Source: Lachnospiraceae bacterium
GTDB lineage: Bacteria > Bacillota > Clostridia > Lachnospirales > Lachnospiraceae
DNA: 64,000 nt
Assembly: GCA_017472605.1 (NCBI GenBank)
Contig: JAFUPV010000027.1
Coordinates: 151,318-215,317, forward strand
Reading direction: 5' to 3'
In this document: positions 1 to 64,000 of the stretch, piece by piece
Position numbering within the stretch: the stretch's first letter is position 1
Layout: every line of letters begins with the position of its first letter
Notes under the pieces: model-generated
Seen by the model: the letters and a program-made list of their open reading frames with translations, nothing else
What the model was told of the DNA's origin: nothing
Databases searched by the model: none
Program-made: the position numbers and the translations under genes

Positions 1-1126
1 GTTCTGCCAGGTGACAACGGTCTGTGCCGGAACGGAAATGACACTTGAAGGCATGGTGGAGCAGAAAGGTCAGACCATGCTCTGCGGCACCATGAAATTT
101 GACGGCATTCGTCCGTGGAATCCGGAATCTCCGGCTCTTTATGAGCTGAAGCATACGCTGCTTCTGGATGGGGAGGAAGCGGACGATCTGGTGGACCGGG
201 TTGGATTCCGGATTATTCAGGTGGCGGGAAAGAAGCTTTTGATCAATGGAACACCTGTGTTCATCAGGGGAGTCAACCGCCACGAGGATCATGGAAGCAC
301 CGGCTGTGCGATCCCGCTGCAGGTGATGTATTCCGACATCGCTCTGATTAAGGAGCTTAGGGCAAACGGTGTCCGCACCTGTCACTATCAGAACGATGAA
401 CGTTTCCTGGATCTCTGCGATGAAAACGGCATTCTGGTCTGGGAGGAAAGCCACGACAGAGGCGGCAATGTGGAACGTCTTCTTCACCCGCTGTTTCTTG
501 GCCAGTCCATGACATCCATGCATGAGATGCTGGAATACCATTACAACCATCCGTCCATTGTCATGTGGGGCTGTCTCAACGAGGCGGCGTCCGACACGGA
601 GGAGGGACGTGAGATTTTCAAAATTCATCTGGACTATCTGGCGACAGACAAAAGCAGACCTCACACATTTGCGTCCAACCGTCACACGAATGACATCTGT
701 CTGGACATGGTGGATATTTGTTCCTTTAACATGTATCCGCTGTGGTACAACGATGATACGACAGAAGAATCGATGGTGAGGGTCAAGAACCGGATCCGTG
801 AGACAGGGAACGACCAGAAGCCGCTGATCATCAGCGAATATGGCGCAGGCGGCATCTATAACTTTCACGATGTGATGCGTGTGAGATGGAGCGAGGAGTA
901 TCAGGCCGATGTCATGGAATGCGTGACGAAGGAGCTTCTTGCGGATGAAGATGTCATGGGCGTGTTTATCTGGCAGTTCTGCGATGTCCGCGTGAAATGG
1001 GGCGCAAGAAACCACATGTCCCGCCCGAAAAGCCGAAATAACAAAGGTCTGGTGGATGAATATCGCCGCCCGAAAATGGCTTATTATGCGGTGCAGAAAA
1101 TTTTCCGGGGAAATGCGGAGCAGTAA
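1..1126 (+). CDS. Glycoside hydrolase family 2 protein, 5'-truncated by window edge
   Basis: The reading frame is open from the first bases of the window and ends at TAA 1124-1126, so only the C-terminal part (about 374 residues) is visible. It holds the end of the Ig-like sandwich domain (NGTPVFIRGVNRHEDHG) and the TIM barrel of GH2 enzymes. The acid/base Glu is seen in the GCLNEA motif and the nucleophile Glu in ISEYGAGG. GH2 members of this type are beta-galactosidases or beta-glucuronidases; which one cannot be told here. A GTG at 11 is not a credible start because the domain is incomplete. Transcription probably ends at the hairpin at 1212-1257. Confidence 0.9.
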   Translation, partial: FCQVTTVCAGTEMTLEGMVEQKGQTMLCGTMKFDGIRPWNPESPALYELKHTLLLDGEEADDLVDRVGFRIIQVAGKKLLINGTPVFIRGVNRHEDHGSTGCAIPLQVMYSDIALIKELRANGVRTCHYQNDERFLDLCDENGILVWEESHDRGGNVERLLHPLFLGQSMTSMHEMLEYHYNHPSIVMWGCLNEAASDTEEGREIFKIHLDYLATDKSRPHTFASNRHTNDICLDMVDICSFNMYPLWYNDDTTEESMVRVKNRIRETGNDQKPLIISEYGAGGIYNFHDVMRVRWSEEYQADVMECVTKELLADEDVMGVFIWQFCDVRVKWGARNHMSRPKSRNNKGLVDEYRRPKMAYYAVQKIFRGNAEQ

Positions 1127-1211
1127 ACAGAATCCTGCCAAAAAGTTTTGTGACGGGAATGTGCGAAAAGCAGGATGCGGCCGGTGACTGAAATACAAAT
1201 ATCAGAAAAAG

Positions 1212-1257
1212 AAGCAGAGAGAAGATACTCAGCACGAGTGCCTTGTCTCTGCTTTTT
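1212..1257. terminator. Bidirectional rho-independent terminator
   Basis: A 9-bp stem (AAGCAGAGA at 1212-1220 with its complement at 1246-1254) is followed by a T run on the plus strand and preceded by an A run. It sits between the convergent GH2 and AlbA_2 genes, so it may serve both. Confidence 0.75.
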
Positions 1258-1272
1258 AATGTGATTGGTTGT

Positions 1273-3054
1273 TCATTTTTTTGCAAGATATTTCTGATTC
1301 CTGCTGTTCGGTTTATCGGGAACGGTCATAGTCAGCTGACCGGTCTGCAGCAGAGGAAAGAGGTAGGGGCGCAGTGTCTTTGGTGAGCGGCAGCCGAGAA
1401 AGGAGAGAATCTCCTTTTTTGTCCGTGGAACGGAACAGAACGTCAGAATCTGCTGCGGAATGTCATTGCGGGAATAGATGACAGGGGCAGGTGAGTCCGT
1501 GAAAGAGTTGTAGCTGCTGACATTCTCGCAGACAGTCAGCGGCGGTCTTGCGGATTGATAGCAGGGAATCTGGCGAGTATCCGGATTTACCTGGGTATCG
1601 CAGTGGATAGCCTGGGGACTGTGGTGGTTGATCTGAGTATCGCAGTGGATGGCCTGGGTATTGTGGTGGCTAACTTGGGTATCGCAGGGGATATCTTTGG
1701 TACTGTAGTGGTTAACTTGGGCATCATTTGGAATAGCATGGGTATTTCCGCGGTTAACTTGGGCATTACTGTGGTTAACTTGGGTATTTTCAGGAATAAC
1801 TTGGGTATCGCGGGGACTAACTTGGGTATTTTCAGGAATAACTTGGGTATTTCCGCGGTTAACTTGGGGAGTGTTGTGTATAACTTGGGTATTATCGGAA
1901 GCAACTTGGGGATTGCCGGACATACTCGGATCCCGTTCCCGATAAAAAACAACAGCAAATCCGTAAACAGACTGCTGAAATTCAACGCGGCATCCGGCTT
2001 CTCTGCAGTCATCGGCGATTCGCTTGAGTCCGGTTGCGAAGCTTTCCATGTCTTTCGAATAGTACAGCGTTCTTGTGATTAGCGGATTTCGACGGACTGG
2101 CCGGGATTTGCCTGCGATGAAAATATCAGGAGTCAGTCCTTCGGGAAAGGTTCCGGGATTATAAATTTCAATCCGGTTGCGAAAAACCGCGATTTCATTG
2201 CTTTGCCCGCATCCAAACAGCCGATGGCCAAAAGAATTAATGATTGCCTCACGGATTGCGCGAACCGGAATCTCCGGAATCTCTTTTCTCCAGAGGCTGT
2301 CACTAATCTCTGCCCGCCAGTCCATGGCATCGACAATATACTGTTCAGCTTTTCTGGAAAGCTCCATGATCGAACCGGTATCTCTGCGGATGTCAGTAAA
2401 GGTCAGGCGTTCGTTGCTGGCAAATTTGGCCATCTGCAGTTCATTGATTCCTGTGCGGCAGAAGAGTGCAGCTCCGGCATTGAGCAGACGATCTCCTTCA
2501 AGCAGCTCCAGCCTGGTTAAAACAGTGCGGATTTCTTCATCCTTAAAGTCAATCCGTCCGGCTTCCCGCGCGCGGCGCAGGTATTGTGCGAAGGAATCCG
2601 GATCCACATCGTCGATGGTGTAGTCAGATACCTGGCGCTCCCAGAAAAAAACATCCTGACTGCGGTTCTGAATCATTCGTTCGTAGGCATTCTGATCCAT
2701 GACCAGGTCTTCATCCGCGACGCGGATGCGCGGAATGTTGTAGGCAAGATAGGGGCGCTGACTTCCTTCGAAGGAAACACGGATACACTGTCTGTCCTCA
2801 TAAGTCACAATTCGGATATCCGGGTAGACGGCCGGGCGGATATGGTTCTGGACTGCCTGACTGATTTTGCGCAGCGTTTCGTCGGTAATGAGCTGACCAA
2901 TGACAGTGCCGTCATTGGCTACACCAAAATAGAGTTCCCCTTTCTGGTGTTTGTTCAGGATTGCTGTGATGGACAGCATGGCTTCTTTCATTTCGCCGGT
3001 ACTTTTCTTGTATTCTTTTGTTTCTGTTTCAGGACCGATATTGATTCGATTCAT
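1273..3054 (-). CDS. AlbA_2/Schlafen-type DNA-binding regulator with 7-residue repeat linker
   Basis: Predicted 593 aa. Residues 1-130 form an AlbA_2 (divergent AAA-4/Schlafen-like) DNA-binding domain, with EYKKSTGEMKEAM and YFGVANDGTVIGQ as recognisable motifs. The middle resembles the ATPase-like region of RecG-like regulators (IPVRAIREAIINSFGHR). Next comes a linker of about 16 seven-residue repeats (xTQVxxx), then a short C-terminal winged-helix-like domain. I chose ATG 3054 because AGGTGATG lies just upstream and because a good promoter at 3103-3131 would start transcription after any upstream start. Proteins of this type are usually transcriptional regulators; the target is unknown. It is convergent with GH2. 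Confidence 0.8.
   Translation of the reverse strand: MNRINIGPETETKEYKKSTGEMKEAMLSITAILNKHQKGELYFGVANDGTVIGQLITDETLRKISQAVQNHIRPAVYPDIRIVTYEDRQCIRVSFEGSQRPYLAYNIPRIRVADEDLVMDQNAYERMIQNRSQDVFFWERQVSDYTIDDVDPDSFAQYLRRAREAGRIDFKDEEIRTVLTRLELLEGDRLLNAGAALFCRTGINELQMAKFASNERLTFTDIRRDTGSIMELSRKAEQYIVDAMDWRAEISDSLWRKEIPEIPVRAIREAIINSFGHRLFGCGQSNEIAVFRNRIEIYNPGTFPEGLTPDIFIAGKSRPVRRNPLITRTLYYSKDMESFATGLKRIADDCREAGCRVEFQQSVYGFAVVFYRERDPSMSGNPQVASDNTQVIHNTPQVNRGNTQVIPENTQVSPRDTQVIPENTQVNHSNAQVNRGNTHAIPNDAQVNHYSTKDIPCDTQVSHHNTQAIHCDTQINHHSPQAIHCDTQVNPDTRQIPCYQSARPPLTVCENVSSYNSFTDSPAPVIYSRNDIPQQILTFCSVPRTKKEILSFLGCRSPKTLRPYLFPLLQTGQLTMTVPDKPNSRNQKYLAKK
1584..1919 (-). repeat. 21-bp coding tandem repeat (about 16 copies)
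   Basis: A 21-bp unit with plus-strand core AACTTGGGTAT repeats about 16 times inside the AlbA_2 gene. It encodes heptapeptides of the form NTQVxPx/NTQVNxx. The unit length keeps the frame, so copy number can change without breaking the protein. The repeat is polar and proline-containing and probably acts as a flexible linker. Confidence 0.9.
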
Positions 3055-3102
3055 TCTGTCATCACCTGCCTTTTGCTGGATTTTTTTCTGTTGGTTATGA
3101 GT

Positions 3103-3131
3103 ATCATAGCGTATTTTGGAGGCTCTGGCAA
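3103..3131 (-). promoter_or_regulatory. Promoter for the AlbA_2 regulator
   Basis: On the minus strand TTGCCA (3126-3131) and TATGAT (3103-3108) are separated by 17 bp, placing the transcription start about 45 bases before the chosen ATG at 3054. Apart from this and the hairpin at 3305-3391, I see nothing else in the gene-free stretch 3055-3422. Confidence 0.65.
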
Positions 3132-3294
3132 GAAAAATCGTTAGACAAGGTTTGCGACAGAAACCGGCAGAATTCGACAAGTAAAGTCTATTCTGTCAAA
3201 AGAAACATAGCTTGGAATCACCGGTACTTCTTCGGAGGCATGGAAGGAAAAACGAACGCAGCAATCAGCGGATTTTGCGGAATCAGAACTGGTT

Positions 3295-3391
3295 GTAAAA
3301 ATATCAACTTCACCTCAATGGACGGTGCCTCTCTTCTGCGGTATACTGACAGAAGAACAGGCGCCGTTCAAATAAATCAAAGGTGAAGTTG
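3295..3391 (-). terminator. Long imperfect hairpin with minus-strand T run
   Basis: Three paired segments are nested: CAACTTCACCT (3305-3315) with 3381-3391, ACGGTGCCT (3322-3330) with 3359-3367 (one G-U pair), and CTTCTG (3333-3338) with 3350-3355. On the minus strand the hairpin is followed by ATATTTTTAC. It lies just past the stop codon of the membrane-anchored protein gene, so a terminator is the simplest reading. Its length is unusual for one, and a small palindromic repeat element is an alternative. Confidence 0.55.
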
Positions 3392-3422
3392 TTGTCGATA
3401 GAAACGTTTGTCGGCTAAATAG

Positions 3423-4406
3423 TTACGGCCAAAACAACCGCAGGACGTCACTGCTGCCAGATTCAGATGCAGTGCCACTGGCGCTGAAGTCATCCGGTGT
3501 CTCACCTGGTACCGTCCAGGAAGTGAAAAAGAAATCATATCCCAAACCATACTTATCCTGGCAGACAAAATGGATATCGATAACATCGCCGGTCTTGCAT
3601 TCGATGCTCCATTCATCTCCAACAGAATATGTAATTTCGCTGCTTTCTGCATGGAATTCCGGTTCCAGTCCGGCAGCTATTCTTATGTTATCTTCCTGCG
3701 CCCCCGCGATTGCCGGGAGTGTCTGTTCAAGCTCTCCATTTCTATAAATATGAAATTCCGGATTCTGCACAGAAGCAGGCACGCCCTGTTCTTCATAAAA
3801 CTTCAGCAGTTCTCCATGAAAACCTCTGATTGTGATAGAAAACTGTGAACGCATCACGCCGCCGCGATAGTCAGGTCCGCTCCATCCACTGCCACTATTC
3901 TGCAGTGGAAGAAGCATGGACACATCGCTCCAACCGCCTAAATCTTCTGTTCGGGTCATTCCGCCGCCTGCAATCTGTGTACTCATGAAAACCGGCGTGC
4001 TGCTTTCAACAGGCAGTGAAATCTGTCCACGAAAAACACCGGTTTCGTCCCCAATCATAGCAACCGTTATGTTCTGCTGATTGATCGCGGCAATTAATTC
4101 CACGTCAGTATCGTCATACCATTCTTTTAAAGAGATTGAAACCTCTGCGTTCAGACAATGGCTGTTCGTGTCAATTCCGGAAGGTATCAGTTCATAGGAA
4201 CGAACAAGCCTGTCTGTGTTTTCCAGTTGACTGTCGATATAATAACGGATGTTCTGAATGTCCTCATCGACAGACCTCTGTAATGATTCCATCTGGTTAT
4301 TGATCTGAGTCTGGTATGCATCCAGTTTTTTGCCCTGTACGATTATGATGATTAACAGAACAGCACAAAGAGTACACGATAAGTATTGCATCCAATGATT
4401 CTTCAT
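3423..4406 (-). CDS. Membrane-anchored extracytoplasmic protein of unknown function
   Basis: Predicted 327 aa. I do not recognise the family. The start at 4406 has GGAGG eight bases upstream. Residues about 5-26 form one hydrophobic segment (LSCTLCAVLLIIIIV), followed by a short coiled-coil-like stretch (QTQINNQMESLQRSVDEDIQN) and a beta-rich, Gly/Ser-containing remainder, so the bulk should lie outside the cell. The C-terminus is Ser/Gly rich (SASGTASESGSSD). It follows glgB by 82 bp on the same strand and may be cotranscribed, although a role in glycogen metabolism is unlikely for an outward-facing protein. Confidence 0.6.
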   Translation of the reverse strand: MKNHWMQYLSCTLCAVLLIIIIVQGKKLDAYQTQINNQMESLQRSVDEDIQNIRYYIDSQLENTDRLVRSYELIPSGIDTNSHCLNAEVSISLKEWYDDTDVELIAAINQQNITVAMIGDETGVFRGQISLPVESSTPVFMSTQIAGGGMTRTEDLGGWSDVSMLLPLQNSGSGWSGPDYRGGVMRSQFSITIRGFHGELLKFYEEQGVPASVQNPEFHIYRNGELEQTLPAIAGAQEDNIRIAAGLEPEFHAESSEITYSVGDEWSIECKTGDVIDIHFVCQDKYGLGYDFFFTSWTVPGETPDDFSASGTASESGSSDVLRLFWP

Positions 4407-4488
4407 GTTCATTTCCTCCACCAAACGTATTCGTTCACTTTCGTTACCGGAATCAGCAGGAATGCATCACAGCACGTTCCTGCACAGA

Positions 4489-6480
4489 TTAGTTCTGGAT
4501 TTCCCCTTCCTCAAAAACAACAGCAGTACGCGCCGGCAGATATACTTCAATGGAATACTTACCGTTTTGCTCCTTAACCGGATAGGTCATGTGGGCAACC
4601 AGATCATTGCCGCCATATTTTGCATCGTCGGAGCAGAGCGCAACCGTGTAATCCGCTTTATTGGGAACCGGTATCCGCACATTGGTCAGGGAATTGACGG
4701 GATTGAAATTAAATGCGAAAACAAGTCCCTTCCGGTAGAAAGCAATGGTCTGTTCATGGTCCTTCATTAAGAGCTGATTCGCCATTCGCTGGTCAAAAAT
4801 CCGGTGCTCCTTCGTTAAGTGGATCATATCCTTATCAAAGTCACCCAGCCAGCCATATTTCAGGAGTTTGTTATGGTATAAGCTCCACTGACGACGGCAG
4901 TAATGGAAGCTCCATCCGTTGCCTTCCCGCGGGAAATCAATCCATTCCGGATGCCCAAATTCATTGCCCATGAAGTTGAGGTAAGCTTCGCCGCCGCCTG
5001 CCAGAGTGAAAAGACGGATCATTTTGTGGAGCGCGACTGCGCGGTCAATGACCGGATTGTGGCAATCCCGGTTCATGTCCGTGTACATGGCGGCATCGGC
5101 GAGACGGAAAATCATCGTCTTGTCACCGACCAGTGCCTGATCATGGCTTTCCACATAGGCCACCGTTCCTTCCCCCGGTCTTCTGAGGCACATGTCACCC
5201 CACATGCGGCCAATCTCCCAATTCTCATCCCGCTTTTCTTTTACTGTACGGATCCACATATCCGGAAGTCCCATGGCGAGACGATAATCAAAACCAATGC
5301 CTCCATCTTCAATCGGAAGGCACATACCAGGCATACCGGACATATCCTCTGCAATGGTGATCGCTTTTGGATTGACCTGACGGATCAGCTCGTTTGCCAG
5401 CTGAAGATAGGTAATCGCTTCCACATCTGTGTTGTAGGAGAAGTATTTCTTATTATCGTCAAAGGAGGTTCCCAGTCCATGATCATGGTAGAGCATGGAA
5501 GTAACGCCGTCAAAACGGAATCCGTCAAAGTGAAATTCTGTCATCCAGAATTTCAGATTGGAGAGAAGGAAGTGGATGACTTCGTCTTTTCCGTAGTTGA
5601 AGCATTTCGTTCCCCAGGCCGGATGGTCGCCTTTTACGCCGTCATGGAAGAACTGCCATGTAGTACCATCAAACATGTTGATACCTTCCGCCGTGTTCTT
5701 TACTGCATGGGAATGAACCACGTCGAGGAGGACACGGATGCCCATTTCATGCGCTTTATTAACCAGATATTTTAAATCCTCCGGCTTGCCGAACCAGGAA
5801 GATGCGGCATAGAAACTGGATACCTGATAGCCAAAGCTTCCATAGTAGGGATGCTCCATAATCGCCATGAGCTGAATGGTGTTGTAGCCGCATTCCTTAA
5901 CCCACGGCAGGATGGAATCGGCAAATTCACGGTATGAACCTACCTTTCCCTCTTCCTGCGCCATGCCCACATGAGCTTCATAGATGTAGAGAGAATCTTC
6001 GCCTTCAAAATTGGAATCCGTCCATGCAAACGGCTTTTTATCGTCTACCACTTCGCATGTCCACAGGATTGTTTTCGGATCCTGAACAACACGTCTCGCA
6101 TAGAGCGGGATGTGTTCGGTTCGTGTCATGTTGGCGTCAACGATGGTTTTCACCTTACAGCCATCCCACAGCGCATTGTCGCCTTCCAGCTTTAATTCCC
6201 AGATTCCGTTTTCCAGTTTTTTCATCGGGTATTCCGTCTGATTCCAGCCATTGAATTCACCGGTGAAATAGAGCTGGTACGCACTGGGCGCCCATTCGCG
6301 GTATACCCAGCCGCCATCGGTGTGGTGGATGCCGAAATAGTCATGGGCATTGGCAAAATCGTTTAAAGTCATGGTTCCATTGAGCAGCCGCTGCTTTGTC
6401 TGGTGATACCGGTTCATGCGGAGATCAATATCACTCTGAAAGGGCGTCAGCTGCGGATTGAATTCAAAAATACGATACAT
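4489..6480 (-). CDS. glgB: 1,4-alpha-glucan branching enzyme, eukaryote-like GH13_8 type
   Basis: 663 aa, complete. Forms alpha-1,6 branches in glycogen by transferring cut alpha-1,4 chains. A CBM48 domain at about residues 50-150 (YREWAPSAYQLYFTGEFNGW) precedes the GH13 barrel. The nucleophile Asp is in FDGFRFDGV, the acid/base Glu in TIAEDMSGMPG and the third acidic residue in VESHDQALVGDKT. These motifs match the eukaryotic/GH13_8 branch better than the classic E. coli GlgB. It lies 35 bp downstream of the GH28 gene on the same strand and may be read from the promoter at 7792-7820. glgP is also in the window, at 61 kb, but is not linked. Confidence 0.93.
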   Translation of the reverse strand: MYRIFEFNPQLTPFQSDIDLRMNRYHQTKQRLLNGTMTLNDFANAHDYFGIHHTDGGWVYREWAPSAYQLYFTGEFNGWNQTEYPMKKLENGIWELKLEGDNALWDGCKVKTIVDANMTRTEHIPLYARRVVQDPKTILWTCEVVDDKKPFAWTDSNFEGEDSLYIYEAHVGMAQEEGKVGSYREFADSILPWVKECGYNTIQLMAIMEHPYYGSFGYQVSSFYAASSWFGKPEDLKYLVNKAHEMGIRVLLDVVHSHAVKNTAEGINMFDGTTWQFFHDGVKGDHPAWGTKCFNYGKDEVIHFLLSNLKFWMTEFHFDGFRFDGVTSMLYHDHGLGTSFDDNKKYFSYNTDVEAITYLQLANELIRQVNPKAITIAEDMSGMPGMCLPIEDGGIGFDYRLAMGLPDMWIRTVKEKRDENWEIGRMWGDMCLRRPGEGTVAYVESHDQALVGDKTMIFRLADAAMYTDMNRDCHNPVIDRAVALHKMIRLFTLAGGGEAYLNFMGNEFGHPEWIDFPREGNGWSFHYCRRQWSLYHNKLLKYGWLGDFDKDMIHLTKEHRIFDQRMANQLLMKDHEQTIAFYRKGLVFAFNFNPVNSLTNVRIPVPNKADYTVALCSDDAKYGGNDLVAHMTYPVKEQNGKYSIEVYLPARTAVVFEEGEIQN

Positions 6481-6515
6481 ATAGTAATACCTCCATGAGT
6501 ATAGTGTAATAAATT

Positions 6516-7760
6516 TTAGGAAACGGTTTCATCCACGTCCCAGCCGCTCTCACTGACACTGCCGATTACCTGCACGTTCCGGAATACCACATTCGCGGCA
6601 TGGCGCATGAAGATTCCCTCCTGAGCCATCTTCGGCAGATCCTCCATCATGGCCGGATCGCCGCCTTCGTCGCCTTCTTTCATACGGATTGTGCAGTCGG
6701 AAATCTTTACGTTATCAATAGGCATTTCCGGAAGGCCATAGAAAAAGCCGGCTGCGGCGCGCGCGTCTGTGACCATGCAGTTCTGGATCTGGATGTTGCG
6801 GATCATCGGTGTGCCGGAGTCTACATCGTGGGCGAATTTATCCTTATAGGAACCGCCGTTCATTCCGCAGCGGTAGTACATGTTGAAAACAAAGGGGCAG
6901 AGCACCCGGTCCATCATCACATTGGAAACAAGGATACTCTCCATGGATCCGCCTCTGCCGCGGCGGGTCTTCACACGGATTCCGCGGTCGGTATCCTGGA
7001 ACACACAGTTGGAAATTACCACATTGCGCACATTTCCGCTCATCTCACTTCCAATTACCACGCCGCCGTGGCCGTGAACCATGTTGCAGTTGGTAATGGT
7101 TATGTTCTCGCAGGGAGCCTTCACCGGTGTCTCCTCTGTGCCGGATTTGAGGGTAATACAGTCATCGCCCACATCCACGAGACAGTCTGCAATCCGCACA
7201 TTGCAGCAGCTGTCCGGATTGATTCCGTCCGTGTTGGGAGAATCCCACGGATTGCGGATCGTAACACCGCGTACCTCCACATCGTTGCAGTACAGCGGAT
7301 GAACGGTCCAGACCGGGGAATTGATCAGTCTCACATCCAGAATCTTTACATGATTACAGCGTTCAAAGCAGATCAGATAGGGACGGCTGTGGGGCAGTGT
7401 CTTTCTTGCTTCCCACCAGTAGCTTCCCTGACCATTGATGGTTCCGTGACCACAGACTGTTACATGTTCTGCCTCCTTTGCGTAAATGCAGGGCATGTAA
7501 AGACCTTCCGATCTTCCCTCAAATTCAGACTGAACCACGCGGTAAAGAGCAGCGTCCTGGATAAATTTCAGCTCCGCGCCGGATTCCAGATAGAGCGTGA
7601 TGTTGCTTTTTAGTTCAATGGAACAGGTTTCATAGGAACCGGCAGGAACATAGAGAAGTCCGCCGCCAAGGGCATCCAGAGCGGCAATTGCCTGTTCAAA
7701 AGCGGCAGTCCAGCCGCGGTCTGTGGTGCAGTAAGATGCAAAATCTTTAATCGTAACCAT
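6516..7760 (-). CDS. GH28 polygalacturonase-like glycosidase (cytosolic)
   Basis: 414 aa, complete, with AGGAGG before the start. GH28 enzymes hydrolyse galacturonan or rhamnogalacturonan backbones on a right-handed beta-helix fold. The diagnostic motifs are present: SPNTDGINP, GDDCITLKSG, GHGGVVIGSE and RGIRVKT, which carry the catalytic Asp residues and the substrate-binding His, Arg and Lys. No signal peptide is visible, so it likely acts on imported oligosaccharides, probably as an exo-enzyme. It is the first gene of a leftward unit with glgB and divergent from the gene at 7962. Confidence 0.92.
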   Translation of the reverse strand: MVTIKDFASYCTTDRGWTAAFEQAIAALDALGGGLLYVPAGSYETCSIELKSNITLYLESGAELKFIQDAALYRVVQSEFEGRSEGLYMPCIYAKEAEHVTVCGHGTINGQGSYWWEARKTLPHSRPYLICFERCNHVKILDVRLINSPVWTVHPLYCNDVEVRGVTIRNPWDSPNTDGINPDSCCNVRIADCLVDVGDDCITLKSGTEETPVKAPCENITITNCNMVHGHGGVVIGSEMSGNVRNVVISNCVFQDTDRGIRVKTRRGRGGSMESILVSNVMMDRVLCPFVFNMYYRCGMNGGSYKDKFAHDVDSGTPMIRNIQIQNCMVTDARAAAGFFYGLPEMPIDNVKISDCTIRMKEGDEGGDPAMMEDLPKMAQEGIFMRHAANVVFRNVQVIGSVSESGWDVDETVS

Positions 7761-7791
7761 TTCGGTCGCCTCCTGTCAGATATCTATTGAT

Positions 7792-7820
7792 ATTGTACAT
7801 GAGGATCGAGAAAAATGCAA
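7792..7820 (-). promoter_or_regulatory. Promoter of the GH28-glgB unit
   Basis: Minus-strand TTGCAT (7815-7820) and TACAAT (7792-7797) are 17 bp apart. Its -35 box directly touches the -35 box of the divergent promoter at 7821. Confidence 0.7.
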
Positions 7821-7850
7821 TTGACAGAATTATAGTCTATATGAAATAAT
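7821..7850 (+). promoter_or_regulatory. Divergent promoter of the glycosidase-like pair at 7962
   Basis: TTGACA (7821-7826) and AATAAT (7845-7850) are separated by 18 bp. The transcript would carry a leader of about 105 bases before ATG 7962. Confidence 0.6.
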
Positions 7851-7961
7851 TGATGAAAGTGATTCGATTTGTACAGATGCGGTTTCGGAGGGCAGAGGAA
7901 TCGGCCGGATGTGATTGGATGGAATACGGAGCCGCAGAAAAGAACGGAGTGGAAAGAACGC

Positions 7962-10325
7962 ATGAACAAGAAGGATTGTTTACACTATGAAAAACGATGT
8001 CTGCGGACACAGGAAGGAAAATTGCTGTTTGGTCCGGCAGGAGACCGGCTTGCGGTTGACATTCTGAATCCGGAGCCCGGATTTGTCGGCTGCTTTGATT
8101 TTATTCATAAGATGAATCTGACGGAGTTGTTTGCTGTGGAGTGTTCTGTGGAAATGGCGCCGGAAGAAATGGAAGCAGTCTGGTATCCGACTCACATGAC
8201 CATGGCATATGAGGATGAGAGAATTGCCTTTCATGAAACAAAAACGGTGATCGGAGCGGATCTTGCAGTCAGTCTGATGGAATGGGAGAACCGGTCGGAG
8301 GAACGAATCGAGCTTGGACTGCGCTGCAGACCGGAAGGCTTTGAAAAGACCGATGAGCTTTTTTGTGCATCCGCAGAATCCGATGCGGGCTATGGTCTCT
8401 ATGCAGAAAGCGGCATTCTTCGATTTGGAATCCAGATTGGCATTGCTGCATTCTGGAATCACAGAGAGCCGAAAATCGTGATCGAGCCGGGGCAGAAGGT
8501 TGCGGTCAGAGCTGCCGCGGCAGTTGAAAATCTGGCGGCAGCAGCCTATTCGCAGGAACGTCTGAAAGAAAAAATCTGCGATTTTTTTCGCTGCTTCCAA
8601 AACAGCTCCGACGATGAAATGCTGGAAGCGCTTCTTTCTGAAAACCACCGGTTTTACGAGTCCGCGCCCTCCTTTGTGTGCAGCGATAAACGGATGAACC
8701 GCTGCTGGGAATACCGCTGGTACATCCTGAAAAATTCCATGTGCCGTCCCGGGCTGGGACGGTTTCAGGAGACGGTGATGTATGAGGGGCGGGATCACCG
8801 GATGAAAAAAGATCCGCTGAAACCTTCCGGATGGGAATTCAGCAAACTGATTCCTCTGTCTACGCCGCTTCATGTGCAGGATCTGCGTTGGCATCCGGAT
8901 CGGGAACGGACGAAGGAAATCATTCGTTCCGCGTTTGCTGCTCAGAATGAGGACGGACTGATTCTCAGCGCCTATGTGGAGGGCGAGCAGAAATCCTATG
9001 CCAATTACATCATCTGGAGCATCTGGAAGAACTATCTGGTAGATGGCGACCGGATGTTTCTGGCAGAGATGGCTCCAGCCATGGAGCGTTACATTGCCGG
9101 ACACGAGAAGGTATATGGAAATGACAGGGACAGTCTGCTGATTGAGCGAAACCACAACATGACCGGAAAGGAATATCAGCCGGGCTACTGGTATTTCAAA
9201 GGCTGGAAGGAACAGGGAAGCTATCCGGCTAACCCGAAGGATCCAGCCTTCTTCACGCCGCTGAAGCGGGTAGACCGGAGTGTTTATCACTATCAGAATC
9301 TGCAGGGACTGGCAAACATCATGAAGGTGCTGAGTCAGGAGAAAGCGAAGCGGGATCAGATTGCGGTAAAGTACCGGCTGAACAGACCTGTGGAAAACGA
9401 AACCATCAGCGAGGACGGAAGAAGCAGGGGAGACAGGAGTATCAGCGAGAAGAGTCGGGAAGACAGGAGTATCCGTGTGGACAGGGGGACCGGAGAATGC
9501 AGGAGCATCTGGGAAACCTGCGAAGAAAAGGCTGACTTTTATCAGAAGAAAGCGGACCAGGCCAGAAAGGATATCCTGGAGAAAATGTGGGATCCGGAAA
9601 CCGGATTTTTCTACGATCTCCATTATGAAACCGATGAAAAGGCAATGGTGCGCCATATTGTGGGAATCGATCCGTTCTGGGCGCAGATTACAGAATCGGA
9701 ACATGACCGCGGAATCCTTCCTCTGATGGATCCGGAAGCGTTCTGTACCGGCTCCGGGTTTGCAACAGTATCGAAAGACTGCCCCGTCTTCTCACCGTCC
9801 GGCGGATGGATGGGGAACTACATCAAGGGAAGGGATGGCTGTGTCTGGTGCGGACCGTCCTGGCCCTTTACCACCGGCATTGCACTGGAAGCTCTTGGAA
9901 ACGAGAGCAGAAACCATGGTCATGCCTATGATGCCTGGTTTGACCGGATGCTGAATGAATATACGGCACAGCATTTTCGCGATGGCGATAAAAATAGACC
10001 ATATCTGGTAGAACATTACAATGCGGTGACAGGAGAACGGATCAGCGACGAAGCGGATTATAACCATTCCTTCTGGCTGGATCTCATCATCCGCTTTGTC
10101 GTGGGAATCACTGTTGAAGAAAATCGAATCATAATCGACCCGCTGAAAACACATCTGCGCTGGTGGAAGCTGGACAATCTGATGATCCGCGGACATCAGC
10201 TGCAGATTTCCATGGAGGAAAAACAGGGATCCGCCGTGGATGTTCTGTCCGTTCGGATGGATGAGAACGAGATGATCTTTGCGGAGGTCGGAGAACCGGT
10301 TGTTCTGAGGTTGGAGAAGAAATAA
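7962..10325 (+). CDS. GH63/MGH1-like (alpha/alpha)6-barrel glycosidase
   Basis: Predicted 787 aa from ATG 7962 (GGAAAG five bases upstream). The N-terminal 230 residues form a beta-sandwich region. The rest resembles the catalytic domain of GH63 and mannosylglycerate-hydrolase-like proteins, including GIDPFWAQ, the segment CVWCGPSWPF that matches the family WxGPxW motif, and DYNHSFWLDLIIRF near the end. A basic, low-complexity insert with repeated DRSI motifs (about residues 481-516) interrupts the domain. No signal peptide, so cytosolic. The substrate is unknown; an alpha-linked sugar is likely. It is followed after 13 bp by another glycosidase-like gene. Confidence 0.75.
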   Translation: MNKKDCLHYEKRCLRTQEGKLLFGPAGDRLAVDILNPEPGFVGCFDFIHKMNLTELFAVECSVEMAPEEMEAVWYPTHMTMAYEDERIAFHETKTVIGADLAVSLMEWENRSEERIELGLRCRPEGFEKTDELFCASAESDAGYGLYAESGILRFGIQIGIAAFWNHREPKIVIEPGQKVAVRAAAAVENLAAAAYSQERLKEKICDFFRCFQNSSDDEMLEALLSENHRFYESAPSFVCSDKRMNRCWEYRWYILKNSMCRPGLGRFQETVMYEGRDHRMKKDPLKPSGWEFSKLIPLSTPLHVQDLRWHPDRERTKEIIRSAFAAQNEDGLILSAYVEGEQKSYANYIIWSIWKNYLVDGDRMFLAEMAPAMERYIAGHEKVYGNDRDSLLIERNHNMTGKEYQPGYWYFKGWKEQGSYPANPKDPAFFTPLKRVDRSVYHYQNLQGLANIMKVLSQEKAKRDQIAVKYRLNRPVENETISEDGRSRGDRSISEKSREDRSIRVDRGTGECRSIWETCEEKADFYQKKADQARKDILEKMWDPETGFFYDLHYETDEKAMVRHIVGIDPFWAQITESEHDRGILPLMDPEAFCTGSGFATVSKDCPVFSPSGGWMGNYIKGRDGCVWCGPSWPFTTGIALEALGNESRNHGHAYDAWFDRMLNEYTAQHFRDGDKNRPYLVEHYNAVTGERISDEADYNHSFWLDLIIRFVVGITVEENRIIIDPLKTHLRWWKLDNLMIRGHQLQISMEEKQGSAVDVLSVRMDENEMIFAEVGEPVVLRLEKK
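9405..9512 (+). repeat. Low-complexity repeat insert inside the GH63-like gene
   Basis: GACAGGAGTATC occurs at 9432-9443 and 9462-9473, with the variant GCAGGAGCATC near 9499. The repeats encode DRSI/CRSI motifs in an Arg/Ser/Glu-rich insert. The surrounding protein is well conserved in character, so the insert looks like a later expansion. Confidence 0.65.
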
Positions 10326-10338
10326 AGGGAGGACTTCA

Positions 10339-12414
10339 ATGGAAACGAAAATGAAATTCGATAAAAATAGAGATGAGTTCCACCTCATTGTGAATGAGAA
10401 ATCTGTGTATACAGTCAGGCTGACAGAACTTTTGTGGTATTCGGTTGGTCGTCCGTGGAATCCCGTGGGAAATCGGTGGAGAATCACCGAGCTGCAGCAG
10501 GAAGAGAACTGCATTCTGGCAGTTCTGAGCAGCCAGGAGCTGGAAGCTTCGGTTCAGCTGAAGAAGGAAGATCAGGAAATCCGGATTTCTGTGATGTTTC
10601 GGAATGGGAGCGAAAAGGCTATGGACGAGTTGGCCTGCGGCATGAAACTGTCTGTCCGCAGTGGGGAGAAACAGAAAGTGACGATTCCCCATCTGATTTA
10701 CAACGATAACCCTTCCGCCGATCCGAATCGTGTTGTGCCGCACATCGGAACCGTCAACGGAAAAGGAACGGTTGTGGAGGAACATCGTCTCCCGATTCCG
10801 GCAGTGAATGTGGAGTGGAAGGAAGAGGAAGCTTTTTACAGTCTCACGCTGCTTTCCGTTCCTGAGACAGAGAACGGAACCGATGAGGAGTACTGGTCTC
10901 TCGGCGCATGCAAAACAGAGGGCGGGTATCAGATTCTTTCCGCCAGCGGTCCGCTGATGTTCAACGGGATGAGCGACGTGTTCTACGGAGGCAGATGCAC
11001 ACCGCTTTCCTACATGAAAGGGTACCGCAGGCTTGGATTTGGGGAAACTATTCATAAGGTCTATTATCTTCGTCTGGATTCTCATACGAAGGAGGGGAGG
11101 GGCTTTACCGTGCTTCCCGGCATGGGTTACCGGCTGCTTCATCCGCAGACAGTCCCCATGTATTCCTGCGAAGAAATGGTACATCTGAAAAAGAACGTGC
11201 TGGACAGCCGCTTTTATGAAGAGGAAGGATGCTGCGGCTATTTGACGTTCGGCGATAAAAATCCATTCGGAAACATATCCGGCCGCCCGGAATATTTTCT
11301 CTATGGCTGGACCGGTCAGGCAATCCGTCTGGCATGGTGCGACTGTATGCTGGGGATTCGGTCCGGGGAACCGTTCCGTCTGCAGAGAGCGATGAAGACG
11401 GTCGATCATTTCCTGAAAAACGGCGAATGCAGGATCCCCGGCCTGTATTTGGGATATTATCTGGTGAAAACCGGTTCCTGGCAGGGCAGCTGGAACGATC
11501 CGGGGACACCTGTTTCCTCCAGAATTGAAGGGGAGAGCATTTCTGACGTTCTGGATGTCATGCTTCTGCTAAAAGAACAGGGAACGGAAGTGCCGAAACT
11601 GTGGGAAGATGCGGTAAAACGGGTCTGCGAATTTTTGATGAGGGAAGATGTTTTGACCTCGGAAGGATTGTATCCTCTGTCCTGGACCATGGAAGGCCGA
11701 CCGTCATCGGAGCTGCGCAATGCGGCAGGAGCTCCCTGTGTGGCTGTACTGGCGAAGGCATATCAGTATTTTGGACAGAAGACTTATCTGGAACAGGCGC
11801 AGCGAAGGTACGAACGGTATGCGGAGATTTACATGAGCACCTTTGAAACGCCCTTTGCTTACGCAACCATGGATGCAGCATGCGAGGACAAGGAGGCAGG
11901 AATCTACATGTTTACAACGGCAGCGCTTCTCTATGAGATAACAGGGAATGACGGGTATCGGGAATGGGGAACGCTGACGGCAGACTGGATCCTGACGTTT
12001 GTCTACCACTGGGAAACGGGCTTTCGCCCGGGAACGCTCTGTGCGCAGAAAAAATTCCGGACAACGGGATGGCCCGGCGTCAGTGTGCAGAATCATCATC
12101 TGGATGTCTTTTTTCCGGTATATGAGCTGTATCGTTTTGGAAGGATATGCAAAAAACGGCGGCTGACCGAGATGGCTTCTCATATCGGAAACGCGCTGAC
12201 CTGCGGCATTGCGTCCGAGGAAGGGGAATGGGGCTATTCGGTCATCGGAGAACAGGGAGAACAGTACTATCAGACCAACTATTTTCAGGTCATGTATCCG
12301 CAGATTCTGCAGTATCTGGAACGCTACCGGGGCGGAATGCAGGTCTGGAATCCGTCCTGGATCACGGCCCAGGTAATGAGCGCAAATCTTCGTTTTCTGT
12401 ATGAGGATCGATAA
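10339..12414 (+). CDS. Uncharacterised glycosidase-like protein, probable six-hairpin fold
   Basis: 691 aa, complete, with GGAGG six bases before ATG. I cannot assign a known family. The first 250 residues look beta-rich. From about residue 290 there are repeated helical pairs typical of (alpha/alpha)6 barrels, with aromatic and Gly motifs such as YFLYGWTGQAIR, GSWQGSWNDPG, PLSWTMEGRPSSELRNAAGA and GWPGVSVQNHH. No signal peptide or membrane segment is visible. It is tightly coupled to the GH63-like gene and ends 3 bp before the convergent response regulator gene. A hydrolase acting on the same imported glycan is an inference from context. Confidence 0.6.
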   Translation: METKMKFDKNRDEFHLIVNEKSVYTVRLTELLWYSVGRPWNPVGNRWRITELQQEENCILAVLSSQELEASVQLKKEDQEIRISVMFRNGSEKAMDELACGMKLSVRSGEKQKVTIPHLIYNDNPSADPNRVVPHIGTVNGKGTVVEEHRLPIPAVNVEWKEEEAFYSLTLLSVPETENGTDEEYWSLGACKTEGGYQILSASGPLMFNGMSDVFYGGRCTPLSYMKGYRRLGFGETIHKVYYLRLDSHTKEGRGFTVLPGMGYRLLHPQTVPMYSCEEMVHLKKNVLDSRFYEEEGCCGYLTFGDKNPFGNISGRPEYFLYGWTGQAIRLAWCDCMLGIRSGEPFRLQRAMKTVDHFLKNGECRIPGLYLGYYLVKTGSWQGSWNDPGTPVSSRIEGESISDVLDVMLLLKEQGTEVPKLWEDAVKRVCEFLMREDVLTSEGLYPLSWTMEGRPSSELRNAAGAPCVAVLAKAYQYFGQKTYLEQAQRRYERYAEIYMSTFETPFAYATMDAACEDKEAGIYMFTTAALLYEITGNDGYREWGTLTADWILTFVYHWETGFRPGTLCAQKKFRTTGWPGVSVQNHHLDVFFPVYELYRFGRICKKRRLTEMASHIGNALTCGIASEEGEWGYSVIGEQGEQYYQTNYFQVMYPQILQYLERYRGGMQVWNPSWITAQVMSANLRFLYEDR

Positions 12415-12417
12415 CAT

Positions 12418-13917
12418 TTACAGTTCTTTTAATTTCTTATCCCTCCGCCAGGTCACCGGAGACGTTCCGAAGAACCGTTTGAAGGAACGATTAAAATAGG
12501 TCTGGCTGGAGAAGCCGATCCGGTCAACAATATCCTTAATCTTCAGATCCGTGTTCTCCAGAAGCTCTGCTGCGTAGCGCAGCCGCGCATCTGCCAGATA
12601 GTCATTAAAATAATAGCCGGTCTGCTGACGGAACATGGTTCCGAGATAGGAGGGCGTCACGTTCAGTTTCGCAGCCAGCGTCTTCAGCGAAATGTCCTTG
12701 TCCGAAAACTCATGGATAATCTTCAGGACAGCGTCAACCATAGGATAGCTGGTCTGCTGGGATTTGGAGATGACGGGAAAGCTTTCTGTCAGGAAACGCA
12801 GCGTAAAATCCCGATAGTCGGAAGCAGCTGCGGACAGTGCTTTCGGATAACCGGGGAGCAGACCGGCAAGCTGGGGATATTTATCGCTTAACTGATATTC
12901 CTCCCTGCAGATGGAGGCAATCCACTGACTGAGAACATGGCGGCAGCAGATTTCCGGATCATAGCGGTCAAAAAGGACGGCAACCGGAGAAACGGTGCTG
13001 CAGTCACAAGGAAGTGCTTTCAGCGCATCCTGGACAGACGATGTGATGGCGGGTTCTTCCTGATAAACAGCACAGGACAGATCCGCATATTCCAGAAACG
13101 AAAAGGAAACAGCCTGCTGATAGCTTTTTGGAACCTCAGAATAGCCGGATACGGTAGTTCCGATGCTGGCGAACACAGGGATTTCGCTGTTTCTCATCAG
13201 AGTCAGGATCGGCAGAAGGAAGTCGCAGACCGACTCCTCCGCATGGGATATCGGAGAAAGAACGCTGACAAGACGGGAAGGTGTTTCAAAAAAGAAATTA
13301 CCGGTAAAATGACCGGGCAGATGGTAGAGCAGGCGGTCGAAAAAGCGGGACATGGCTGTCTCATTGCCGTCCGGGCAGGAAAAGATGACGGAGGTAAAGG
13401 AGTCAGCATCCAGATTAATACCGAGAAGCTCCGCTCTGCTGACCAGATCGCTTCCACCAAGCAGATTTTTCACCCACTGTTCCGTAAACGCGCTGCGGAA
13501 GGTCATCATGGACTGACCATAGGTCTGGCTCAGCTGTTCGCGCTCCTGAATGTGGCTGATGATCTGGCTGATGGTGTCGGAGAGCTCGTCCGGATCCAAC
13601 GGCTTCAGCAGATAATTTTCCGCGCCGCAGCGGAGGGCAGTGCGGACATATTCGAAATTGTCATAGGCACTGAGAACAACCACATAGAGATTGGGTTTGC
13701 TCTGCTTCGCCTTCTGGATCAGCTGCAGACCGTCCAGCCCCGGCATGGAGACATCGGTAATGACGATGTGGACCGGGTGGGACAGAATGTAGTTCAGCGC
13801 TTCCTGCGGATCCGTTGCCGCGCAGGCAACTTCGATGTGGAAGCCGCTCCAGTCGATAGCTTTTGCAATGCCGTCCACGATGATTGGTTCATCGTCAACA
13901 ATAACAGCCTGATACAT
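12418..13917 (-). CDS. YesN-type response regulator (REC plus AraC HTH)
   Basis: 499 aa, complete. An N-terminal receiver domain carries D8/D9, the phosphoacceptor D55 in IVITDVSMPG and K105 in YLLKPLD. A variable middle region follows, then an AraC/HTH_18 domain over the last 100 residues (PSYLGTMFRQQTGYYFNDYL, KIKDIVDRIGFSSQTYFNRSFK). Proteins of this type are phosphorylated by YesM-like kinases and activate adjacent sugar-uptake genes. The likely partner kinase is at 19200-20966, unusually about 5 kb away. GGTGAGG provides the ribosome binding site. It is divergent from the oxidoreductase gene. Confidence 0.9.
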   Translation of the reverse strand: MYQAVIVDDEPIIVDGIAKAIDWSGFHIEVACAATDPQEALNYILSHPVHIVITDVSMPGLDGLQLIQKAKQSKPNLYVVVLSAYDNFEYVRTALRCGAENYLLKPLDPDELSDTISQIISHIQEREQLSQTYGQSMMTFRSAFTEQWVKNLLGGSDLVSRAELLGINLDADSFTSVIFSCPDGNETAMSRFFDRLLYHLPGHFTGNFFFETPSRLVSVLSPISHAEESVCDFLLPILTLMRNSEIPVFASIGTTVSGYSEVPKSYQQAVSFSFLEYADLSCAVYQEEPAITSSVQDALKALPCDCSTVSPVAVLFDRYDPEICCRHVLSQWIASICREEYQLSDKYPQLAGLLPGYPKALSAAASDYRDFTLRFLTESFPVISKSQQTSYPMVDAVLKIIHEFSDKDISLKTLAAKLNVTPSYLGTMFRQQTGYYFNDYLADARLRYAAELLENTDLKIKDIVDRIGFSSQTYFNRSFKRFFGTSPVTWRRDKKLKEL

Positions 13918-13948
13918 AAATTCACCTCACCTTTGTGTATCTGTTGTT

Positions 13949-13977
13949 TTTATACAGCGTCAGAGTGAAGTCGGCAA
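13949..13977 (-). promoter_or_regulatory. Promoter of the YesN-type regulator
   Basis: Minus-strand TTGCCG (13972-13977) and TATAAA (13949-13954) are 17 bp apart, about 30 bases before the start codon. Confidence 0.5.
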
Positions 13978-14270
13978 TCGGGAGCGGACCTGTATAAAAA
14001 GAAAAACACGAAATATTCTATCCATGTTATACTATAGGTAAGCGGCGCGTGTCAAGGGCGGTATCCCGAAAAAATGCCCGGAGAGAATGCAGAAAGGACA
14101 TGACGATCCGGCAGAAGAACCGGAAAAAGTGCAAGGATTGTGAAAAAAATAAAGTGCATATCCGGAGAAAATCGGGTATGATGAGAGCAGACAGTCCGAT
14201 ACGGCCGGAAACAGAAAACACTGGGATCAGCTGCTGATTAATATTGTGCAAGTTTTCCGGAATGGAAGGC

Positions 14271-14299
14271 AAGACAATGCGCCCTCTTTCTGCTATCCT
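14271..14299 (+). promoter_or_regulatory. Possible weak promoter of the oxidoreductase operon
   Basis: AAGACA (14271-14276) and TATCCT (14294-14299) are 17 bp apart. Both boxes are weak, as expected of an activator-dependent promoter. The remainder of the gene-free interval 13918-14367 shows no convincing coding frame. Confidence 0.35.
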
Positions 14300-14367
14300 T
14301 TTCTCAGAATGGTTCAGAAGGAAATCTGACATCCTCTGACACCAGACCGGAAAGGAGAAAAGAAAAA

Positions 14368-15456
14368 ATGAAAAATCAGACATTTTGCATGGGTGTATTG
14401 GGACTTGGAGAAGGAAGAAGCATCATTTCCGCTGTTTTGCAGAGTAAATACTGGGAGCTTGGTATGATCTGCGATCTGAATGAAGAACTGTGCAGAGAGC
14501 GGTGCAGGGAGTTTGGAATTGACCGTTATACCACCGATTATCAGGATATGCTGGAGAATCCGGCAATCGATGTCATCGGAATTTATACACCGGATCAGCT
14601 TCATGCCACGCACATCCGGATGGCGCTGGAAGCAGGAAAGGATGTGATCTGTACCAAACCGCTGATGGTCAGTCTGGATGAGGCCAATGAACTGCTTGCT
14701 GTTCAGAGAAAGACAGGACGGCGTGTGTTTGTAGGACAGAGTTCCCGCTATTTTGAACCGGCCCGCAGACAGAGAGAAGACTATCTGGCCGGAAAGCATG
14801 GAGAGCTGGAAACGGTGGAAACCCACTACATCAGCGATTCCCGCTGGTTTCTGGAGCGGGCATGGAGTCATCAGAAGGGCTTTTCCTGGATGTATAATTT
14901 CATGATCCATGCGGTTGATCTGGCAGTATGGTATCTGCCGGACATTGAAGAAGTGTACGGACTGGCAGTTGTCAGCGAGAACACAAAGGCCTACGGACTG
15001 GATGTACCGGATACCCTGAAATTTCTGCTGAAGAATAAAGACGGTCGTTTTGCAAGCGTCTCCGGTGTCTATGCGGAGCCGACCCTGGGAAGTGCCGTCG
15101 AACAGAGCATCAGCTGCACACTGCGGGGCAGCAGGGGAATCAGCAGAGCCGGCTATCCAAAGCTGAAATACTACACCAATTTTCAGCCAATCCAGAAGAC
15201 GGCGCAGCTCCACACCTATGATGAGCTGCACGGCTATTACTTCCGGTTTGAGTCAGAGACGCATCATGCCGGAGAATATCAGAATTACATAGAAGAATAT
15301 GCGCAGGATGTGCTTGCAGGACGGACACCAAAGCCGGACCTGAAGGAGGGAATCCGTACACTGGCAGTGATGGAGGCCATGGAAGAATCCGTCCGAACCG
15401 GTCAGGCAGTGAAGGTTTCCGACATTCTTGCGCGAAGAAATATCAAATTAGAATAA
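14368..15456 (+). CDS. Gfo/Idh/MocA family NAD(P)-dependent oxidoreductase
   Basis: 362 aa, complete, preceded by AAAGGAGAAAAG. The N-terminal Rossmann fold starts MGVLGLGEGRS, a variant of the usual GxGxxG. The family EKP motif appears as CTKPLMVS, and the C-terminal alpha/beta domain carries the YNFMIHAVDLAVWY segment with the His expected near the active site. Such enzymes oxidise or epimerise sugars and inositols. It is 12 bp upstream of the large glycosidase-like gene, so it probably processes a sugar released by that locus. Confidence 0.9.
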   Translation: MKNQTFCMGVLGLGEGRSIISAVLQSKYWELGMICDLNEELCRERCREFGIDRYTTDYQDMLENPAIDVIGIYTPDQLHATHIRMALEAGKDVICTKPLMVSLDEANELLAVQRKTGRRVFVGQSSRYFEPARRQREDYLAGKHGELETVETHYISDSRWFLERAWSHQKGFSWMYNFMIHAVDLAVWYLPDIEEVYGLAVVSENTKAYGLDVPDTLKFLLKNKDGRFASVSGVYAEPTLGSAVEQSISCTLRGSRGISRAGYPKLKYYTNFQPIQKTAQLHTYDELHGYYFRFESETHHAGEYQNYIEEYAQDVLAGRTPKPDLKEGIRTLAVMEAMEESVRTGQAVKVSDILARRNIKLE

Positions 15457-15468
15457 GGAGGACATAAC

Positions 15469-18279
15469 GTGAAACAACAGATTCGGATGATCAGAGAAAC
15501 AGAAAACAACAAACGGATCGCACTGGGTTTATTCCATGTTGAGGCGAGTCTGAAGCAGGCGGAAATTTCATGTACATATGCGGCCGAGGGGGGCAGTGAC
15601 TGGACAACAGACAGAAGCTTCGACGGCTATACCATTTATGCAGGTGTCCGTGGGAAGAGCGGCCTGATTCGTGCGTTGGAGGAGAAGGGACTTCTTCTCT
15701 ATCATACCAAAGCACCGGAGGGAGAAGGGTTTTATGTGACGCTGATTTCCGGTCTGCGTCTGTTTGTGATTGTGGGAGGAAGCGATACCGGTGCACTCTA
15801 TGGCTGCCTGGAGCTGAAAGAGCGGATTGAGAAAAACATCCGTGCGGGAAAAAAGCAGGTTCTTCCCGTTGAAATTGCCTTTGGAGATGCGCCGCAGTTT
15901 CGTCTGCGCGGTCCGGCAATCGGTCTGCAGCTGACAAAGATCGAGCCGCCCCGTCTGACCTATGAATATCCGATCACACCCCAGCGTTTCCCCTGGTTCT
16001 ATGACAGGGCGATGTGGGAGAAATTCCTGGATCAGATCCTGATGGAGCGCTGCAATGTTCTCTATTTGTGGACCGGTCTGCCGTTCTCCTCGCTGGTGAA
16101 AGTACCGGATTACCCGGAAGCGCTGGAAGTCAGTGAAGAGGTGTATCAGTTGAATCGGGAGATGTTCAACTGGCTGACCGATGCCTGCGACCGGAGAGGA
16201 ATCTGGCTTGTTTTAAAATTCTACAGCATCCACATTCCACTGCCGCTGGCAGAGGCCCGTGGCGTGGAGCTGCTTCAGAGCTCCATCACACCGCTGAACG
16301 CGGACTACACATACAAATCCATTGTGGAATTCATCCGCTCTTTCCCTCACATCGGCCTGATGGTATGTCTCGGCGAAGCCCTGCGTGGAACTCAGAACAA
16401 AACAGACTGGTTCATCAAAACCATCATTCCGGCAGTAAAGGAAGGCATTGAAAAGGCGGGACTGACCGAGGAGCCGCCGCTGATCCTGCGCGGCCACGAC
16501 TGTGATCCCAATGCTGTCATGGAGCAGGCAATTCCGCTCTATGGAAATCTCTATACCATGTGGAAATACAACGGCGAAGGACTGACCACCTATCTGCCTG
16601 CCGGAAAGTGGCAGGATACCCATCTGCGTCTTTCCTCCCACGGCCAGACCCACATCATGAATGTTCATGTGGTGGCAAATCTGGAGCCTTTCCGCTATGG
16701 CTCTGCCTCCTTCATCCAGAAATGCGTGCAGGCGGGAAGAGACCGCATGGGCGTAAACGGACTTCATCTCTATCCGCTTTTTTTCTGGGACTGGCCATAC
16801 TCTGCGGACAAGGCAAGCCCGCGTCTGCTGCAGATGGATCGTGACTGGATGTGGTACAAGGCATGGTTCCGCTATGCATGGAATCCGGACCGTGATCCGG
16901 GCGCCGAGGAGCTGTACTGGAAAGAAGTCCTTGGCAGTCATTTCCACTGTGATCCGGAGACAGCCGGCCACATCCTGCAGGCATTCAACGACATGGGCGA
17001 GTGTGCGCCGCGGATTCTGCGCCATGTCGGCATCACGGAGGGCAACCGCCAGACCATGAGCCTTGGCATGTCCATGAGCCAGTTCACAAATGTGAAGCGT
17101 TACCGCCCCAACTATGAGCTGTGGCGATCTGCTTCCACACCGGGCGAACAGCCGGATGACTATGTAAAGAGAGAGATCAGCAAAGAACCGCACTATGGCG
17201 AGACACCGGTGGATATGGCAAGAGAAACCATTTATTTTGCCCAGTCCGCCCTGGAGCACATCACCACGGCCGTTGACCGCCTTAACGCTGCTCAGGAACA
17301 GGCTCCATGGACGAAAGCAGAAACAGAAGAGTAAAAGGACGCGGCAGCAAAGGCGGCAGCTCTCTGTGAACTGAACGGCTGGCTAACCGATATCACAGCG
17401 GTTTATCAGATGACCATGTGCTACGCAAAGAAACTGGAGGCGGCTTACCGGATTCTGCGCTATAAATATACCATGGATGAGAACCTGCGGGGCGATTTGT
17501 CGCTGCTGGAGGGGGCTCTGATTCCGTGGGAGGAGAGCATGGACTGGTACCGGAAACTGGCAAAGCTGACAGACCGCACCTATCTCTATGCCAACAGCAT
17601 GCAGACACCGCAGCGGAAAATTCCATTCCCCAACGGCGAAATTTTTGGTCACTGGACCGCCTGCCTGCCGAAGTACGAGGAAGAGCTGGCGAACTTCAGG
17701 AAGCATCTGGAGGAGATGAAGCAGGGCATTTACCCGGGCAATGAGACGGATGACGCAGTGGAAGCAGAACCGCTGCCCCAGGCACCGTTTACCCTGCTCA
17801 GTGAAAACTGCGAGACTTATACCATAAAGAAAGGGGAGCATGTATTCACAGACATGACATCGCCGATCCTGACCCTTGCGTCGGAGCTGAAAGGTCTGAC
17901 TGGCATCCGGTTCGGACTGGGTGAGGCAATTACGGACGGCATGAAGGTGAAGCTGTCTCTGCCCCAGGATTCCCAGATTCTTCTTGCCTACATGAACGCA
18001 AAAGCAATTGAATGGCTGCAGGTACCGGATCTGGAAACCAATACCCATGCCGATGACCGGGGCGGTCTTGCCGTTGTTTTTGCCAATGCCATGCAGGCAG
18101 AGAGCTGTCCGGATATGAACATCCATGTGTTCCAGTATGAGAAGGGAACCCATGAAATCTACATGGGTACCGGCGGATTTACCATTGTCGGTGTTGTGCC
18201 GGCCGGTGTGCCGATCAATGGACGAAATGCCGGTCTGTCCGGTGAGACACTGGATAAGCTGGACTGGCTTTACGAATAA
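15469..18279 (+). pseudogene. Large GH20/GH67-like glycosidase-related gene interrupted by one in-frame TAA
   Basis: A single frame runs from ATG 15469 (AAGGAGG upstream) to TAA 18277-18279, broken only by TAA at 17332-17334. The 621-aa first part has an N-terminal beta domain like that of GH20/GH67 enzymes (DTGALYGCLELKERI) and a barrel-like region beginning RLRGPAIGLQ. The second part (17335-18276) is fully open, starts with an Ala/Lys-rich helix continuing the helix before the stop, and has no ribosome binding site near its first ATGs (17404, 17410). The whole would be about 936 residues. Either this is a nonsense mutation (one base from GAA, AAA or CAA), a base-call error, or read-through. 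The exact glycosidase family is not certain. Confidence 0.75.
17332..17334 (+). other. In-frame TAA interrupting the glycosidase-like gene
   Basis: The stop is codon 622 of the frame starting at 15469. Upstream codons read KAETEE and downstream codons KDAAAKAAALCELNGW, which together look like one continuous charged helix. The sequence around it shows no slippery heptamer. Confidence 0.9.
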
Positions 18280-19127
18280 TGCAGTACACGCAGGAAGAAT
18301 TCCGATTTTCCGGCGGGCTGCCCTGGCGCCTGTTTCGAGTCACAGAAAAACAGAAGCAGCTTCACTGCCACAACTGTCTGGAACTGAACCTGGCAGAGAA
18401 GGGAACCGGAACCTACATCATCGGCGGCAAGCTGTATCCCATCCGCCCGGGAGATATTTTTGTGATCAATAATTCCGAACGTCATCTGGCACTTCATGAC
18501 GATGAGGAGCTGACATTAAGTGTTCTGATTTTTGATACGGATTCCATCTGGAAAGACAGGCATGGAAAAGAATATCTGAAGCCTTTTTTCCACCGGGCAG
18601 AAACCTTTTCCAACCGGATCACCAGCAGTGCGCGGGATTATCAGGCAATGCGGGAATGCTTCGAACGGATTGGACAGGAAGAGAAGGAGAGACGGATCGG
18701 GTGGGAACTGGTAACGGAGACGGAAGCCCATCTGCTGTTGGCGCTTCTGTACCGCTGCTATCACGAAAACCAGGAAATTGAAAAAACGGAGGACGGTATG
18801 AGCCGCTTCGGACGGCTGGAAGCGGTTCTCACCTACATTGACAGTCATTTTACAGAGCCCCTGACGCTCGACCAGCTGGCAAAGGAAGCAGCGGTCAGCC
18901 GGAATTATCTGTGCAAATGTTTTCGCGAAGCAACCGGACAGACGCTGTTCGCTTATATTGAGCAGACAAGGATTCAGTATGCCGCCTATCTGCTTCAGAC
19001 AACGGAGGAACCGGTGGCACGGATTGCCGTGGAGTCCGGCTTTGAGTCGGTTTCCTATTTTAACCGTCTGTTCCGCAGACAATATGAGATGTCGCCCGGC
19101 CAGTTCCGGCGGGGCAGAAATGCATGA
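18279..19127 (+). CDS. AraC family transcriptional regulator with N-terminal cupin
   Basis: 282 aa. The start ATG overlaps the preceding stop by one base (TAATG), indicating translational coupling to the broken glycosidase gene. Residues 1-130 look like an AraC-type cupin ligand-binding domain (HCHNCLELNLAEKGTGTY, YPIRPGDIFVINNSERH). Residues about 185-282 form two helix-turn-helix motifs (EPLTLDQLAKEAAVSRNYL, PVARIAVESGFESVSYFNR). It probably senses a sugar and controls this locus. Confidence 0.9.
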   Translation: MQYTQEEFRFSGGLPWRLFRVTEKQKQLHCHNCLELNLAEKGTGTYIIGGKLYPIRPGDIFVINNSERHLALHDDEELTLSVLIFDTDSIWKDRHGKEYLKPFFHRAETFSNRITSSARDYQAMRECFERIGQEEKERRIGWELVTETEAHLLLALLYRCYHENQEIEKTEDGMSRFGRLEAVLTYIDSHFTEPLTLDQLAKEAAVSRNYLCKCFREATGQTLFAYIEQTRIQYAAYLLQTTEEPVARIAVESGFESVSYFNRLFRRQYEMSPGQFRRGRNA

Positions 19128-19155
19128 GAAAAGGAGTCTTTCACAGAATCGACTG

Positions 19156-19190
19156 CTGCCGCGCCCTGCCGATATGGCAAGGCGCGGCAG
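19156..19190. terminator. Hairpin between convergent araC-type and kinase genes
   Basis: A 15-bp GC-rich stem with one mismatch (19156-19170 with 19176-19190) and a 5-base loop. It has no strong T run, but its position between two converging genes supports a terminator role. Confidence 0.5.
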
Positions 19191-19199
19191 ACAGATGGT

Positions 19200-20966
19200 T
19201 TACTGGAAAGGCTCCTTTAGCTGTTCTGCGGTCATGGCAGGGAACCGCAGATCAATTCGAAAGCTCATGTCATCGCCTCCGGAGGTGATGTGAATGCTGC
19301 AGTCGTTGTGGAAGACAATCCGCAGACGGCTGTTGACGTTGGTCAGGGCAAAGCCGACCGCGTCATTTTCGTTGTACAGATTCTGCTGCAGCTTCTGCTC
19401 GATGTCTGCCTGCCGCTGCGGCGAGATCGGCTTTCCGTTGTTGGCGAGGCTCAGCCGGATGTAACGCCGGTTTTCCTCCAGAAACGAAGTGACGGAGAGA
19501 ATGATCAGGTTGTCCTGGCGTTCGGAGACGATGCCATGAACGAAATAGTTTTCAATCAGCGGCTGCAGTGTGTTTTTTGGAAGGGCAAAGTGGCTGACGC
19601 TGTCATCCAGATCAAATTCATATTCAAAATTCTGGAACCGGTACTGATAGAGGATCATCAGGTTTTCACAAAGCTCTTCCTCCTGCTCCAGAGTGGCAAA
19701 CATGCTTCCGTTGATCTGAGAGCGGTAGATTTTGGAGAGAAGAAGGATCATCTGGGAGGCATCGGAGTTTTTACCATTTAATACCTGTGCCCGGATCATC
19801 TCCAGTGTGTTATAAAGGAAATGCGGGTTGATGCTGGTCTGGAGTGCATAAAGATCACTTCGCTTCTGCTGCAGCTCATAGACATAGGATTTCTCCACAT
19901 TCTGCTGCAGTTCGTTACACATGGCATTGAAACCTTCAATAATTTCAGTAAACTCATTATGTCCAGGAAGGCTGTCGATCCGGTAGGTCAGGTCATTGAG
20001 CTGGAATTTCTTCATACCGTCCAGGATCACATGGATGTTCCGGTTAGACAGGTAATAGGTCAGGTAGTAGAGACCGAAGGAAAACACAGTCAGCAGGAGC
20101 GCAAGGAGAATACTCAGTCGGGAAAGAGAGGGAAAGGCAGGCTGATATTCTTCGGTATAGTAGGTAAGCAGAAACTTTCCATTCTCAATCTTCAGGGTAT
20201 CCTGATAATAATTACCGGAAGAGACATCCAGAGCAGGTGAAGAGTTGAAAAAGAGATTGCCCTCCGGATCGGAAATGCGAAACGTGCAGTTTGTGGTAAA
20301 CTCGTAGTTTGCAAGGATGCTGTTATATTCCGCAACGGAGTAGAGTGGAATCAGATAGCCGAGAGGCGCATCCGCTGTCCGGTAGATGGTTGCCGTCAGT
20401 CCGTAATACGTGTGCTGGACAAACGCATTTCCGGTGCATGCGTAGATCATCCGGCTGACTTCATCCAGGGAAAAGGTATTGCGGCTGAATGGCGTGATGG
20501 GCTTCATGTCTGTGACATGCTCTGCCGGTGCCAGGTAGGCCTGCGTGTCGGAAAAGTAGTACAGCTGCTCAGTGGCCGGCGAATAGATCAGGAAACCGCG
20601 CAGATACCGGTCATCATTGCAGATGTCAGTCAGAAGGCGGATGCAGGAATTTCTGGTAGCGGCGCTGACATCATCGTAGGAGGAGGCCTCCAGCAGCTTG
20701 CAGAGATTGGGATCGCACCGGTTGCCGCTTAACACCTTTCCTGCCAGAATGTAGAAATTGTCAAAATGGTTGGAAAATGCCTCTGACAGGTTTGCCGCTG
20801 CCAGGTCATAGGGCTTCAGGTACTGGGAGCGTTCGTAGCGGATGGAAAGCTGCGAAATAAAGATGCTGACAGAGAAGGAAAAAACAGTCAGAAGGACCGT
20901 GCTGATCAGAAGCATGCGGGAGAAGAAATGGCTGTGTTTCGAAGAAAAAAAACGTGGCTTTTTCAT
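19200..20966 (-). CDS. YesM-type sensor histidine kinase
   Basis: Predicted 588 aa from ATG 20966 (AGGAG ten bases upstream). A transmembrane segment at about residues 15-40 is followed by an extracellular sensor region of about 230 residues, a second membrane segment (LSILLALLLTVFSFGLYYL), a HAMP-like linker, the His_kinase domain with INPHFLYNTLEMI carrying the phosphorylated His, and an HATPase domain with the N-box LQPLIENYFVHGI. It should sense an extracellular glycan or a loaded binding protein and signal to the YesN protein at 12418. It is divergent from the ABC transporter operon. Confidence 0.9.
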   Translation of the reverse strand: MKKPRFFSSKHSHFFSRMLLISTVLLTVFSFSVSIFISQLSIRYERSQYLKPYDLAAANLSEAFSNHFDNFYILAGKVLSGNRCDPNLCKLLEASSYDDVSAATRNSCIRLLTDICNDDRYLRGFLIYSPATEQLYYFSDTQAYLAPAEHVTDMKPITPFSRNTFSLDEVSRMIYACTGNAFVQHTYYGLTATIYRTADAPLGYLIPLYSVAEYNSILANYEFTTNCTFRISDPEGNLFFNSSPALDVSSGNYYQDTLKIENGKFLLTYYTEEYQPAFPSLSRLSILLALLLTVFSFGLYYLTYYLSNRNIHVILDGMKKFQLNDLTYRIDSLPGHNEFTEIIEGFNAMCNELQQNVEKSYVYELQQKRSDLYALQTSINPHFLYNTLEMIRAQVLNGKNSDASQMILLLSKIYRSQINGSMFATLEQEEELCENLMILYQYRFQNFEYEFDLDDSVSHFALPKNTLQPLIENYFVHGIVSERQDNLIILSVTSFLEENRRYIRLSLANNGKPISPQRQADIEQKLQQNLYNENDAVGFALTNVNSRLRIVFHNDCSIHITSGGDDMSFRIDLRFPAMTAEQLKEPFQ

Positions 20967-21160
20967 AAGAGAGACTCCTCGTATCATAGATTTACCGATT
21001 GAACCTCCGAATACCACGCAGGCAGCTTTCAACGGGAAAGTTACAGGAAGCGCGGATTCGGATTCCGTTTTACTAAGGATATCATAACATATTCCGACAG
21101 AAAAATGGAAAAGAATGTGAAGAAACTGTGAAAATGTACTGCTTTTTGGAATTTGTTCAA

Positions 21161-21190
21161 TTTACTTTGTGCAGAATGAGCAGATATAAT
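21161..21190 (+). promoter_or_regulatory. Promoter of the ABC importer operon
   Basis: TTTACT (21161-21166) and a perfect TATAAT (21185-21190) are 18 bp apart, about 95 bases before the first permease. I see no gene in the 316-base interval 20967-21282. Confidence 0.6.
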
Positions 21191-21282
21191 AAAACCAAGA
21201 AAACAAGCCAATTGGACGTTTTTGTGATTCGCTTTGCGGTACGTTCGGTTGGAAGTATGAACAAAAAAGGGGAGTACAACAT

Positions 21283-22212
21283 ATGCAAAAGTCAAAGAAG
21301 GCGAAAAGTCCTCGCCAAAAAGCCGGTTTTCGGCTCTTTCTGCTGTCAGCTCCGTTCCTGCTTGGAATTCTGATCTTTTCCTACATGCCTCTTCTGGGCT
21401 GGTCCTATTCCTTCTTCAACTATAAGCCGGGACGCGATCTGTTTGACTGTGATTTTGTCGGATTCAAATGGTTTATCGCACCATTTAACAATCCGGTGCT
21501 GCGGATGCAGTTTGTCCGTGTCATGTCCAACACGCTTGGCATCAACCTGCTTTACATGGCAACCATGATCCTTCCGATGATCTTCGCCATGTTCCTGATG
21601 GAGATTCCGTGGAAGGGATACCGGAAGCTGGTTCAGACACTGACAACGATCCCCAACTTCATCAGCTGGGTTCTTGTGTATGCGGCTTTCTTCTCCCTTT
21701 TCTCAACAGAAGGTCTTCTGAACACTCTTCTGATTGGAATGGGCGTGATCAAAACACCGGTCAACTACCTGACTGAGAACAGCCACATGTGGCTGAAAAT
21801 GCTGGGATATCATCTGTGGAAGGGCCTTGGATGGGGTGCAATTGTTTACATTTCGGCGATCACTTCCATTGATTCTGAAATCTATGAGGCAGCGAACATT
21901 GACGGTGCCGGACGATTCCAGAAGATGTGGTATATCACCACGCCGCATCTGCTTCCGACCTTCTTCGTCATGTTCGTCCTTCAGATCGGAAACATCATCA
22001 ACAATGGAATTGACCAGTATCTGGTATTTTCCAACGCAATGACTCAGGATGCCATTGAAGTTCTGGACCTCTATGTATACCGTTACGGTCTGCAGCAGGG
22101 CAACATTTCCTACGCAACCGCAGTCGGTATGTGGAAATCACTTGTCAGCGTGCTTCTTGTATTGATTGCTAACACGCTGTCGAAGAAGATTCGCGGATCA
22201 TCGATTTTCTAA
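21283..22212 (+). CDS. Carbohydrate ABC transporter permease (LplB-like)
   Basis: 309 aa, complete, with six predicted membrane segments. The EAA loop that docks the ATPase reads EIYEAANIDGAGRFQKMW. The N-terminus is basic (QKSKKAKSPRQKAG), as in LplB/YteP-type permeases that import pectin- or host-derived oligosaccharides. It is followed 42 bp later by the second permease. As usual for this type, no ATPase gene is present; a shared MsmX-like ATPase elsewhere is expected. Confidence 0.93.
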   Translation: MQKSKKAKSPRQKAGFRLFLLSAPFLLGILIFSYMPLLGWSYSFFNYKPGRDLFDCDFVGFKWFIAPFNNPVLRMQFVRVMSNTLGINLLYMATMILPMIFAMFLMEIPWKGYRKLVQTLTTIPNFISWVLVYAAFFSLFSTEGLLNTLLIGMGVIKTPVNYLTENSHMWLKMLGYHLWKGLGWGAIVYISAITSIDSEIYEAANIDGAGRFQKMWYITTPHLLPTFFVMFVLQIGNIINNGIDQYLVFSNAMTQDAIEVLDLYVYRYGLQQGNISYATAVGMWKSLVSVLLVLIANTLSKKIRGSSIF

Positions 22213-22254
22213 ACAGATTTTCCAAACATTCACGTCCAAAGAAAGGAGTCTCCA

Positions 22255-23193
22255 ATGGCATTACGAAGAAAACCGAAGGAAACGGAAAATCGCGGCGTTG
22301 TGAAAAAAACATGGAAGGACCATACCGTAGATATTCTCATCTGCATCGTATTCGGTCTGTTTACCATCGCCTGCATCTTCCCCTTCTATTACATATTCAT
22401 TAACACCATCAGCGATAATTCGCTGGTGGCAACCGGAAGAATCAACATCATACCCCGTGGAATTCATTTTGAGAACTATGCGAAGGTGCTGTCTCTGAAA
22501 GAGCTGCCGGGTGCTACCATGGTTTCGCTGGCAAGAACGGTTCTGGGAACCATATTCACGCTGATCTGCGCGTCCTTCCCGGCATACTGCTTCTCCAGGG
22601 AAGAGTACTGGCACAAGAAGATTTTTTACCGTTTTGTGATTATTACCATGTATTTCGGCGCCGGTGTGATCCCCACGTTCCTTACCTACAAAACGCTGAA
22701 CATCTATGATACCTTCTGGGTATACATTCTGCCCTGCTGTGTCACACCGTTCAATCTGATCCTTGTCAAGACGTACATGGAATCACTGCCTCCGTCTCTG
22801 GAGGAATCAGCGGAGATTGACGGAGCCGGATATCTGGTTCGTTTTACCAGAATTGTTCTGCCGTTGTGCAAGCCGATTCTGGCAACCATCGCCGTGTTCT
22901 CTGCGGTCGGTCAGTGGAATAACTGGATGGATACCGTTCTTTACACCAAGGACAGAGCGCTCCAGTCCCTGCAGTATGTTCTGTACCGTTACCTGAAGGA
23001 AGCAAACACACTGGCGGAGATTGCCCGGGAGAATCCGGAAATGATGGCGGAGATGGATCCGTCCACCATGCTGTCGCCGCTGACCATCAAGTATACCGTG
23101 TGTATCGTAACTATCGTTCCGATCCTGGTTGTGTATCCGTTCTTCCAGAAATATTTCGTAAAGGGTATGATGATCGGTGCGGTCAAGGGATGA
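22255..23193 (+). CDS. Carbohydrate ABC transporter permease (YtcP-like)
   Basis: 312 aa, complete, with AAAGGAG upstream. Six membrane segments and the EAA motif SLEESAEIDGAGYLVRF are visible. It ends FVKGMMIGAVKG, typical of the YtcP/LplC group. It is the heterodimer partner of the permease at 21283. Confidence 0.93.
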   Translation: MALRRKPKETENRGVVKKTWKDHTVDILICIVFGLFTIACIFPFYYIFINTISDNSLVATGRINIIPRGIHFENYAKVLSLKELPGATMVSLARTVLGTIFTLICASFPAYCFSREEYWHKKIFYRFVIITMYFGAGVIPTFLTYKTLNIYDTFWVYILPCCVTPFNLILVKTYMESLPPSLEESAEIDGAGYLVRFTRIVLPLCKPILATIAVFSAVGQWNNWMDTVLYTKDRALQSLQYVLYRYLKEANTLAEIARENPEMMAEMDPSTMLSPLTIKYTVCIVTIVPILVVYPFFQKYFVKGMMIGAVKG

Positions 23194-23321
23194 GAAGGGT
23201 TCCGGCAGTCAGGATGGAGTTGGGCAGTACAAAGAAATGCAGTAAAAACAGTTTCAAATCAATCAGGATAGAAGCCCGTGGCTTTATCATATAACGAAAA
23301 AAAATAATGGGAGGTTTTCAC

Positions 23322-25010
23322 ATGAAGAAAAAAGTTTTATCCTTAGTTCTTGCAGGTGCAACGATACTGTCCATGACAGGCGGCGTATTTGCAGCAGAGG
23401 CGGAGAAGGAAGAAGTAACGCTGACCGGTTTTGTCATGCAGTCTGTTACCGGTGAGTCCGGTATCTGGGAAGGCTGGGGCGCTCAGAAGCTTTATGACGA
23501 TCTGAAGATCAAGCTTGAGCTGGATCCGACCGGAAACGAAGTTGAGACAAAGCTGCAGCAGTATCTGGTTGCAGGTGAGCTGCCGGATATCATTGGCTTA
23601 AAAGGTCTGGATCAGGCAACTCTGGCGATGGAAGCGGACATGCTTCTTCCGCTGAACGAGTATGCGGATCAGCTGCCGAATCTGTTTGAGAACGAGCACT
23701 ATGCAAATGCAATCAAGTATTCTCAGGATTTCACCAGCTGTGATACCGGAAATCTGTACATCATGCCGACCGCAATCGGCCCGACTTCCTACAACTCCTT
23801 TAACTGGGTTCCGCTTCTGCAGTGGGATGCATACAAGGCAGTAGGTATGCCGGATGTTACCACACTGGAGGATTATCTGGATGTTGTTGAGAAGATGGTA
23901 GAGTACAAGCCGACCACCGAGCTTGGTGAAAAAGTTTACGGATTCTCTCTGTTCTCCGACTGGGACAGCGTAAGTGCACTGGAGATTTCCACTTTGTCCT
24001 TCATGTACGGTATTGATACCGAGTACGTTTCCCCGCTGATGGAGACTAATGTAATTACCAAGGAGACCAGCTCCCTGCTGGCGGACGACAGCTTCTACAA
24101 GAGAGCGCTGAAGTTCTACTTCGAAGCAAATCAGAGAGGCCTTCTGGATCCGGATTCCATGTCCCAGACCTATGCTGATGTAGACGCGAAGTTCAGCGCA
24201 GGCCGCGTGATGTTCTCCTGGTTCTCCTGGCTGACAGGAAGCTACAATTCCCAGAATCAGAACAATGCAGAGAAGGTTGACGGTCTTGCAAGTGTTGTTG
24301 CAGACGACATGAAGCTTTACAACGCACCGGCTCAGACCATCGGACGTAACTGGTATTTTGCAATCTCCAAGGATTGTGAAAATGTAGATGCTGCTCTTGA
24401 GTTCCTGAACTGGCTGTACGATCCGGAGATCTGTGCATACCTGTCCAACGGACCGCAGGGTGTAACATGGGATTATGATGAGAACGGCGAGCCGTACATC
24501 ATTAACTGGGATATCGTTGACAATAAGACAGAGCTGCTGATGCCGGAAGAAATCGGCGGCGGCGCATTCCAGGATGGCGTTTATGCGTTCAACACACTTG
24601 GACCGCAGGCTGCAACGGTTACTGAGAGCGGATACACACTGAGCTACCGTTACTGGCCGACAACCATCAGCAGAAATCCGTCTCTCATGAAGCAGGAAGT
24701 AAATGAGATGATGGGCGGTGTAAACGCACTGGCTGAGTATCTGTACGCAAATGATATGGTTGCTGATTCCACACAGGCTGTTAACATGATCACTCCGGCT
24801 ACCGATGATCTTGAAATCACAGTAACCCAGATCGGTGAGATCGTTAAGAAGTACTCCTGGCAGATGGTATATGCGGCTGACGAGGCTGAGTTCGAGGAAC
24901 TGTGGTCCACAATGACCGAGCAGGCAAAGGCGCTTGGACTGGATCAGGTAACCGAATATTATACCGCTGAGTGGGAAAAGGCTCTTGAACTTGTTAAGGA
25001 ATACGAGTAA
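23322..25010 (+). CDS. Extracellular sugar-binding protein of the ABC importer
   Basis: 562 aa from ATG 23322, preceded by GGGAGG. It belongs to the large (over 500 aa) LplA/YtcQ-like solute-binding group. An N-terminal Sec signal (KKKVLSLVLAGATILSM) ends at an AxA-type site (GVFAAEAE). No Cys is present, so there is no lipobox, which is unusual for a Gram-positive binding protein. The mature part contains typical binding-protein segments such as LVAGELPDIIGL and PTAIGPTSYNSFNW. The operon ends at the terminator 25099-25129. Confidence 0.92.
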   Translation: MKKKVLSLVLAGATILSMTGGVFAAEAEKEEVTLTGFVMQSVTGESGIWEGWGAQKLYDDLKIKLELDPTGNEVETKLQQYLVAGELPDIIGLKGLDQATLAMEADMLLPLNEYADQLPNLFENEHYANAIKYSQDFTSCDTGNLYIMPTAIGPTSYNSFNWVPLLQWDAYKAVGMPDVTTLEDYLDVVEKMVEYKPTTELGEKVYGFSLFSDWDSVSALEISTLSFMYGIDTEYVSPLMETNVITKETSSLLADDSFYKRALKFYFEANQRGLLDPDSMSQTYADVDAKFSAGRVMFSWFSWLTGSYNSQNQNNAEKVDGLASVVADDMKLYNAPAQTIGRNWYFAISKDCENVDAALEFLNWLYDPEICAYLSNGPQGVTWDYDENGEPYIINWDIVDNKTELLMPEEIGGGAFQDGVYAFNTLGPQAATVTESGYTLSYRYWPTTISRNPSLMKQEVNEMMGGVNALAEYLYANDMVADSTQAVNMITPATDDLEITVTQIGEIVKKYSWQMVYAADEAEFEELWSTMTEQAKALGLDQVTEYYTAEWEKALELVKEYE

Positions 25011-25098
25011 AATATAGTTAGATATCGCGGATATCCGGGCACATATGCCAATGGCATGCGGCGCCAGCTTTTCGGAATGAACGATAAATAACGAAAGA

Positions 25099-25129
25099 GG
25101 CTGCTATGGGTTTCCGTAGCAGTCTTTTT
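25099..25129 (+). terminator. Terminator of the ABC importer operon
   Basis: An 11-bp stem with two G-U pairs (25099-25109 with 25114-25124) and a 4-base loop, followed by TTTTT. Confidence 0.8.
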
Positions 25130-25216
25130 GCGCTGCAGTCAGAGCAGTTTGCGCGGCAAAGAATCCGGCAGAACCGGCTTTGGCAGATTCGAGTTTTGGA
25201 GAACGAGGTAAGATAC

Positions 25217-27751
25217 ATGGCACAGAATTACATTTTTTTTGACCGGCCGGCTGAAAACTGGCATCAGGGCTGTCCGCTTGGAAACGGCTTCATGGGACAG
25301 ATGCTTTATGGAGGAATTCGAAATGAGCAGATTGACCTTTCCCATTTGACGTTCTTCTCCGGATCAGACCGTGTGAATCCTTATTCGGATCATGCGGCAG
25401 AAGCGTTTTACCGGGCACGTCAGGCAGCAGCGGACGGGGATCATGAAGCCGCCTGGAGGCATCTGGAAGGATTCATGGGACGGAGAGGAAACTATGGAAC
25501 CAATCTGCCGGTCGGCAGACTTGACCTTTCTTTTTCTGATTCACAGATGGAACGATCCAAAGAGGAGGAAAAATCCGGTCAGCCGGGAATGTTTTGCCGT
25601 AAGGAAACGGCCCGGGTCAGGGAAGGCTCTTACAGGCGCCGTCTTGATCTGGACAGCGGGCTGTTTTCCTGCAGTTTTGATACGTCTTTTGGTCATCAGA
25701 AACGGGAAGCCTTCAGCTCCCATCCGGACCGGGTGTTTGCGTATCGGATTGAAGATGATTCACCGGAGGGGATTTCATTGACGCTGACCTTTGACGGCGG
25801 ACGGAACCCTTACCGTACCTATGTGGAAAATGATTGCCTCTGCTTTGATGTGCAGGCATTGGAAACGAAACACAGTGACGGAACGGAAGGGGTGAAGCTG
25901 TTCGGAGCGGTCCGGATCTGTGCGGAGGGAGGAACCGTGAAGTCGGGGATTGCAGTGTCTGAACCGGCCCAGGCATACCTGACGGTTCGCGGTGCGTCCA
26001 GAGTGCTTCTGCTTCTTGCCATGGAAACGGATTATGCGCCAAAGGCAGGTATGGAATGCCCGATTGACCGGAATCAGGTATTTCTAAGAATTAACCATAC
26101 AATTCCTAAGTATCGTCGATTGAAAGAAACGCACACCTGTGATATAAATAAACTGATGAAACGTCAGCGGCTGCAGCTGGTGCGGGGAGAAGAACCGGAA
26201 GCGGAAATGACAGGAGAACAGATGGTGGAAGCAGTGCGTCAGGGAGGCGATAACCGTCGGCTGACTCAGCTGATGTATCAGTACGGACGCTACCTTCTTC
26301 TGTCCTCTTCCAGAGAGGATTCCCCGCTGCCGACGCCGCTTCAGGGTGTCTGGAACGACGATGTGGCATGTCAGATTGGCTGGACCTGTGACATGCATCT
26401 GGATATCAATACACAGATGAACTACTGGATCAGTGAACCGGGAAACCTGAGTGAATGTCACAAACCACTGTTTCGCTGGATGGAGAACCGCCTGATTCCT
26501 CTTGGAAGGGAGACGGCGAGACGCTGCTATGGCCTGGACGGCTGGGTTGGAGAACTGGTTTCCAACGCCTGGGGCTATGCGGCTCCGTACTGGGGAAGAA
26601 GTCTGTCGCCCTGCCCGACAGGAGGAATCTGGCAGGCTTCCGACTACATGGAACACTATCGCTATGGTCAGGATCGGGAGTTTCTGCGCAGACATGCGCT
26701 GCCGGTGCTGGAGGAAGCAGTTCGTTTTTTCCTGTCATATCTGTTTGAGGATGAAAACGGATATCTGACCAGCGGTCCGTCCATTTCGCCGGAAAATGTG
26801 TTTCTTGCGGATGGAGTCCGGCTGTTTGCGTCCAACGGATGTACCTATGAGATTCTGATGATTCGGGAACTGTTTCTGGAGTATGCGGAGCTTTGTGAGG
26901 AGCTGTTGCAGGCGGAAACCAAAGAAGGACGGTCGCAGGCGGAGCCCGAAGAAGGAATGTCGCAGGCAAAGTCTGAAGAAACGCTGCCGCAGGCGGATGT
27001 GGAAGAAGAACGGTCAGATATGGAAAACGGGGAAACCGTTAACAGAGAGAATGAGCTCCTGCGAAGAGTACAAGAGGCGCTGCCCCGTCTGCTTCCCTAC
27101 CGGATCCTGCCGGATGGAACGCTGGCGGAATGGTCCCACGACTACCGATCCGAGGATCCGCAGCACCGTCACACCAGCCATCTGCTGGGACTCTTCCCCT
27201 ACAGTCAGATCACGCCGAAGAAGACACCGGAGCTGGCCAGGGCAGCTGCCGCTTCCATCGAAGCAAAGCTGACACCGTTCGAAAACTGGGAGGATACCGG
27301 CTGGGCACGTTCCCTGCTGTTTCTCTATCGTGCAAGACTGGAAGACCGGAAGGAAGCCTTCCGCCATCTTCGTGACATGCAGACAATCCTGACCGGTCCC
27401 AATCTCATGGTGATGCACCCGCCGACACGGGGAACGGCAACAGAGCTGCCTGTTTATGAGCTGGACGGAAATACCGGATTGGCAATGGGTGTGATGGAAT
27501 CGCTGATCCAGAGCCATGACGGCTGCATCCGGCTGCTGCCGGCACTGCCGGAGAGCTGGCCGGATGGAAGCGTTACCGGAGTGGTCGTCAGAGGCGGCAT
27601 TCTTCTGGATCTGACCTGGAAAAACGGAGTTCCTGTCTGTGTGGAAGCCGTTTCAGGGAAGGATCAGGAGGTGCGCGTTTCCTTTGGAAACCAGGAACAA
27701 CTGGTCTGTCTGAAGGCCGGGGAGAAGACGGTGTTTCCGTCTTTTGACTGA
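25217..27751 (+). CDS. GH95 alpha-L-fucosidase/alpha-L-galactosidase-type enzyme (cytosolic)
   Basis: Predicted 844 aa from ATG 25217 (CGAGGTAAG upstream). GH95 inverting enzymes remove terminal alpha-1,2-linked L-fucose or L-galactose. The N-terminal domain starts FDRPAENWHQGCPLGNG. Catalytic-domain motifs include MHLDINTQMNYWISEPGNLS with the conserved Asn pair, TSGPSISPENVF with the likely acid Glu, and YELDGNTGLAMG with the Asp. A four-copy 9-residue repeat (about residues 564-599) interrupts the helical barrel. No signal peptide. It is followed by GH29 and GH31 genes in the same direction. Confidence 0.92.
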   Translation: MAQNYIFFDRPAENWHQGCPLGNGFMGQMLYGGIRNEQIDLSHLTFFSGSDRVNPYSDHAAEAFYRARQAAADGDHEAAWRHLEGFMGRRGNYGTNLPVGRLDLSFSDSQMERSKEEEKSGQPGMFCRKETARVREGSYRRRLDLDSGLFSCSFDTSFGHQKREAFSSHPDRVFAYRIEDDSPEGISLTLTFDGGRNPYRTYVENDCLCFDVQALETKHSDGTEGVKLFGAVRICAEGGTVKSGIAVSEPAQAYLTVRGASRVLLLLAMETDYAPKAGMECPIDRNQVFLRINHTIPKYRRLKETHTCDINKLMKRQRLQLVRGEEPEAEMTGEQMVEAVRQGGDNRRLTQLMYQYGRYLLLSSSREDSPLPTPLQGVWNDDVACQIGWTCDMHLDINTQMNYWISEPGNLSECHKPLFRWMENRLIPLGRETARRCYGLDGWVGELVSNAWGYAAPYWGRSLSPCPTGGIWQASDYMEHYRYGQDREFLRRHALPVLEEAVRFFLSYLFEDENGYLTSGPSISPENVFLADGVRLFASNGCTYEILMIRELFLEYAELCEELLQAETKEGRSQAEPEEGMSQAKSEETLPQADVEEERSDMENGETVNRENELLRRVQEALPRLLPYRILPDGTLAEWSHDYRSEDPQHRHTSHLLGLFPYSQITPKKTPELARAAAASIEAKLTPFENWEDTGWARSLLFLYRARLEDRKEAFRHLRDMQTILTGPNLMVMHPPTRGTATELPVYELDGNTGLAMGVMESLIQSHDGCIRLLPALPESWPDGSVTGVVVRGGILLDLTWKNGVPVCVEAVSGKDQEVRVSFGNQEQLVCLKAGEKTVFPSFD
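26906..27013 (+). repeat. 27-bp tandem repeat inside the GH95 gene (4 copies)
   Basis: Four consecutive 27-bp units encode LQAETKEGR, SQAEPEEGM, SQAKSEETL and PQADVEEER. The acidic insert lies between YAELCEEL and the segment NELLRRVQEALPRLLPYRI, where GH95 proteins normally continue without it. Confidence 0.9.
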
Positions 27752-27821
27752 GACAATGAATCATTATGATTTCATAAAATATCGTTTATAAAAATAAAAA
27801 AGACAGGATAAGGAGGACGCT

Positions 27822-29162
27822 ATGGAGAAGAAAATGCCGCGCGAGATGACAGGCGCAGAGCTGAAATCCATGCTGAAGAGCAGCATCAATTTTAAGAGTC
27901 TTGGCGGAATGAAGTGTGAGGAACTGACTCTGCCGGAGGAAGACAAGCAGTGGTGGAGGGACGCTAAGATCGGCATGTTCATCCACTGGGGCCTGTATTC
28001 CATTCTCGGACGGGGAGAATGGGCCCGTTTTAACGAAAAGATTCCGAAGGAGGAATATGAAGCACTGGCAGATGAGTTCATTCCGGAGGATTTCTCCATG
28101 GATGAATGGACGGAGATTGCCAGATCCTTCGGTGCAAACTATGCGGTCATGGTAACAAGACACCACGATGGATTCGCGCTGTGGAACAGCGAGGGCAGCT
28201 ATGAGCATTTTGATTCCGGTCACCGCGGATCGCACCGGGACTTCGTCCAGGAATATGTGGACGCATGCAGAAAGGCAGGGCTGAAGGTTGGCCTTTACTA
28301 TTCCCCAATGGACTGGCGCTTCCCAGGCTACTTTGATCCAAAGGGACTGCCGGAGAACGCGGCGCTGATGAAGAAGCAGTGCTACGATCAGGTAGAGGAG
28401 CTGTGCAGCCGTTTCAATCCGGACATCCTCTGGTATGACGGCGGCTGGCTGGCGCACAAAGGAAGCGATACCTCCAGTGCCTGGTTCTGGGAGCCGGTTA
28501 AGCTGAACAAGATGGCCAGAAGCTACAATCCGAAGCTTCTGATCAATCCGCGTTCCGGCTGGGAAGGCGATTTCTACTGCGACGAGGGTTCCCATGAGAT
28601 TAAGGGAAAGATCATCCCAGTACCGTGGGAGAAGAACATGTGCGTCTGCTCCGGCTGTTCCTGGGGATGGATGGCAGATGACCCGGTTTCCGATTTTGAC
28701 TGGCTGATCCGCATGATGGTTAACGTTGTCTGCCGCGGCGGAAACTGGCTTGTAAACATCGGACCGGACCGCAACGGAAAAATTTCCGATGAAATTAAGA
28801 ACCGGATGCGTGAAGTAGGAGACTGGCTGCGAACCTACGGAGAGAGCGTTTACTGCACACAGGCAGGTCCGTTTGAGCCGGTGGATGATGTGTTTGGAAG
28901 TACATACCACGGAAATAAGGTTTATGTTCATGTGCTGGATACAAAGGCATTTGCCGATCAGGTTCTTCCGAAACTGGAGAATGAGATCATGGATGCCGCT
29001 CTGTTTGACGGACGTCAGGTGGAAGTGATGGAAACAGAGGACGGATATCGTTTCGTTCTTCCGGAAACAGAAGCGGCGCCGGATACCATTGTGGTACTGA
29101 CCATGAAGAATCCGGTCGAGAAGATGAAGGACGCGCAGATTTATTTTACCGGAAAGGAATAA
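27822..29162 (+). CDS. GH29 alpha-L-fucosidase (cytosolic)
   Basis: 446 aa, complete, with AAGGAGG upstream. Retaining alpha-L-fucosidase fold: WWRDAKIGMFIHWGLYS at the N-terminus, the HHDGFALWNS loop, and the nucleophile Asp in ILWYDGGW. The second half has RGGNWLVNIGPDRNG, which closes the barrel. No signal peptide. It sits 3 bp before the GH31 gene and after GH95, so the three probably remove fucose and then an underlying alpha-linked sugar from the same oligosaccharide. Confidence 0.93.
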   Translation: MEKKMPREMTGAELKSMLKSSINFKSLGGMKCEELTLPEEDKQWWRDAKIGMFIHWGLYSILGRGEWARFNEKIPKEEYEALADEFIPEDFSMDEWTEIARSFGANYAVMVTRHHDGFALWNSEGSYEHFDSGHRGSHRDFVQEYVDACRKAGLKVGLYYSPMDWRFPGYFDPKGLPENAALMKKQCYDQVEELCSRFNPDILWYDGGWLAHKGSDTSSAWFWEPVKLNKMARSYNPKLLINPRSGWEGDFYCDEGSHEIKGKIIPVPWEKNMCVCSGCSWGWMADDPVSDFDWLIRMMVNVVCRGGNWLVNIGPDRNGKISDEIKNRMREVGDWLRTYGESVYCTQAGPFEPVDDVFGSTYHGNKVYVHVLDTKAFADQVLPKLENEIMDAALFDGRQVEVMETEDGYRFVLPETEAAPDTIVVLTMKNPVEKMKDAQIYFTGKE

Positions 29163-29165
29163 GAG

Positions 29166-31451
29166 ATGAAGATTACAAGAATCGTGGGAACCGCGGACGG
29201 AATCGTCCGTGAGCCGCAGTGCTTTATTGAAGCGGACTTTACACCGGATGAGACAATCATTCAGAACGAGTCTGCGCGGATCCTGTTCGGCGAAGAAGAC
29301 CATCCGGTACTGATACAGTCCGGCTGGGAGCTGAAGAAGAAGGATATTTACCGCTTTGCGATTGAGGGAAAGGCAAAAATCGTAAAGAAAATGACCATTG
29401 ACGGTGAGCGTACTTTTGTTGAAAATGCGAAGGATATGCTGGTTGGCTCATCCTATGAGGGAACGCTGAAGCTGGATATCCGTTCCGATGAACGGATCCT
29501 TGGTCTGGGACAGCATGAGGACGGCATTGCCAATTACCGGAACTGTGTTCAGCATCTGTATCAGAACAACATGCAGATTCCAATGCCTGTGTTCCTTTCC
29601 ACAGGAGGATACGCAATCGTCCTTGCCGCGCAGTGCCTGATGATTTATGAGGAAAAAGAGAATCAGATCACTATTACTTTTGACGCGGCAGATCAAATCG
29701 ATTACTATGTCATTGAGGACGAAGATCTGCGAAAGCTGGCAAAAGCGGTGCGCCGCATGACCGGTAAGGCTGTTCTTCTGCCCAAATGGGCCTATGGCTA
29801 TGTGCAGTCCAGAGAGAAATACCGCACGCAGCAGGAGCTGCTTGATATTGCCGCTGAGTTTCAGAGACGGAACATTCCTGTTTCCTGCCTGGTTCAGGAC
29901 TGGCAGACCTGGAACAGGAACATGTGGGGAGATAAGCATCTGGACAAGTCCCGCTATCCCAATCTGAAGGAAGCGCTTGATGCTCTTCACGATCAGGGAA
30001 TCGGTTTCCTGTTTTCCATCTGGCCAAACATCAACAAGGGCAGTGAGGACAATGCGGAAATGGTGGAAGCGGGAAAGATGTATGCGAACCTGTCCACCTA
30101 TGATGCCTTTGACGAGGAAGCAAGAGCGCTTTACTGGAAACAGTGTGAGCGTGAGATTTTTGCTGCCGGTACCGATGGCTGGTGGTGTGACTCCAGTGAA
30201 CCGTTTACACCGGACTGGGGCGGCGTTGACAAAAAGACCGCTGAGGAGCGCTATGAGCTGGCAAAGGGGTCTCTGACGAAATATATGGATGCGAGACAGG
30301 GCAATTCCTATGCGCTGTTCCATGCACTGGGAATTCATGACAATCAGAGAAAATCGGACAATTCCAAACGTGTCATCAACCTGACCCGCTCCGGCTATCC
30401 GTCCATTCAGAAATATGGTGCCATCCTCTGGTCCGGCGATATCATGGCGACCTGGGACGTCTATAAAAATCAGATTGTGGAAGGACTTCAGATGGCGGCC
30501 AGCGGATTCCCTTACTGGACGCTGGATATCGGTGCGTTCTTCACCGGAAATCAGGAGTGCTGGAAGCGGTTCAGTGGTGTAAAGGAGGGAATTCATCCCT
30601 GGTTCTGGAACGGCCTGTTTGAACAGGGAAATGCCGATCTGGGATACCGCGAGCTCTATACCAGATGGCTCCAGTACGGCACATTCCTGCCCATCATGCG
30701 GTCCCACGGAACAGACACGCCCCGTGAACCCTGGTTCTATGGCGAGGAGGGAGACCTTTACTATGACACAATTGTCAAGTACATTCGTCTCCGCTATCAT
30801 CTGGTTCCGTATATCTACAGCCTTGCATGGAAGGTATACAAAGAAGATGAGATGATGATGAGAAGCCTTGTCTTCGACTATCCGTCCGATGAGACTGCTG
30901 CCACATGCACGGATCAGTACCTGTTCGGTGATTTCCTGGTATGCCCGGTAACAGAAGCGATGGAATATGGTCCGGAAAGCACACCGCTGAACAAAAAACA
31001 GGTTCGTTCGGTTTACCTTCCGGAGGGAATCTGGTATGACTATGAAAATAAGACAATGCTGACGGGTAAAAAGACCATCGAAGCAGATGCGCCGGTGTCT
31101 CACATGCCTCTTTACATCCGGGGCGGAAGCATTGTTCCGGTGGAGCAGAAAGGTGCGGCAAACCTCTATGAAAAGCAGATGACCGAAACGCTGACGGTTG
31201 AAATTTATGGAGGCGCGGACGGAAGCTTTGTCTATTATCAGGATGCCGGCAATGGCTATGAATATCAGAATGGTGCATATGCGGCGATTCCGCTTCACTG
31301 GTCGGATGCGGACCGGAAGCTGGCTGTTGGTGCAGTGGAAGGCAGCTATGCATATCCGCAGAAAATCAGAATTCTTCTTTATACACAGGAGGGCTGTATG
31401 GAGGCTTCGGCTGTGTATGAGGGAGAGGAGATTGCAATTGAAATAAAGTAA
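29166..31451 (+). CDS. GH31 alpha-glucosidase/alpha-xylosidase-type enzyme (cytosolic)
   Basis: 761 aa, complete. The family region A is DGWWCDSSEPF, with the nucleophile Asp, and the segment IMRSHGTDTPREPWFYGEE follows in the barrel. The N-terminal beta-sandwich has the LGLGQHEDG motif. GH31 includes alpha-glucosidases, alpha-xylosidases and alpha-galactosidases; the neighbours suggest xylosidase activity on fucosylated xyloglucan-like side chains, but this is inference. It begins 3 bp after the GH29 stop. Confidence 0.9.
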   Translation: MKITRIVGTADGIVREPQCFIEADFTPDETIIQNESARILFGEEDHPVLIQSGWELKKKDIYRFAIEGKAKIVKKMTIDGERTFVENAKDMLVGSSYEGTLKLDIRSDERILGLGQHEDGIANYRNCVQHLYQNNMQIPMPVFLSTGGYAIVLAAQCLMIYEEKENQITITFDAADQIDYYVIEDEDLRKLAKAVRRMTGKAVLLPKWAYGYVQSREKYRTQQELLDIAAEFQRRNIPVSCLVQDWQTWNRNMWGDKHLDKSRYPNLKEALDALHDQGIGFLFSIWPNINKGSEDNAEMVEAGKMYANLSTYDAFDEEARALYWKQCEREIFAAGTDGWWCDSSEPFTPDWGGVDKKTAEERYELAKGSLTKYMDARQGNSYALFHALGIHDNQRKSDNSKRVINLTRSGYPSIQKYGAILWSGDIMATWDVYKNQIVEGLQMAASGFPYWTLDIGAFFTGNQECWKRFSGVKEGIHPWFWNGLFEQGNADLGYRELYTRWLQYGTFLPIMRSHGTDTPREPWFYGEEGDLYYDTIVKYIRLRYHLVPYIYSLAWKVYKEDEMMMRSLVFDYPSDETAATCTDQYLFGDFLVCPVTEAMEYGPESTPLNKKQVRSVYLPEGIWYDYENKTMLTGKKTIEADAPVSHMPLYIRGGSIVPVEQKGAANLYEKQMTETLTVEIYGGADGSFVYYQDAGNGYEYQNGAYAAIPLHWSDADRKLAVGAVEGSYAYPQKIRILLYTQEGCMEASAVYEGEEIAIEIK

Positions 31452-31967
31452 AAAACAAGCGACAATCCAAACATGGCGGCTTTCAGCGATACAGGCGGGA
31501 AGCCGCCAAATGTCGTTTCAGTACAGGTGGGAAGTTGCCATGTGTCGTTTTTCATATAGCCGGAGGCGCGACAGACACCGGCATCGCGTGATTCGCGGAT
31601 TGTGGATAAGTGAGCTGTATAGACAGCAGGGCACACAATATGTGAGAAAACTGAAAAAAACAAGGGAAAGGTTGCAATATTCGAGAGAACATGATACACT
31701 ATGCGTGAGGCAGTGAGCCAGCAGCGGACCGCTGCAAGCTCATGCGGCGAATGCCGCGATCCGGAAAATCAGTTCGGAATGCCTGAAATAATTATTGTTT
31801 TCTCATATACATGATATGAGAGAGCCTTACACAAGATAAAGCCAAATACGATCCCATGTGGGGTACATACGTGGATAACAGACAGGTACTGCACAGGGAG
31901 TCGATGCCAAAACGCCCTGTGCGCGGAACAACAGATTCTGTATATACAGGGAAAGTGAGGCGTTATT
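31452..31967. other. Non-coding interval rich in inverted and direct repeats
   Basis: No plausible gene. Near its left end GGCGGCTT and AAGCCGCC form a stem (about 31476-31507), and two related copies of ACAGGYGGGAAGYYGCCA follow one another, each ahead of TGTCGTTT. Further right are CAGCGGACCGCTG (about 31724), CTCATATACATGATATGAG (about 31801), and a stem from GCACAGGG with CCCTGTGC (about 31894-31922). These suggest a structured leader of the downstream nuclease gene or remnants of a small repeat element. Confidence 0.55.
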
Positions 31968-32912
31968 TTGGAAACGAATATCGAAACGTACGATACTGGT
32001 CTGATTCTCCAGTGGCATCCGGCTGCCTGCAGTGCGGTACAGCTGGAAATGGGAGAAGGATTGCGTAATCTGGCCTGTGAGCCGGAGCACAATCTGAGCC
32101 GAATGCCGCTGCGGATTGATCTGCTGGTAGTTAAAGACAAGGACGATGCGGAAATCAGAAATGAGATCGGAAAACTGTTCAGCCGTTACAATGTGATGGA
32201 ATTCAAATCACCGGATGCATCCTGTTCGTCGGACGTCTATTATAAGACAGTGGGTTATGCCTGTCTGTATAAGGCGGATCGTGTAACAGAAAAGGAGATT
32301 CCGATTGAGGACATTACGATTTCAATTATCAGAAAGCGGAAGCCGGTCAAGCTGTTGAAGTATCTGCGCAAGATGGAGTTTGAAGTGAAGGAGGCCTATC
32401 CGGGAATCTATTATGTGAAGAAGAAAGGATTGTTTGACACCCAGCTCATTGTAACGAATGAGTTGGATCCGCAGAAGCATCCATGGATCACATCATTGAC
32501 AAAGGGACTCGGAATGGACGCAATTCGCCGGTTGCTGAAGAAAATTGACTCACTGGATTCGCATGAGATGAAAAAATATGCGGATTCTGTGCTGAATTTT
32601 GTGATGGAGGCAAACCCGGAGGAATTCAGAGAGTTGAAGAAGGAGGGCAGAAACATGTGTGAGGCTTTGCTGCGGTTGATGAAACCGGAACTGGATGAGG
32701 CAAAAGAGAAGGCGGAAGCGGAAGGAAGAGCCGCAGGAATGTCTGCCGGTCTGGCAGAGGGAAGAGCAGAAGGAAGAACAACTGGAATTCGTATGACACA
32801 GTTTGTTATCAAGAAGCTTGTTGATTCCGGACGCTTTGAGGAGCTGAAGATGGCGGCGGAGGATGAGATGCTGCTGCGTAAGCTTGCGGAAGAATTTGGA
32901 TTCAGCGAGTAA
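31968..32912 (+). CDS. Rpn-family PD-(D/E)XK nuclease/transposase-like protein
   Basis: 314 aa from TTG 31968, supported by GTGAGG seven bases upstream. The core has the PD-(D/E)XK pattern: Asp in RIDLLVV and Glu-x-Lys in NVMEFKSP, followed by YKTVGYACLYKA. The C-terminus has the Gly/Glu/Arg repeats seen in this family (AEGRAAGMSAGLAEGRAEGR) and a helical tail. Rpn proteins are recombination-promoting nucleases that occur in multiple copies in Lachnospiraceae genomes. It is probably an accessory gene and not part of the glycan pathway. Confidence 0.8.
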   Translation: METNIETYDTGLILQWHPAACSAVQLEMGEGLRNLACEPEHNLSRMPLRIDLLVVKDKDDAEIRNEIGKLFSRYNVMEFKSPDASCSSDVYYKTVGYACLYKADRVTEKEIPIEDITISIIRKRKPVKLLKYLRKMEFEVKEAYPGIYYVKKKGLFDTQLIVTNELDPQKHPWITSLTKGLGMDAIRRLLKKIDSLDSHEMKKYADSVLNFVMEANPEEFRELKKEGRNMCEALLRLMKPELDEAKEKAEAEGRAAGMSAGLAEGRAEGRTTGIRMTQFVIKKLVDSGRFEELKMAAEDEMLLRKLAEEFGFSE

Positions 32913-33044
32913 AATTTCAGGAAATAGAGATGGTGTAGGGAACCGGCGGCGTAACCGTCGGTTTCCTTGTATCAATATGGATTCAGAGAAGTGCGACGAT
33001 TATACGTTCTTACAGGTGCAGCTTATTTTTATGAGGAGAAACGA

Positions 33045-33851
33045 ATGGAAGAGTACAGCAGACAAAACAAAAAAGCATGGGAATATAATACCTATGAGTT
33101 CTGGGTGACTCACTCCGGAACACCACAGGAACGGGCAAAAAAGGATTTGGAAGATCCGGTACGTATGTTGAGAAAATATGCGGCATATTTTGATACCTAT
33201 CAGGGGATTCGTGTGGCGAATATCTGTGGTTCCTGCGGAAAGAAAGCAGTTCCCCTGGCAATTCTTGGCGCAGATGTTACTGTATTTGATATCTCGGAGC
33301 AGAACAGACGGTATGCGATGGAAGTTGCAGAGGCGGCAGGCATAGAACTGACTTATGTGGTTGGTGATGTGCTGGATATTGATCTGGAGAAGTATGGAAA
33401 CCGGTTTGACGTGGTATTTATGGAAGGAGGAATTCTTTCCTATTTCCATGATATCGACCAGTTTATGAGAAAGATGCATTCTCTTTTAAAACCGGGCGGA
33501 AAAATGATCTGCAGTGACTTTCATCCATTTATCAAGATTGCGGATGTTCTGAATCTGGAATTGCCAACTATGAGCTATTTTTCAACGGATGTGTTTGAGG
33601 GAGAAATGGCTCATGCCAGATTTTTCCGGGAAGAAATCAGGAGACAGATGCCAAAATGCAGCTATCGGAAGTATACGGTCAGTGAGATTATCAACGGAGC
33701 AATCGGAAGCGGATTTTTTCTGACTCGCTTTGATGAACATCCTGCCTGGGAAAATGACCGTGTTCCAGGCGAGTTTACGCTGATTGCTGAAAAAAGATCA
33801 GAGGAGGAAAAACAATGGAGAAACATAAGGAGCCGCAGGTCGGTCTGGTAA
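33045..33851 (+). CDS. SAM-dependent class I methyltransferase
   Basis: Predicted 268 aa from ATG 33045 with GAGGAG upstream. The SAM-binding motif I reads VANICGSCGKKAVPLA, the acidic residue after strand 2 is in VTVFDIS, and motif IV is FDVVFMEGGILSYF, followed by LLKPGGKMICSDFHPF. The substrate is unknown. Its last 37 bases overlap the start of the DUF2079 membrane protein gene, which implies coupled translation. Confidence 0.88.
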   Translation: MEEYSRQNKKAWEYNTYEFWVTHSGTPQERAKKDLEDPVRMLRKYAAYFDTYQGIRVANICGSCGKKAVPLAILGADVTVFDISEQNRRYAMEVAEAAGIELTYVVGDVLDIDLEKYGNRFDVVFMEGGILSYFHDIDQFMRKMHSLLKPGGKMICSDFHPFIKIADVLNLELPTMSYFSTDVFEGEMAHARFFREEIRRQMPKCSYRKYTVSEIINGAIGSGFFLTRFDEHPAWENDRVPGEFTLIAEKRSEEEKQWRNIRSRRSVW

Positions 33852-35587
33852 TCAACCGGGCGATCACAGCCTGGATGGCAGCTGTTCTGCTCTGGGTAAT
33901 GGTTGGAGACGGAGCGTTTCTGACAACTGAATATGCAGCGCAGATACATACCATCGGCTTCTTTGCCGTTATTCTGCTTGTGTTTGTCATTCTGAATCTG
34001 CCAGTTAAAAATCCTGTGGTTCCGTGGGTGGACCGATATGGAATTCTTATTTTATTTCTTCTGTATGCAGGGAAAACAATCGATAAAAATAAAGACTTCA
34101 CCTACTTTATCGGCGTGATGCTTGTTCTGATGCTGATCCTTGCTTACACGGTGAATCAGACAGGAGATGGGTTCAGAAACCAGATTGAGATCAGAAAAAA
34201 CAGAACCGTTATCGCAATCTATGTGGTTGCTGCATCGGTCTATCTGCTGATTGCAGGCGGCACCACCATCCTGAACTATCTGCTTTACTATGCACCGGCC
34301 TATGATTTCGGAATCTGGGTACAGATGTTTCATTACATGAAAGAAACGCTGCAGCCGCTGACTACGGTGGAGCGATCACAGCTCCTTTCCCATTTTGCCG
34401 TTCATTTTTCGCCGATTTACTACGTCTATCTGCCATTTTACCTGCTGTTTCCCAATCCGGTTACGCTGCAGGTGCTGCAGGTCATTACGGCTGCCAGCGG
34501 AATCATTCCGGTCTATCTGCTCTGCAAAAGAAGGGGACTTGGAAAACGAGCCGCCGCCGTCTTCGGAGTTCTCTTTGCTCTGTATCCGGCAATTGCAGGC
34601 GGCTGCTATTTTGACATGCATGAGAACTGTTTTCTGCTTCCGTTTCTTCTGTGGATCTTTTACTTCATGGAAACGGAAAACTGGAAGGGGATTGTTCTGT
34701 TCTCTGTTCTGACCATGCTGATCAAGGAAGATACACCGGTATATATCGCCTGCATCGGCCTGTACCTTGCGCTGAGTAAGAAAAAATATGGAAATGGTCT
34801 GTTTCTGACCGGGCTTGCTGTGTTTGTGTTTGGCCTGACGGTCAGCCTGATGAATCAATTCGGTCTTGGTGTCATGACTTATCGGTATGATAACTATGCG
34901 TCCGGGGACGCAGGCGGGCTGGGAATGGTGATCAAAACCTTTCTGACCAACCCGGCTTATGCACTGACCCAGTGCATCACGGCTGACAAGATAAAAGTCC
35001 TTCTGGCACTGCTGCTTCCCCTTGGCTTTCTGCCGCTGCTCACAAAGGATATTGCCAGATATGTGCTCTTTCTTCCGATTATTTTGGTGAATCTGGCATC
35101 CGACTACAGCTACCAGTATTCCATGTTTCACCAGTACATGTTTGGAACCAGCGCGATCCTGATCTATCTGGCAATCCTCAATTACAGTGAACTGACAGCC
35201 GGAGCAAGGCGGTATCTGGGAATGGTCGGACTCTGCGGAAGCCTTCTGATCATGCCATTCTATTCCCTGTCCAGGTCCTATTACTGGAAGACATACCAGT
35301 CACAGAAAACAGGAAATGATACACTGAATCTGGTCATGGACTCCATCCCGCAAACTGCTTCTGTCAGCGCGTCTGCCTATTTTGTTCCCCACCTGGCGGA
35401 TCGGGATGTGATCTATGAATATCCGGGCTTCTATTCCTATACGGATCTGACGGACTACATCGTTCTTGATCTCCGGTTTTATGAGGTGACGGAGGAGGAT
35501 GAGCTGTTTTTTGAGGAGAACGGATATGAAGTGATCGGAATGGAGGAAAAACTGTACATGGTTTTGAACCGGCAGCACGAAAAATAA
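33815..35587 (+). CDS. DUF2079 polytopic membrane protein
   Basis: 590 aa, complete, with AGAGGAGG upstream. At least ten hydrophobic segments. The DUF2079 signature is visible around YYAPAYDFGIWVQMFHYMKET and the HFSPIYYVYLPFYLLFPNP loop. The family is distantly related to membrane glycosyltransferases of the GT-C type, with acidic residues in the first outer loop (YDFG) and an extracellular C-terminal part. The function is not known. It overlaps the methyltransferase, so the two may act on the same lipid-linked or surface substrate. Confidence 0.85.
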   Translation: MEKHKEPQVGLVINRAITAWMAAVLLWVMVGDGAFLTTEYAAQIHTIGFFAVILLVFVILNLPVKNPVVPWVDRYGILILFLLYAGKTIDKNKDFTYFIGVMLVLMLILAYTVNQTGDGFRNQIEIRKNRTVIAIYVVAASVYLLIAGGTTILNYLLYYAPAYDFGIWVQMFHYMKETLQPLTTVERSQLLSHFAVHFSPIYYVYLPFYLLFPNPVTLQVLQVITAASGIIPVYLLCKRRGLGKRAAAVFGVLFALYPAIAGGCYFDMHENCFLLPFLLWIFYFMETENWKGIVLFSVLTMLIKEDTPVYIACIGLYLALSKKKYGNGLFLTGLAVFVFGLTVSLMNQFGLGVMTYRYDNYASGDAGGLGMVIKTFLTNPAYALTQCITADKIKVLLALLLPLGFLPLLTKDIARYVLFLPIILVNLASDYSYQYSMFHQYMFGTSAILIYLAILNYSELTAGARRYLGMVGLCGSLLIMPFYSLSRSYYWKTYQSQKTGNDTLNLVMDSIPQTASVSASAYFVPHLADRDVIYEYPGFYSYTDLTDYIVLDLRFYEVTEEDELFFEENGYEVIGMEEKLYMVLNRQHEK

Positions 35588-35626
35588 CACCGGATTCTTC
35601 TGCACAGAAATGGATGGAAATGGATT

Positions 35627-35662
35627 CCGGCATTTGACTTTCCATGCCGGTTATAGTATCAT
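35627..35662 (+). promoter_or_regulatory. Promoter with overlapping palindrome ahead of GH105
   Basis: TTGACT (35634-35639) and TATCAT (35657-35662) are 17 bp apart. The inverted repeat CCGGCAT (35627-35633) with ATGCCGG (35644-35650) brackets the -35 box, a position suited to an operator. Confidence 0.6.
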
Positions 35663-35743
35663 AGAATCAGTGATTCTGCCACAGAAGAACGTGTGAAAAA
35701 GAGGCAGAAGAGCCGTGAGGAAACCGGCAGAAAGTGAGGAAAC

Positions 35744-36940
35744 ATGGAAGCAGCAAGAATGCAGGCTGTGATGGAAAAAGCAAAGAACTACATCGATCAT
35801 CTGACCATTTATTCTAAGGTAAATGTACCGCGGGAAGTGGTGTCGGATGAGAAAAAATTTTTCTCCTGGGACAACGAAAAACGTACACCAGGCTACAAGC
35901 CATATCTTTATGACTGGAGCTATTACAACGGTGTTGTGATGGAAGGTCTGTTTGATATCTATGAAGCAGATCCGCAGAAGGGAGAGGCATATTATGCCTA
36001 TGTGAAAGAATATCTGGATCAAATGATCGTGACCGATGAGAATGGCAGGAAAAAGCTGAGCCGCAATCTTGCCGGATATGTGGATCACCATGGAGCGGAC
36101 TGCTACAAGACAGCAGCGCTGATCAGCCGCATAAGTGACGGTGCAGACGATTACATGGAGATTGCAGAGGAGCTTTATCGGGACCTGACCGATACCGGAC
36201 ACTTGAATTCCAAAGGGAATGTGGTTCCGCTGGAATTCATGGAAGAGGCGCTGGGCTGGAATTACTGGCACAGCTGGGCCGGCGGACAGCCGCCCAAATA
36301 TAAGGTATGGCTGGACGGACTCTACATGCTGCAGCCATTTCTTGCGCACCATGCCGCCCGAATTGGTGACAGAGCGCAGCTGGAACGGATTCAGAAGAGG
36401 CTGGACTGGGTTGCCGATGGGATGCTGGCGCCAGGCGGCATGTATTACCATGCCTGCAACAGCAGAGAGGATGTCTGCCCCTACCACTGGCTGCGTGCCA
36501 TGGGCTGGTATGGAATGGCAATGGTTGATGTGATGGAAGTGCTTCCGGAGGAATTCATGGATGCCAGAAAGAAGGCGCTGAAGAAATTCGTAGACGGCAT
36601 GCTGAAGTATCAGGATGAAAGCGGCATGTGGGCAAATCTGGCAGATCAGCCGGTAACGGAGACGAACCGCCTGGAAACAAGCGGAACGGCAATGCTGATT
36701 TATACCATCCTGAAAGGAGTCCGCAAGGGATGGCTGGACGAGTCATACCGGGAAGCGGCCGTTTGCGCATTTGCGGCAACGGTTGAGCGGAAGCTGGATG
36801 AAAACGGGCTGCAGGATATTTATCTGAAAGCAAGCGCAAACAATACGAATAATTATGAACTGACAGAGTACTATCTGCCGGATGAGGGCAAGGGAAGCGG
36901 TCCGTTTATCATGGCATATTCGGAGATGCTTTCTCTGTAA
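35744..36940 (+). CDS. GH105 unsaturated rhamnogalacturonyl/glucuronyl hydrolase (YteR-like)
   Basis: 398 aa, complete, with GTGAGGAAAC before the ATG. GH105 enzymes hydrate and release the unsaturated uronic acid left by pectate or rhamnogalacturonan lyases in the cytosol. The catalytic Asp is in KVWLDGLYMLQPFL, and WLRAMGWYGMAMVDVME is the other conserved stretch. No signal peptide. Followed by the ADP-ribosylglycohydrolase-like gene, with which it probably forms an operon. Confidence 0.93.
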   Translation: MEAARMQAVMEKAKNYIDHLTIYSKVNVPREVVSDEKKFFSWDNEKRTPGYKPYLYDWSYYNGVVMEGLFDIYEADPQKGEAYYAYVKEYLDQMIVTDENGRKKLSRNLAGYVDHHGADCYKTAALISRISDGADDYMEIAEELYRDLTDTGHLNSKGNVVPLEFMEEALGWNYWHSWAGGQPPKYKVWLDGLYMLQPFLAHHAARIGDRAQLERIQKRLDWVADGMLAPGGMYYHACNSREDVCPYHWLRAMGWYGMAMVDVMEVLPEEFMDARKKALKKFVDGMLKYQDESGMWANLADQPVTETNRLETSGTAMLIYTILKGVRKGWLDESYREAAVCAFAATVERKLDENGLQDIYLKASANNTNNYELTEYYLPDEGKGSGPFIMAYSEMLSL

Positions 36941-37090
36941 CAACGGAAGTGAGACAAAGAGACATCCCGAAAAGAGGCGGATGTGTCTGTGAACCGATGC
37001 TGTTAGCCGGGAACGGCAGGATACAGCCCAGGAAAAGAATGCCAGAGGGCTGCCTGCATTGAAAAGGAACAGAAAGAAGTGGAGGATATT

Positions 37091-38653
37091 ATGAAACTGG
37101 ATTTGGCAACATATAGAGACAAAGTAATGGGCTGCTGGGCCGGAAAGAATGTGGGCGGTGTCCTGGGCGCGCCCTTTGAGGGAAAACGTCAGTGGAATGA
37201 TGTTTCTTTCTATACGCAGGATCTTTCCATGGGACCGCCGCCAAACGACGATCTGGATCTGCAGATCATCTGGCTGGCAGCGGTGGAGCGCTATGGAAGA
37301 AACGTCAACGCTTCGATTCTGGGCGAATACTGGCTTTCCTACTGCATTCCCAACTGGGTGGAATACGGTACGGGAAAGGCGAATCTGCGTGCAGGCCTGA
37401 TGCCGCCGCTGTCCGGCCTGATTGACAATACCTATAAAGACAGCTGCGGCTGCTACATCCGTTCCGAAATCTGGGCCTGCCTGGCACCGGGAAATCCGGA
37501 GATCGCGGCCAGATATGCCTATGAAGATGCCATCGTGGATCATCAGGGCGAGGGCATGTTTGGCGAGATCTTCTTCGCAGCCCTTCAGAGCGCTGCTTTT
37601 GTGGAGAGCGATAAGCACAGGCTGATTGACATTGCGCTGTCCTACATTCCCGAAGAGTCAAAGATGGCGCAGGCGATCCGTAAGGCAATCGAATGCTATG
37701 AGTCAGGGATGGATCTGAAACAGGCGAGAGTAGAGATTCACAACACGGCGCCTGGTACGTTCGGCGTTCAGACCGGTACCATCAGTGAGATTCCGACCGA
37801 GGGAAACGAAGGCATGGAGATTGGTGCGCCGGGCTTTGACGCACCGGAAAACGTTGCCTTTACCATTGCCGGATGGCTTTACGGCGGTGATGATTTTGGA
37901 AAGTGCCTGTGCATGGCTCTTGCCTGCGGCGAGGATACCGACTGCACCTGCGCGACTCTTGGCGCAACCATGGGAATCATTGCAGGCGCAAAGAATCTGC
38001 CGGAAAAATGGACGGCTCCACTGGATGACCGGATCGAAACCATTGCCATTGACCGGACCAGCGGCGGTGTCTGGGTTCCAAAGACAGTTACGGAACTGAC
38101 GGACCGCGTCATGAGAACGGTTCCCGGATTCCTTGGACAGGAGATCTGTGATATTCTTGCGGAAGGCGGAATGACCATTGAATGCCGAGAAGGCAAGGCG
38201 CTGTACTGCAGCAAATCCAATGATTTTATTCGCCACATTAACGGAAACGGAAAAGCAATCGAGGAAATCCCGGTAAAGGAACTTTGCGGTCTGTCTCCTT
38301 ATGTGGTTCGCTATGAATTTCCGGCGTTCCATGTGATGGTGGATTACGAAGGCTCTGTTTTCTTTAAAAAGGGTGAGAGCAGAAAGATTAAGGTTACCGT
38401 CCTGAATTCCCACACCATGCGTCAGCAGCAGTGGGTAAAGATTCAGGCATACATGCCGGAGGGTGTGGACATGCTTAACGGCCGCGCCTTTGAACTGCCG
38501 CTGAACAATCTGCAGGGCTCCCGTGCCTGCGCAGAGCTGGAGTTTTCAACGGAGTACTTTGAGGGCGGAAGACTGGAATTTATTCTTGATGTGTCACTGG
38601 TAGGAAGACATTCAAGCGGACCGGTGAAGGTGACTTTGATGAGACAGGCATAA
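37091..38653 (+). CDS. ADP-ribosylglycohydrolase-like protein in glycan locus
   Basis: Predicted 520 aa from ATG 37091 (GGAGG five bases upstream). The DraG/ARH fold is clear: RDKVMGCWAGKNVGGVLGAPFEG at the N-terminus, a metal-site Asp pair in PPNDDLDLQ (usual form TDDT) and the second site in GEDTDCTCATLGA. The catalytic domain spans about residues 1-350, and a beta-rich C-terminal domain of about 150 residues is added. No DraT-like ADP-ribosyltransferase is nearby. Its setting between GH105 and an apiosidase-like gene suggests it may cleave a ribosyl-like or other furanosyl bond in a glycan; this is inference. Confidence 0.85.
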   Translation: MKLDLATYRDKVMGCWAGKNVGGVLGAPFEGKRQWNDVSFYTQDLSMGPPPNDDLDLQIIWLAAVERYGRNVNASILGEYWLSYCIPNWVEYGTGKANLRAGLMPPLSGLIDNTYKDSCGCYIRSEIWACLAPGNPEIAARYAYEDAIVDHQGEGMFGEIFFAALQSAAFVESDKHRLIDIALSYIPEESKMAQAIRKAIECYESGMDLKQARVEIHNTAPGTFGVQTGTISEIPTEGNEGMEIGAPGFDAPENVAFTIAGWLYGGDDFGKCLCMALACGEDTDCTCATLGATMGIIAGAKNLPEKWTAPLDDRIETIAIDRTSGGVWVPKTVTELTDRVMRTVPGFLGQEICDILAEGGMTIECREGKALYCSKSNDFIRHINGNGKAIEEIPVKELCGLSPYVVRYEFPAFHVMVDYEGSVFFKKGESRKIKVTVLNSHTMRQQQWVKIQAYMPEGVDMLNGRAFELPLNNLQGSRACAELEFSTEYFEGGRLEFILDVSLVGRHSSGPVKVTLMRQA

Positions 38654-38686
38654 GCATAGCTTTAAAAAAGAAATGGGAGGAAAACA

Positions 38687-40141
38687 ATGATCAGACAATA
38701 TGGTACATGGGAGCTGGCGCTTCCGGGAAAGACAGACGGAAATCCCTTTGCGGATTATGAAATCTTTGCAGAGGTGAACGGCGAAAAGGAGAGCAGAGTT
38801 GTCAGAGGATTCTATGATGGGGATGGAATCTATAAAGTTCGTTTTATGCCGTCCTGCACCGGCAGCTATTCCTATCGTGTATATGGAAGCTTCTCAGACG
38901 AAACAGCAGAGGGAACCTTCATGGTGGAAGAAGCGGACAGCCACGGAATGGTCCATGCGGACGGAACAGCCATGCGCTATTCCGACGGAACGCTGTACAA
39001 TTCCATCGGAACGACCTGCTATGTGTGGAATCTGCAGAGCGAGGAGAGACAGCAGCAGACGTACGAGTCTCTGAAGAAGACGTGTTTCAATAAAATCCGT
39101 TTTTGCGTGTTCCCGAAGCATTACGATTTCAATTTCCATGATCCGATCAGCTTCCCCTTTGAGGGAACACCGGTGGACAATTCCGGGATTACGAAACTGA
39201 ATTTCAACGACTATAAGCCGGATACGGAAGGAAACAGCTGGGATTTCACCCGCATTAATGTGGCTCATTTCCAGATGATGGATCAGCAGATCCAGAAGCT
39301 GATGGAAATGGGAATTGAAGCGGATATCATCCTGTTCCATCCCTACGACCGCTGGGGCTTTTCCAAAATGACCATGGAGCAGAACGAGTTTTATCTGCGC
39401 TATGTGATTCCGCGTTTTGCCGCTTACCGCAACGTCTGGTGGAGTCTGGCAAATGAATATGATTTCTGTCAGTACAAGACAAATGACGACTGGGAGCAGA
39501 TCGCAGCCTGGATTCAGGCCTATGATCCCTACCGGCACATGTGCAGCATCCACAACGGCTACATTATGTATGATTTCTCAAAGGACTGGGTGACTCACTG
39601 CTCCGTTCAGCGTCAGCCAAGAGAAGTGGATCTTGATTACATCCCGAAGTGGCTGGAGAAATATAATAAACCGGTTGTGATTGATGAAATGTGCTATGAG
39701 GGCGACATTGAGCACGACTGGGGCAACATCACCGCGAAGGAGATGGTTCACCGCATGTGGACAACGGTTGTTTACGGCGGACATCCGGGCCACGGCGAAT
39801 GCTATGAGAGAGAAAATGTCTGGTGGTCCCACGGCGGAATCCTTCACGGCGAGAGCTACAAGCGTTTTGATCTTCTGCTGCAGATGATGAACGAGGCAAA
39901 CGGACCGCTGATCCCGGGACGTGACAGACAGGCATCAACGGCGGACAAGTCCTACATGCTGTACTATTTTGGTGACCGTCAGCCGCACTGCAAGTGGTTT
40001 ACGCTGGAGGGTGCCCACCGCATTGATCTGATCGACACCTGGAACATGACCGTTGAGACCATCGGAACCTTCAGTGGTAAATTCCGGATTGATCTTCCGG
40101 CGAAGGAAGGGATGGCGCTGCGGATCGTGAAAGTGGACTGA
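38687..40141 (+). CDS. DUF5060/DUF4038 apiosidase-like glycosidase
   Basis: 484 aa, complete, with GGGAGG upstream. The N-terminal DUF5060 sandwich (about 1-75) is followed by a DUF4038 TIM barrel (NSIGTTCYVWN, NKIRFCVFPKHYDF) and a C-terminal DUF5605-like domain. Likely catalytic acids are the Glu in WWSLANEYDF and the Glu in KPVVIDEMCYEG. DUF4038 is related to GH140, which removes apiose from rhamnogalacturonan II side chains. No signal peptide, so it is likely cytosolic. It is 33 bp downstream of the ADP-ribosylglycohydrolase-like gene. Confidence 0.85.
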   Translation: MIRQYGTWELALPGKTDGNPFADYEIFAEVNGEKESRVVRGFYDGDGIYKVRFMPSCTGSYSYRVYGSFSDETAEGTFMVEEADSHGMVHADGTAMRYSDGTLYNSIGTTCYVWNLQSEERQQQTYESLKKTCFNKIRFCVFPKHYDFNFHDPISFPFEGTPVDNSGITKLNFNDYKPDTEGNSWDFTRINVAHFQMMDQQIQKLMEMGIEADIILFHPYDRWGFSKMTMEQNEFYLRYVIPRFAAYRNVWWSLANEYDFCQYKTNDDWEQIAAWIQAYDPYRHMCSIHNGYIMYDFSKDWVTHCSVQRQPREVDLDYIPKWLEKYNKPVVIDEMCYEGDIEHDWGNITAKEMVHRMWTTVVYGGHPGHGECYERENVWWSHGGILHGESYKRFDLLLQMMNEANGPLIPGRDRQASTADKSYMLYYFGDRQPHCKWFTLEGAHRIDLIDTWNMTVETIGTFSGKFRIDLPAKEGMALRIVKVD

Positions 40142-40181
40142 TCGGCTGGCTTGCAGCAAAAAAATTACAAAATCTGCAACT

Positions 40182-40221
40182 TTTTCCGGCTTCCGTGCAT
40201 AGTGCATGTGAAGCCGGAAAA
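40182..40221 (+). terminator. Probable terminator of the GH105 operon
   Basis: A 12-bp stem (40182-40193 with 40210-40221) built on TTCCGGCTTC, followed by ATTTATG. The T run is weak, so the call rests mainly on the stem and position. Confidence 0.5.
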
Positions 40222-40357
40222 TTTATGCAGTCAGAGCGTTTGGATGAGCCGGAATGGCTGATCGGACGTACTGACTGGATGGTCAGGCAGCGTGTCAGCG
40301 CTGACGCTGCCGATGGCACAGAAAGAACAAGGGCTTCAGCAAAGAGAGGTGAGGAGA

Positions 40358-40855
40358 ATGCAGGATGAACAGGCAATCATGGAGATCTATAACCGGCATG
40401 GAGATGCTTTGTATCGTCTTTGCTACTTTTTTATGGGAAATCCCACGGATGCGCTGGATGCCGTTCAGAACACACTGGTGCGGCTGATGGAATACCGCGG
40501 AAGCTTCGAATCGGAGGCACATGAGAAAAACTGGCTGCTGAAAGTGGGAGCCAATGAATGTAAGATGATGCTCCGGCACTGGTGGCGGCGGATTGTGAGC
40601 ATTGACAGCGTTCCTGAGACAGCGGACTGGGAAGAGGACTATGAGAGAAATCCGGTTCTGCAGCAGGTGATGGAGCTGCCGCCAAAGTATCGTGTGCCGA
40701 TTTATATGTATTATTATGAAGGATATTCGGTGGCTGAGATCAGCAAAATGCTCCGGATTCGGGAGGCAACGATCCGTTCCCAGATGAAGCGTGGACGGAA
40801 GCTGCTGAAGGATTCGCTGGAGGAGAGCGGCGTTGTTCAGACAGGCAAAACGTGA
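40358..40855 (+). CDS. ECF-type RNA polymerase sigma factor
   Basis: Predicted 165 aa from ATG 40358 (GAGGTGAGGAGA upstream). Region 2 covers LYRLCYFFMGNPTDALDAVQNT. Region 4 is a helix-turn-helix with PPKYRVPIYMYYYEGYSVAEI and IREATIRSQMKRGRKLL. The next gene, an LCP-type membrane protein, lies just downstream and may control its activity, as anti-sigma factors often do in this position. Confidence 0.9.
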   Translation: MQDEQAIMEIYNRHGDALYRLCYFFMGNPTDALDAVQNTLVRLMEYRGSFESEAHEKNWLLKVGANECKMMLRHWWRRIVSIDSVPETADWEEDYERNPVLQQVMELPPKYRVPIYMYYYEGYSVAEISKMLRIREATIRSQMKRGRKLLKDSLEESGVVQTGKT

Positions 40856-40899
40856 ACCGGGTACATAAGGAAATGAGCTGCAGATTTTGGAGGTGCTGT

Positions 40900-42093
40900 A
40901 TGAAAACAGAGGATTTTAAGATGGCGTGTGATGAGATTCAGATGACTTCATCACAGCGGCAGAAGGCATGGAGAAGGGCGAAGCGGCAGGCTGAGAATAA
41001 GAGATCCGGGTTCGGGCGACTGAGCCGGATGGTTCCTGCGTTTGGCATTGTGCTGGCTGCAATGATGATTGTAGTGATTGTGATTCCATGGGCGAACTGG
41101 AGTTGGCAGAGAGGGGCGGCAGCTTTGATTGAAAAGTCGGTGGAAGAAACAGAAATAAATTCCAAACCGGCAGATGAGATCGGTCAGACTGTAATGGAAG
41201 AAGGCTATGAGACCTATCTGGTGCTTGGACTGGATGGACAGGGGAATAAAGGCGGAAAAGCGGATGCCATCGTCCTGGTCAGCAGGCATGTGGCGACAAA
41301 TCAGATAAAACTGATTTCAATTCCAAGAGAGCTTTTGCTTGACGGTTATGCAGGGAATGAAGTAACAGAACTGGAACGAATGACAAATCTGTATTATTAC
41401 GGCGGAGCAGATCAGCTGGTACATCTGGTGGAAGCGCACATGGGAATTCCGCTGGATGGCTGGATTTCATTTGAATGGAGCTGTGTTGCGGAACTGATCA
41501 ATATTCTTGGCGGTGTCGAGCTGGAAGTAACCGAAGAGGAAATCGAACGCGCATATATTACAGGATACCTGACGGAAGTTGTCGGGAAAACAGGAATCGG
41601 AACGGATGGTCAGTTTGAACAGGCAGGCCTGCAGGTACTGGACGGTCCCAAAGCGGTTGCGTGGAGCCGCGTGTATCAACTGGAAGAGCAGCAGCGGGAA
41701 ACACGCATGATAACCTTACTAAAGGAAACGCTGAAGGCAGCAAAACATGCATCAGTGACAGAACTGATACAGTGTATGATAAATGTGTATGATGGCAGCG
41801 TGAAAACAGATTTATCACTGGATACAATCCTGGAACTGATGGATGGCATTTCCCAGTATCAGATTGCAGCCAGCATGAATCTGTCAGATGCTCAGGCTGT
41901 TGAACTGGTCGATCAGAATGAAGTGCGATTTCATATCGTGTATTATCAGGTGACGGACTGGATTCAGCTGCAGGAGGAACTTCATTTATATCTATATGGA
42001 AGGTTAAGCGGAGAGGAAAAGAAGGACGGAGAGGAACTGAACGAATCATATAAAAGAGGAAAACAGAAATCACGTTTGTTTATCACCATGTAA
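40900..42093 (+). CDS. LytR-CpsA-Psr (LCP) family protein with anti-sigma-like N-terminus
   Basis: Predicted 397 aa from ATG 40900, with GGAGG six bases upstream. The first 55 residues are charged and presumably cytoplasmic (KTEDFKMACDEIQMTSSQRQ), followed by one membrane segment (VPAFGIVLAAMMIVVIVIPWA). The extracytoplasmic LCP domain starts ETYLVLGLDGQG, with IKLISIPRELLLDG and IPLDGWISFEW, and INILGGVELEV. LCP enzymes attach teichoic acids or capsule to peptidoglycan. The long cytoplasmic part and linkage to a sigma factor resemble an anti-sigma arrangement. Some canonical LCP residues look altered (GKADAIVLVS in place of the usual RSDTI). Confidence 0.8.
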   Translation: MKTEDFKMACDEIQMTSSQRQKAWRRAKRQAENKRSGFGRLSRMVPAFGIVLAAMMIVVIVIPWANWSWQRGAAALIEKSVEETEINSKPADEIGQTVMEEGYETYLVLGLDGQGNKGGKADAIVLVSRHVATNQIKLISIPRELLLDGYAGNEVTELERMTNLYYYGGADQLVHLVEAHMGIPLDGWISFEWSCVAELINILGGVELEVTEEEIERAYITGYLTEVVGKTGIGTDGQFEQAGLQVLDGPKAVAWSRVYQLEEQQRETRMITLLKETLKAAKHASVTELIQCMINVYDGSVKTDLSLDTILELMDGISQYQIAASMNLSDAQAVELVDQNEVRFHIVYYQVTDWIQLQEELHLYLYGRLSGEEKKDGEELNESYKRGKQKSRLFITM

Positions 42094-42106
42094 TCATTGA
42101 TGAGAA

Positions 42107-42155
42107 AGTCAACACCAACGGCAGGAGAAATCCGGGTCTGGTGTTGGCTCTTTTC
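42107..42155 (+). terminator. Terminator after the sigma/LCP operon
   Basis: An 11-bp stem (42107-42117 with 42139-42149) around AACACCA, followed by CTTTTCTCTTTT. Confidence 0.8.
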
Positions 42156-42219
42156 TCTTTTCAGAGATGTGAGAGCCGGATTGAATTTCCTTTTGCCCAG
42201 CTTTCATAGAATCTTTTCA

Positions 42220-42248
42220 TTGCAATTATTTCCATCGTTTGCTATACT
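42220..42248 (+). promoter_or_regulatory. Promoter of the GH43-like gene
   Basis: TTGCAA (42220-42225) and TATACT (42243-42248) are 17 bp apart. The leader of about 165 bases before ATG 42421 shows no recognisable riboswitch, and the rest of 42094-42420 holds nothing beyond the terminator at 42107. Confidence 0.65.
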
Positions 42249-42420
42249 GTAAGTTAAGGCTGTTTTCCCTGAAAAATCTCCTGATTTCAAGGTTTTTCCC
42301 GGTGAAATGCAGTCGAACACCGGATGAAAATGGTCATAAAAATAAGTTTAAAATCAATTTCAAACGGTGTGTTCAGAAACGGTTCGAAGAATAGATATGA
42401 CAGAAATAGATGGAGGCAGT

Positions 42421-43323
42421 ATGGCATACATATTCAGTTACTTTATCGGAGAAAACGTGGACGGGGAGCAGATTTTCCTTTCCGTCAGCAAAGATGGTCT
42501 CCACTGGGAGGACTTAAATCACGGAAAACCGGTGATTGTTTCCCACGTCGGAGATGAAGGTCTGCGGGATCCGTTCCTGATCCGTAAGCATGACGGAAGC
42601 GGATTTGTGATGATCGCAACGGATCTTCGGATTGCCAACGGGCAGGGCTGGGAAGCGGCAAAAACGGTTGGAAGTCGGAATCTGGCAGTGATGGAATCTG
42701 CGGATCTGGTTCACTGGAGCGAGCCGGTTCTGGTGGAAGTCGGTGTAGAAGGGGCAGGCTGTGTCTGGGCGCCGGAGGCAATCTATGAGGAAGAAAAGGA
42801 CGATTACCTGGTGTTCTGGGCATCTAACATTACGCTGAAGGGAGAGACCGAGCGCAAGCAGCGAATCTACGCAGCAAGAACAACGGATTTCCACAGCTTT
42901 GGAGAACCGTTTGTTTTCCTTGAGCGTGAGAACCATGTAATTGATACGACAATGGCTTACGAAGATGGCTATTATTATCGATTCTCAAAGGACGAGACCA
43001 TTAAGACGATCCGTGTAGACCGGGGAACGTCTCTTGATCCGGACTGTTTTGAAGCGGTAGAGGTTTCGGTGCTTCAGAATCTGTTCGGTGTGGAAGGTCC
43101 GGAGATTTACTGGCTGAAGGATCGCAGTCAGTGGTGTCTGATCGTGGATCGCTTTGCAACGGACGGCGGCTACCTTCCGCTGCTCTGCAGCAGTCTGAGC
43201 GCATGTGATTTCCGGATTCTGGAGGATTCGGAGTTTGACATGGGAATGACAAAGAAACGTCATGGCGGTGTCATTGAGATTACCGATGAGGAATATGAGA
43301 CGCTGAAACGTGATCTGCTGTAA
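42421..43323 (+). CDS. GH43-like five-bladed beta-propeller glycosidase
   Basis: Predicted 300 aa from ATG 42421 (GGAGG upstream). It resembles the GH43/GH32 beta-propeller superfamily: GLRDPFLIRKHDGSGFVMIATDLRI contains the blade with a conserved Asp and Arg-Asp-Pro, VWAPEAIYEEEKDDYLVFWAS matches the WAPE motif, and VEGPEIYWLKD carries the acid Glu. It has no signal peptide. Arabinosidase or xylosidase activity is typical of the superfamily; the exact activity is unknown. Confidence 0.8.
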   Translation: MAYIFSYFIGENVDGEQIFLSVSKDGLHWEDLNHGKPVIVSHVGDEGLRDPFLIRKHDGSGFVMIATDLRIANGQGWEAAKTVGSRNLAVMESADLVHWSEPVLVEVGVEGAGCVWAPEAIYEEEKDDYLVFWASNITLKGETERKQRIYAARTTDFHSFGEPFVFLERENHVIDTTMAYEDGYYYRFSKDETIKTIRVDRGTSLDPDCFEAVEVSVLQNLFGVEGPEIYWLKDRSQWCLIVDRFATDGGYLPLLCSSLSACDFRILEDSEFDMGMTKKRHGGVIEITDEEYETLKRDLL

Positions 43324-43431
43324 TTGTGAGTCTGCAGAACGGGCATTCCGGAAGTTATTTCGAAATGGAAACGCAGCGGAGTCAGAACATACAGACAGGC
43401 AAAAGGGCATGAGCAGGGGGATACAGACAGC

Positions 43432-45000
43432 GTGCAGAACAGAAGAGAAAAGAATCTGCAGAGGCGCAGACGAAACCTGATCCTGATCGGATCGTTTTCA
43501 GGTCTTGGAATTACGGCGGTCATCATTGGCGTGTTCTTCGGTGTGGTTGCCATCCTTGGACACTGGCCGAAGCAGCTGAGTCCGATCTTTGTAGTATCCG
43601 GTGAAGAGAGTCAGATGACCGGATCATCGGAGGCAGCAGATTTGCAGGAGAGTGCAGCCCCGAGCGGAACCGGAGATGCGGGATCGCAGCCACAGGAAAA
43701 TGCGGGCGTGAACGAAACCGGAGACGCAGGATCGCAGCCGCAGGAGAGTGCAGCCCCGAATGGAACCGTGGACACGGATACGGAATCGCAGCCGCAGGAG
43801 AGTACAGCCCCGAATGGAACCGGGGGCACGGACACGGAATCACAGCCGCAGGAGAACCTGACGCCTGGTTCCGAATATGCACAAACCACTACGAAAGCGG
43901 AGCCGGACACACCGGCGGCCGTTGTGGTTGAGATTGAACAGCCGATATCGATCCGTCTGGTGGCGGTTGGAGATAATCTGATGCACCGCTCCGTTTCCAT
44001 GAGCGGTCTTCAGGCGGACGGCAGCTATAACTATGATTACAATTTCAGCAAGGTTGCCGGAACGATTCAGGCGGCGGATATTGCTGTGATCAATCAGGAA
44101 GCCGTGATTGGAGGAAATGATCTGGGAATTCAGGGCTATCCGACCTTCAACGGCAGAACGGAAATGGCCGACGCGGTTGTGCGCAATGGATTTGACGTGG
44201 TTCTTGGTGCCAACAACCATACGCTGGATCAGGGCGCAAGGGGCGTTCTTCACATGATCCAGTATTTTAACACCCATTACCCGCAGATTTCTCTGCTCGG
44301 CGTTCATGAAAACTGGGAAACAAGAAATGAACTGGAGATTGTTGAGGTGCAGGGAATCCGGCTGGCGATGATCAATTACACGGATATCCTGAACATTCCG
44401 TCCGCCAGAACCGGACAGGAATATCTGATTGATTTTCTGGACTATGACTGGCTGGCAGCCCAGATCCAGCAGGCAAAAGCGTCCGCGGACTTTGTGATCG
44501 TGTTCCCTCACTGGGGTACAGAATATAATCTCGGCGTTGACGCGAAGCAGCAGGAACAGGTAAATTTCCTGGCATCCCATGGTGTTGATCTGGTGATCGG
44601 AACCCATCCTCATGTTGTGGAGCCGGTTCAGATGGTGTCAAGACCGGACGGCGGCAGAATGCTGGTTTACTATTCGCTTGGAAACTATCAGTCCATTCAG
44701 AACAAAGAATCCATGATCATCGGAGCCATGGCGGACGTGGTGATTGAAAAACATTATGGAAACACAGTAATTAAGGATTTTAACATGAAATTCCTGGCGA
44801 CGGACTACCGCATGAGCGGCGGATTCCGCGATTACTATGACATTGTAACGACCTATCCGTGGGAGCAGTATACAAGAGAGCTGGCACAGGGAAGCTGGGT
44901 ATTCCATGACAATCCGGGCTTTAACCTGGATTACATGTACCAGCTGCAGGCACAGATGGCGGCTCAGGTGGCGCAGGCACGGGCAGAAGCAGGATTTTAA
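43432..45000 (+). CDS. CapA/PgsA-like membrane-anchored protein (PGA_cap domain)
   Basis: 522 aa from GTG 43432 with AGGGGG about ten bases upstream. A basic N-terminus precedes one membrane segment (LIGSFSGLGITAVIIGVFFGV), then a Pro/Gln/Glu-rich repeat linker (about 73-140), then the metallophosphoesterase-like CapA domain: IRLVAVGDNLMHRSV, INQEAVIGG, LGANNHTLDQG, PHWGTEYN and GTHPHVVEPV, with the metal-binding His/Asp residues. CapA proteins take part in poly-gamma-glutamate capsule synthesis, but no capB/capC genes are nearby, so the role here is open. Confidence 0.88.
   Translation: MQNRREKNLQRRRRNLILIGSFSGLGITAVIIGVFFGVVAILGHWPKQLSPIFVVSGEESQMTGSSEAADLQESAAPSGTGDAGSQPQENAGVNETGDAGSQPQESAAPNGTVDTDTESQPQESTAPNGTGGTDTESQPQENLTPGSEYAQTTTKAEPDTPAAVVVEIEQPISIRLVAVGDNLMHRSVSMSGLQADGSYNYDYNFSKVAGTIQAADIAVINQEAVIGGNDLGIQGYPTFNGRTEMADAVVRNGFDVVLGANNHTLDQGARGVLHMIQYFNTHYPQISLLGVHENWETRNELEIVEVQGIRLAMINYTDILNIPSARTGQEYLIDFLDYDWLAAQIQQAKASADFVIVFPHWGTEYNLGVDAKQQEQVNFLASHGVDLVIGTHPHVVEPVQMVSRPDGGRMLVYYSLGNYQSIQNKESMIIGAMADVVIEKHYGNTVIKDFNMKFLATDYRMSGGFRDYYDIVTTYPWEQYTRELAQGSWVFHDNPGFNLDYMYQLQAQMAAQVAQARAEAGF
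43648..43851 (+). repeat. 48/54-bp tandem repeat in the CapA-like gene (4 copies)
   Basis: Two 48-bp and two 54-bp units, each ending in a form of GSQPQE or ESQPQE, encode 16- or 18-residue periods. They form the extracytoplasmic spacer between the membrane and the catalytic domain. Confidence 0.9.
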
Positions 45001-45098
45001 TCCTGCGCCGCAAAAAATCGTCCTGAATAAGGGGCGACGGCGGATAAGAGAAATGCGGATTCAGCGAAATCCGATTCAGAGGAAGAAAAGGAGAAGGT

Positions 45099-45881
45099 AT
45101 GATTTCAATTAAGGTATTAAGTCAGAACGGAAACACCGTCTGTGTAGCACATGGCGAGCAGGAAGTAATCCTGCCGGTGAAACACAGATACTGCGAGGGC
45201 GACCGCATCGTGTTTGAGGTGGATGGAAAGAACTGTTTCATGGTTCTGCAGCCGGACGATGCGCTGGGAGCGTCACTTGTCTATGTGACCGGAAATGTGG
45301 ATTATAAGGTTCCGTACGGAGAAAAGAAAATCTGCTATTCTCCCAAGGCATTTTCCGGCGACAGCCACCTTCTGACGGCCCGCTATGCAACGAAGGATGA
45401 GATTGCCGCATACCGCAATCTGGCGAAGAACCCCATGGATCAGCATGGTGAGCCGTTCTGCTTCCCCCATGCGTCGGCAAATGTGGAAACAAGAGGGGAA
45501 TCCGTGTTTGCAGCCCGCAATGCCATTGACGGAATCAAGGCAAATCATTCCCATGGGGAATGGCCTTACGGTTCCTGGGGAATCAACCGGGATCCCAATG
45601 CGGTAATCCGTGTCGATTTCGGCCGTGAGGTAGTTGCGGACCGTCTGGTGATCTATCTGCGTGCGGATTTCCCGCACGATGCCTGGTGGAAGCAGGTGAC
45701 CGTACGTTTCAGTGATGACAGCACCATGGTATGCCGTCTGGAAAAGAGTGATCTTGGTCAGGAAATTCTGATGGAGCCAAAGAAAATCTCCTGGATCCAG
45801 CTGGAACAGCTGATTAAGGCAGATGACCCGTCTCCGTTCCCGGCACTGACGCAGCTGGAAGTGTATGGCAGAGAGGCATAA
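45099..45881 (+). CDS. Discoidin-like (F5/8 type C) galactose-binding-fold protein
   Basis: 260 aa, complete, with AAGGAGAAGG before the ATG. The C-terminal 140 residues resemble a carbohydrate-binding jelly roll: ARNAIDGIKANHSHGEWPYG, VIRVDFGREVVADRLVIYLRADF and SWIQLEQLIK. The N-terminal 90 residues are beta-rich and unassigned. No signal peptide or membrane segment is visible, so if it binds glycans it does so inside the cell. No operon partner is obvious; it follows the CapA-like gene by 98 bp. Confidence 0.65.
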   Translation: MISIKVLSQNGNTVCVAHGEQEVILPVKHRYCEGDRIVFEVDGKNCFMVLQPDDALGASLVYVTGNVDYKVPYGEKKICYSPKAFSGDSHLLTARYATKDEIAAYRNLAKNPMDQHGEPFCFPHASANVETRGESVFAARNAIDGIKANHSHGEWPYGSWGINRDPNAVIRVDFGREVVADRLVIYLRADFPHDAWWKQVTVRFSDDSTMVCRLEKSDLGQEILMEPKKISWIQLEQLIKADDPSPFPALTQLEVYGREA

Positions 45882-46024
45882 GATGCGGACAGCAGCCGGT
45901 CGGGAAGCCAGTCAGGAAGTCGGCTTGCTGTGACCTGGCTGTCCGTGCGTTCCCGTGAAAAACGGGAATGGGAGGGGACTTTGGGTTGGTAGCGAAATAA
46001 AGTGACCGGATTTGAAAAAAATGG

Positions 46025-46053
46025 TTTACAAATTTGTCGGAATCGTGTAGAGT
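46025..46053 (+). promoter_or_regulatory. Promoter of citrate synthase
   Basis: TTTACA (46025-46030) and TAGAGT (46048-46053) are 17 bp apart, ahead of AAAGGAGAT and ATG 46085. Upstream, TTCCCGT and ACGGGAA form a small hairpin near 45954-45971 with no T run. Confidence 0.5.
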
Positions 46054-46084
46054 ATAGACTATTAGCGAAAGGAGATGGTTAGCT

Positions 46085-47443
46085 ATGGAGCAGAACATGA
46101 TAGCAGCAGATAAGTTTAATCAGATGGTAGCAGACTGTATGAATTCGGGAAGGATCGACCAGAATCTGTACACAGAGTATGATGTAAAGAGAGGTCTTCG
46201 TGATTCTACCGGTAAAGGTGTGCTGACTGGTTTGACGGAAATTTCTGACGTTGTGGGTCACCGCAATGTAGAAGGAAGAAAGATTCCGGATTACGGCCGT
46301 CTGTATTATCAGGGATATGACGTAAAAGATCTGATCCAAGGAGCTGATCAGAGAAGATATCAGTTCGAGGAAATCACCTATCTGCTCTTGTTTGGATCCC
46401 TTCCAAACGAGCATCAGATGGAGGAATTCAAGGAGGTTCTTTCCGATTCCAGAAACCTTCCGGACACCTTCGTTCGTGACGTTGTCATGAAGGCAACAAA
46501 CAGCAACATGATGAACGTGCTGATGAAGTGCGTGCTGACCCTCTATTCCTACGACGAGCAGCCGGATGCCATTGACATCCCTAATGTGCTTCGCCAGTCC
46601 CTGCAGCTGATTGCGACCCTGCCGTTGATCTCCGTGTACGGTTACCACGCGTACCGCCACTATCACCAGGGCATGAGTCTGATCATCCGCAATCCCCGCA
46701 AGGATCTGTCCACTGCGGAAAACATCCTGATGCTTCTCCATGAGGACGGAAAGTATACCGAGCTGGAGGCCCGCGTACTGGATGTCTGCCTGATTCTTCA
46801 TGCGGAGCACGGCGGCGGTAACAACTCCACCTTCTCCACCCATGTTATTTCTTCCAGTGGAACAGACACCTATTCAACGGTGGCAGCGTCTCTCGGATCC
46901 CTGAAAGGACCGAAGCACGGCGGCGCAAACCTGAAGGTTCAGGAGATGTTTGAGAACATCAAGGCAAATCTGGAGGACTGGACCGATGAGGCTGCGATCA
47001 AGGCATACCTGATGCGGATGCTCCGCGGGGAAGTCTTCGACCATGCAGGTCTGATCTACGGAATGGGACACGCGGTTTATACCCTGTCTGACCCGAGAGC
47101 CGATATCCTGAAGAAGTATGCAAAGGCACTTTCCGTTGAGAAAGGCGTTCAGGAAGAGTTTGCTCTCTACGAGCGTGTTGAGCGCATCGCAGCAGAGTGC
47201 ATCATGAGCTATAAGCATGTGTTCAAGCCAATCTGCTGCAACGTGGATTTCTACAGCGGCTTCGTGTACAGCATGCTTGGTCTGCCCAAGGAGCTGTTTA
47301 CTCCGATCTTTGCCATTGCCCGTATCTCCGGTTGGTGTGCGCACCGCATCGAGGAGCTGGTTAACCAGGGTAAAATCATTCGTCCTGCTTATAAATATGT
47401 AGGACACCACAGAGACTATGTGGCTCTGGAGGACAGAGAGTAA
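46085..47443 (+). CDS. gltA: Citrate synthase
   Basis: 452 aa, complete. Condenses oxaloacetate with acetyl-CoA. Active-site segments are recognisable: LHAEHGGGNNSTFSTHVISS, GSLKGPKHGGAN, YGMGHAVYTLSDPRA and the C-terminal GWCAHRIEELVNQGKIIRPAYKYVG. The His of GPKHGG and of GMGHAVY match the catalytic and substrate-binding His residues. It is longer at the N-terminus than E. coli-type enzymes, as in other Clostridia. It is monocistronic and ends at a strong hairpin at 47523-47577. Confidence 0.93.
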   Translation: MEQNMIAADKFNQMVADCMNSGRIDQNLYTEYDVKRGLRDSTGKGVLTGLTEISDVVGHRNVEGRKIPDYGRLYYQGYDVKDLIQGADQRRYQFEEITYLLLFGSLPNEHQMEEFKEVLSDSRNLPDTFVRDVVMKATNSNMMNVLMKCVLTLYSYDEQPDAIDIPNVLRQSLQLIATLPLISVYGYHAYRHYHQGMSLIIRNPRKDLSTAENILMLLHEDGKYTELEARVLDVCLILHAEHGGGNNSTFSTHVISSSGTDTYSTVAASLGSLKGPKHGGANLKVQEMFENIKANLEDWTDEAAIKAYLMRMLRGEVFDHAGLIYGMGHAVYTLSDPRADILKKYAKALSVEKGVQEEFALYERVERIAAECIMSYKHVFKPICCNVDFYSGFVYSMLGLPKELFTPIFAIARISGWCAHRIEELVNQGKIIRPAYKYVGHHRDYVALEDRE

Positions 47444-47522
47444 GTTCTGGAGATTCCATTCGGAAGATCCTCTTCAGAAATTGAAGAAACGAAATTCAGA
47501 AGACAAAGTTCTTTCTGATGGA

Positions 47523-47577
47523 TAACACAAAATCCGGTATTGCACATCGAAACCGTGCAATACCGGATTTTGTGTTA
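47523..47577. terminator. Bidirectional terminator, 23-bp perfect stem
   Basis: TAACACAAAATCCGGTATTG and the three following bases (47523-47545) pair perfectly with 47555-47577 around a 9-base loop. It lies between the convergent citrate synthase and M28 peptidase genes. Confidence 0.8.
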
Positions 47578-47627
47578 CGTGAGCAGCGAGTCGGGAGAGG
47601 GCGCCTGCGCACTCATCCGACGATCAA

Positions 47628-49010
47628 TTAATCGAACCGATTCTTTTTCTTCTTCCTGCGGTTCCGGTTATACCGGCGGTTGCGGCGTTTTCTTCTTGTT
47701 CCTGCGGCTGTGGTGTAGATGATGAATCCGACCAGGAGAAGGATCACGGCACCGGCAAAGGTGAAGATGATGATGATCAGGCTGTGATTGGTTGGCAGGG
47801 TGCTGGAGCTCTGCGGTTGATTGGATGCAGCAGCTGTGGTTTCAACTGGGGCTGCGGTTGTGAGTTCCTCTTCTGTCGGCGGTTCCGTTTCCTCGATGAT
47901 CGGAGGGAGCGTCTGGGGAGCTTCCTCGGTTGGGGTGTAGGTCATGGAAGCCATATCCTCCGGCGTGTACTCTGTGATTTCCATCAGCATGGAGGAAACA
48001 ACCTTTGACGTGTCGGACAGATTTTTCTGAATCCGTCCTGGAAGAAGCTCGTTCAGCCGCGCCAGATTATCAAAGTCTGTGTGCATGATCTGACCGCCGG
48101 TGGAGGCAAACGCCGGATCGGAGGTCTGGTAGTGACAGGTCAGGCTGGTTGAATCCGGACCGGTGCCGTTTTCATCGCACCAGAGCGCCGCTTCGAAGTA
48201 AACGTAGGGAATGCCGAAGGCATTGAAATAGTGGTGATCACTTCCGCTGATTCTGGTCGGAGCCTGGAAGGCCAGATCCGGATCCGGGTTGGAAGCGACG
48301 GCATCCGGGATGGTGTAGAGGGCAACGTTGTTAATCTGAGCCGCAGTGATTGCCAGCTGATACGGCCACAGACCGGTCAGCGTTCCGTCTTCCGCATAGG
48401 AGCCGCCGTAGGCGTGGAGCCGGTCGCCGGCACCAATGGAATCCAGGTTGATATAGCAGATGGTTTTATCCAGCAGTCCGTTGGGGATCATGTGTGTGTT
48501 AATGTAGGTACAGGAGCCGACAAAACCGCCGTGCTCTTCATTGTCAAAGAAAACAAACTGGATGGTGCAGGGCGTCTCTTCGTCAGCGAAACGCTGCGCC
48601 AGCTCCAGGAGAACACTGACACCGGAACCATTGTCATCCACACCTCCGGTGGCGACACTGTCGTAGTGCGCGCCTACAACAATCATTTTTTCCGAACTTC
48701 CCGGTTTTGTTACATAGTAGTTCGTTCCGGTATAGTTGAAGTGAACATAGTCGTGGACACCGACCTCATAGCCGAAGCTCTCCAGCTGGCTTTTGATCCA
48801 GAGTCCGGCATCATTCAGAGACTGGGAACGGTTTCCTTCCTCATTGGTTCGGGACGGATAGCTGGAAGTCAGCGTTTCCAGAAAGGAATAGGCGGCAGTG
48901 CCGTAGTCGTCTCCGGCTTCCGCTGCCATGGGACTGAGGGAGGCGGTAAAAAGAGCCGCAGCCGCGGTCAGGGCTGCGAACATGGGTTTCAGGCGGTTAC
49001 AAAGTTTCAT
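47628..49010 (-). CDS. Membrane-anchored M28 family aminopeptidase
   Basis: 460 aa, complete, with AAAGGA upstream. A signal peptide (FAALTAAAALFTASLSPMAAEA) is followed by the M28 zinc peptidase domain. Metal ligands are seen in VVGAHYDSV (His, Asp), GVDDNGSG (Asp), FFDNEEHG (Glu pair), YINLDSIG (Asp) and ISGSDHHYF (His). A Pro/Thr/Glu-rich linker (about 340-400) leads to a C-terminal membrane helix (IIIIFTFAGAVILLLVGFII) and a strongly basic tail. It should stay anchored on the outer face of the membrane; no LPxTG motif is visible. Confidence 0.9.
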   Translation of the reverse strand: MKLCNRLKPMFAALTAAAALFTASLSPMAAEAGDDYGTAAYSFLETLTSSYPSRTNEEGNRSQSLNDAGLWIKSQLESFGYEVGVHDYVHFNYTGTNYYVTKPGSSEKMIVVGAHYDSVATGGVDDNGSGVSVLLELAQRFADEETPCTIQFVFFDNEEHGGFVGSCTYINTHMIPNGLLDKTICYINLDSIGAGDRLHAYGGSYAEDGTLTGLWPYQLAITAAQINNVALYTIPDAVASNPDPDLAFQAPTRISGSDHHYFNAFGIPYVYFEAALWCDENGTGPDSTSLTCHYQTSDPAFASTGGQIMHTDFDNLARLNELLPGRIQKNLSDTSKVVSSMLMEITEYTPEDMASMTYTPTEEAPQTLPPIIEETEPPTEEELTTAAPVETTAAASNQPQSSSTLPTNHSLIIIIFTFAGAVILLLVGFIIYTTAAGTRRKRRNRRYNRNRRKKKKNRFD

Positions 49011-49067
49011 AGAAAAAATCCTTTCTGGAAAATTTATAAGAAGGAAAGAATCCGCAGATTTTTTTAT

Positions 49068-49095
49068 TTGACGAAATTCTGGAATTCACTATAAT
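49068..49095 (+). promoter_or_regulatory. Promoter of the YfcE-type phosphodiesterase gene
   Basis: TTGACG (49068-49073) and TATAAT (49090-49095) are 16 bp apart. Its -10 box is only 4 bp from that of the divergent promoter. Confidence 0.65.
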
Positions 49096-49099
49096 ATAC

Positions 49100-49128
49100 A
49101 TTATAATATCATCCCCCAATTGTGTCAA
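49100..49128 (-). promoter_or_regulatory. Consensus promoter of the M28 peptidase gene
   Basis: On the minus strand a perfect TTGACA (49123-49128) and a perfect TATAAT (49100-49105) are 17 bp apart. Confidence 0.88.
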
Positions 49129-49261
49129 TTATTCGCTTTGGCAGGAATTGGATTGTAAGAAATTTTTAAACTTTTTTGTCGATGGATTTCAGAATTTGAG
49201 TGAAAAGAAAAGGAATCTGCCAGGCTGCTGCAGGAGGGTTATGGGAAATGGAGGTTATGAA

Positions 49262-49810
49262 ATGAAATTGATGATTGCGTCCGATATTCATGGTTCGGCG
49301 TTCTGGTGCAGGAAGCTTCTGGCGGTAATGGAGGAGGAAAAGCCGGATAAGATGGTGCTGCTTGGCGATCTGCTTTACCACGGTCCGCGCAATGCGCTTC
49401 CGGATGAGTATGCGCCGCAGGTGGTGGCGGCAATGCTGAACCGGGTGAAGAACCGGCTGATCTGTGTCAGAGGAAACTGTGAAGCGGAAGTGGACCAGAT
49501 GATGCTGGAATTTCCGGTGCTGGGTGAATGCGCGCTGATTTATGCGGGAAAGCGGACAATCTATGCGACTCACGGACACCAGATGTTTCTCAATGAGATT
49601 CCCAATCTGCTTCCGGGCGAGGTCCTTCTATATGGTCATACCCATGTACCGCAGTGCGAGAAGAAAAACGGACTCTGGTATGTGAATCCCGGATCAGTTT
49701 CCATTCCCAAAGGCGGCAGCTGCCACTCCTGTCTGATCATGGAAGGTGATGAGCTGACATGGAAGAATCTGGAGAATGGAGCAGTCCGCAGGGAAATGCT
49801 GACGGATTGA
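49262..49810 (+). CDS. yfcE: YfcE/MJ0936-family metallophosphoesterase
   Basis: Predicted 182 aa from ATG 49262 (GGAGG seven bases upstream). Two-metal calcineurin-like phosphodiesterase: KLMIASDIHGS (Asp, His), VLLGDLLYHGPRN (Asp, then the Asn/His pair in RGNCEAEVD), ATHGHQMF and YGHTHVPQ. Matches the size of E. coli YfcE. The physiological substrate is not known. Confidence 0.9.
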   Translation: MKLMIASDIHGSAFWCRKLLAVMEEEKPDKMVLLGDLLYHGPRNALPDEYAPQVVAAMLNRVKNRLICVRGNCEAEVDQMMLEFPVLGECALIYAGKRTIYATHGHQMFLNEIPNLLPGEVLLYGHTHVPQCEKKNGLWYVNPGSVSIPKGGSCHSCLIMEGDELTWKNLENGAVRREMLTD

Positions 49811-49879
49811 CAATTCCACACAGCGCTATTATAATAGGAAAAAACACATCCTGAAAACAGGTTAGAAAAGAGGAAAACA

Positions 49880-50710
49880 ATGAGTGAGTGCAGCAGTAAG
49901 TCAACCTGCGGAAAGTCTTCCTGCGAAGGTTGCAGCCAGAATCGCGCAAATCAGCCGGCTGATCTCCATGAAGCGGGAAATCCGGCAAGCAATGTAAAAA
50001 AAGTAATTGGTGTTGTCAGCGGAAAGGGCGGTGTCGGCAAGTCTCTGGTTACTTCTCTGATGGCAGTTGCCATGAGAAGAAAGGGATACTCCACCGCAAT
50101 CCTGGATGCCGATATTACAGGTCCGTCCATCCCGAAGGCATTCGGACTGAAGGGCCCGGCAATGCAGGGCGAGAATGGAATTCTCCCCATCGAGTCTGAA
50201 GACGGAATCCGCGTCATGTCCCTGAATCTTCTTCTGGAAGACGAGACAGATCCGGTTGTGTGGAGAGGTCCGGTCATTTCCGGAACTGTGAAGCAGTTCT
50301 GGAGTGATATTTACTGGGGCGATGTGGATTACATGTTTGTAGACATGCCGCCTGGAACCGGAGACGTTGCCCTGACTGTGTTCCAGTCTCTTCCGCTGGA
50401 AGGAATCATCATCGTAACTTCTCCTCAGGATCTGGTATCCATGATCGTGACCAAGGCAGTTAAGATGGCGGAGCTGATGAAGGTTCCGGTTCTTGGAATT
50501 GTAGAGAACATGTCCTACTTCCAGTGTCCGGACTGCGGTAAGAAGCACTATATCTTTGGACAGAGCAACATCGAGGAAGTGGCTGCGGAGCATGGTATTT
50601 CCGTGATCGAGCGTCTTCCGATGGACCCGACCGTTGCAGCTCTGGTTGACCTGGGACGGATTGAGCAAATCCAGGGGGATCCGCTGGAAGTGCTGGCTTC
50701 GAAAATCTGA
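49880..50710 (+). CDS. mrp: Mrp/NBP35-type iron-sulfur carrier P-loop ATPase
   Basis: 276 aa, complete, preceded by GAGGAAAAC. A Cys-rich N-terminus (MSECSSKSTCGKSSCEGC) recalls eukaryotic Nbp35. The deviant Walker A is VSGKGGVGKS and the Walker B region is MFVDMPPGTGD. A CPDC motif (YFQCPDCGKK) near residue 215 would hold the bridging Fe-S cluster. Mrp proteins bind and pass on [4Fe-4S] clusters. Confidence 0.9.
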   Translation: MSECSSKSTCGKSSCEGCSQNRANQPADLHEAGNPASNVKKVIGVVSGKGGVGKSLVTSLMAVAMRRKGYSTAILDADITGPSIPKAFGLKGPAMQGENGILPIESEDGIRVMSLNLLLEDETDPVVWRGPVISGTVKQFWSDIYWGDVDYMFVDMPPGTGDVALTVFQSLPLEGIIIVTSPQDLVSMIVTKAVKMAELMKVPVLGIVENMSYFQCPDCGKKHYIFGQSNIEEVAAEHGISVIERLPMDPTVAALVDLGRIEQIQGDPLEVLASKI

Positions 50711-50737
50711 TTTATACACACAATGTAAAGTAAATGA

Positions 50738-50766
50738 TTGACAGGAGCTTTACAAAAGCATATAAT
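50738..50766 (+). promoter_or_regulatory. Perfect consensus promoter of the toxin-antitoxin operon
   Basis: TTGACA (50738-50743) and TATAAT (50761-50766) with exact 17-bp spacing. A short inverted repeat CTTAT/ATAAG at 50787-50799, just upstream of the ribosome binding site, is a possible repressor site. Confidence 0.9.
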
Positions 50767-50809
50767 AAAGTGGAGGAGCTGAAAAACTTATTATATAAGG
50801 AGTGATAGT

Positions 50810-51070
50810 ATGGCACAGACAATGGTCAACTTCCGAATGGATGATGAGTTAAAGAGAAGTATGGAGCAGGTGTGCAAAGAAATGGGATTGTCAATGACTG
50901 CTGCTTTTACAATGTTTGCGACAAAGGTTGCGAGGGAAAAGCGAATCCCGTTTGAAATAACAGCGGATCCATTTTATTCCGAACGTAATATCAGATATCT
51001 GGAAAAAATTGTTTCAGATATTGAAAGTGGAAAATCGAAATTAGTGGAGCATGAGTTAATAGAGGTATAA
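50810..51070 (+). CDS. RelB/DinJ family antitoxin
   Basis: 86 aa, complete, with AAGGAG upstream. The N-terminal ribbon-helix-helix reads MVNFRMDDELKRSMEQVC and GLSMTAAFTMFATKV, typical of RelB/DinJ antitoxins, which bind DNA and the toxin. The C-terminal half (ERNIRYLEKIVSDIESGKSKL) is the expected toxin-wrapping region. The toxin starts 3 bp later, and the pair probably represses its own consensus promoter. Confidence 0.93.
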   Translation: MAQTMVNFRMDDELKRSMEQVCKEMGLSMTAAFTMFATKVAREKRIPFEITADPFYSERNIRYLEKIVSDIESGKSKLVEHELIEV

Positions 51071-51073
51071 TGT

Positions 51074-51331
51074 ATGGGACTGCTTGGGGAAGATCGTGCA
51101 TGGGATGATTACTGCTATTGGCTGGATGAAGATAAGAAAACACTAAAGAGAATCAATACGTTGGTAAAAGATATTCAGAGAAATCGTTTCGAAGGTATTG
51201 GAAAGCCGGAACCTTTAAAAGGAAATCTAAGTGGCTGGTGGAGCAGACGTATTGATAATGCAAATCGCATTGTATACTGTGAAAAAGGTGGTAATATTAT
51301 CATAGCTTCATGCAGAGGTCATTATGAATGA
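51074..51331 (+). CDS. YoeB/Txe family mRNA interferase toxin
   Basis: 85 aa, complete. Ribosome-dependent endoribonuclease of the RelE superfamily. The conserved core is FEGIGKPEPLKGNLSGWWSR, with the catalytic Glu and Arg, and the C-terminal CRGHYE retains the catalytic His and the Tyr. All key residues of YoeB are present, so it is likely active. It is followed by a strong terminator. Confidence 0.93.
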   Translation: MGLLGEDRAWDDYCYWLDEDKKTLKRINTLVKDIQRNRFEGIGKPEPLKGNLSGWWSRRIDNANRIVYCEKGGNIIIASCRGHYE

Positions 51332-51364
51332 TTTTGCGGAGCAGAGAAAGATGGATATTTATTG

Positions 51365-51421
51365 GGAGCCCATTTGCAAGTGTTATAATAATAACACTTG
51401 CAAATGGGCTCCTTTTCTATT
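51365..51421 (+). terminator. Strong rho-independent terminator after the toxin gene
   Basis: A perfect 22-bp stem (51365-51386 with 51391-51412) with a 4-base AATA loop is followed by TTTTCTATT. Confidence 0.93.
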
Positions 51422-51477
51422 ATAATGAAATTGGATTGTATACAAAATACAGAAAAAATACAAACAGGGGCGTGCAT

Positions 51478-52353
51478 ATGGAACAGATACAGTTACGTGC
51501 AATGGCAAAAATCAATCTTGGTCTGGATGTTGTCCGCAGACGTGAGGATGGTTACCATGAAGTGAAGATGATCATGCAGACGATCCGTCTGTTCGACCGT
51601 CTGGTGATGACAAGAACGAAAAAGGAAGGAATCGAGCTGGAAAGCAATCTGCGTTTTCTTCCGTTGAATGAAACAAATCTTGCCTATAAAGCCGCTGATC
51701 TGATGATTCAGAAGAGCGGTCTGAAGGAAGGTGTTCATATTTATATTCAGAAGCGGATCCCGGTGTCTGCCGGTATGGCCGGCGGAAGCGCGGACGGAGC
51801 GGCGGTTCTCTTTGGCATGAACCGGATGTTCCGACTTGGATATTCCGATCAGGAGCTGAAGGAGATTGGACTGAAGCTGGGCGCTGATGTGCCCTATTGT
51901 CTGATGCGGGGAACGGCGCTGGCTGAGGGAATCGGTGAGGTGTTGACGCCGCTGACACCGTGTCCGGACTGCTATGTGGTCATCGCGAAGCCTGCTCTCA
52001 GTGTTTCCACCAAATTTGTCTATGAAAATCTCCATGTGGAGACAATCACAGACCACCCCGACATCGACGGTCTGATCCGCGGTATCGAACGCGGAAATCT
52101 GAGAGAAATGATTCCGTACATGGGAAACGTTCTGGAGCGTGTCAGCATTCCTGCCTATCCGATCATCGGGGAGATCAAGGAGAAAATGATGGAGTATGGC
52201 GCAATGGTATCGCTGATGAGCGGAAGCGGACCAACGGTGTTTGGCCTGTTTGAGACCCAGGAAGGAGCCATGGCGGCTAAGGAGAAGCTGCAGCGATGGG
52301 GACAGGCGCCGATGGTCTATGCGACTGAGCTGTATCATAACAGAACGGTGTAA
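51478..52353 (+). CDS. ispE: 4-diphosphocytidyl-2-C-methyl-D-erythritol kinase
   Basis: Predicted 291 aa from ATG 51478 (AGGGG upstream). GHMP kinase that phosphorylates CDP-methylerythritol in the MEP isoprenoid pathway. Motifs: AMAKINLGLDVVRRREDGYH at the N-terminus, PVSAGMAGGSADGAA for ATP binding and SLMSGSGPTVFG at the C-terminus. It is followed by gntR and spoIIR, the order common in Lachnospiraceae. Confidence 0.95.
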   Translation: MEQIQLRAMAKINLGLDVVRRREDGYHEVKMIMQTIRLFDRLVMTRTKKEGIELESNLRFLPLNETNLAYKAADLMIQKSGLKEGVHIYIQKRIPVSAGMAGGSADGAAVLFGMNRMFRLGYSDQELKEIGLKLGADVPYCLMRGTALAEGIGEVLTPLTPCPDCYVVIAKPALSVSTKFVYENLHVETITDHPDIDGLIRGIERGNLREMIPYMGNVLERVSIPAYPIIGEIKEKMMEYGAMVSLMSGSGPTVFGLFETQEGAMAAKEKLQRWGQAPMVYATELYHNRTV

Positions 52354-52495
52354 GGAAATCCGGAGAAGGAATCAAGGGGAAGAAATCCCGGAGAACAAAA
52401 GCCCAGAGAAAAAAACGGAGAGCATAATCCGGGAAATGGTTGGAACGAGCGGAAACGCTCCGGTTTACGAGGGAGCACGGGAGTGCGGAGGAACT

Positions 52496-53173
52496 ATGAA
52501 GTTAGTAATGGACGATTATTTACCGCTGCGGGATGTGGTGTTCAAGACACTGAGAGAAAACATTCTGCACGGAGAACTGAAGCCTGGCGAGCGCCTGATT
52601 GAGGTGACGCTGGCGGAGCAGCTGGGGGTCAGCCGGACACCGATCCGTGAGGCAATTCATAAGCTGGAGCAGGAAGGACTGGTTCACATGATCCCGCGCC
52701 GCGGTGCGCAGGTGGCCAGCATTTCCGAGAAAAATGTGCATGATGTGCTGGAAGTGCGAATGGCGCTGGAGAGTCTGGCAGCCAGACTGGCTGTGGAGCG
52801 GATCACGCCTCAGGAGAAGGTGGCGCTTCGTCAGGCAGAGGCAGAATTTGCTTCCTGTATCGACAGCACAAACCTGGCGATGATCGCCCAGAAGGATGAA
52901 GCCTTCCATGATGTGATTTATCAGGCAACAAAGAACCAGAAGCTGCAGTTTGTGATCAACAATCTGCGGGAGCAGATGTACCGGTTCCGTCTGGAGTACA
53001 TTAAGGACGAAACGACAAGAAAGCTTCTGGTGGAGGAACACCGCCGAATCGCCGATTCCATTTTCCGGGGCGACGCGGATGTGGCGATGGGAGAAGCGGA
53101 AATCCATATTGATAATCAGGAGAAGAACATTCTGAAGAATCTGGCGGCGGCCGCGGACAGAAAAAAACGGTAG
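52496..53173 (+). CDS. GntR family transcriptional regulator (FadR/VanR subgroup)
   Basis: Predicted 225 aa from ATG 52496 (GGAGG upstream). The N-terminal winged helix includes LKPGERLIEVTLAEQLGVSR and TPIREAIHKLEQEGLVHMIP. The C-terminal FCD domain is helical, with the metal-site Asp/His residues in KDEAFHDVIYQAT and EEHRRIADSIFRGD. The ligand and target are unknown. It is 142 bp downstream of ispE. Confidence 0.9.
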   Translation: MKLVMDDYLPLRDVVFKTLRENILHGELKPGERLIEVTLAEQLGVSRTPIREAIHKLEQEGLVHMIPRRGAQVASISEKNVHDVLEVRMALESLAARLAVERITPQEKVALRQAEAEFASCIDSTNLAMIAQKDEAFHDVIYQATKNQKLQFVINNLREQMYRFRLEYIKDETTRKLLVEEHRRIADSIFRGDADVAMGEAEIHIDNQEKNILKNLAAAADRKKR

Positions 53174-53203
53174 CGTTTCGCGGGAGACGCTGCAGAGCCG
53201 TTT
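53163..53203. terminator. Nested hairpin between gntR and spoIIR
   Basis: Outer arms AAAACGG (53163-53169) and CCGTTTT (53197-53203) enclose an inner stem AGCGTTT with AGACGCT. The A and T tracts on its two sides suit a terminator for both convergent genes. It overlaps the end of gntR. Confidence 0.65.
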
Positions 53204-53217
53204 TGGATGGAACCGGG

Positions 53218-53991
53218 TCAGTCTTCCAGATGAAACAAGTCATTCAGGAAAGGAAAAAGACGGAAATAGAATCGTTTCTGTGAGTCCTCTTTTTCTTTTC
53301 CGGTTTCTTTTGCTGCTGAAGGTTTGGAAATGGCACAGTAGGCCTGGGGGCTTAGAATGTCCGAGAGCGTCTGGCTGGTTTCTTCCGGCACGGTGACGTA
53401 GGCTTCTTCAGCGAAGCAGAGGGGCGGATAGGCGAGGCACCACCAGTTGCTGCCTTTTCCTTCACCAATCGTGACGAGGAGCGTGTCGTAGATTCCGGCA
53501 GGAAAGGTGAGATTCTGGTAGATTTTCAAAGGAAACTGGTGGGTAGATAACGTGCAGGTAACGGAGTAATTTTCTCCGAAGGAAGCGGTCAGGGTGCTGG
53601 CCGCTTCTTCTATTTGGGGAAGAAGCGCAGTCAATCTGGTCTGGGCGTCTGCTTTTGAACTGCATTCGCTCAGAATCGGGCGCAGAAGAGTAGCCAGGGA
53701 GCTGCTGACCTGATTTTTCTGAATCTGGTCGGCGGGAGAGTCACTGTTGGCCAGGACGCGGAAGCGGAGAAGCTTGTCGGAGAGTTCCCGCCGGATGGCA
53801 TCCTCATTGTCCAATGTATCATTTGCGGATGAGATGCTGGTATCGAGGGAATTCTGGTTATCGGAGTCTGCATGTAACGTTGTGTGAACGGAGAGAAAAA
53901 TGATTGCGGTTGCAATGCAGATAAAAAACAGCAGAATCCGTGTGAAAATACAGCCTGTAAGCAGCTTGCGTTTGCCGGTATGTTTTTTCAT
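53218..53991 (-). CDS. spoIIR: Stage II sporulation protein R
   Basis: Predicted 257 aa from ATG 53991 (GAGGA upstream). SpoIIR is the forespore-secreted signal that triggers processing of pro-sigmaE by SpoIIGA. An N-terminal membrane segment (RILLFFICIATAIIFLSV) precedes the conserved domain: IRRELSDKLLRFRVLANSDS, FPLKIYQNLTFPAGIYDTLLV and the signature GSNWWCLAYPPLCF. Its presence supports an endospore-forming Firmicute. Confidence 0.94.
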   Translation of the reverse strand: MKKHTGKRKLLTGCIFTRILLFFICIATAIIFLSVHTTLHADSDNQNSLDTSISSANDTLDNEDAIRRELSDKLLRFRVLANSDSPADQIQKNQVSSSLATLLRPILSECSSKADAQTRLTALLPQIEEAASTLTASFGENYSVTCTLSTHQFPLKIYQNLTFPAGIYDTLLVTIGEGKGSNWWCLAYPPLCFAEEAYVTVPEETSQTLSDILSPQAYCAISKPSAAKETGKEKEDSQKRFYFRLFPFLNDLFHLED

Positions 53992-54229
53992 AATATCCTC
54001 ATTTCCGGGACAGTCCAATGGGGAAACGGAAGGATCTGCCGCCTGTCTGGAGGAGCAGTCCGGTTTGATCCGGGATCATGCACCGTGACTGCGTCCTCAA
54101 AATCTGGTTCCGGCTAAAGTTTTGACCGGAAAAAAATATTTATTCCGAACTGGTGACGAAATGGGAAGGAAATCCCTCTTATATAGGTAGAGAAAGTTTT
54201 GATTTTGTGCTGAAATGGATGTGATGTGG

Positions 54230-54784
54230 ATGAATGATGAAGAGATTGTGGATATCTTCCTGAATCGTGATCCGGCTGCAATCCGGGAAACGGATGAGAA
54301 ATATGGAAAAGAACTGTACCGGATGGCGATGATGATTTTGAAAAGCCATGAAGATGCGGAAGAATGCCGCAGTGATACCTATTGGAAGGCATGGCAGACG
54401 ATACCGCCGAAGAAACCGGTTTCCCTGATTGCTTATCTGGCGAAAATCTGTCGGTTTCAGGCGTTTGGAAAGCTGGATATGAGAAATGCAAAGAAGCGGA
54501 AGGCGGAAGTTGTGACATTAAGCGCGGAACTGGAAAACTGCATCCGAAAGCCATGGGATGGGTGCGGAATGGAAGACTGGGAGTTGGGAGAGCTGTTGAA
54601 TCAGTTTCTTGATACCCTGTCTGAGCGAAGCTGCCGGTTCTTCCTGCGCCGCTACTGGTATGCGGATTCCGTTGGAGAAACTGCCCGCCGCTACGGTGTG
54701 GGAGAGAACCTGGTAAAGATGGATCTTCTGCGAAGCAGAAATAAATTGAAAGCTTTTTTGGAGAAGGAGGGGATTGATGTATGA
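54230..54784 (+). CDS. ECF-type RNA polymerase sigma factor
   Basis: Predicted 184 aa. I chose ATG 54230 because MNDEEIV matches the usual N-terminus of this group; in-frame ATGs at 54215 and 54224 are alternatives. Region 2 is seen in GKELYRMAMMILKSHEDAEECRSDTYWKAW, region 4 in GETARRYGVGENLVKMDLLRS. It overlaps the next gene by 4 bp (ATGA). Confidence 0.88.
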   Translation: MNDEEIVDIFLNRDPAAIRETDEKYGKELYRMAMMILKSHEDAEECRSDTYWKAWQTIPPKKPVSLIAYLAKICRFQAFGKLDMRNAKKRKAEVVTLSAELENCIRKPWDGCGMEDWELGELLNQFLDTLSERSCRFFLRRYWYADSVGETARRYGVGENLVKMDLLRSRNKLKAFLEKEGIDV

Positions 54785-55296
54785 GAGGAGAAGATCTGCT
54801 GCGCGCAATGGGATATGTGGATGAACGGTTTGTCAGGCTGGCAGGTGAGAGAAGGACGGATCAGACGCAGGAGGGAAAAGCACTGTCTGCAGGAAGCAGA
54901 CTGCGAAGACGCATTCTTTCTGTTTCCTGTACCGCGGTGGTCATTCTGCTGATTGTGGGAGCCGTCCTGATCGGAGCGGAATTGTTAACCGATGGAACCT
55001 GGCTGTTTGTTGATTATGTGGCAGAGGACTCTGTTTTTGCGGGAACGGAGGAACGCAGGATCCAGTACTATGACCGGGAATCGCGGAAGTATCTGGGCGA
55101 ATTGAATCTGGGAACCCAGGCAGCAGGAAGTCTGCTGGTGGGAGATGAGAAGTATCTGTTCTGGTTCCGAAGGACATCGGATTCAAAGGAGCAGATCCTG
55201 TATGCAGAGAAGTGTGAATTGGAAGACAAAACAGCAGAGGTGCATGTATTGTGTGAGGCGGCGCCATATGACGACACATGGCGTTCCTGGGAATAA
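54781..55296 (+). CDS. Putative membrane anti-sigma factor
   Basis: 171 aa. The N-terminus (MRGEDLLRAMGYVDERFV) matches the short cytoplasmic sigma-binding module typical of proteins coded after this sigma group. One membrane segment follows (LSVSCTAVVILLIVGAVLIGAELL), then an outer domain of about 95 residues. Such partners normally run longer, so the protein may be shortened at its C-terminus; it ends just before the permease relic. Confidence 0.7.
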   Translation: MRGEDLLRAMGYVDERFVRLAGERRTDQTQEGKALSAGSRLRRRILSVSCTAVVILLIVGAVLIGAELLTDGTWLFVDYVAEDSVFAGTEERRIQYYDRESRKYLGELNLGTQAAGSLLVGDEKYLFWFRRTSDSKEQILYAEKCELEDKTAEVHVLCEAAPYDDTWRSWE

Positions 55297-55320
55297 GCGA
55301 AGCGGGAAACAGAGGAGTCG

Positions 55321-56482
55321 ATGAAACTGTTCGGATATGAGATCAGGAAAGTGCTGGTTCAGCGAACCGGATGCATGTTAATCGGCGCTGTCTGGCTGCT
55401 TGGTCAGCTGCTTTTTTGGCAGTCTCCCGGGATGCAGAATCAGAAGAACCAGTCTTTGCTGGCGGAGGAAATCCGGGAGGTGGAGCAAGGGATCGAAGGA
55501 ATGGATCTCCAGGAATCCCTTGACTGGCTGGAAGAGAAACGGAAGAAACTGGATCAGGAACAGGAAGAACTGTTTCAGACAGGAGAATTTTCCACGCTGC
55601 TGTCTGAAACGGATGAAAGCGTAAGTGACCGACTGATTCGGCTGGCAGAGCGATCCAGTGTGCTGGATGACTATCTGGAAACGTACCGATATCTGACCGG
55701 TTATCCGGGCTATCTGGACAAAGTGCTGTCGCAGGCAGCGGTAATGGAACAGATGGCAGTGTTTCAGAAACAGGGGAGCTTTGCCCTTGCCAACATCAGA
55801 AAGACAAAGAGGGATTTTCAGCGTCTGAAGAAACAGATGGATGGAATTCGTCTTGCTGCGGACGCGCCCGAACTTCTGCCGGCAGCCGTCTCTTTTGAGG
55901 CCGGTTCTGTGCTGCTTCTTCTGCAGCTGCTGGTTCTTTCTGTCTGCATCTTTGGCTATGAACAGGAGGGCGGCCGAAAACAGCTTCTGACGATGCAGTA
56001 CCGGGGACGATTGGAGGTTTCCGCTGCGAAGATTCTGCTTTTGGCAGTCGGAACTGTTTTCCTGGTATTGCTGATGTATGGAGGATTTCTGCTGCAGGCA
56101 TATGAGGCATTCGGCGGCGGAGACTGGACTGCGCCGGTTCAGTCACTGACTGAATTCAGACAGTGCAGCAGGAAACTGAGCTGTCTGGAATATCTGATCT
56201 GGTTTCTGCTGTGTAAAAGTCTGGCAGCCATCCTGTTTGCTTTTCTTTCTGCTTTCTGTGTCTCGTGGAAGCGAAGCAGCGAAGGAAGAGGGGCTTGCAG
56301 AAAGCGGTTCCGGTTTTTTTCATCAGTTTTTTGCAGCAGAGCTGTTTTGGGCAGAACGGCTGGCTGCACAGGGAATGGGAAGCTTCGTTCTCTATGGGAC
56401 GGTGTGCACAGCACTGGTAAGCGGCGGCTTTGCCGTCGCCCTGCGGAAGAAGATACAGTGCGGGATCAGAAGACAGAGGTAA
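55321..56482 (+). pseudogene. ABC transporter permease, frameshifted
   Basis: ATG 55321 opens a frame with one N-terminal membrane segment, a long cytoplasm- or outside-facing coiled coil (IEGMDLQESLDWLEEKRKKLDQ) and further membrane segments. After about 56230-56290 this frame turns into non-membrane, Arg-rich sequence and runs into the minisatellite, ending at 56562. The frame one base over is open to TAA 56480-56482 and encodes a plausible C-terminus with a last membrane helix (GSFVLYGTVCTALVSGGFAVAL) and a basic end. A frameshift, probably with loss of some sequence, is the best explanation. Confidence 0.7.
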
Positions 56483-56493
56483 TGCGGGACGCA

Positions 56494-56650
56494 GGACAGA
56501 GAATGGGCACAGGAAGAAATGGGCATGGGAGGAGAATGGGCATGGGAAGAGAATGGACATGAGTGGAGAGTGGACATAGGCAGAGAATGGACATGAGCGG
56601 AGAGTGGACATGGGCAGAGTGCGGACATGGGAGGAGGACGGAAATGGAAT
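56494..56650 (+). repeat. 17-bp minisatellite (about 9 degenerate copies)
   Basis: Units close to GAGAATGGACATGRGNG follow one another at 17-bp spacing (one interval is 16). Several units contain a GGAG followed by ATG nine or so bases later, like a ribosome binding site. The last unit supplies the GGAGGAGG and the start codon region of the ABC ATPase gene. Confidence 0.9.
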
Positions 56651-57339
56651 ATCTGAATTTGGAACATATTACGAAAACATATCCCAATGGGAAAACGGCG
56701 CTGAAAGACATTTCGCTTACCCTGACTCCCGGCATTTACGGCCTTTTGGGTCCAAACGGAGCGGGAAAGAGCACGATGATGCAGATCATGACACAGAATC
56801 TGGCTGCGACAGCCGGAACCATCTATTATCAGGATCAGCCCATTGAAACACTTGGACGGAATTACCGCAGACAGATCGGGTTCATGCCTCAGCAGCAGAA
56901 CCTTCTGGACGGCTTTACCGACCGTCGGTTTCTCTGGTACATGGCGGCGCTGAAGGGAATGAGCCGGGCAAACGCGAAGACGCAGATTGAGCAGATGCTT
57001 CAGGTTGTGAATCTGACGGAAGCGGCAGACCACAGAATCGGCGGATATTCCGGCGGAATGAAGCAGAGGCTCCTGCTTGCCCAGGCACTCCTTAATGATC
57101 CGAAGATTCTTGTTCTCGATGAGCCGACTGCCGGACTGGATCCCAGGGAGCGGCAAATCTGCGCGGGTGATCTGGCAGGCGTGGAGAAGAGAGTATGTGT
57201 GAGCAATGTGACGCTGACCGGTGAGGAATACCGGGTGCGGATCGTCACCGAAAGACGACATCGGGATTGGCAGAGGGCGGAGCCGACGCTGGAGGATGTG
57301 TATCTGTATTATTTTACGGTGGAGGGGAGCGGGAGATAG
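56644..57339 (+). pseudogene. ABC transporter ATPase with internal deletion
   Basis: 231 codons from ATG 56644. The first 180 residues are normal: Walker A GLLGPNGAGKSTMM, Q-loop GFMPQQQNLLD, signature YSGGMKQRL, Walker B ILVLDEPTAGLDP. Directly after LDPRERQ the sequence jumps to a region resembling the extreme C-terminus of this subfamily (CVSNVTLTGEEYRVRIV, EPTLEDVYLYYF). The segment with the H-loop His is missing, about 60-70 residues compared with the usual 290-300. The frame is kept, but ATP hydrolysis should be lost or severely impaired. Confidence 0.75.
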
Positions 57340-57392
57340 AGACTCGATGGAAGAAAAATAATTGCCCATGAAACATCCTGCCCGAAAACTCC

Positions 57393-57421
57393 TTGACAAA
57401 CCAGACTTTTCTAATTATACT
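57393..57421 (+). promoter_or_regulatory. Promoter of the T-box/ileS transcript
   Basis: TTGACA (57393-57398) and TATACT (57416-57421) are 17 bp apart, with the start expected near 57428. Confidence 0.88.
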
Positions 57422-57427
57422 ATACCC

Positions 57428-57466
57428 ATTACCGGCCTGTCCATCCAAAGCGGACAGGCCGGTAAT
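57428..57466 (+). repeat. Perfect 15-bp inverted repeat at the 5' end of the ileS leader
   Basis: ATTACCGGCCTGTCC (57428-57442) pairs perfectly with 57452-57466 around a 9-base loop. It begins at the predicted transcription start, ahead of T-box stem I, and has no T run after it. Confidence 0.8.
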
Positions 57467-57829
57467 GAAACGATAGTAAAGACTGTGATGGAGAGAGTAA
57501 CCAGACGTCCGAACGTTCCAGCAAGCCGGTGTTGATGGGAGACCGGTATCAGTAGGGGCAGGTGAAAATCACTCCGGAGTTGCAGGCTGAAGGATTGGTA
57601 CTGTGAAAAGTCATACATGCGAAAGCAGGTAACGGCTGCGGCGTCAGAAAATGCGAAAGCGAAGCGCAGCCTGGATGGGACACAGAATCAGAATCCGGTA
57701 GGCTGAGCCGGTTTTCCCGCCGTTAACGGAGAGGCATATATCATACACCTCTGGTATATTGTGGTGTATCGTATGCGGCAATAGGTGGTATAACGAGGCT
57801 TCGTCCTATTGGGACGTGGTCTTTTTTTT
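57467..57829 (+). promoter_or_regulatory. T-box riboswitch (isoleucine) of ileS
   Basis: The leader has the stem I features GAGAGTAACCAGA and GGAGTTGCAGGCTGAA. The likely specifier codon is ATC (57568-57570) in GAAAATCACTCC, which reads isoleucine. The T-box sequence GGTGGTATAACGAGG (57784-57798) can pair with an uncharged tRNA 3' end. The terminator stem CGTCC/GGACG plus a second helix is followed by eight T residues (57822-57829). Uncharged tRNA-Ile would favour read-through into ileS. Confidence 0.88.
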
Positions 57830-57874
57830 ATAAAACCACACCATTCGCATACGCTGTATGAGAAAGGAGAAAAC

Positions 57875-60800
57875 ATGCTGTACAACAAAGTTCCCACAGA
57901 TCTGAAATTTGTGGAGAGAGAGAAGGAAGTCGAGAAGTATTGGAAGGATCACAAGATCTTTGAGAAGAGCATCGAGGAGAGAGAAGGATGCCCCAGCTAC
58001 ATGTTCTATGACGGACCGCCGACTGCAAACGGCAAGCCCCACATCGGCCATGTAGAGACAAGAACCATCAAAGACATGATTCCGCGTTACCGCACCATGA
58101 AGGGCTACCGCGTGCCCCGTAAGGCAGGATGGGATACCCACGGACTGCCCGTTGAGCTGGAAGTAGAGAAGCTGCTTGGCATCAACGGCAAGGAGCAGAT
58201 CGAGGAGTATGGCCTGGAGCCGTTCATTCAGAAGTGTAAGGAAAGCGTGTGGAAGTACAAGGGAATGTGGGAGGATTTCTCCGCAACCGTTGGTTTCTGG
58301 GCTGACATGGATGAACCCTATGTAACCTACCATGACAACTTCATCGAGTCCGAGTGGTGGGCGCTGAAGCAGATCTGGGAAAAGGGACTGCTCTACAAGG
58401 GCTTTAAGATCGTTCCCTACTGCCCGCGCTGCGGAACGCCGCTGTCCAGCCATGAGGTTGCTCAGGGCTATAAGGATGTGAAGGAACGTTCTGCAATCGT
58501 CCGCTTCAAGGCAGTGGGCGAGGATGCCTATTTCCTGGCATGGACCACCACACCGTGGACACTGCCGTCCAACGTTGCGCTCTGCGTAAACCCGGACGAG
58601 ACCTACTGCAAGGTCAACGCGGCAGACGGAAAGACTTACTACATGGCACAGGCACTGCTTGATACCGTACTTGGCAAGCTGGGAAGCGAAGAAACCCCGG
58701 CGTACACCGTGCTGGAAACTTACACTGGTAAGCAGCTGGAGTACAGAGAGTACGAGCCGCTGTTTGAGTGTTCCGCAAAGGTTGCTGCAAAGCAGAACAA
58801 GAAGGGCTATTTTGTAACCGTTGATAATTACGTTACAATGACAGACGGTACCGGTATCGTTCATATCGCACCGGCATTCGGTGAGGATGACGCAAGACTG
58901 GGCCGCAACTATGACCTTCCTTTTGTACAGCTGGTAAACGGCAAGGGCGAGATGACAGAGGACACACCGTTTGCCGGTCTTTTCGTGAAGAAAGCCGATC
59001 CGGAAGTGCTGAAAATGCTGGACTACGAGGGCAAGCTCTTTGACGCGCCCAAATTTGAGCACAGCTATCCCCACTGCTGGCGCTGTGATACCCCGCTGAT
59101 CTACTATGCGAGAGAGTCCTGGTTCATCAAGATGACTGCTGTAAAGGACGATCTGATCCGCAATAACGATACCATCAACTGGATTCCGGAAGGAATCGGT
59201 AAGGGACGTTTCGGCGAGTGGCTGAAGAACGTTCAGGACTGGGGCATCAGCCGTAATCGTTACTGGGGAACTCCGCTGAACATCTGGCAGTGTGAGTGCG
59301 GTCACATGCACTCCATCGGAAGCAAGGAAGAGCTCCGTCAGATGTCTCCGGACTGCCCTGAGACTGTAGAGCTCCACCGTCCGTTTGTGGATTCGGTTCA
59401 TCTGACCTGTCCAAAGTGCGGAAAGCGGATGACGAGAGTGCCGGAGGTAATCGACTGCTGGTTCGATTCCGGTGCAATGCCGTTCGCGCAGTACCACTAC
59501 CCATTTGAGAACCAGGAGCTGTTCGAGGAGAATTTCCCGGCAGACTTCATCAGTGAGGCCGTTGACCAGACAAGAGGATGGTTCTATTCTCTGCTGGCAA
59601 TCTCCACCCTGCTGTTCAACAAAGCTCCCTACCGAAACGTAATCGTTCTCGGCCATGTTCAGGATAAGGACGGCCAGAAGATGAGTAAGTCCAAGGGCAA
59701 TGCCGTTGACCCGTTTGACGCGCTCAAAGAGCACGGCGCCGATGCGATCCGCTGGTATTTCTATGCCAACTCCGCACCGTGGCTGCCAAAGCGCTTCTCC
59801 GACGACGCGGTAAGAGAGGGACGCAGCAAGTTCATGGGAACTCTGTGGAACACCTATGCGTTCTATGTGCTCTATGCAAACATTGACAACTTCAATCCCA
59901 ACGATTACAGTCTGGACTATGACAAACTGGCTGTTATGGATAAGTGGATCCTGTCCCGCCTCAATTCCTGCGTAAAGGAATGTGACGACAACCTGGCAAA
60001 CTACCGCATCAACGAGACCACCCGTGTCCTTCAGGATTTCGTGGATGATCTGAGTAACTGGTATGTAAGACGCTGCCGTGACCGTTTCTGGGCAGCCGGC
60101 ATGGAGCAGGACAAGATCAACGCTTACATGACTCTCTACACCTGTCTGGTAACGATTGCCAGGACAGCTGCTCCGATGATCCCGTTCATGACTGAGGAAA
60201 TCTACCTCAATCTGGTATACGGTCTGGATCAGACCGCAAAGGAAAGCATCCATCTCTGCGCGTATCCGCAGGTGGAGGAGTCCTTCATTGACAAGGATCT
60301 GGAAGCAAACATGGAGAACCTGCTGAAGGCGGTTGCACTGGGCCGTGCATGCCGTAACACAGCAAACGTAAAGAACCGTCAGCCGCTGGCAAACATGTTC
60401 ATCAAGGCGCCGTTTACTCTCGGCGACTTCTATGATGAGATCATTGCTGATGAGCTGAATGTGAAACATGTGGTATTTACCGATGACGTTCGTTCCTTCA
60501 CCACCTACGAGTTCAAGCCGCAGCTTCGCACCGTAGGACCGAAATATGGCAAGCTGCTTGGAAAGATCCGTCAGGCGCTTGGCACCATCGACGGCAATGC
60601 CGCCATGGATGAGCTGGAGGAAAAGGGCGCGCTGAACTTTGACTTCGACGGTCAGGCAGTTGTTCTGACGAAGGATGACCTGCTGATCGAGATGGTGAAG
60701 AAGCCGGGCTATGTAACGGAGAATTACGGCGAGGTGACAGTCGTTCTTGACTGCAACCTGACAGACGAGCTGGTCGAGGAAGGCTTCGTAAGAGAAGTGA

Positions 60801-61024
60801 TCAGTAAGATCCAGACCATGCGTAAGGAAGCCGGATTCGAGGTGACGGACCACATCACGGTATACCACAAAGACAATGAGAAAATCGCCGCAATCTTTGA
60901 GGCATATGGCGCGCAGATCTGCGCCGATGTGCTTGCAGATTCCATTGTTTCCGGTGAGCCGTCCGGCTACACAAAGGAGTGGAACATCAACGGTGAGAAC
61001 GTCGTTCTTGGCGTAGAGAGATAA
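57875..61024 (+). CDS. ileS: Isoleucyl-tRNA synthetase, type 2 (eukaryote-like)
   Basis: Predicted 1049 aa from ATG 57875 (AAAGGAGAAA upstream). HIGH-type motif in FYDGPPTANGKPHIGHVE, the segment RKAGWDTHGLPVE, the KMSKS motif in DGQKMSKSKGN, an editing domain between about 190 and 390, and an anticodon-binding region from about 700 (DLSNWYVRRCRDRFW). RKAGWDTHG and the motif context match the type 2 group, which is related to eukaryotic enzymes and is usually insensitive to mupirocin. Controlled by the T-box upstream. Confidence 0.95.
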   Translation: MLYNKVPTDLKFVEREKEVEKYWKDHKIFEKSIEEREGCPSYMFYDGPPTANGKPHIGHVETRTIKDMIPRYRTMKGYRVPRKAGWDTHGLPVELEVEKLLGINGKEQIEEYGLEPFIQKCKESVWKYKGMWEDFSATVGFWADMDEPYVTYHDNFIESEWWALKQIWEKGLLYKGFKIVPYCPRCGTPLSSHEVAQGYKDVKERSAIVRFKAVGEDAYFLAWTTTPWTLPSNVALCVNPDETYCKVNAADGKTYYMAQALLDTVLGKLGSEETPAYTVLETYTGKQLEYREYEPLFECSAKVAAKQNKKGYFVTVDNYVTMTDGTGIVHIAPAFGEDDARLGRNYDLPFVQLVNGKGEMTEDTPFAGLFVKKADPEVLKMLDYEGKLFDAPKFEHSYPHCWRCDTPLIYYARESWFIKMTAVKDDLIRNNDTINWIPEGIGKGRFGEWLKNVQDWGISRNRYWGTPLNIWQCECGHMHSIGSKEELRQMSPDCPETVELHRPFVDSVHLTCPKCGKRMTRVPEVIDCWFDSGAMPFAQYHYPFENQELFEENFPADFISEAVDQTRGWFYSLLAISTLLFNKAPYRNVIVLGHVQDKDGQKMSKSKGNAVDPFDALKEHGADAIRWYFYANSAPWLPKRFSDDAVREGRSKFMGTLWNTYAFYVLYANIDNFNPNDYSLDYDKLAVMDKWILSRLNSCVKECDDNLANYRINETTRVLQDFVDDLSNWYVRRCRDRFWAAGMEQDKINAYMTLYTCLVTIARTAAPMIPFMTEEIYLNLVYGLDQTAKESIHLCAYPQVEESFIDKDLEANMENLLKAVALGRACRNTANVKNRQPLANMFIKAPFTLGDFYDEIIADELNVKHVVFTDDVRSFTTYEFKPQLRTVGPKYGKLLGKIRQALGTIDGNAAMDELEEKGALNFDFDGQAVVLTKDDLLIEMVKKPGYVTENYGEVTVVLDCNLTDELVEEGFVREVISKIQTMRKEAGFEVTDHITVYHKDNEKIAAIFEAYGAQICADVLADSIVSGEPSGYTKEWNINGENVVLGVER

Positions 61025-61050
61025 CTGTTGCGTTTATAACAATGCCCGGG

Positions 61051-61096
61051 AAAGCCAACGCTTCTGTGGTTTCTTAAGCGAAGCGGCGGTTTTTTC
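61051..61096 (+). terminator. Probable terminator after ileS
   Basis: AAAGCC and CGCTTC (61051-61064) pair with GAAGCG and GGTTTT around 61080-61095, with a small internal loop, and the T run TTTTTT follows. Further hairpins (GCGCGAAAACGCGC, GCGGCTTTCCAAAGCCGC) lie between it and glgP. Confidence 0.55.
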
Positions 61097-61161
61097 GGGC
61101 GGCTGCGCGAAAACGCGCGCCTGCGGCTTTCCAAAGCCGCGGGATAGATAAGGAGGAAAAG

Positions 61162-63624
61162 ATGCTTGTAACGAATTTTGACAAGGCAGAATTCAAGAAG
61201 AGTGTGATTTATAATGTCAAGACCCTGTACAGAAAGACCATCGAGGAGGCAACTCCGGCTCAGGTGTATCAGGCTGTCTGCTATGCGGTAAAGGATACCA
61301 TCATTGACGAGTGGATCGCAACTCATAAGGAATATGAGAAGCAGGATGCAAAGACGGTTTATTACCTGTCCATGGAGTTCCTGATGGGACGTGCGCTGGG
61401 CAACAACATCATCAACATCGGCGCGCAGAAGGAGATTAAGGAGGCTCTGGACGAGCTGGGCTTTGATCTGAACCTGATCGAGGATCAGGAGCCGGATGCA
61501 GCGCTTGGAAACGGCGGTCTTGGCCGTCTGGCAGCATGCTTCCTGGATTCTCTGGCAACACTTGGTTATCCGGCATATGGCTGCGGTATCCGCTACAAGT
61601 ATGGTATGTTTGCTCAGGAGATCCGCGACGGTTATCAGGTAGAGGTTCCGGATAACTGGTTAAAGGACGGCAACCCGTTTGAGATCCGCCGCTCCGAGTA
61701 CGCGTGTGAAGTAAAATTCGGCGGTTACATTTCCGTGAAGATCGGTGATGACGGCAGAGAGTACTTCAGCCAGGAGGGCTATCAGTCCGTCCGTGCGATT
61801 CCGTATGACATGCCGATCGTGGGTTACGGAAACAATGTGGTAAATACCCTGCGCATCTGGGATGCAGAACCGATCAACACCTTCAACCTGGACTCCTTCG
61901 ACAGAGGTGAGTATCTGAAGGCAGTTGAGCAGGAGAACCTGGCTAAGAACATCGTTGAGGTTCTTTACCCCAACGACAACCACTATGCAGGTAAGGAGCT
62001 GCGCTTAAAGCAGCAGTATTTCTTCATCTCCGCCAGCATCCAGACTGCTGTTAAGAAGTATAAGCAGGCACACAACGGCGATGTATCGAAGCTGTATGAG
62101 AAGGTTACCTTCCAGATGAACGATACCCATCCGTCCATGACCGTTGCCGAGCTGATGCGCATCCTTCTGGACGAGGAGAAGCTGACCTGGGAGCAGGCAT
62201 GGAACATCACAACAAAGACCTGTGCATATACCAACCATACCATCATGTCCGAGGCGCTTGAGAAGTGGCCGATCGAGCTGTTCTCCAGACTGCTTCCGCG
62301 TATCTACCAGATCGTTGAGGAGATCAACCGCCGCTTCATCCTGGAGATCCAGGCGAAGTATCCGGGCGATAACGGCAAGATTGCAAGAATGGCAATCGTT
62401 TATGACGGTCAGGTTAAGATGGCGCACCTGGCAATTGTCGGCGCATATTCCGTAAACGGCGTTGCAAGACTTCATACTGAGATTCTGAAGAACCAGGAGC
62501 TGAGAGATTTCTACCAGATGATGCCGGAGAAGTTCAACAACAAGACAAACGGTATCACACAGAGACGTTTCCTGCTTCATGGAAATCCGCTGCTGGCAAA
62601 CTGGGTAACCGACAAGATCGGCGACGAGTGGATCACTGACCTGCCGCAGATTTCCAAACTGAAGGTATTCGTTGACGACGAGAAGTGCCAGCAGGAGTTC
62701 ATGAACATCAAGTATCAGAACAAGATCCGTCTGGCCAAGTACATCAAGGAGCACAACGGAATCGATGTGGATCCGCGTTCCATCTTCGACGTACAGGTTA
62801 AGAGACTGCATGAGTACAAGAGACAGCTTCTGAACATCCTTCATGTGATGTATCTGTACAACGAGCTGAAGGCACATCCGGACATGGATTTCTATCCGAG
62901 AACCTTCATCTTCGGTGCAAAGGCAGCTGCAGGCTATCGCCGTGCAAAGATGACTATTAAGCTGATCAACTCCGTTGCCAATGTGATCAACAACGATAAG
63001 TCCATCAACGGTAAGATTAAGGTTGTCTTCATCGAGAACTACCGCGTATCCAACGCAGAGCTGATCTTCGCGGCAGCTGATGTTTCCGAGCAGATCTCCA
63101 CCGCTTCCAAGGAGGCATCCGGTACCGGCAACATGAAGTTCATGCTGAACGGCGCAATTACTCTTGGAACTATGGACGGCGCAAACGTTGAGATTGTTGA
63201 GGAGGTTGGCGCTGAGAATGCAGTCATCTTCGGTATGTCTTCCGACGAGGTAATCAACTACGAGCAGCACGGCGGTTATGATCCGATGCAGATCTTCAAT
63301 GAGAACCAGGGCATCCGTCAGGTGCTGATGCAGCTGATCAACGGCTACTATGCACCGCAGGATCCGGAACTGTTCCGTGAGTTGTACAACTCTCTGCTGA
63401 ACACATACAGCAGCGACCGCGCAGATACCTACTTCATCCTGAAGGACTTCATGTCCTACCATGAGGCACACATGAAGATCAACGAGATGTACAAGGATCA
63501 GAAGGCGTGGGCACGTTCCGTAATGCTTAACACGGCAAGCTGCGGAAAGTTCACCTCCGACCGTACCATCCAGCAGTATGTTGACGAAATCTGGCATCTG
63601 GATAAGGTTACCGTGGAGCTGTAA
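61162..63624 (+). CDS. glgP: Glycogen/maltodextrin phosphorylase
   Basis: 820 aa, complete, with AAGGAGG upstream. GT35 enzyme releasing glucose-1-phosphate from alpha-1,4-glucans. N-terminal YYLSMEFLMGRALGNN, glucan-site EDQEPDAALGNGGLGRLAACF, and the PLP-lysine motif EASGTGNMKFMLNGAITLGT near residue 655 are all present. It works in the opposite sense to glgB at 4.5 kb, but the genes are not linked. Confidence 0.96.
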   Translation: MLVTNFDKAEFKKSVIYNVKTLYRKTIEEATPAQVYQAVCYAVKDTIIDEWIATHKEYEKQDAKTVYYLSMEFLMGRALGNNIINIGAQKEIKEALDELGFDLNLIEDQEPDAALGNGGLGRLAACFLDSLATLGYPAYGCGIRYKYGMFAQEIRDGYQVEVPDNWLKDGNPFEIRRSEYACEVKFGGYISVKIGDDGREYFSQEGYQSVRAIPYDMPIVGYGNNVVNTLRIWDAEPINTFNLDSFDRGEYLKAVEQENLAKNIVEVLYPNDNHYAGKELRLKQQYFFISASIQTAVKKYKQAHNGDVSKLYEKVTFQMNDTHPSMTVAELMRILLDEEKLTWEQAWNITTKTCAYTNHTIMSEALEKWPIELFSRLLPRIYQIVEEINRRFILEIQAKYPGDNGKIARMAIVYDGQVKMAHLAIVGAYSVNGVARLHTEILKNQELRDFYQMMPEKFNNKTNGITQRRFLLHGNPLLANWVTDKIGDEWITDLPQISKLKVFVDDEKCQQEFMNIKYQNKIRLAKYIKEHNGIDVDPRSIFDVQVKRLHEYKRQLLNILHVMYLYNELKAHPDMDFYPRTFIFGAKAAAGYRRAKMTIKLINSVANVINNDKSINGKIKVVFIENYRVSNAELIFAAADVSEQISTASKEASGTGNMKFMLNGAITLGTMDGANVEIVEEVGAENAVIFGMSSDEVINYEQHGGYDPMQIFNENQGIRQVLMQLINGYYAPQDPELFRELYNSLLNTYSSDRADTYFILKDFMSYHEAHMKINEMYKDQKAWARSVMLNTASCGKFTSDRTIQQYVDEIWHLDKVTVEL

Positions 63625-63640
63625 AAAATGAAATAACCGG

Positions 63641-63681
63641 AAAACGGCAGGCAGCATATCATCAGCGCCTGCCGTTTTTTT
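63641..63681 (+). terminator. Terminator of glgP
   Basis: AAAACGGCAGGC (63641-63652) pairs perfectly with 63667-63678, and the arm runs into seven T residues. Confidence 0.9.
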
Positions 63682-63738
63682 GTGGCGGAATTGACAGAGA
63701 AAGCGGAACATGTTATCATATAAGTAATGTAATACGTT

Positions 63739-63761
63739 ACGGTACGAAAAAATCGTACCGT
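63739..63761 (+). promoter_or_regulatory. Inverted repeat upstream of the last gene
   Basis: ACGGTACGA and TCGTACCGT flank AAAAA. It lies about 55 bases before ATG 63815 and could be an operator or a leader hairpin. Confidence 0.45.
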
Positions 63762-63814
63762 GTGTCTGTTGACGGTACTGGAAAAATACCTGGATTCGAT
63801 AAGGAGAGAAACGA

Positions 63815-64000
63815 ATGAAACGTTTTGCGTCAATGATACTTTCTGCGCTGCTGTTGTCCGCCAGCGTCTGCGCGGAGGAAATCAGCCTGACAGACGAGCT
63901 TGGTCTGACGGCGGAGTCTAAGCCTGCCAGCAGCTATACCACAGAAATTAACTCGGCTGTGTATTCCCAGCTGGATTTCGAGGACACCAGTGAATATGAA
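63815..64000 (+). CDS. Secreted protein, 3'-truncated; possibly alkylsulfatase-like
   Basis: ATG 63815 with AAGGAGAG upstream opens a frame that is still open at the window edge (62 codons). Residues 1-21 form a signal peptide (MKRFASMILSALLLSASVCA). The following EINSAVYSQLDFEDTSEYE resembles the N-terminal segment of alkylsulfatase-type metallo-beta-lactamase-fold proteins, where an Asn-x-x-Val stretch precedes an acidic LPFDD-like motif. This is a weak match from very little sequence. Confidence 0.5.
   Translation, partial: MKRFASMILSALLLSASVCAEEISLTDELGLTAESKPASSYTTEINSAVYSQLDFEDTSEYE

Follow-up and report, generated by a model that had tools for sequence, protein, structure and literature searches.

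An in-frame stop codon divides a putative GH138-type alpha-D-galacturonidase gene in a Lachnospiraceae pectin-utilisation locus: very probably a young nonsense allele or an error in the consensus

BPa0997 is, on our assumption, the structural model for CAZy family GH138. We take E294 and E361 of this protein to be its catalytic glutamates and R332 and R521 to be the arginines that govern specificity; the label E361S occurs in a PDB molecule name for BPa0997. BT0997 of Bacteroides thetaiotaomicron is presumably a relative. One report describes BT0997 as an alpha-galacturonidase that acts on galacturonic acid in alpha-1,2 linkage in a rhamnogalacturonan II oligosaccharide (PMC7939467), and another states that GH138 co-occurs with GH137, GH139, GH142 and GH143 (PMC7922503). 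A further point of reference is a survey of bacterial in-frame stops, which describes such stops as widespread, most of them lasting no longer than population polymorphisms do, and places carbohydrate metabolism as the second most frequent category among them (PMC7918605). Our literature search on premature stops in gut glycoside hydrolases found no papers, a result that is not proof of their absence.

In this report, we describe a gene from a window of 64,000 nucleotides (the whole stretch of DNA analysed) of a Lachnospiraceae bacterium, in which the coding frame of a predicted GH138-type alpha-D-galacturonidase is divided by one TAA (Table 1). We conclude with considerable confidence that the cause is either a very recent nonsense allele or an error in the consensus, in a gene of a pectin-utilisation locus. 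The case looks like an ordinary nonsense allele or sequence error in a known enzyme family, not a new mechanism.

Table 1. Positions, within the window, of the divided gene, its parts and its immediate neighbours
Feature	Position	Strand	Remarks
Gfo/Idh/MocA oxidoreductase gene	14368..15456	+	just upstream of the enzyme gene
Upstream part of the putative GH138-type alpha-galacturonidase gene, 621 aa	15469..17334	+	GTG start; ends at the internal TAA
Lineage-specific insert holding the TAA	17281..17349	+	about 23 codons (605-627); extent approximate, edges alignment-dependent
In-frame TAA	17332..17334	+	absent from every homologue examined
Downstream part of the same gene	17335..18279	+	314 codons plus TAA; encodes the C-terminal third; separate start site not found; no decay seen
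AraC-type regulator gene	18279..19127	+	ATG overlaps the enzyme gene's terminal TAA (TAATG)

The first-pass annotation had proposed a single glycosidase-like gene that is open from 15469 to 18279 except for this one stop, with a downstream half that has the same codon character but lacks a ribosome binding site. Translation confirmed the frame: it comprises 937 codons, and only codon 622 and the terminal TAA are stops, so that one continuous frame for a protein of about 900 residues is not present. The GTG start is preceded by AGGAGG. Base composition is alike in the two halves, with GC contents at the three codon positions of 0.585/0.414/0.63 and 0.586/0.392/0.646. The first in-frame ATG past the stop lies at 17410 (codon 648) and has no Shine-Dalgarno-like sequence ahead of it; initiation there would also forfeit aspartate 641, which is invariant across 56 aligned sequences (the window gene and 55 of its 78 usable homologues).

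Neither half matches a Pfam family at an E-value of 0.001. Both match the NCBIfam profile NF049878 (alpha-D-galacturonidase), the upstream half over profile positions 10-606 of 901 (E = 2e-205) and the downstream half over 613-901 of 901 (1.2e-64). Because the halves match one family at complementary profile positions, the split frame goes beyond chance, and the proposal of one divided gene stands. When the stop was read through in a whole-genome family search, the match spanned positions 9-901 (9.2e-270) with one TAA inside. At 896.2 bits, this joined match falls below the curated NCBIfam cut-off of 1300 bits, as do all the matches in the family-, order- and phylum-level genome sets; none of the 397, 392 and 398 genomes, respectively, reaches the cut-off, while the control, Bacteroides ihuae, passes it. 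Thus, the cut-off seems to have been set for Bacteroidota. Sequence searches identified a single relative of solved structure, BPa0997 (PDB 6hze, 6hzf and 6hzg), to which both halves are similar. Its E294, E361, R332 and R521 align with E303, E370, R341 and R527 of the window protein; all four residues are present, all are invariant in the 56 sequences mentioned above, and all lie in the upstream part. The window gene differs from BPa0997 and BT0997 in its broken frame and in having some 23 extra residues in one loop. The label of glycosidase can therefore be kept and, by the NF049878 and BPa0997 matches, narrowed to a putative GH138-type alpha-galacturonidase, whose expected role would be the release of galacturonic acid from side chain A of rhamnogalacturonan II.

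Scanning genome contigs yielded 138 matches to relatives, 80 of which were retained. Eighty-three loci (L002-L084, with L001 being the window itself) yielded 78 usable homologues, 49 from Firmicutes and 29 from Bacteroidota. Left out were L016 (the same place as L002), L084 (part of the L002 place), L083 (the window's own gene), and L075 and L080, which end at a contig edge ahead of the downstream part; among those retained, L042 is cut at its 5' end and L034 and L043 at their 3' ends. All 78 homologues read through the junction in one frame without a stop, 76 of them reaching their own stop codon and two being cut by a contig end. The first-pass annotation had named consistent encoding as two separate proteins with their own starts as the observation that would count against it; no homologue (0 of 78) is split at the junction. 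The NF049878 searches, conducted on the three partly overlapping genome sets, agree with this result. Besides the window's gene, the 397-genome set held 13 full-length matches in 12 genomes, and the 392- and 398-genome sets (matches listed at E = 1e-50 or better) held six and three; none has an internal stop, leaving the window genome as the only one that does in these searches. Within the window's genus, two of three genomes, the window genome included, carry the gene. The window genome has no second copy, and its one other match is weak and short (23 bits over 66 positions). In another genome, G553, the same enzyme gene occurs in two pieces on two contigs (L169 and L170); this is probably a contig break, since the first piece seems to correspond to the place where L075 meets its contig edge.

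The part of the gene beyond the stop shows no sign of relaxed conservation. Across 47 sequences (the window gene and 46 of the 49 Firmicutes homologues), the downstream half keeps 96 of 100 columns conserved at 80%, 41 of 41 conserved at 97% and 68 of 68 conserved at 90%, ranking 37th from the low end of the 47 for kept 90% columns; for the upstream half, the figures are 205 of 210 columns kept and 13th place among the 47. The terminal branch of the window gene measures 0.18 in the downstream half and 0.27 in the upstream half, a rough comparison because the trees (the window gene and 44 of 54 Firmicutes homologues, with no Bacteroidota) were built apart for the two halves and differ in shape. 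On these alignments, the downstream half does not appear to be decaying faster than the upstream half. Therefore, the stop must be very recent, the consensus must be in error, or the gene must still be in use.

With its disabling change in an otherwise conserved frame, the assembled sequence has the makings of a young pseudogene, and we lean modestly toward a strain-level nonsense allele that would be very young. A case of this kind fits the picture of short-lived in-frame stops: like the single-nonsense alleles and young pseudogenes treated in the survey, it features one in-frame stop in a carbohydrate metabolism gene whose frame is conserved on both sides. It differs in that the surveyed stops are shared by at least two species, whereas the present one, situated in a lineage-specific insert, is not known from any other strain or species (PMC7918605). 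A single-base sequencing or assembly error in the consensus of an intact gene with an unusual loop is a possible but less probable explanation. In its favor, the stop is isolated, decay is lacking, the draft genome consists of 75 contigs, and no other obvious split gene is present in the window, as judged by eye from the remaining open reading frames that were scanned with Pfam. Such an error, however, would have had to land within 23 of 936 codons, and there is no homopolymer or long repeat that would favor one.

An opposing point is that a lack of decay also fits a gene that is still used. Ribosomes might decode the TAA at a low rate, yielding some full-length enzyme and making the stop a brake on expression. 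The open, conserved and undecayed downstream frame is what this idea would predict, and the survey argues for frequent read-through of bacterial in-frame stops, which may reduce expression over short periods (PMC7918605). Several observations weigh against it. The stop occurs in none of 83 homologues, and TAA ends 23 of the 35 genes listed in the window. Further, a stop-reading anticodon is absent from all 54 tRNA matches (ARAGORN typed 53, and a His-like one was read by eye), in a tRNA set that is itself incomplete, with no Ile or Ala tRNA among the 53 typed and an assembly that is 95% complete. TAA is also not the leaky stop codon. Neither a suppressor tRNA nor conservation of the stop between species, either of which would mark a suppressed stop, was found among these tRNA matches and homologues, and we consider read-through improbable. 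As for the other TAA-ended genes in the window, five of the 23 have at least 100 open codons past the TAA; three of these open stretches continue in frame into the following gene, and two are antisense to a neighbor. A change of genetic code was rejected on the grounds of the 23 of 35 listed genes that end in TAA and the absence of a stop anticodon among the 54 tRNA matches. Selenocysteine and pyrrolysine were likewise rejected, as they use TGA and TAG, respectively, and not TAA. At three places in the window, 14368-17334, 21283-23193 and 27822-31451, two neighboring genes lie in the same frame with only a TAA, plus a short spacer, between them.

The recent nonsense allele or consensus error favored here leaves one detail of an otherwise ordinary case unexplained, namely that the stop sits inside a lineage-specific insert. 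We aligned this region with 83 homologues (the 78 described above and five of 19 newer loci, the other 14 repeating sequences already included). From codon 585 to the invariant aspartate, the window protein has 57 residues, compared with 28-41 in the 83 homologues (34 in 53 of them), and the column of the stop is a gap in all 83. The insert is in frame with the rest of the gene, and the length-variable loop that contains it seems, judging by sequence, to join two helices. Searched against its own genome, a 111-base stretch around the stop occurs only once, the best other match having an E-value of 0.355; accordingly, copying of the insert from elsewhere in this genome was rejected, no source being found. 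GC at third positions is 9 of 23 in codons 605-627 and 0.635 in the gene, a weak difference (binomial 0.015) that comes from one test with self-chosen edges.

The location of the break invites the idea of a two-piece enzyme, in which the stop would separate two polypeptides that reassemble around a variable loop between helices, where splitting could be tolerated. This arrangement is even less probable than read-through, given that the sequence past the stop offers no start codon preceded by a ribosome binding site, that use of the ATG at 17410 would remove conserved residues, and that no homologue is split at this place. Phase variation in the population, which would also accord with a stop in a variable insert, we consider the least probable of all. 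Repeats do lie close by: an 8-nt direct repeat with a spacing of 12 just past the stop, and just ahead of it an inverted pair of 9 nt that has one mismatch (17249-17257 and 17302-17310). However, the stop falls neither within the span of the direct repeat, whose spacing is divisible by three, nor between the arms of the inverted pair, no homopolymer of at least five bases occurs in 17260-17400, and exact inverted 7-mers at spacings of 40-120 occur 14 times in the gene. That abundance also led us to reject an inversion switch operating through the 7-base inverted pair that flanks the insert. No long repeat or switchable element was found near the stop.

A random nonsense change would fall in the insert only about 2.5% of the time (23/936 codons), which hints at a possible connection between the two. 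One form of such a link would be that insert and stop arrived together and that the stop has been kept to act as a brake on translation, or as a break point, a proposal to which we assign about the same low probability as to read-through. Under it, most ribosomes would release the catalytic two thirds of the protein, and a minority would make the full enzyme, or the parts would reassemble. If this were true, termination efficiency would set the level of both the pectin enzyme and the overlapping AraC regulator. Taken as a whole, the data fit the recent nonsense mutation or the consensus or assembly error among the four options of the first-pass annotation; of its other two, phase variation had no repeat or switch found that would account for it, and read-through, like the two-piece enzyme, gained no positive support.

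The genes around the enzyme fit a role in carbohydrate and pectin use. They encode GH28, GH95, alpha-L-fucosidase, GH31 and GH88 proteins, an apiosidase-like protein, transporters, and AraC and two-component regulators. Judging from the spacing, the oxidoreductase gene is probably in the same operon as the enzyme gene. The first-pass annotation had also held that the AraC gene is translationally coupled to the enzyme gene. The overlap at 18279 is real, and coupling is plausible because the AraC gene lacks a clear ribosome binding site ahead of its start; the arrangement was not seen in relatives, however, in that a same-strand AraC gene was the best AraC match in none of the 50 loci listed (best match per locus, with L002 and L016 being one place). 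For this comparison, at least 900 downstream bases were available in 43 of the 49 Firmicutes homologues, and some loci had little flank. In L016, from a relative in the same genus, transporter genes directly follow the enzyme gene; these share 77-86% identity with their counterparts in the window, and the enzyme itself only 62%. The enzyme gene of the window may have replaced an earlier one and come from another lineage. Compared with window positions 15469-25010, L016 has no AraC or histidine kinase gene between the enzyme and transporter genes.

Other observations on the window may be recorded here. The open reading frames at 10339-12414 (691 codons) and 31968-32912 (314 codons) have no Pfam match; the former, which sits between two carbohydrate genes, has no NCBIfam match either. 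At 57806-61024, long frames are open on both strands (1071 codons on the plus strand and 1020 on the minus strand). Only the plus frame matches a Pfam family (class I tRNA synthetase), and the minus frame is thus probably a by-product of codon bias.

If translation does stop at codon 622, its product would be a fragment of 621 residues that keeps the catalytic pair and lacks the C-terminal third, and owing to that loss the fragment would probably be inactive. A gene that was once called only glycosidase-like now has a family. The result suggests that a pectin side-chain enzyme encoded in this gut genome does not function, and, unless the reads are checked, the locus should not be scored as a full set for pectin degradation. 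A nonsense allele without decay would also be a useful strain-level marker for the loss of a dietary fibre function.
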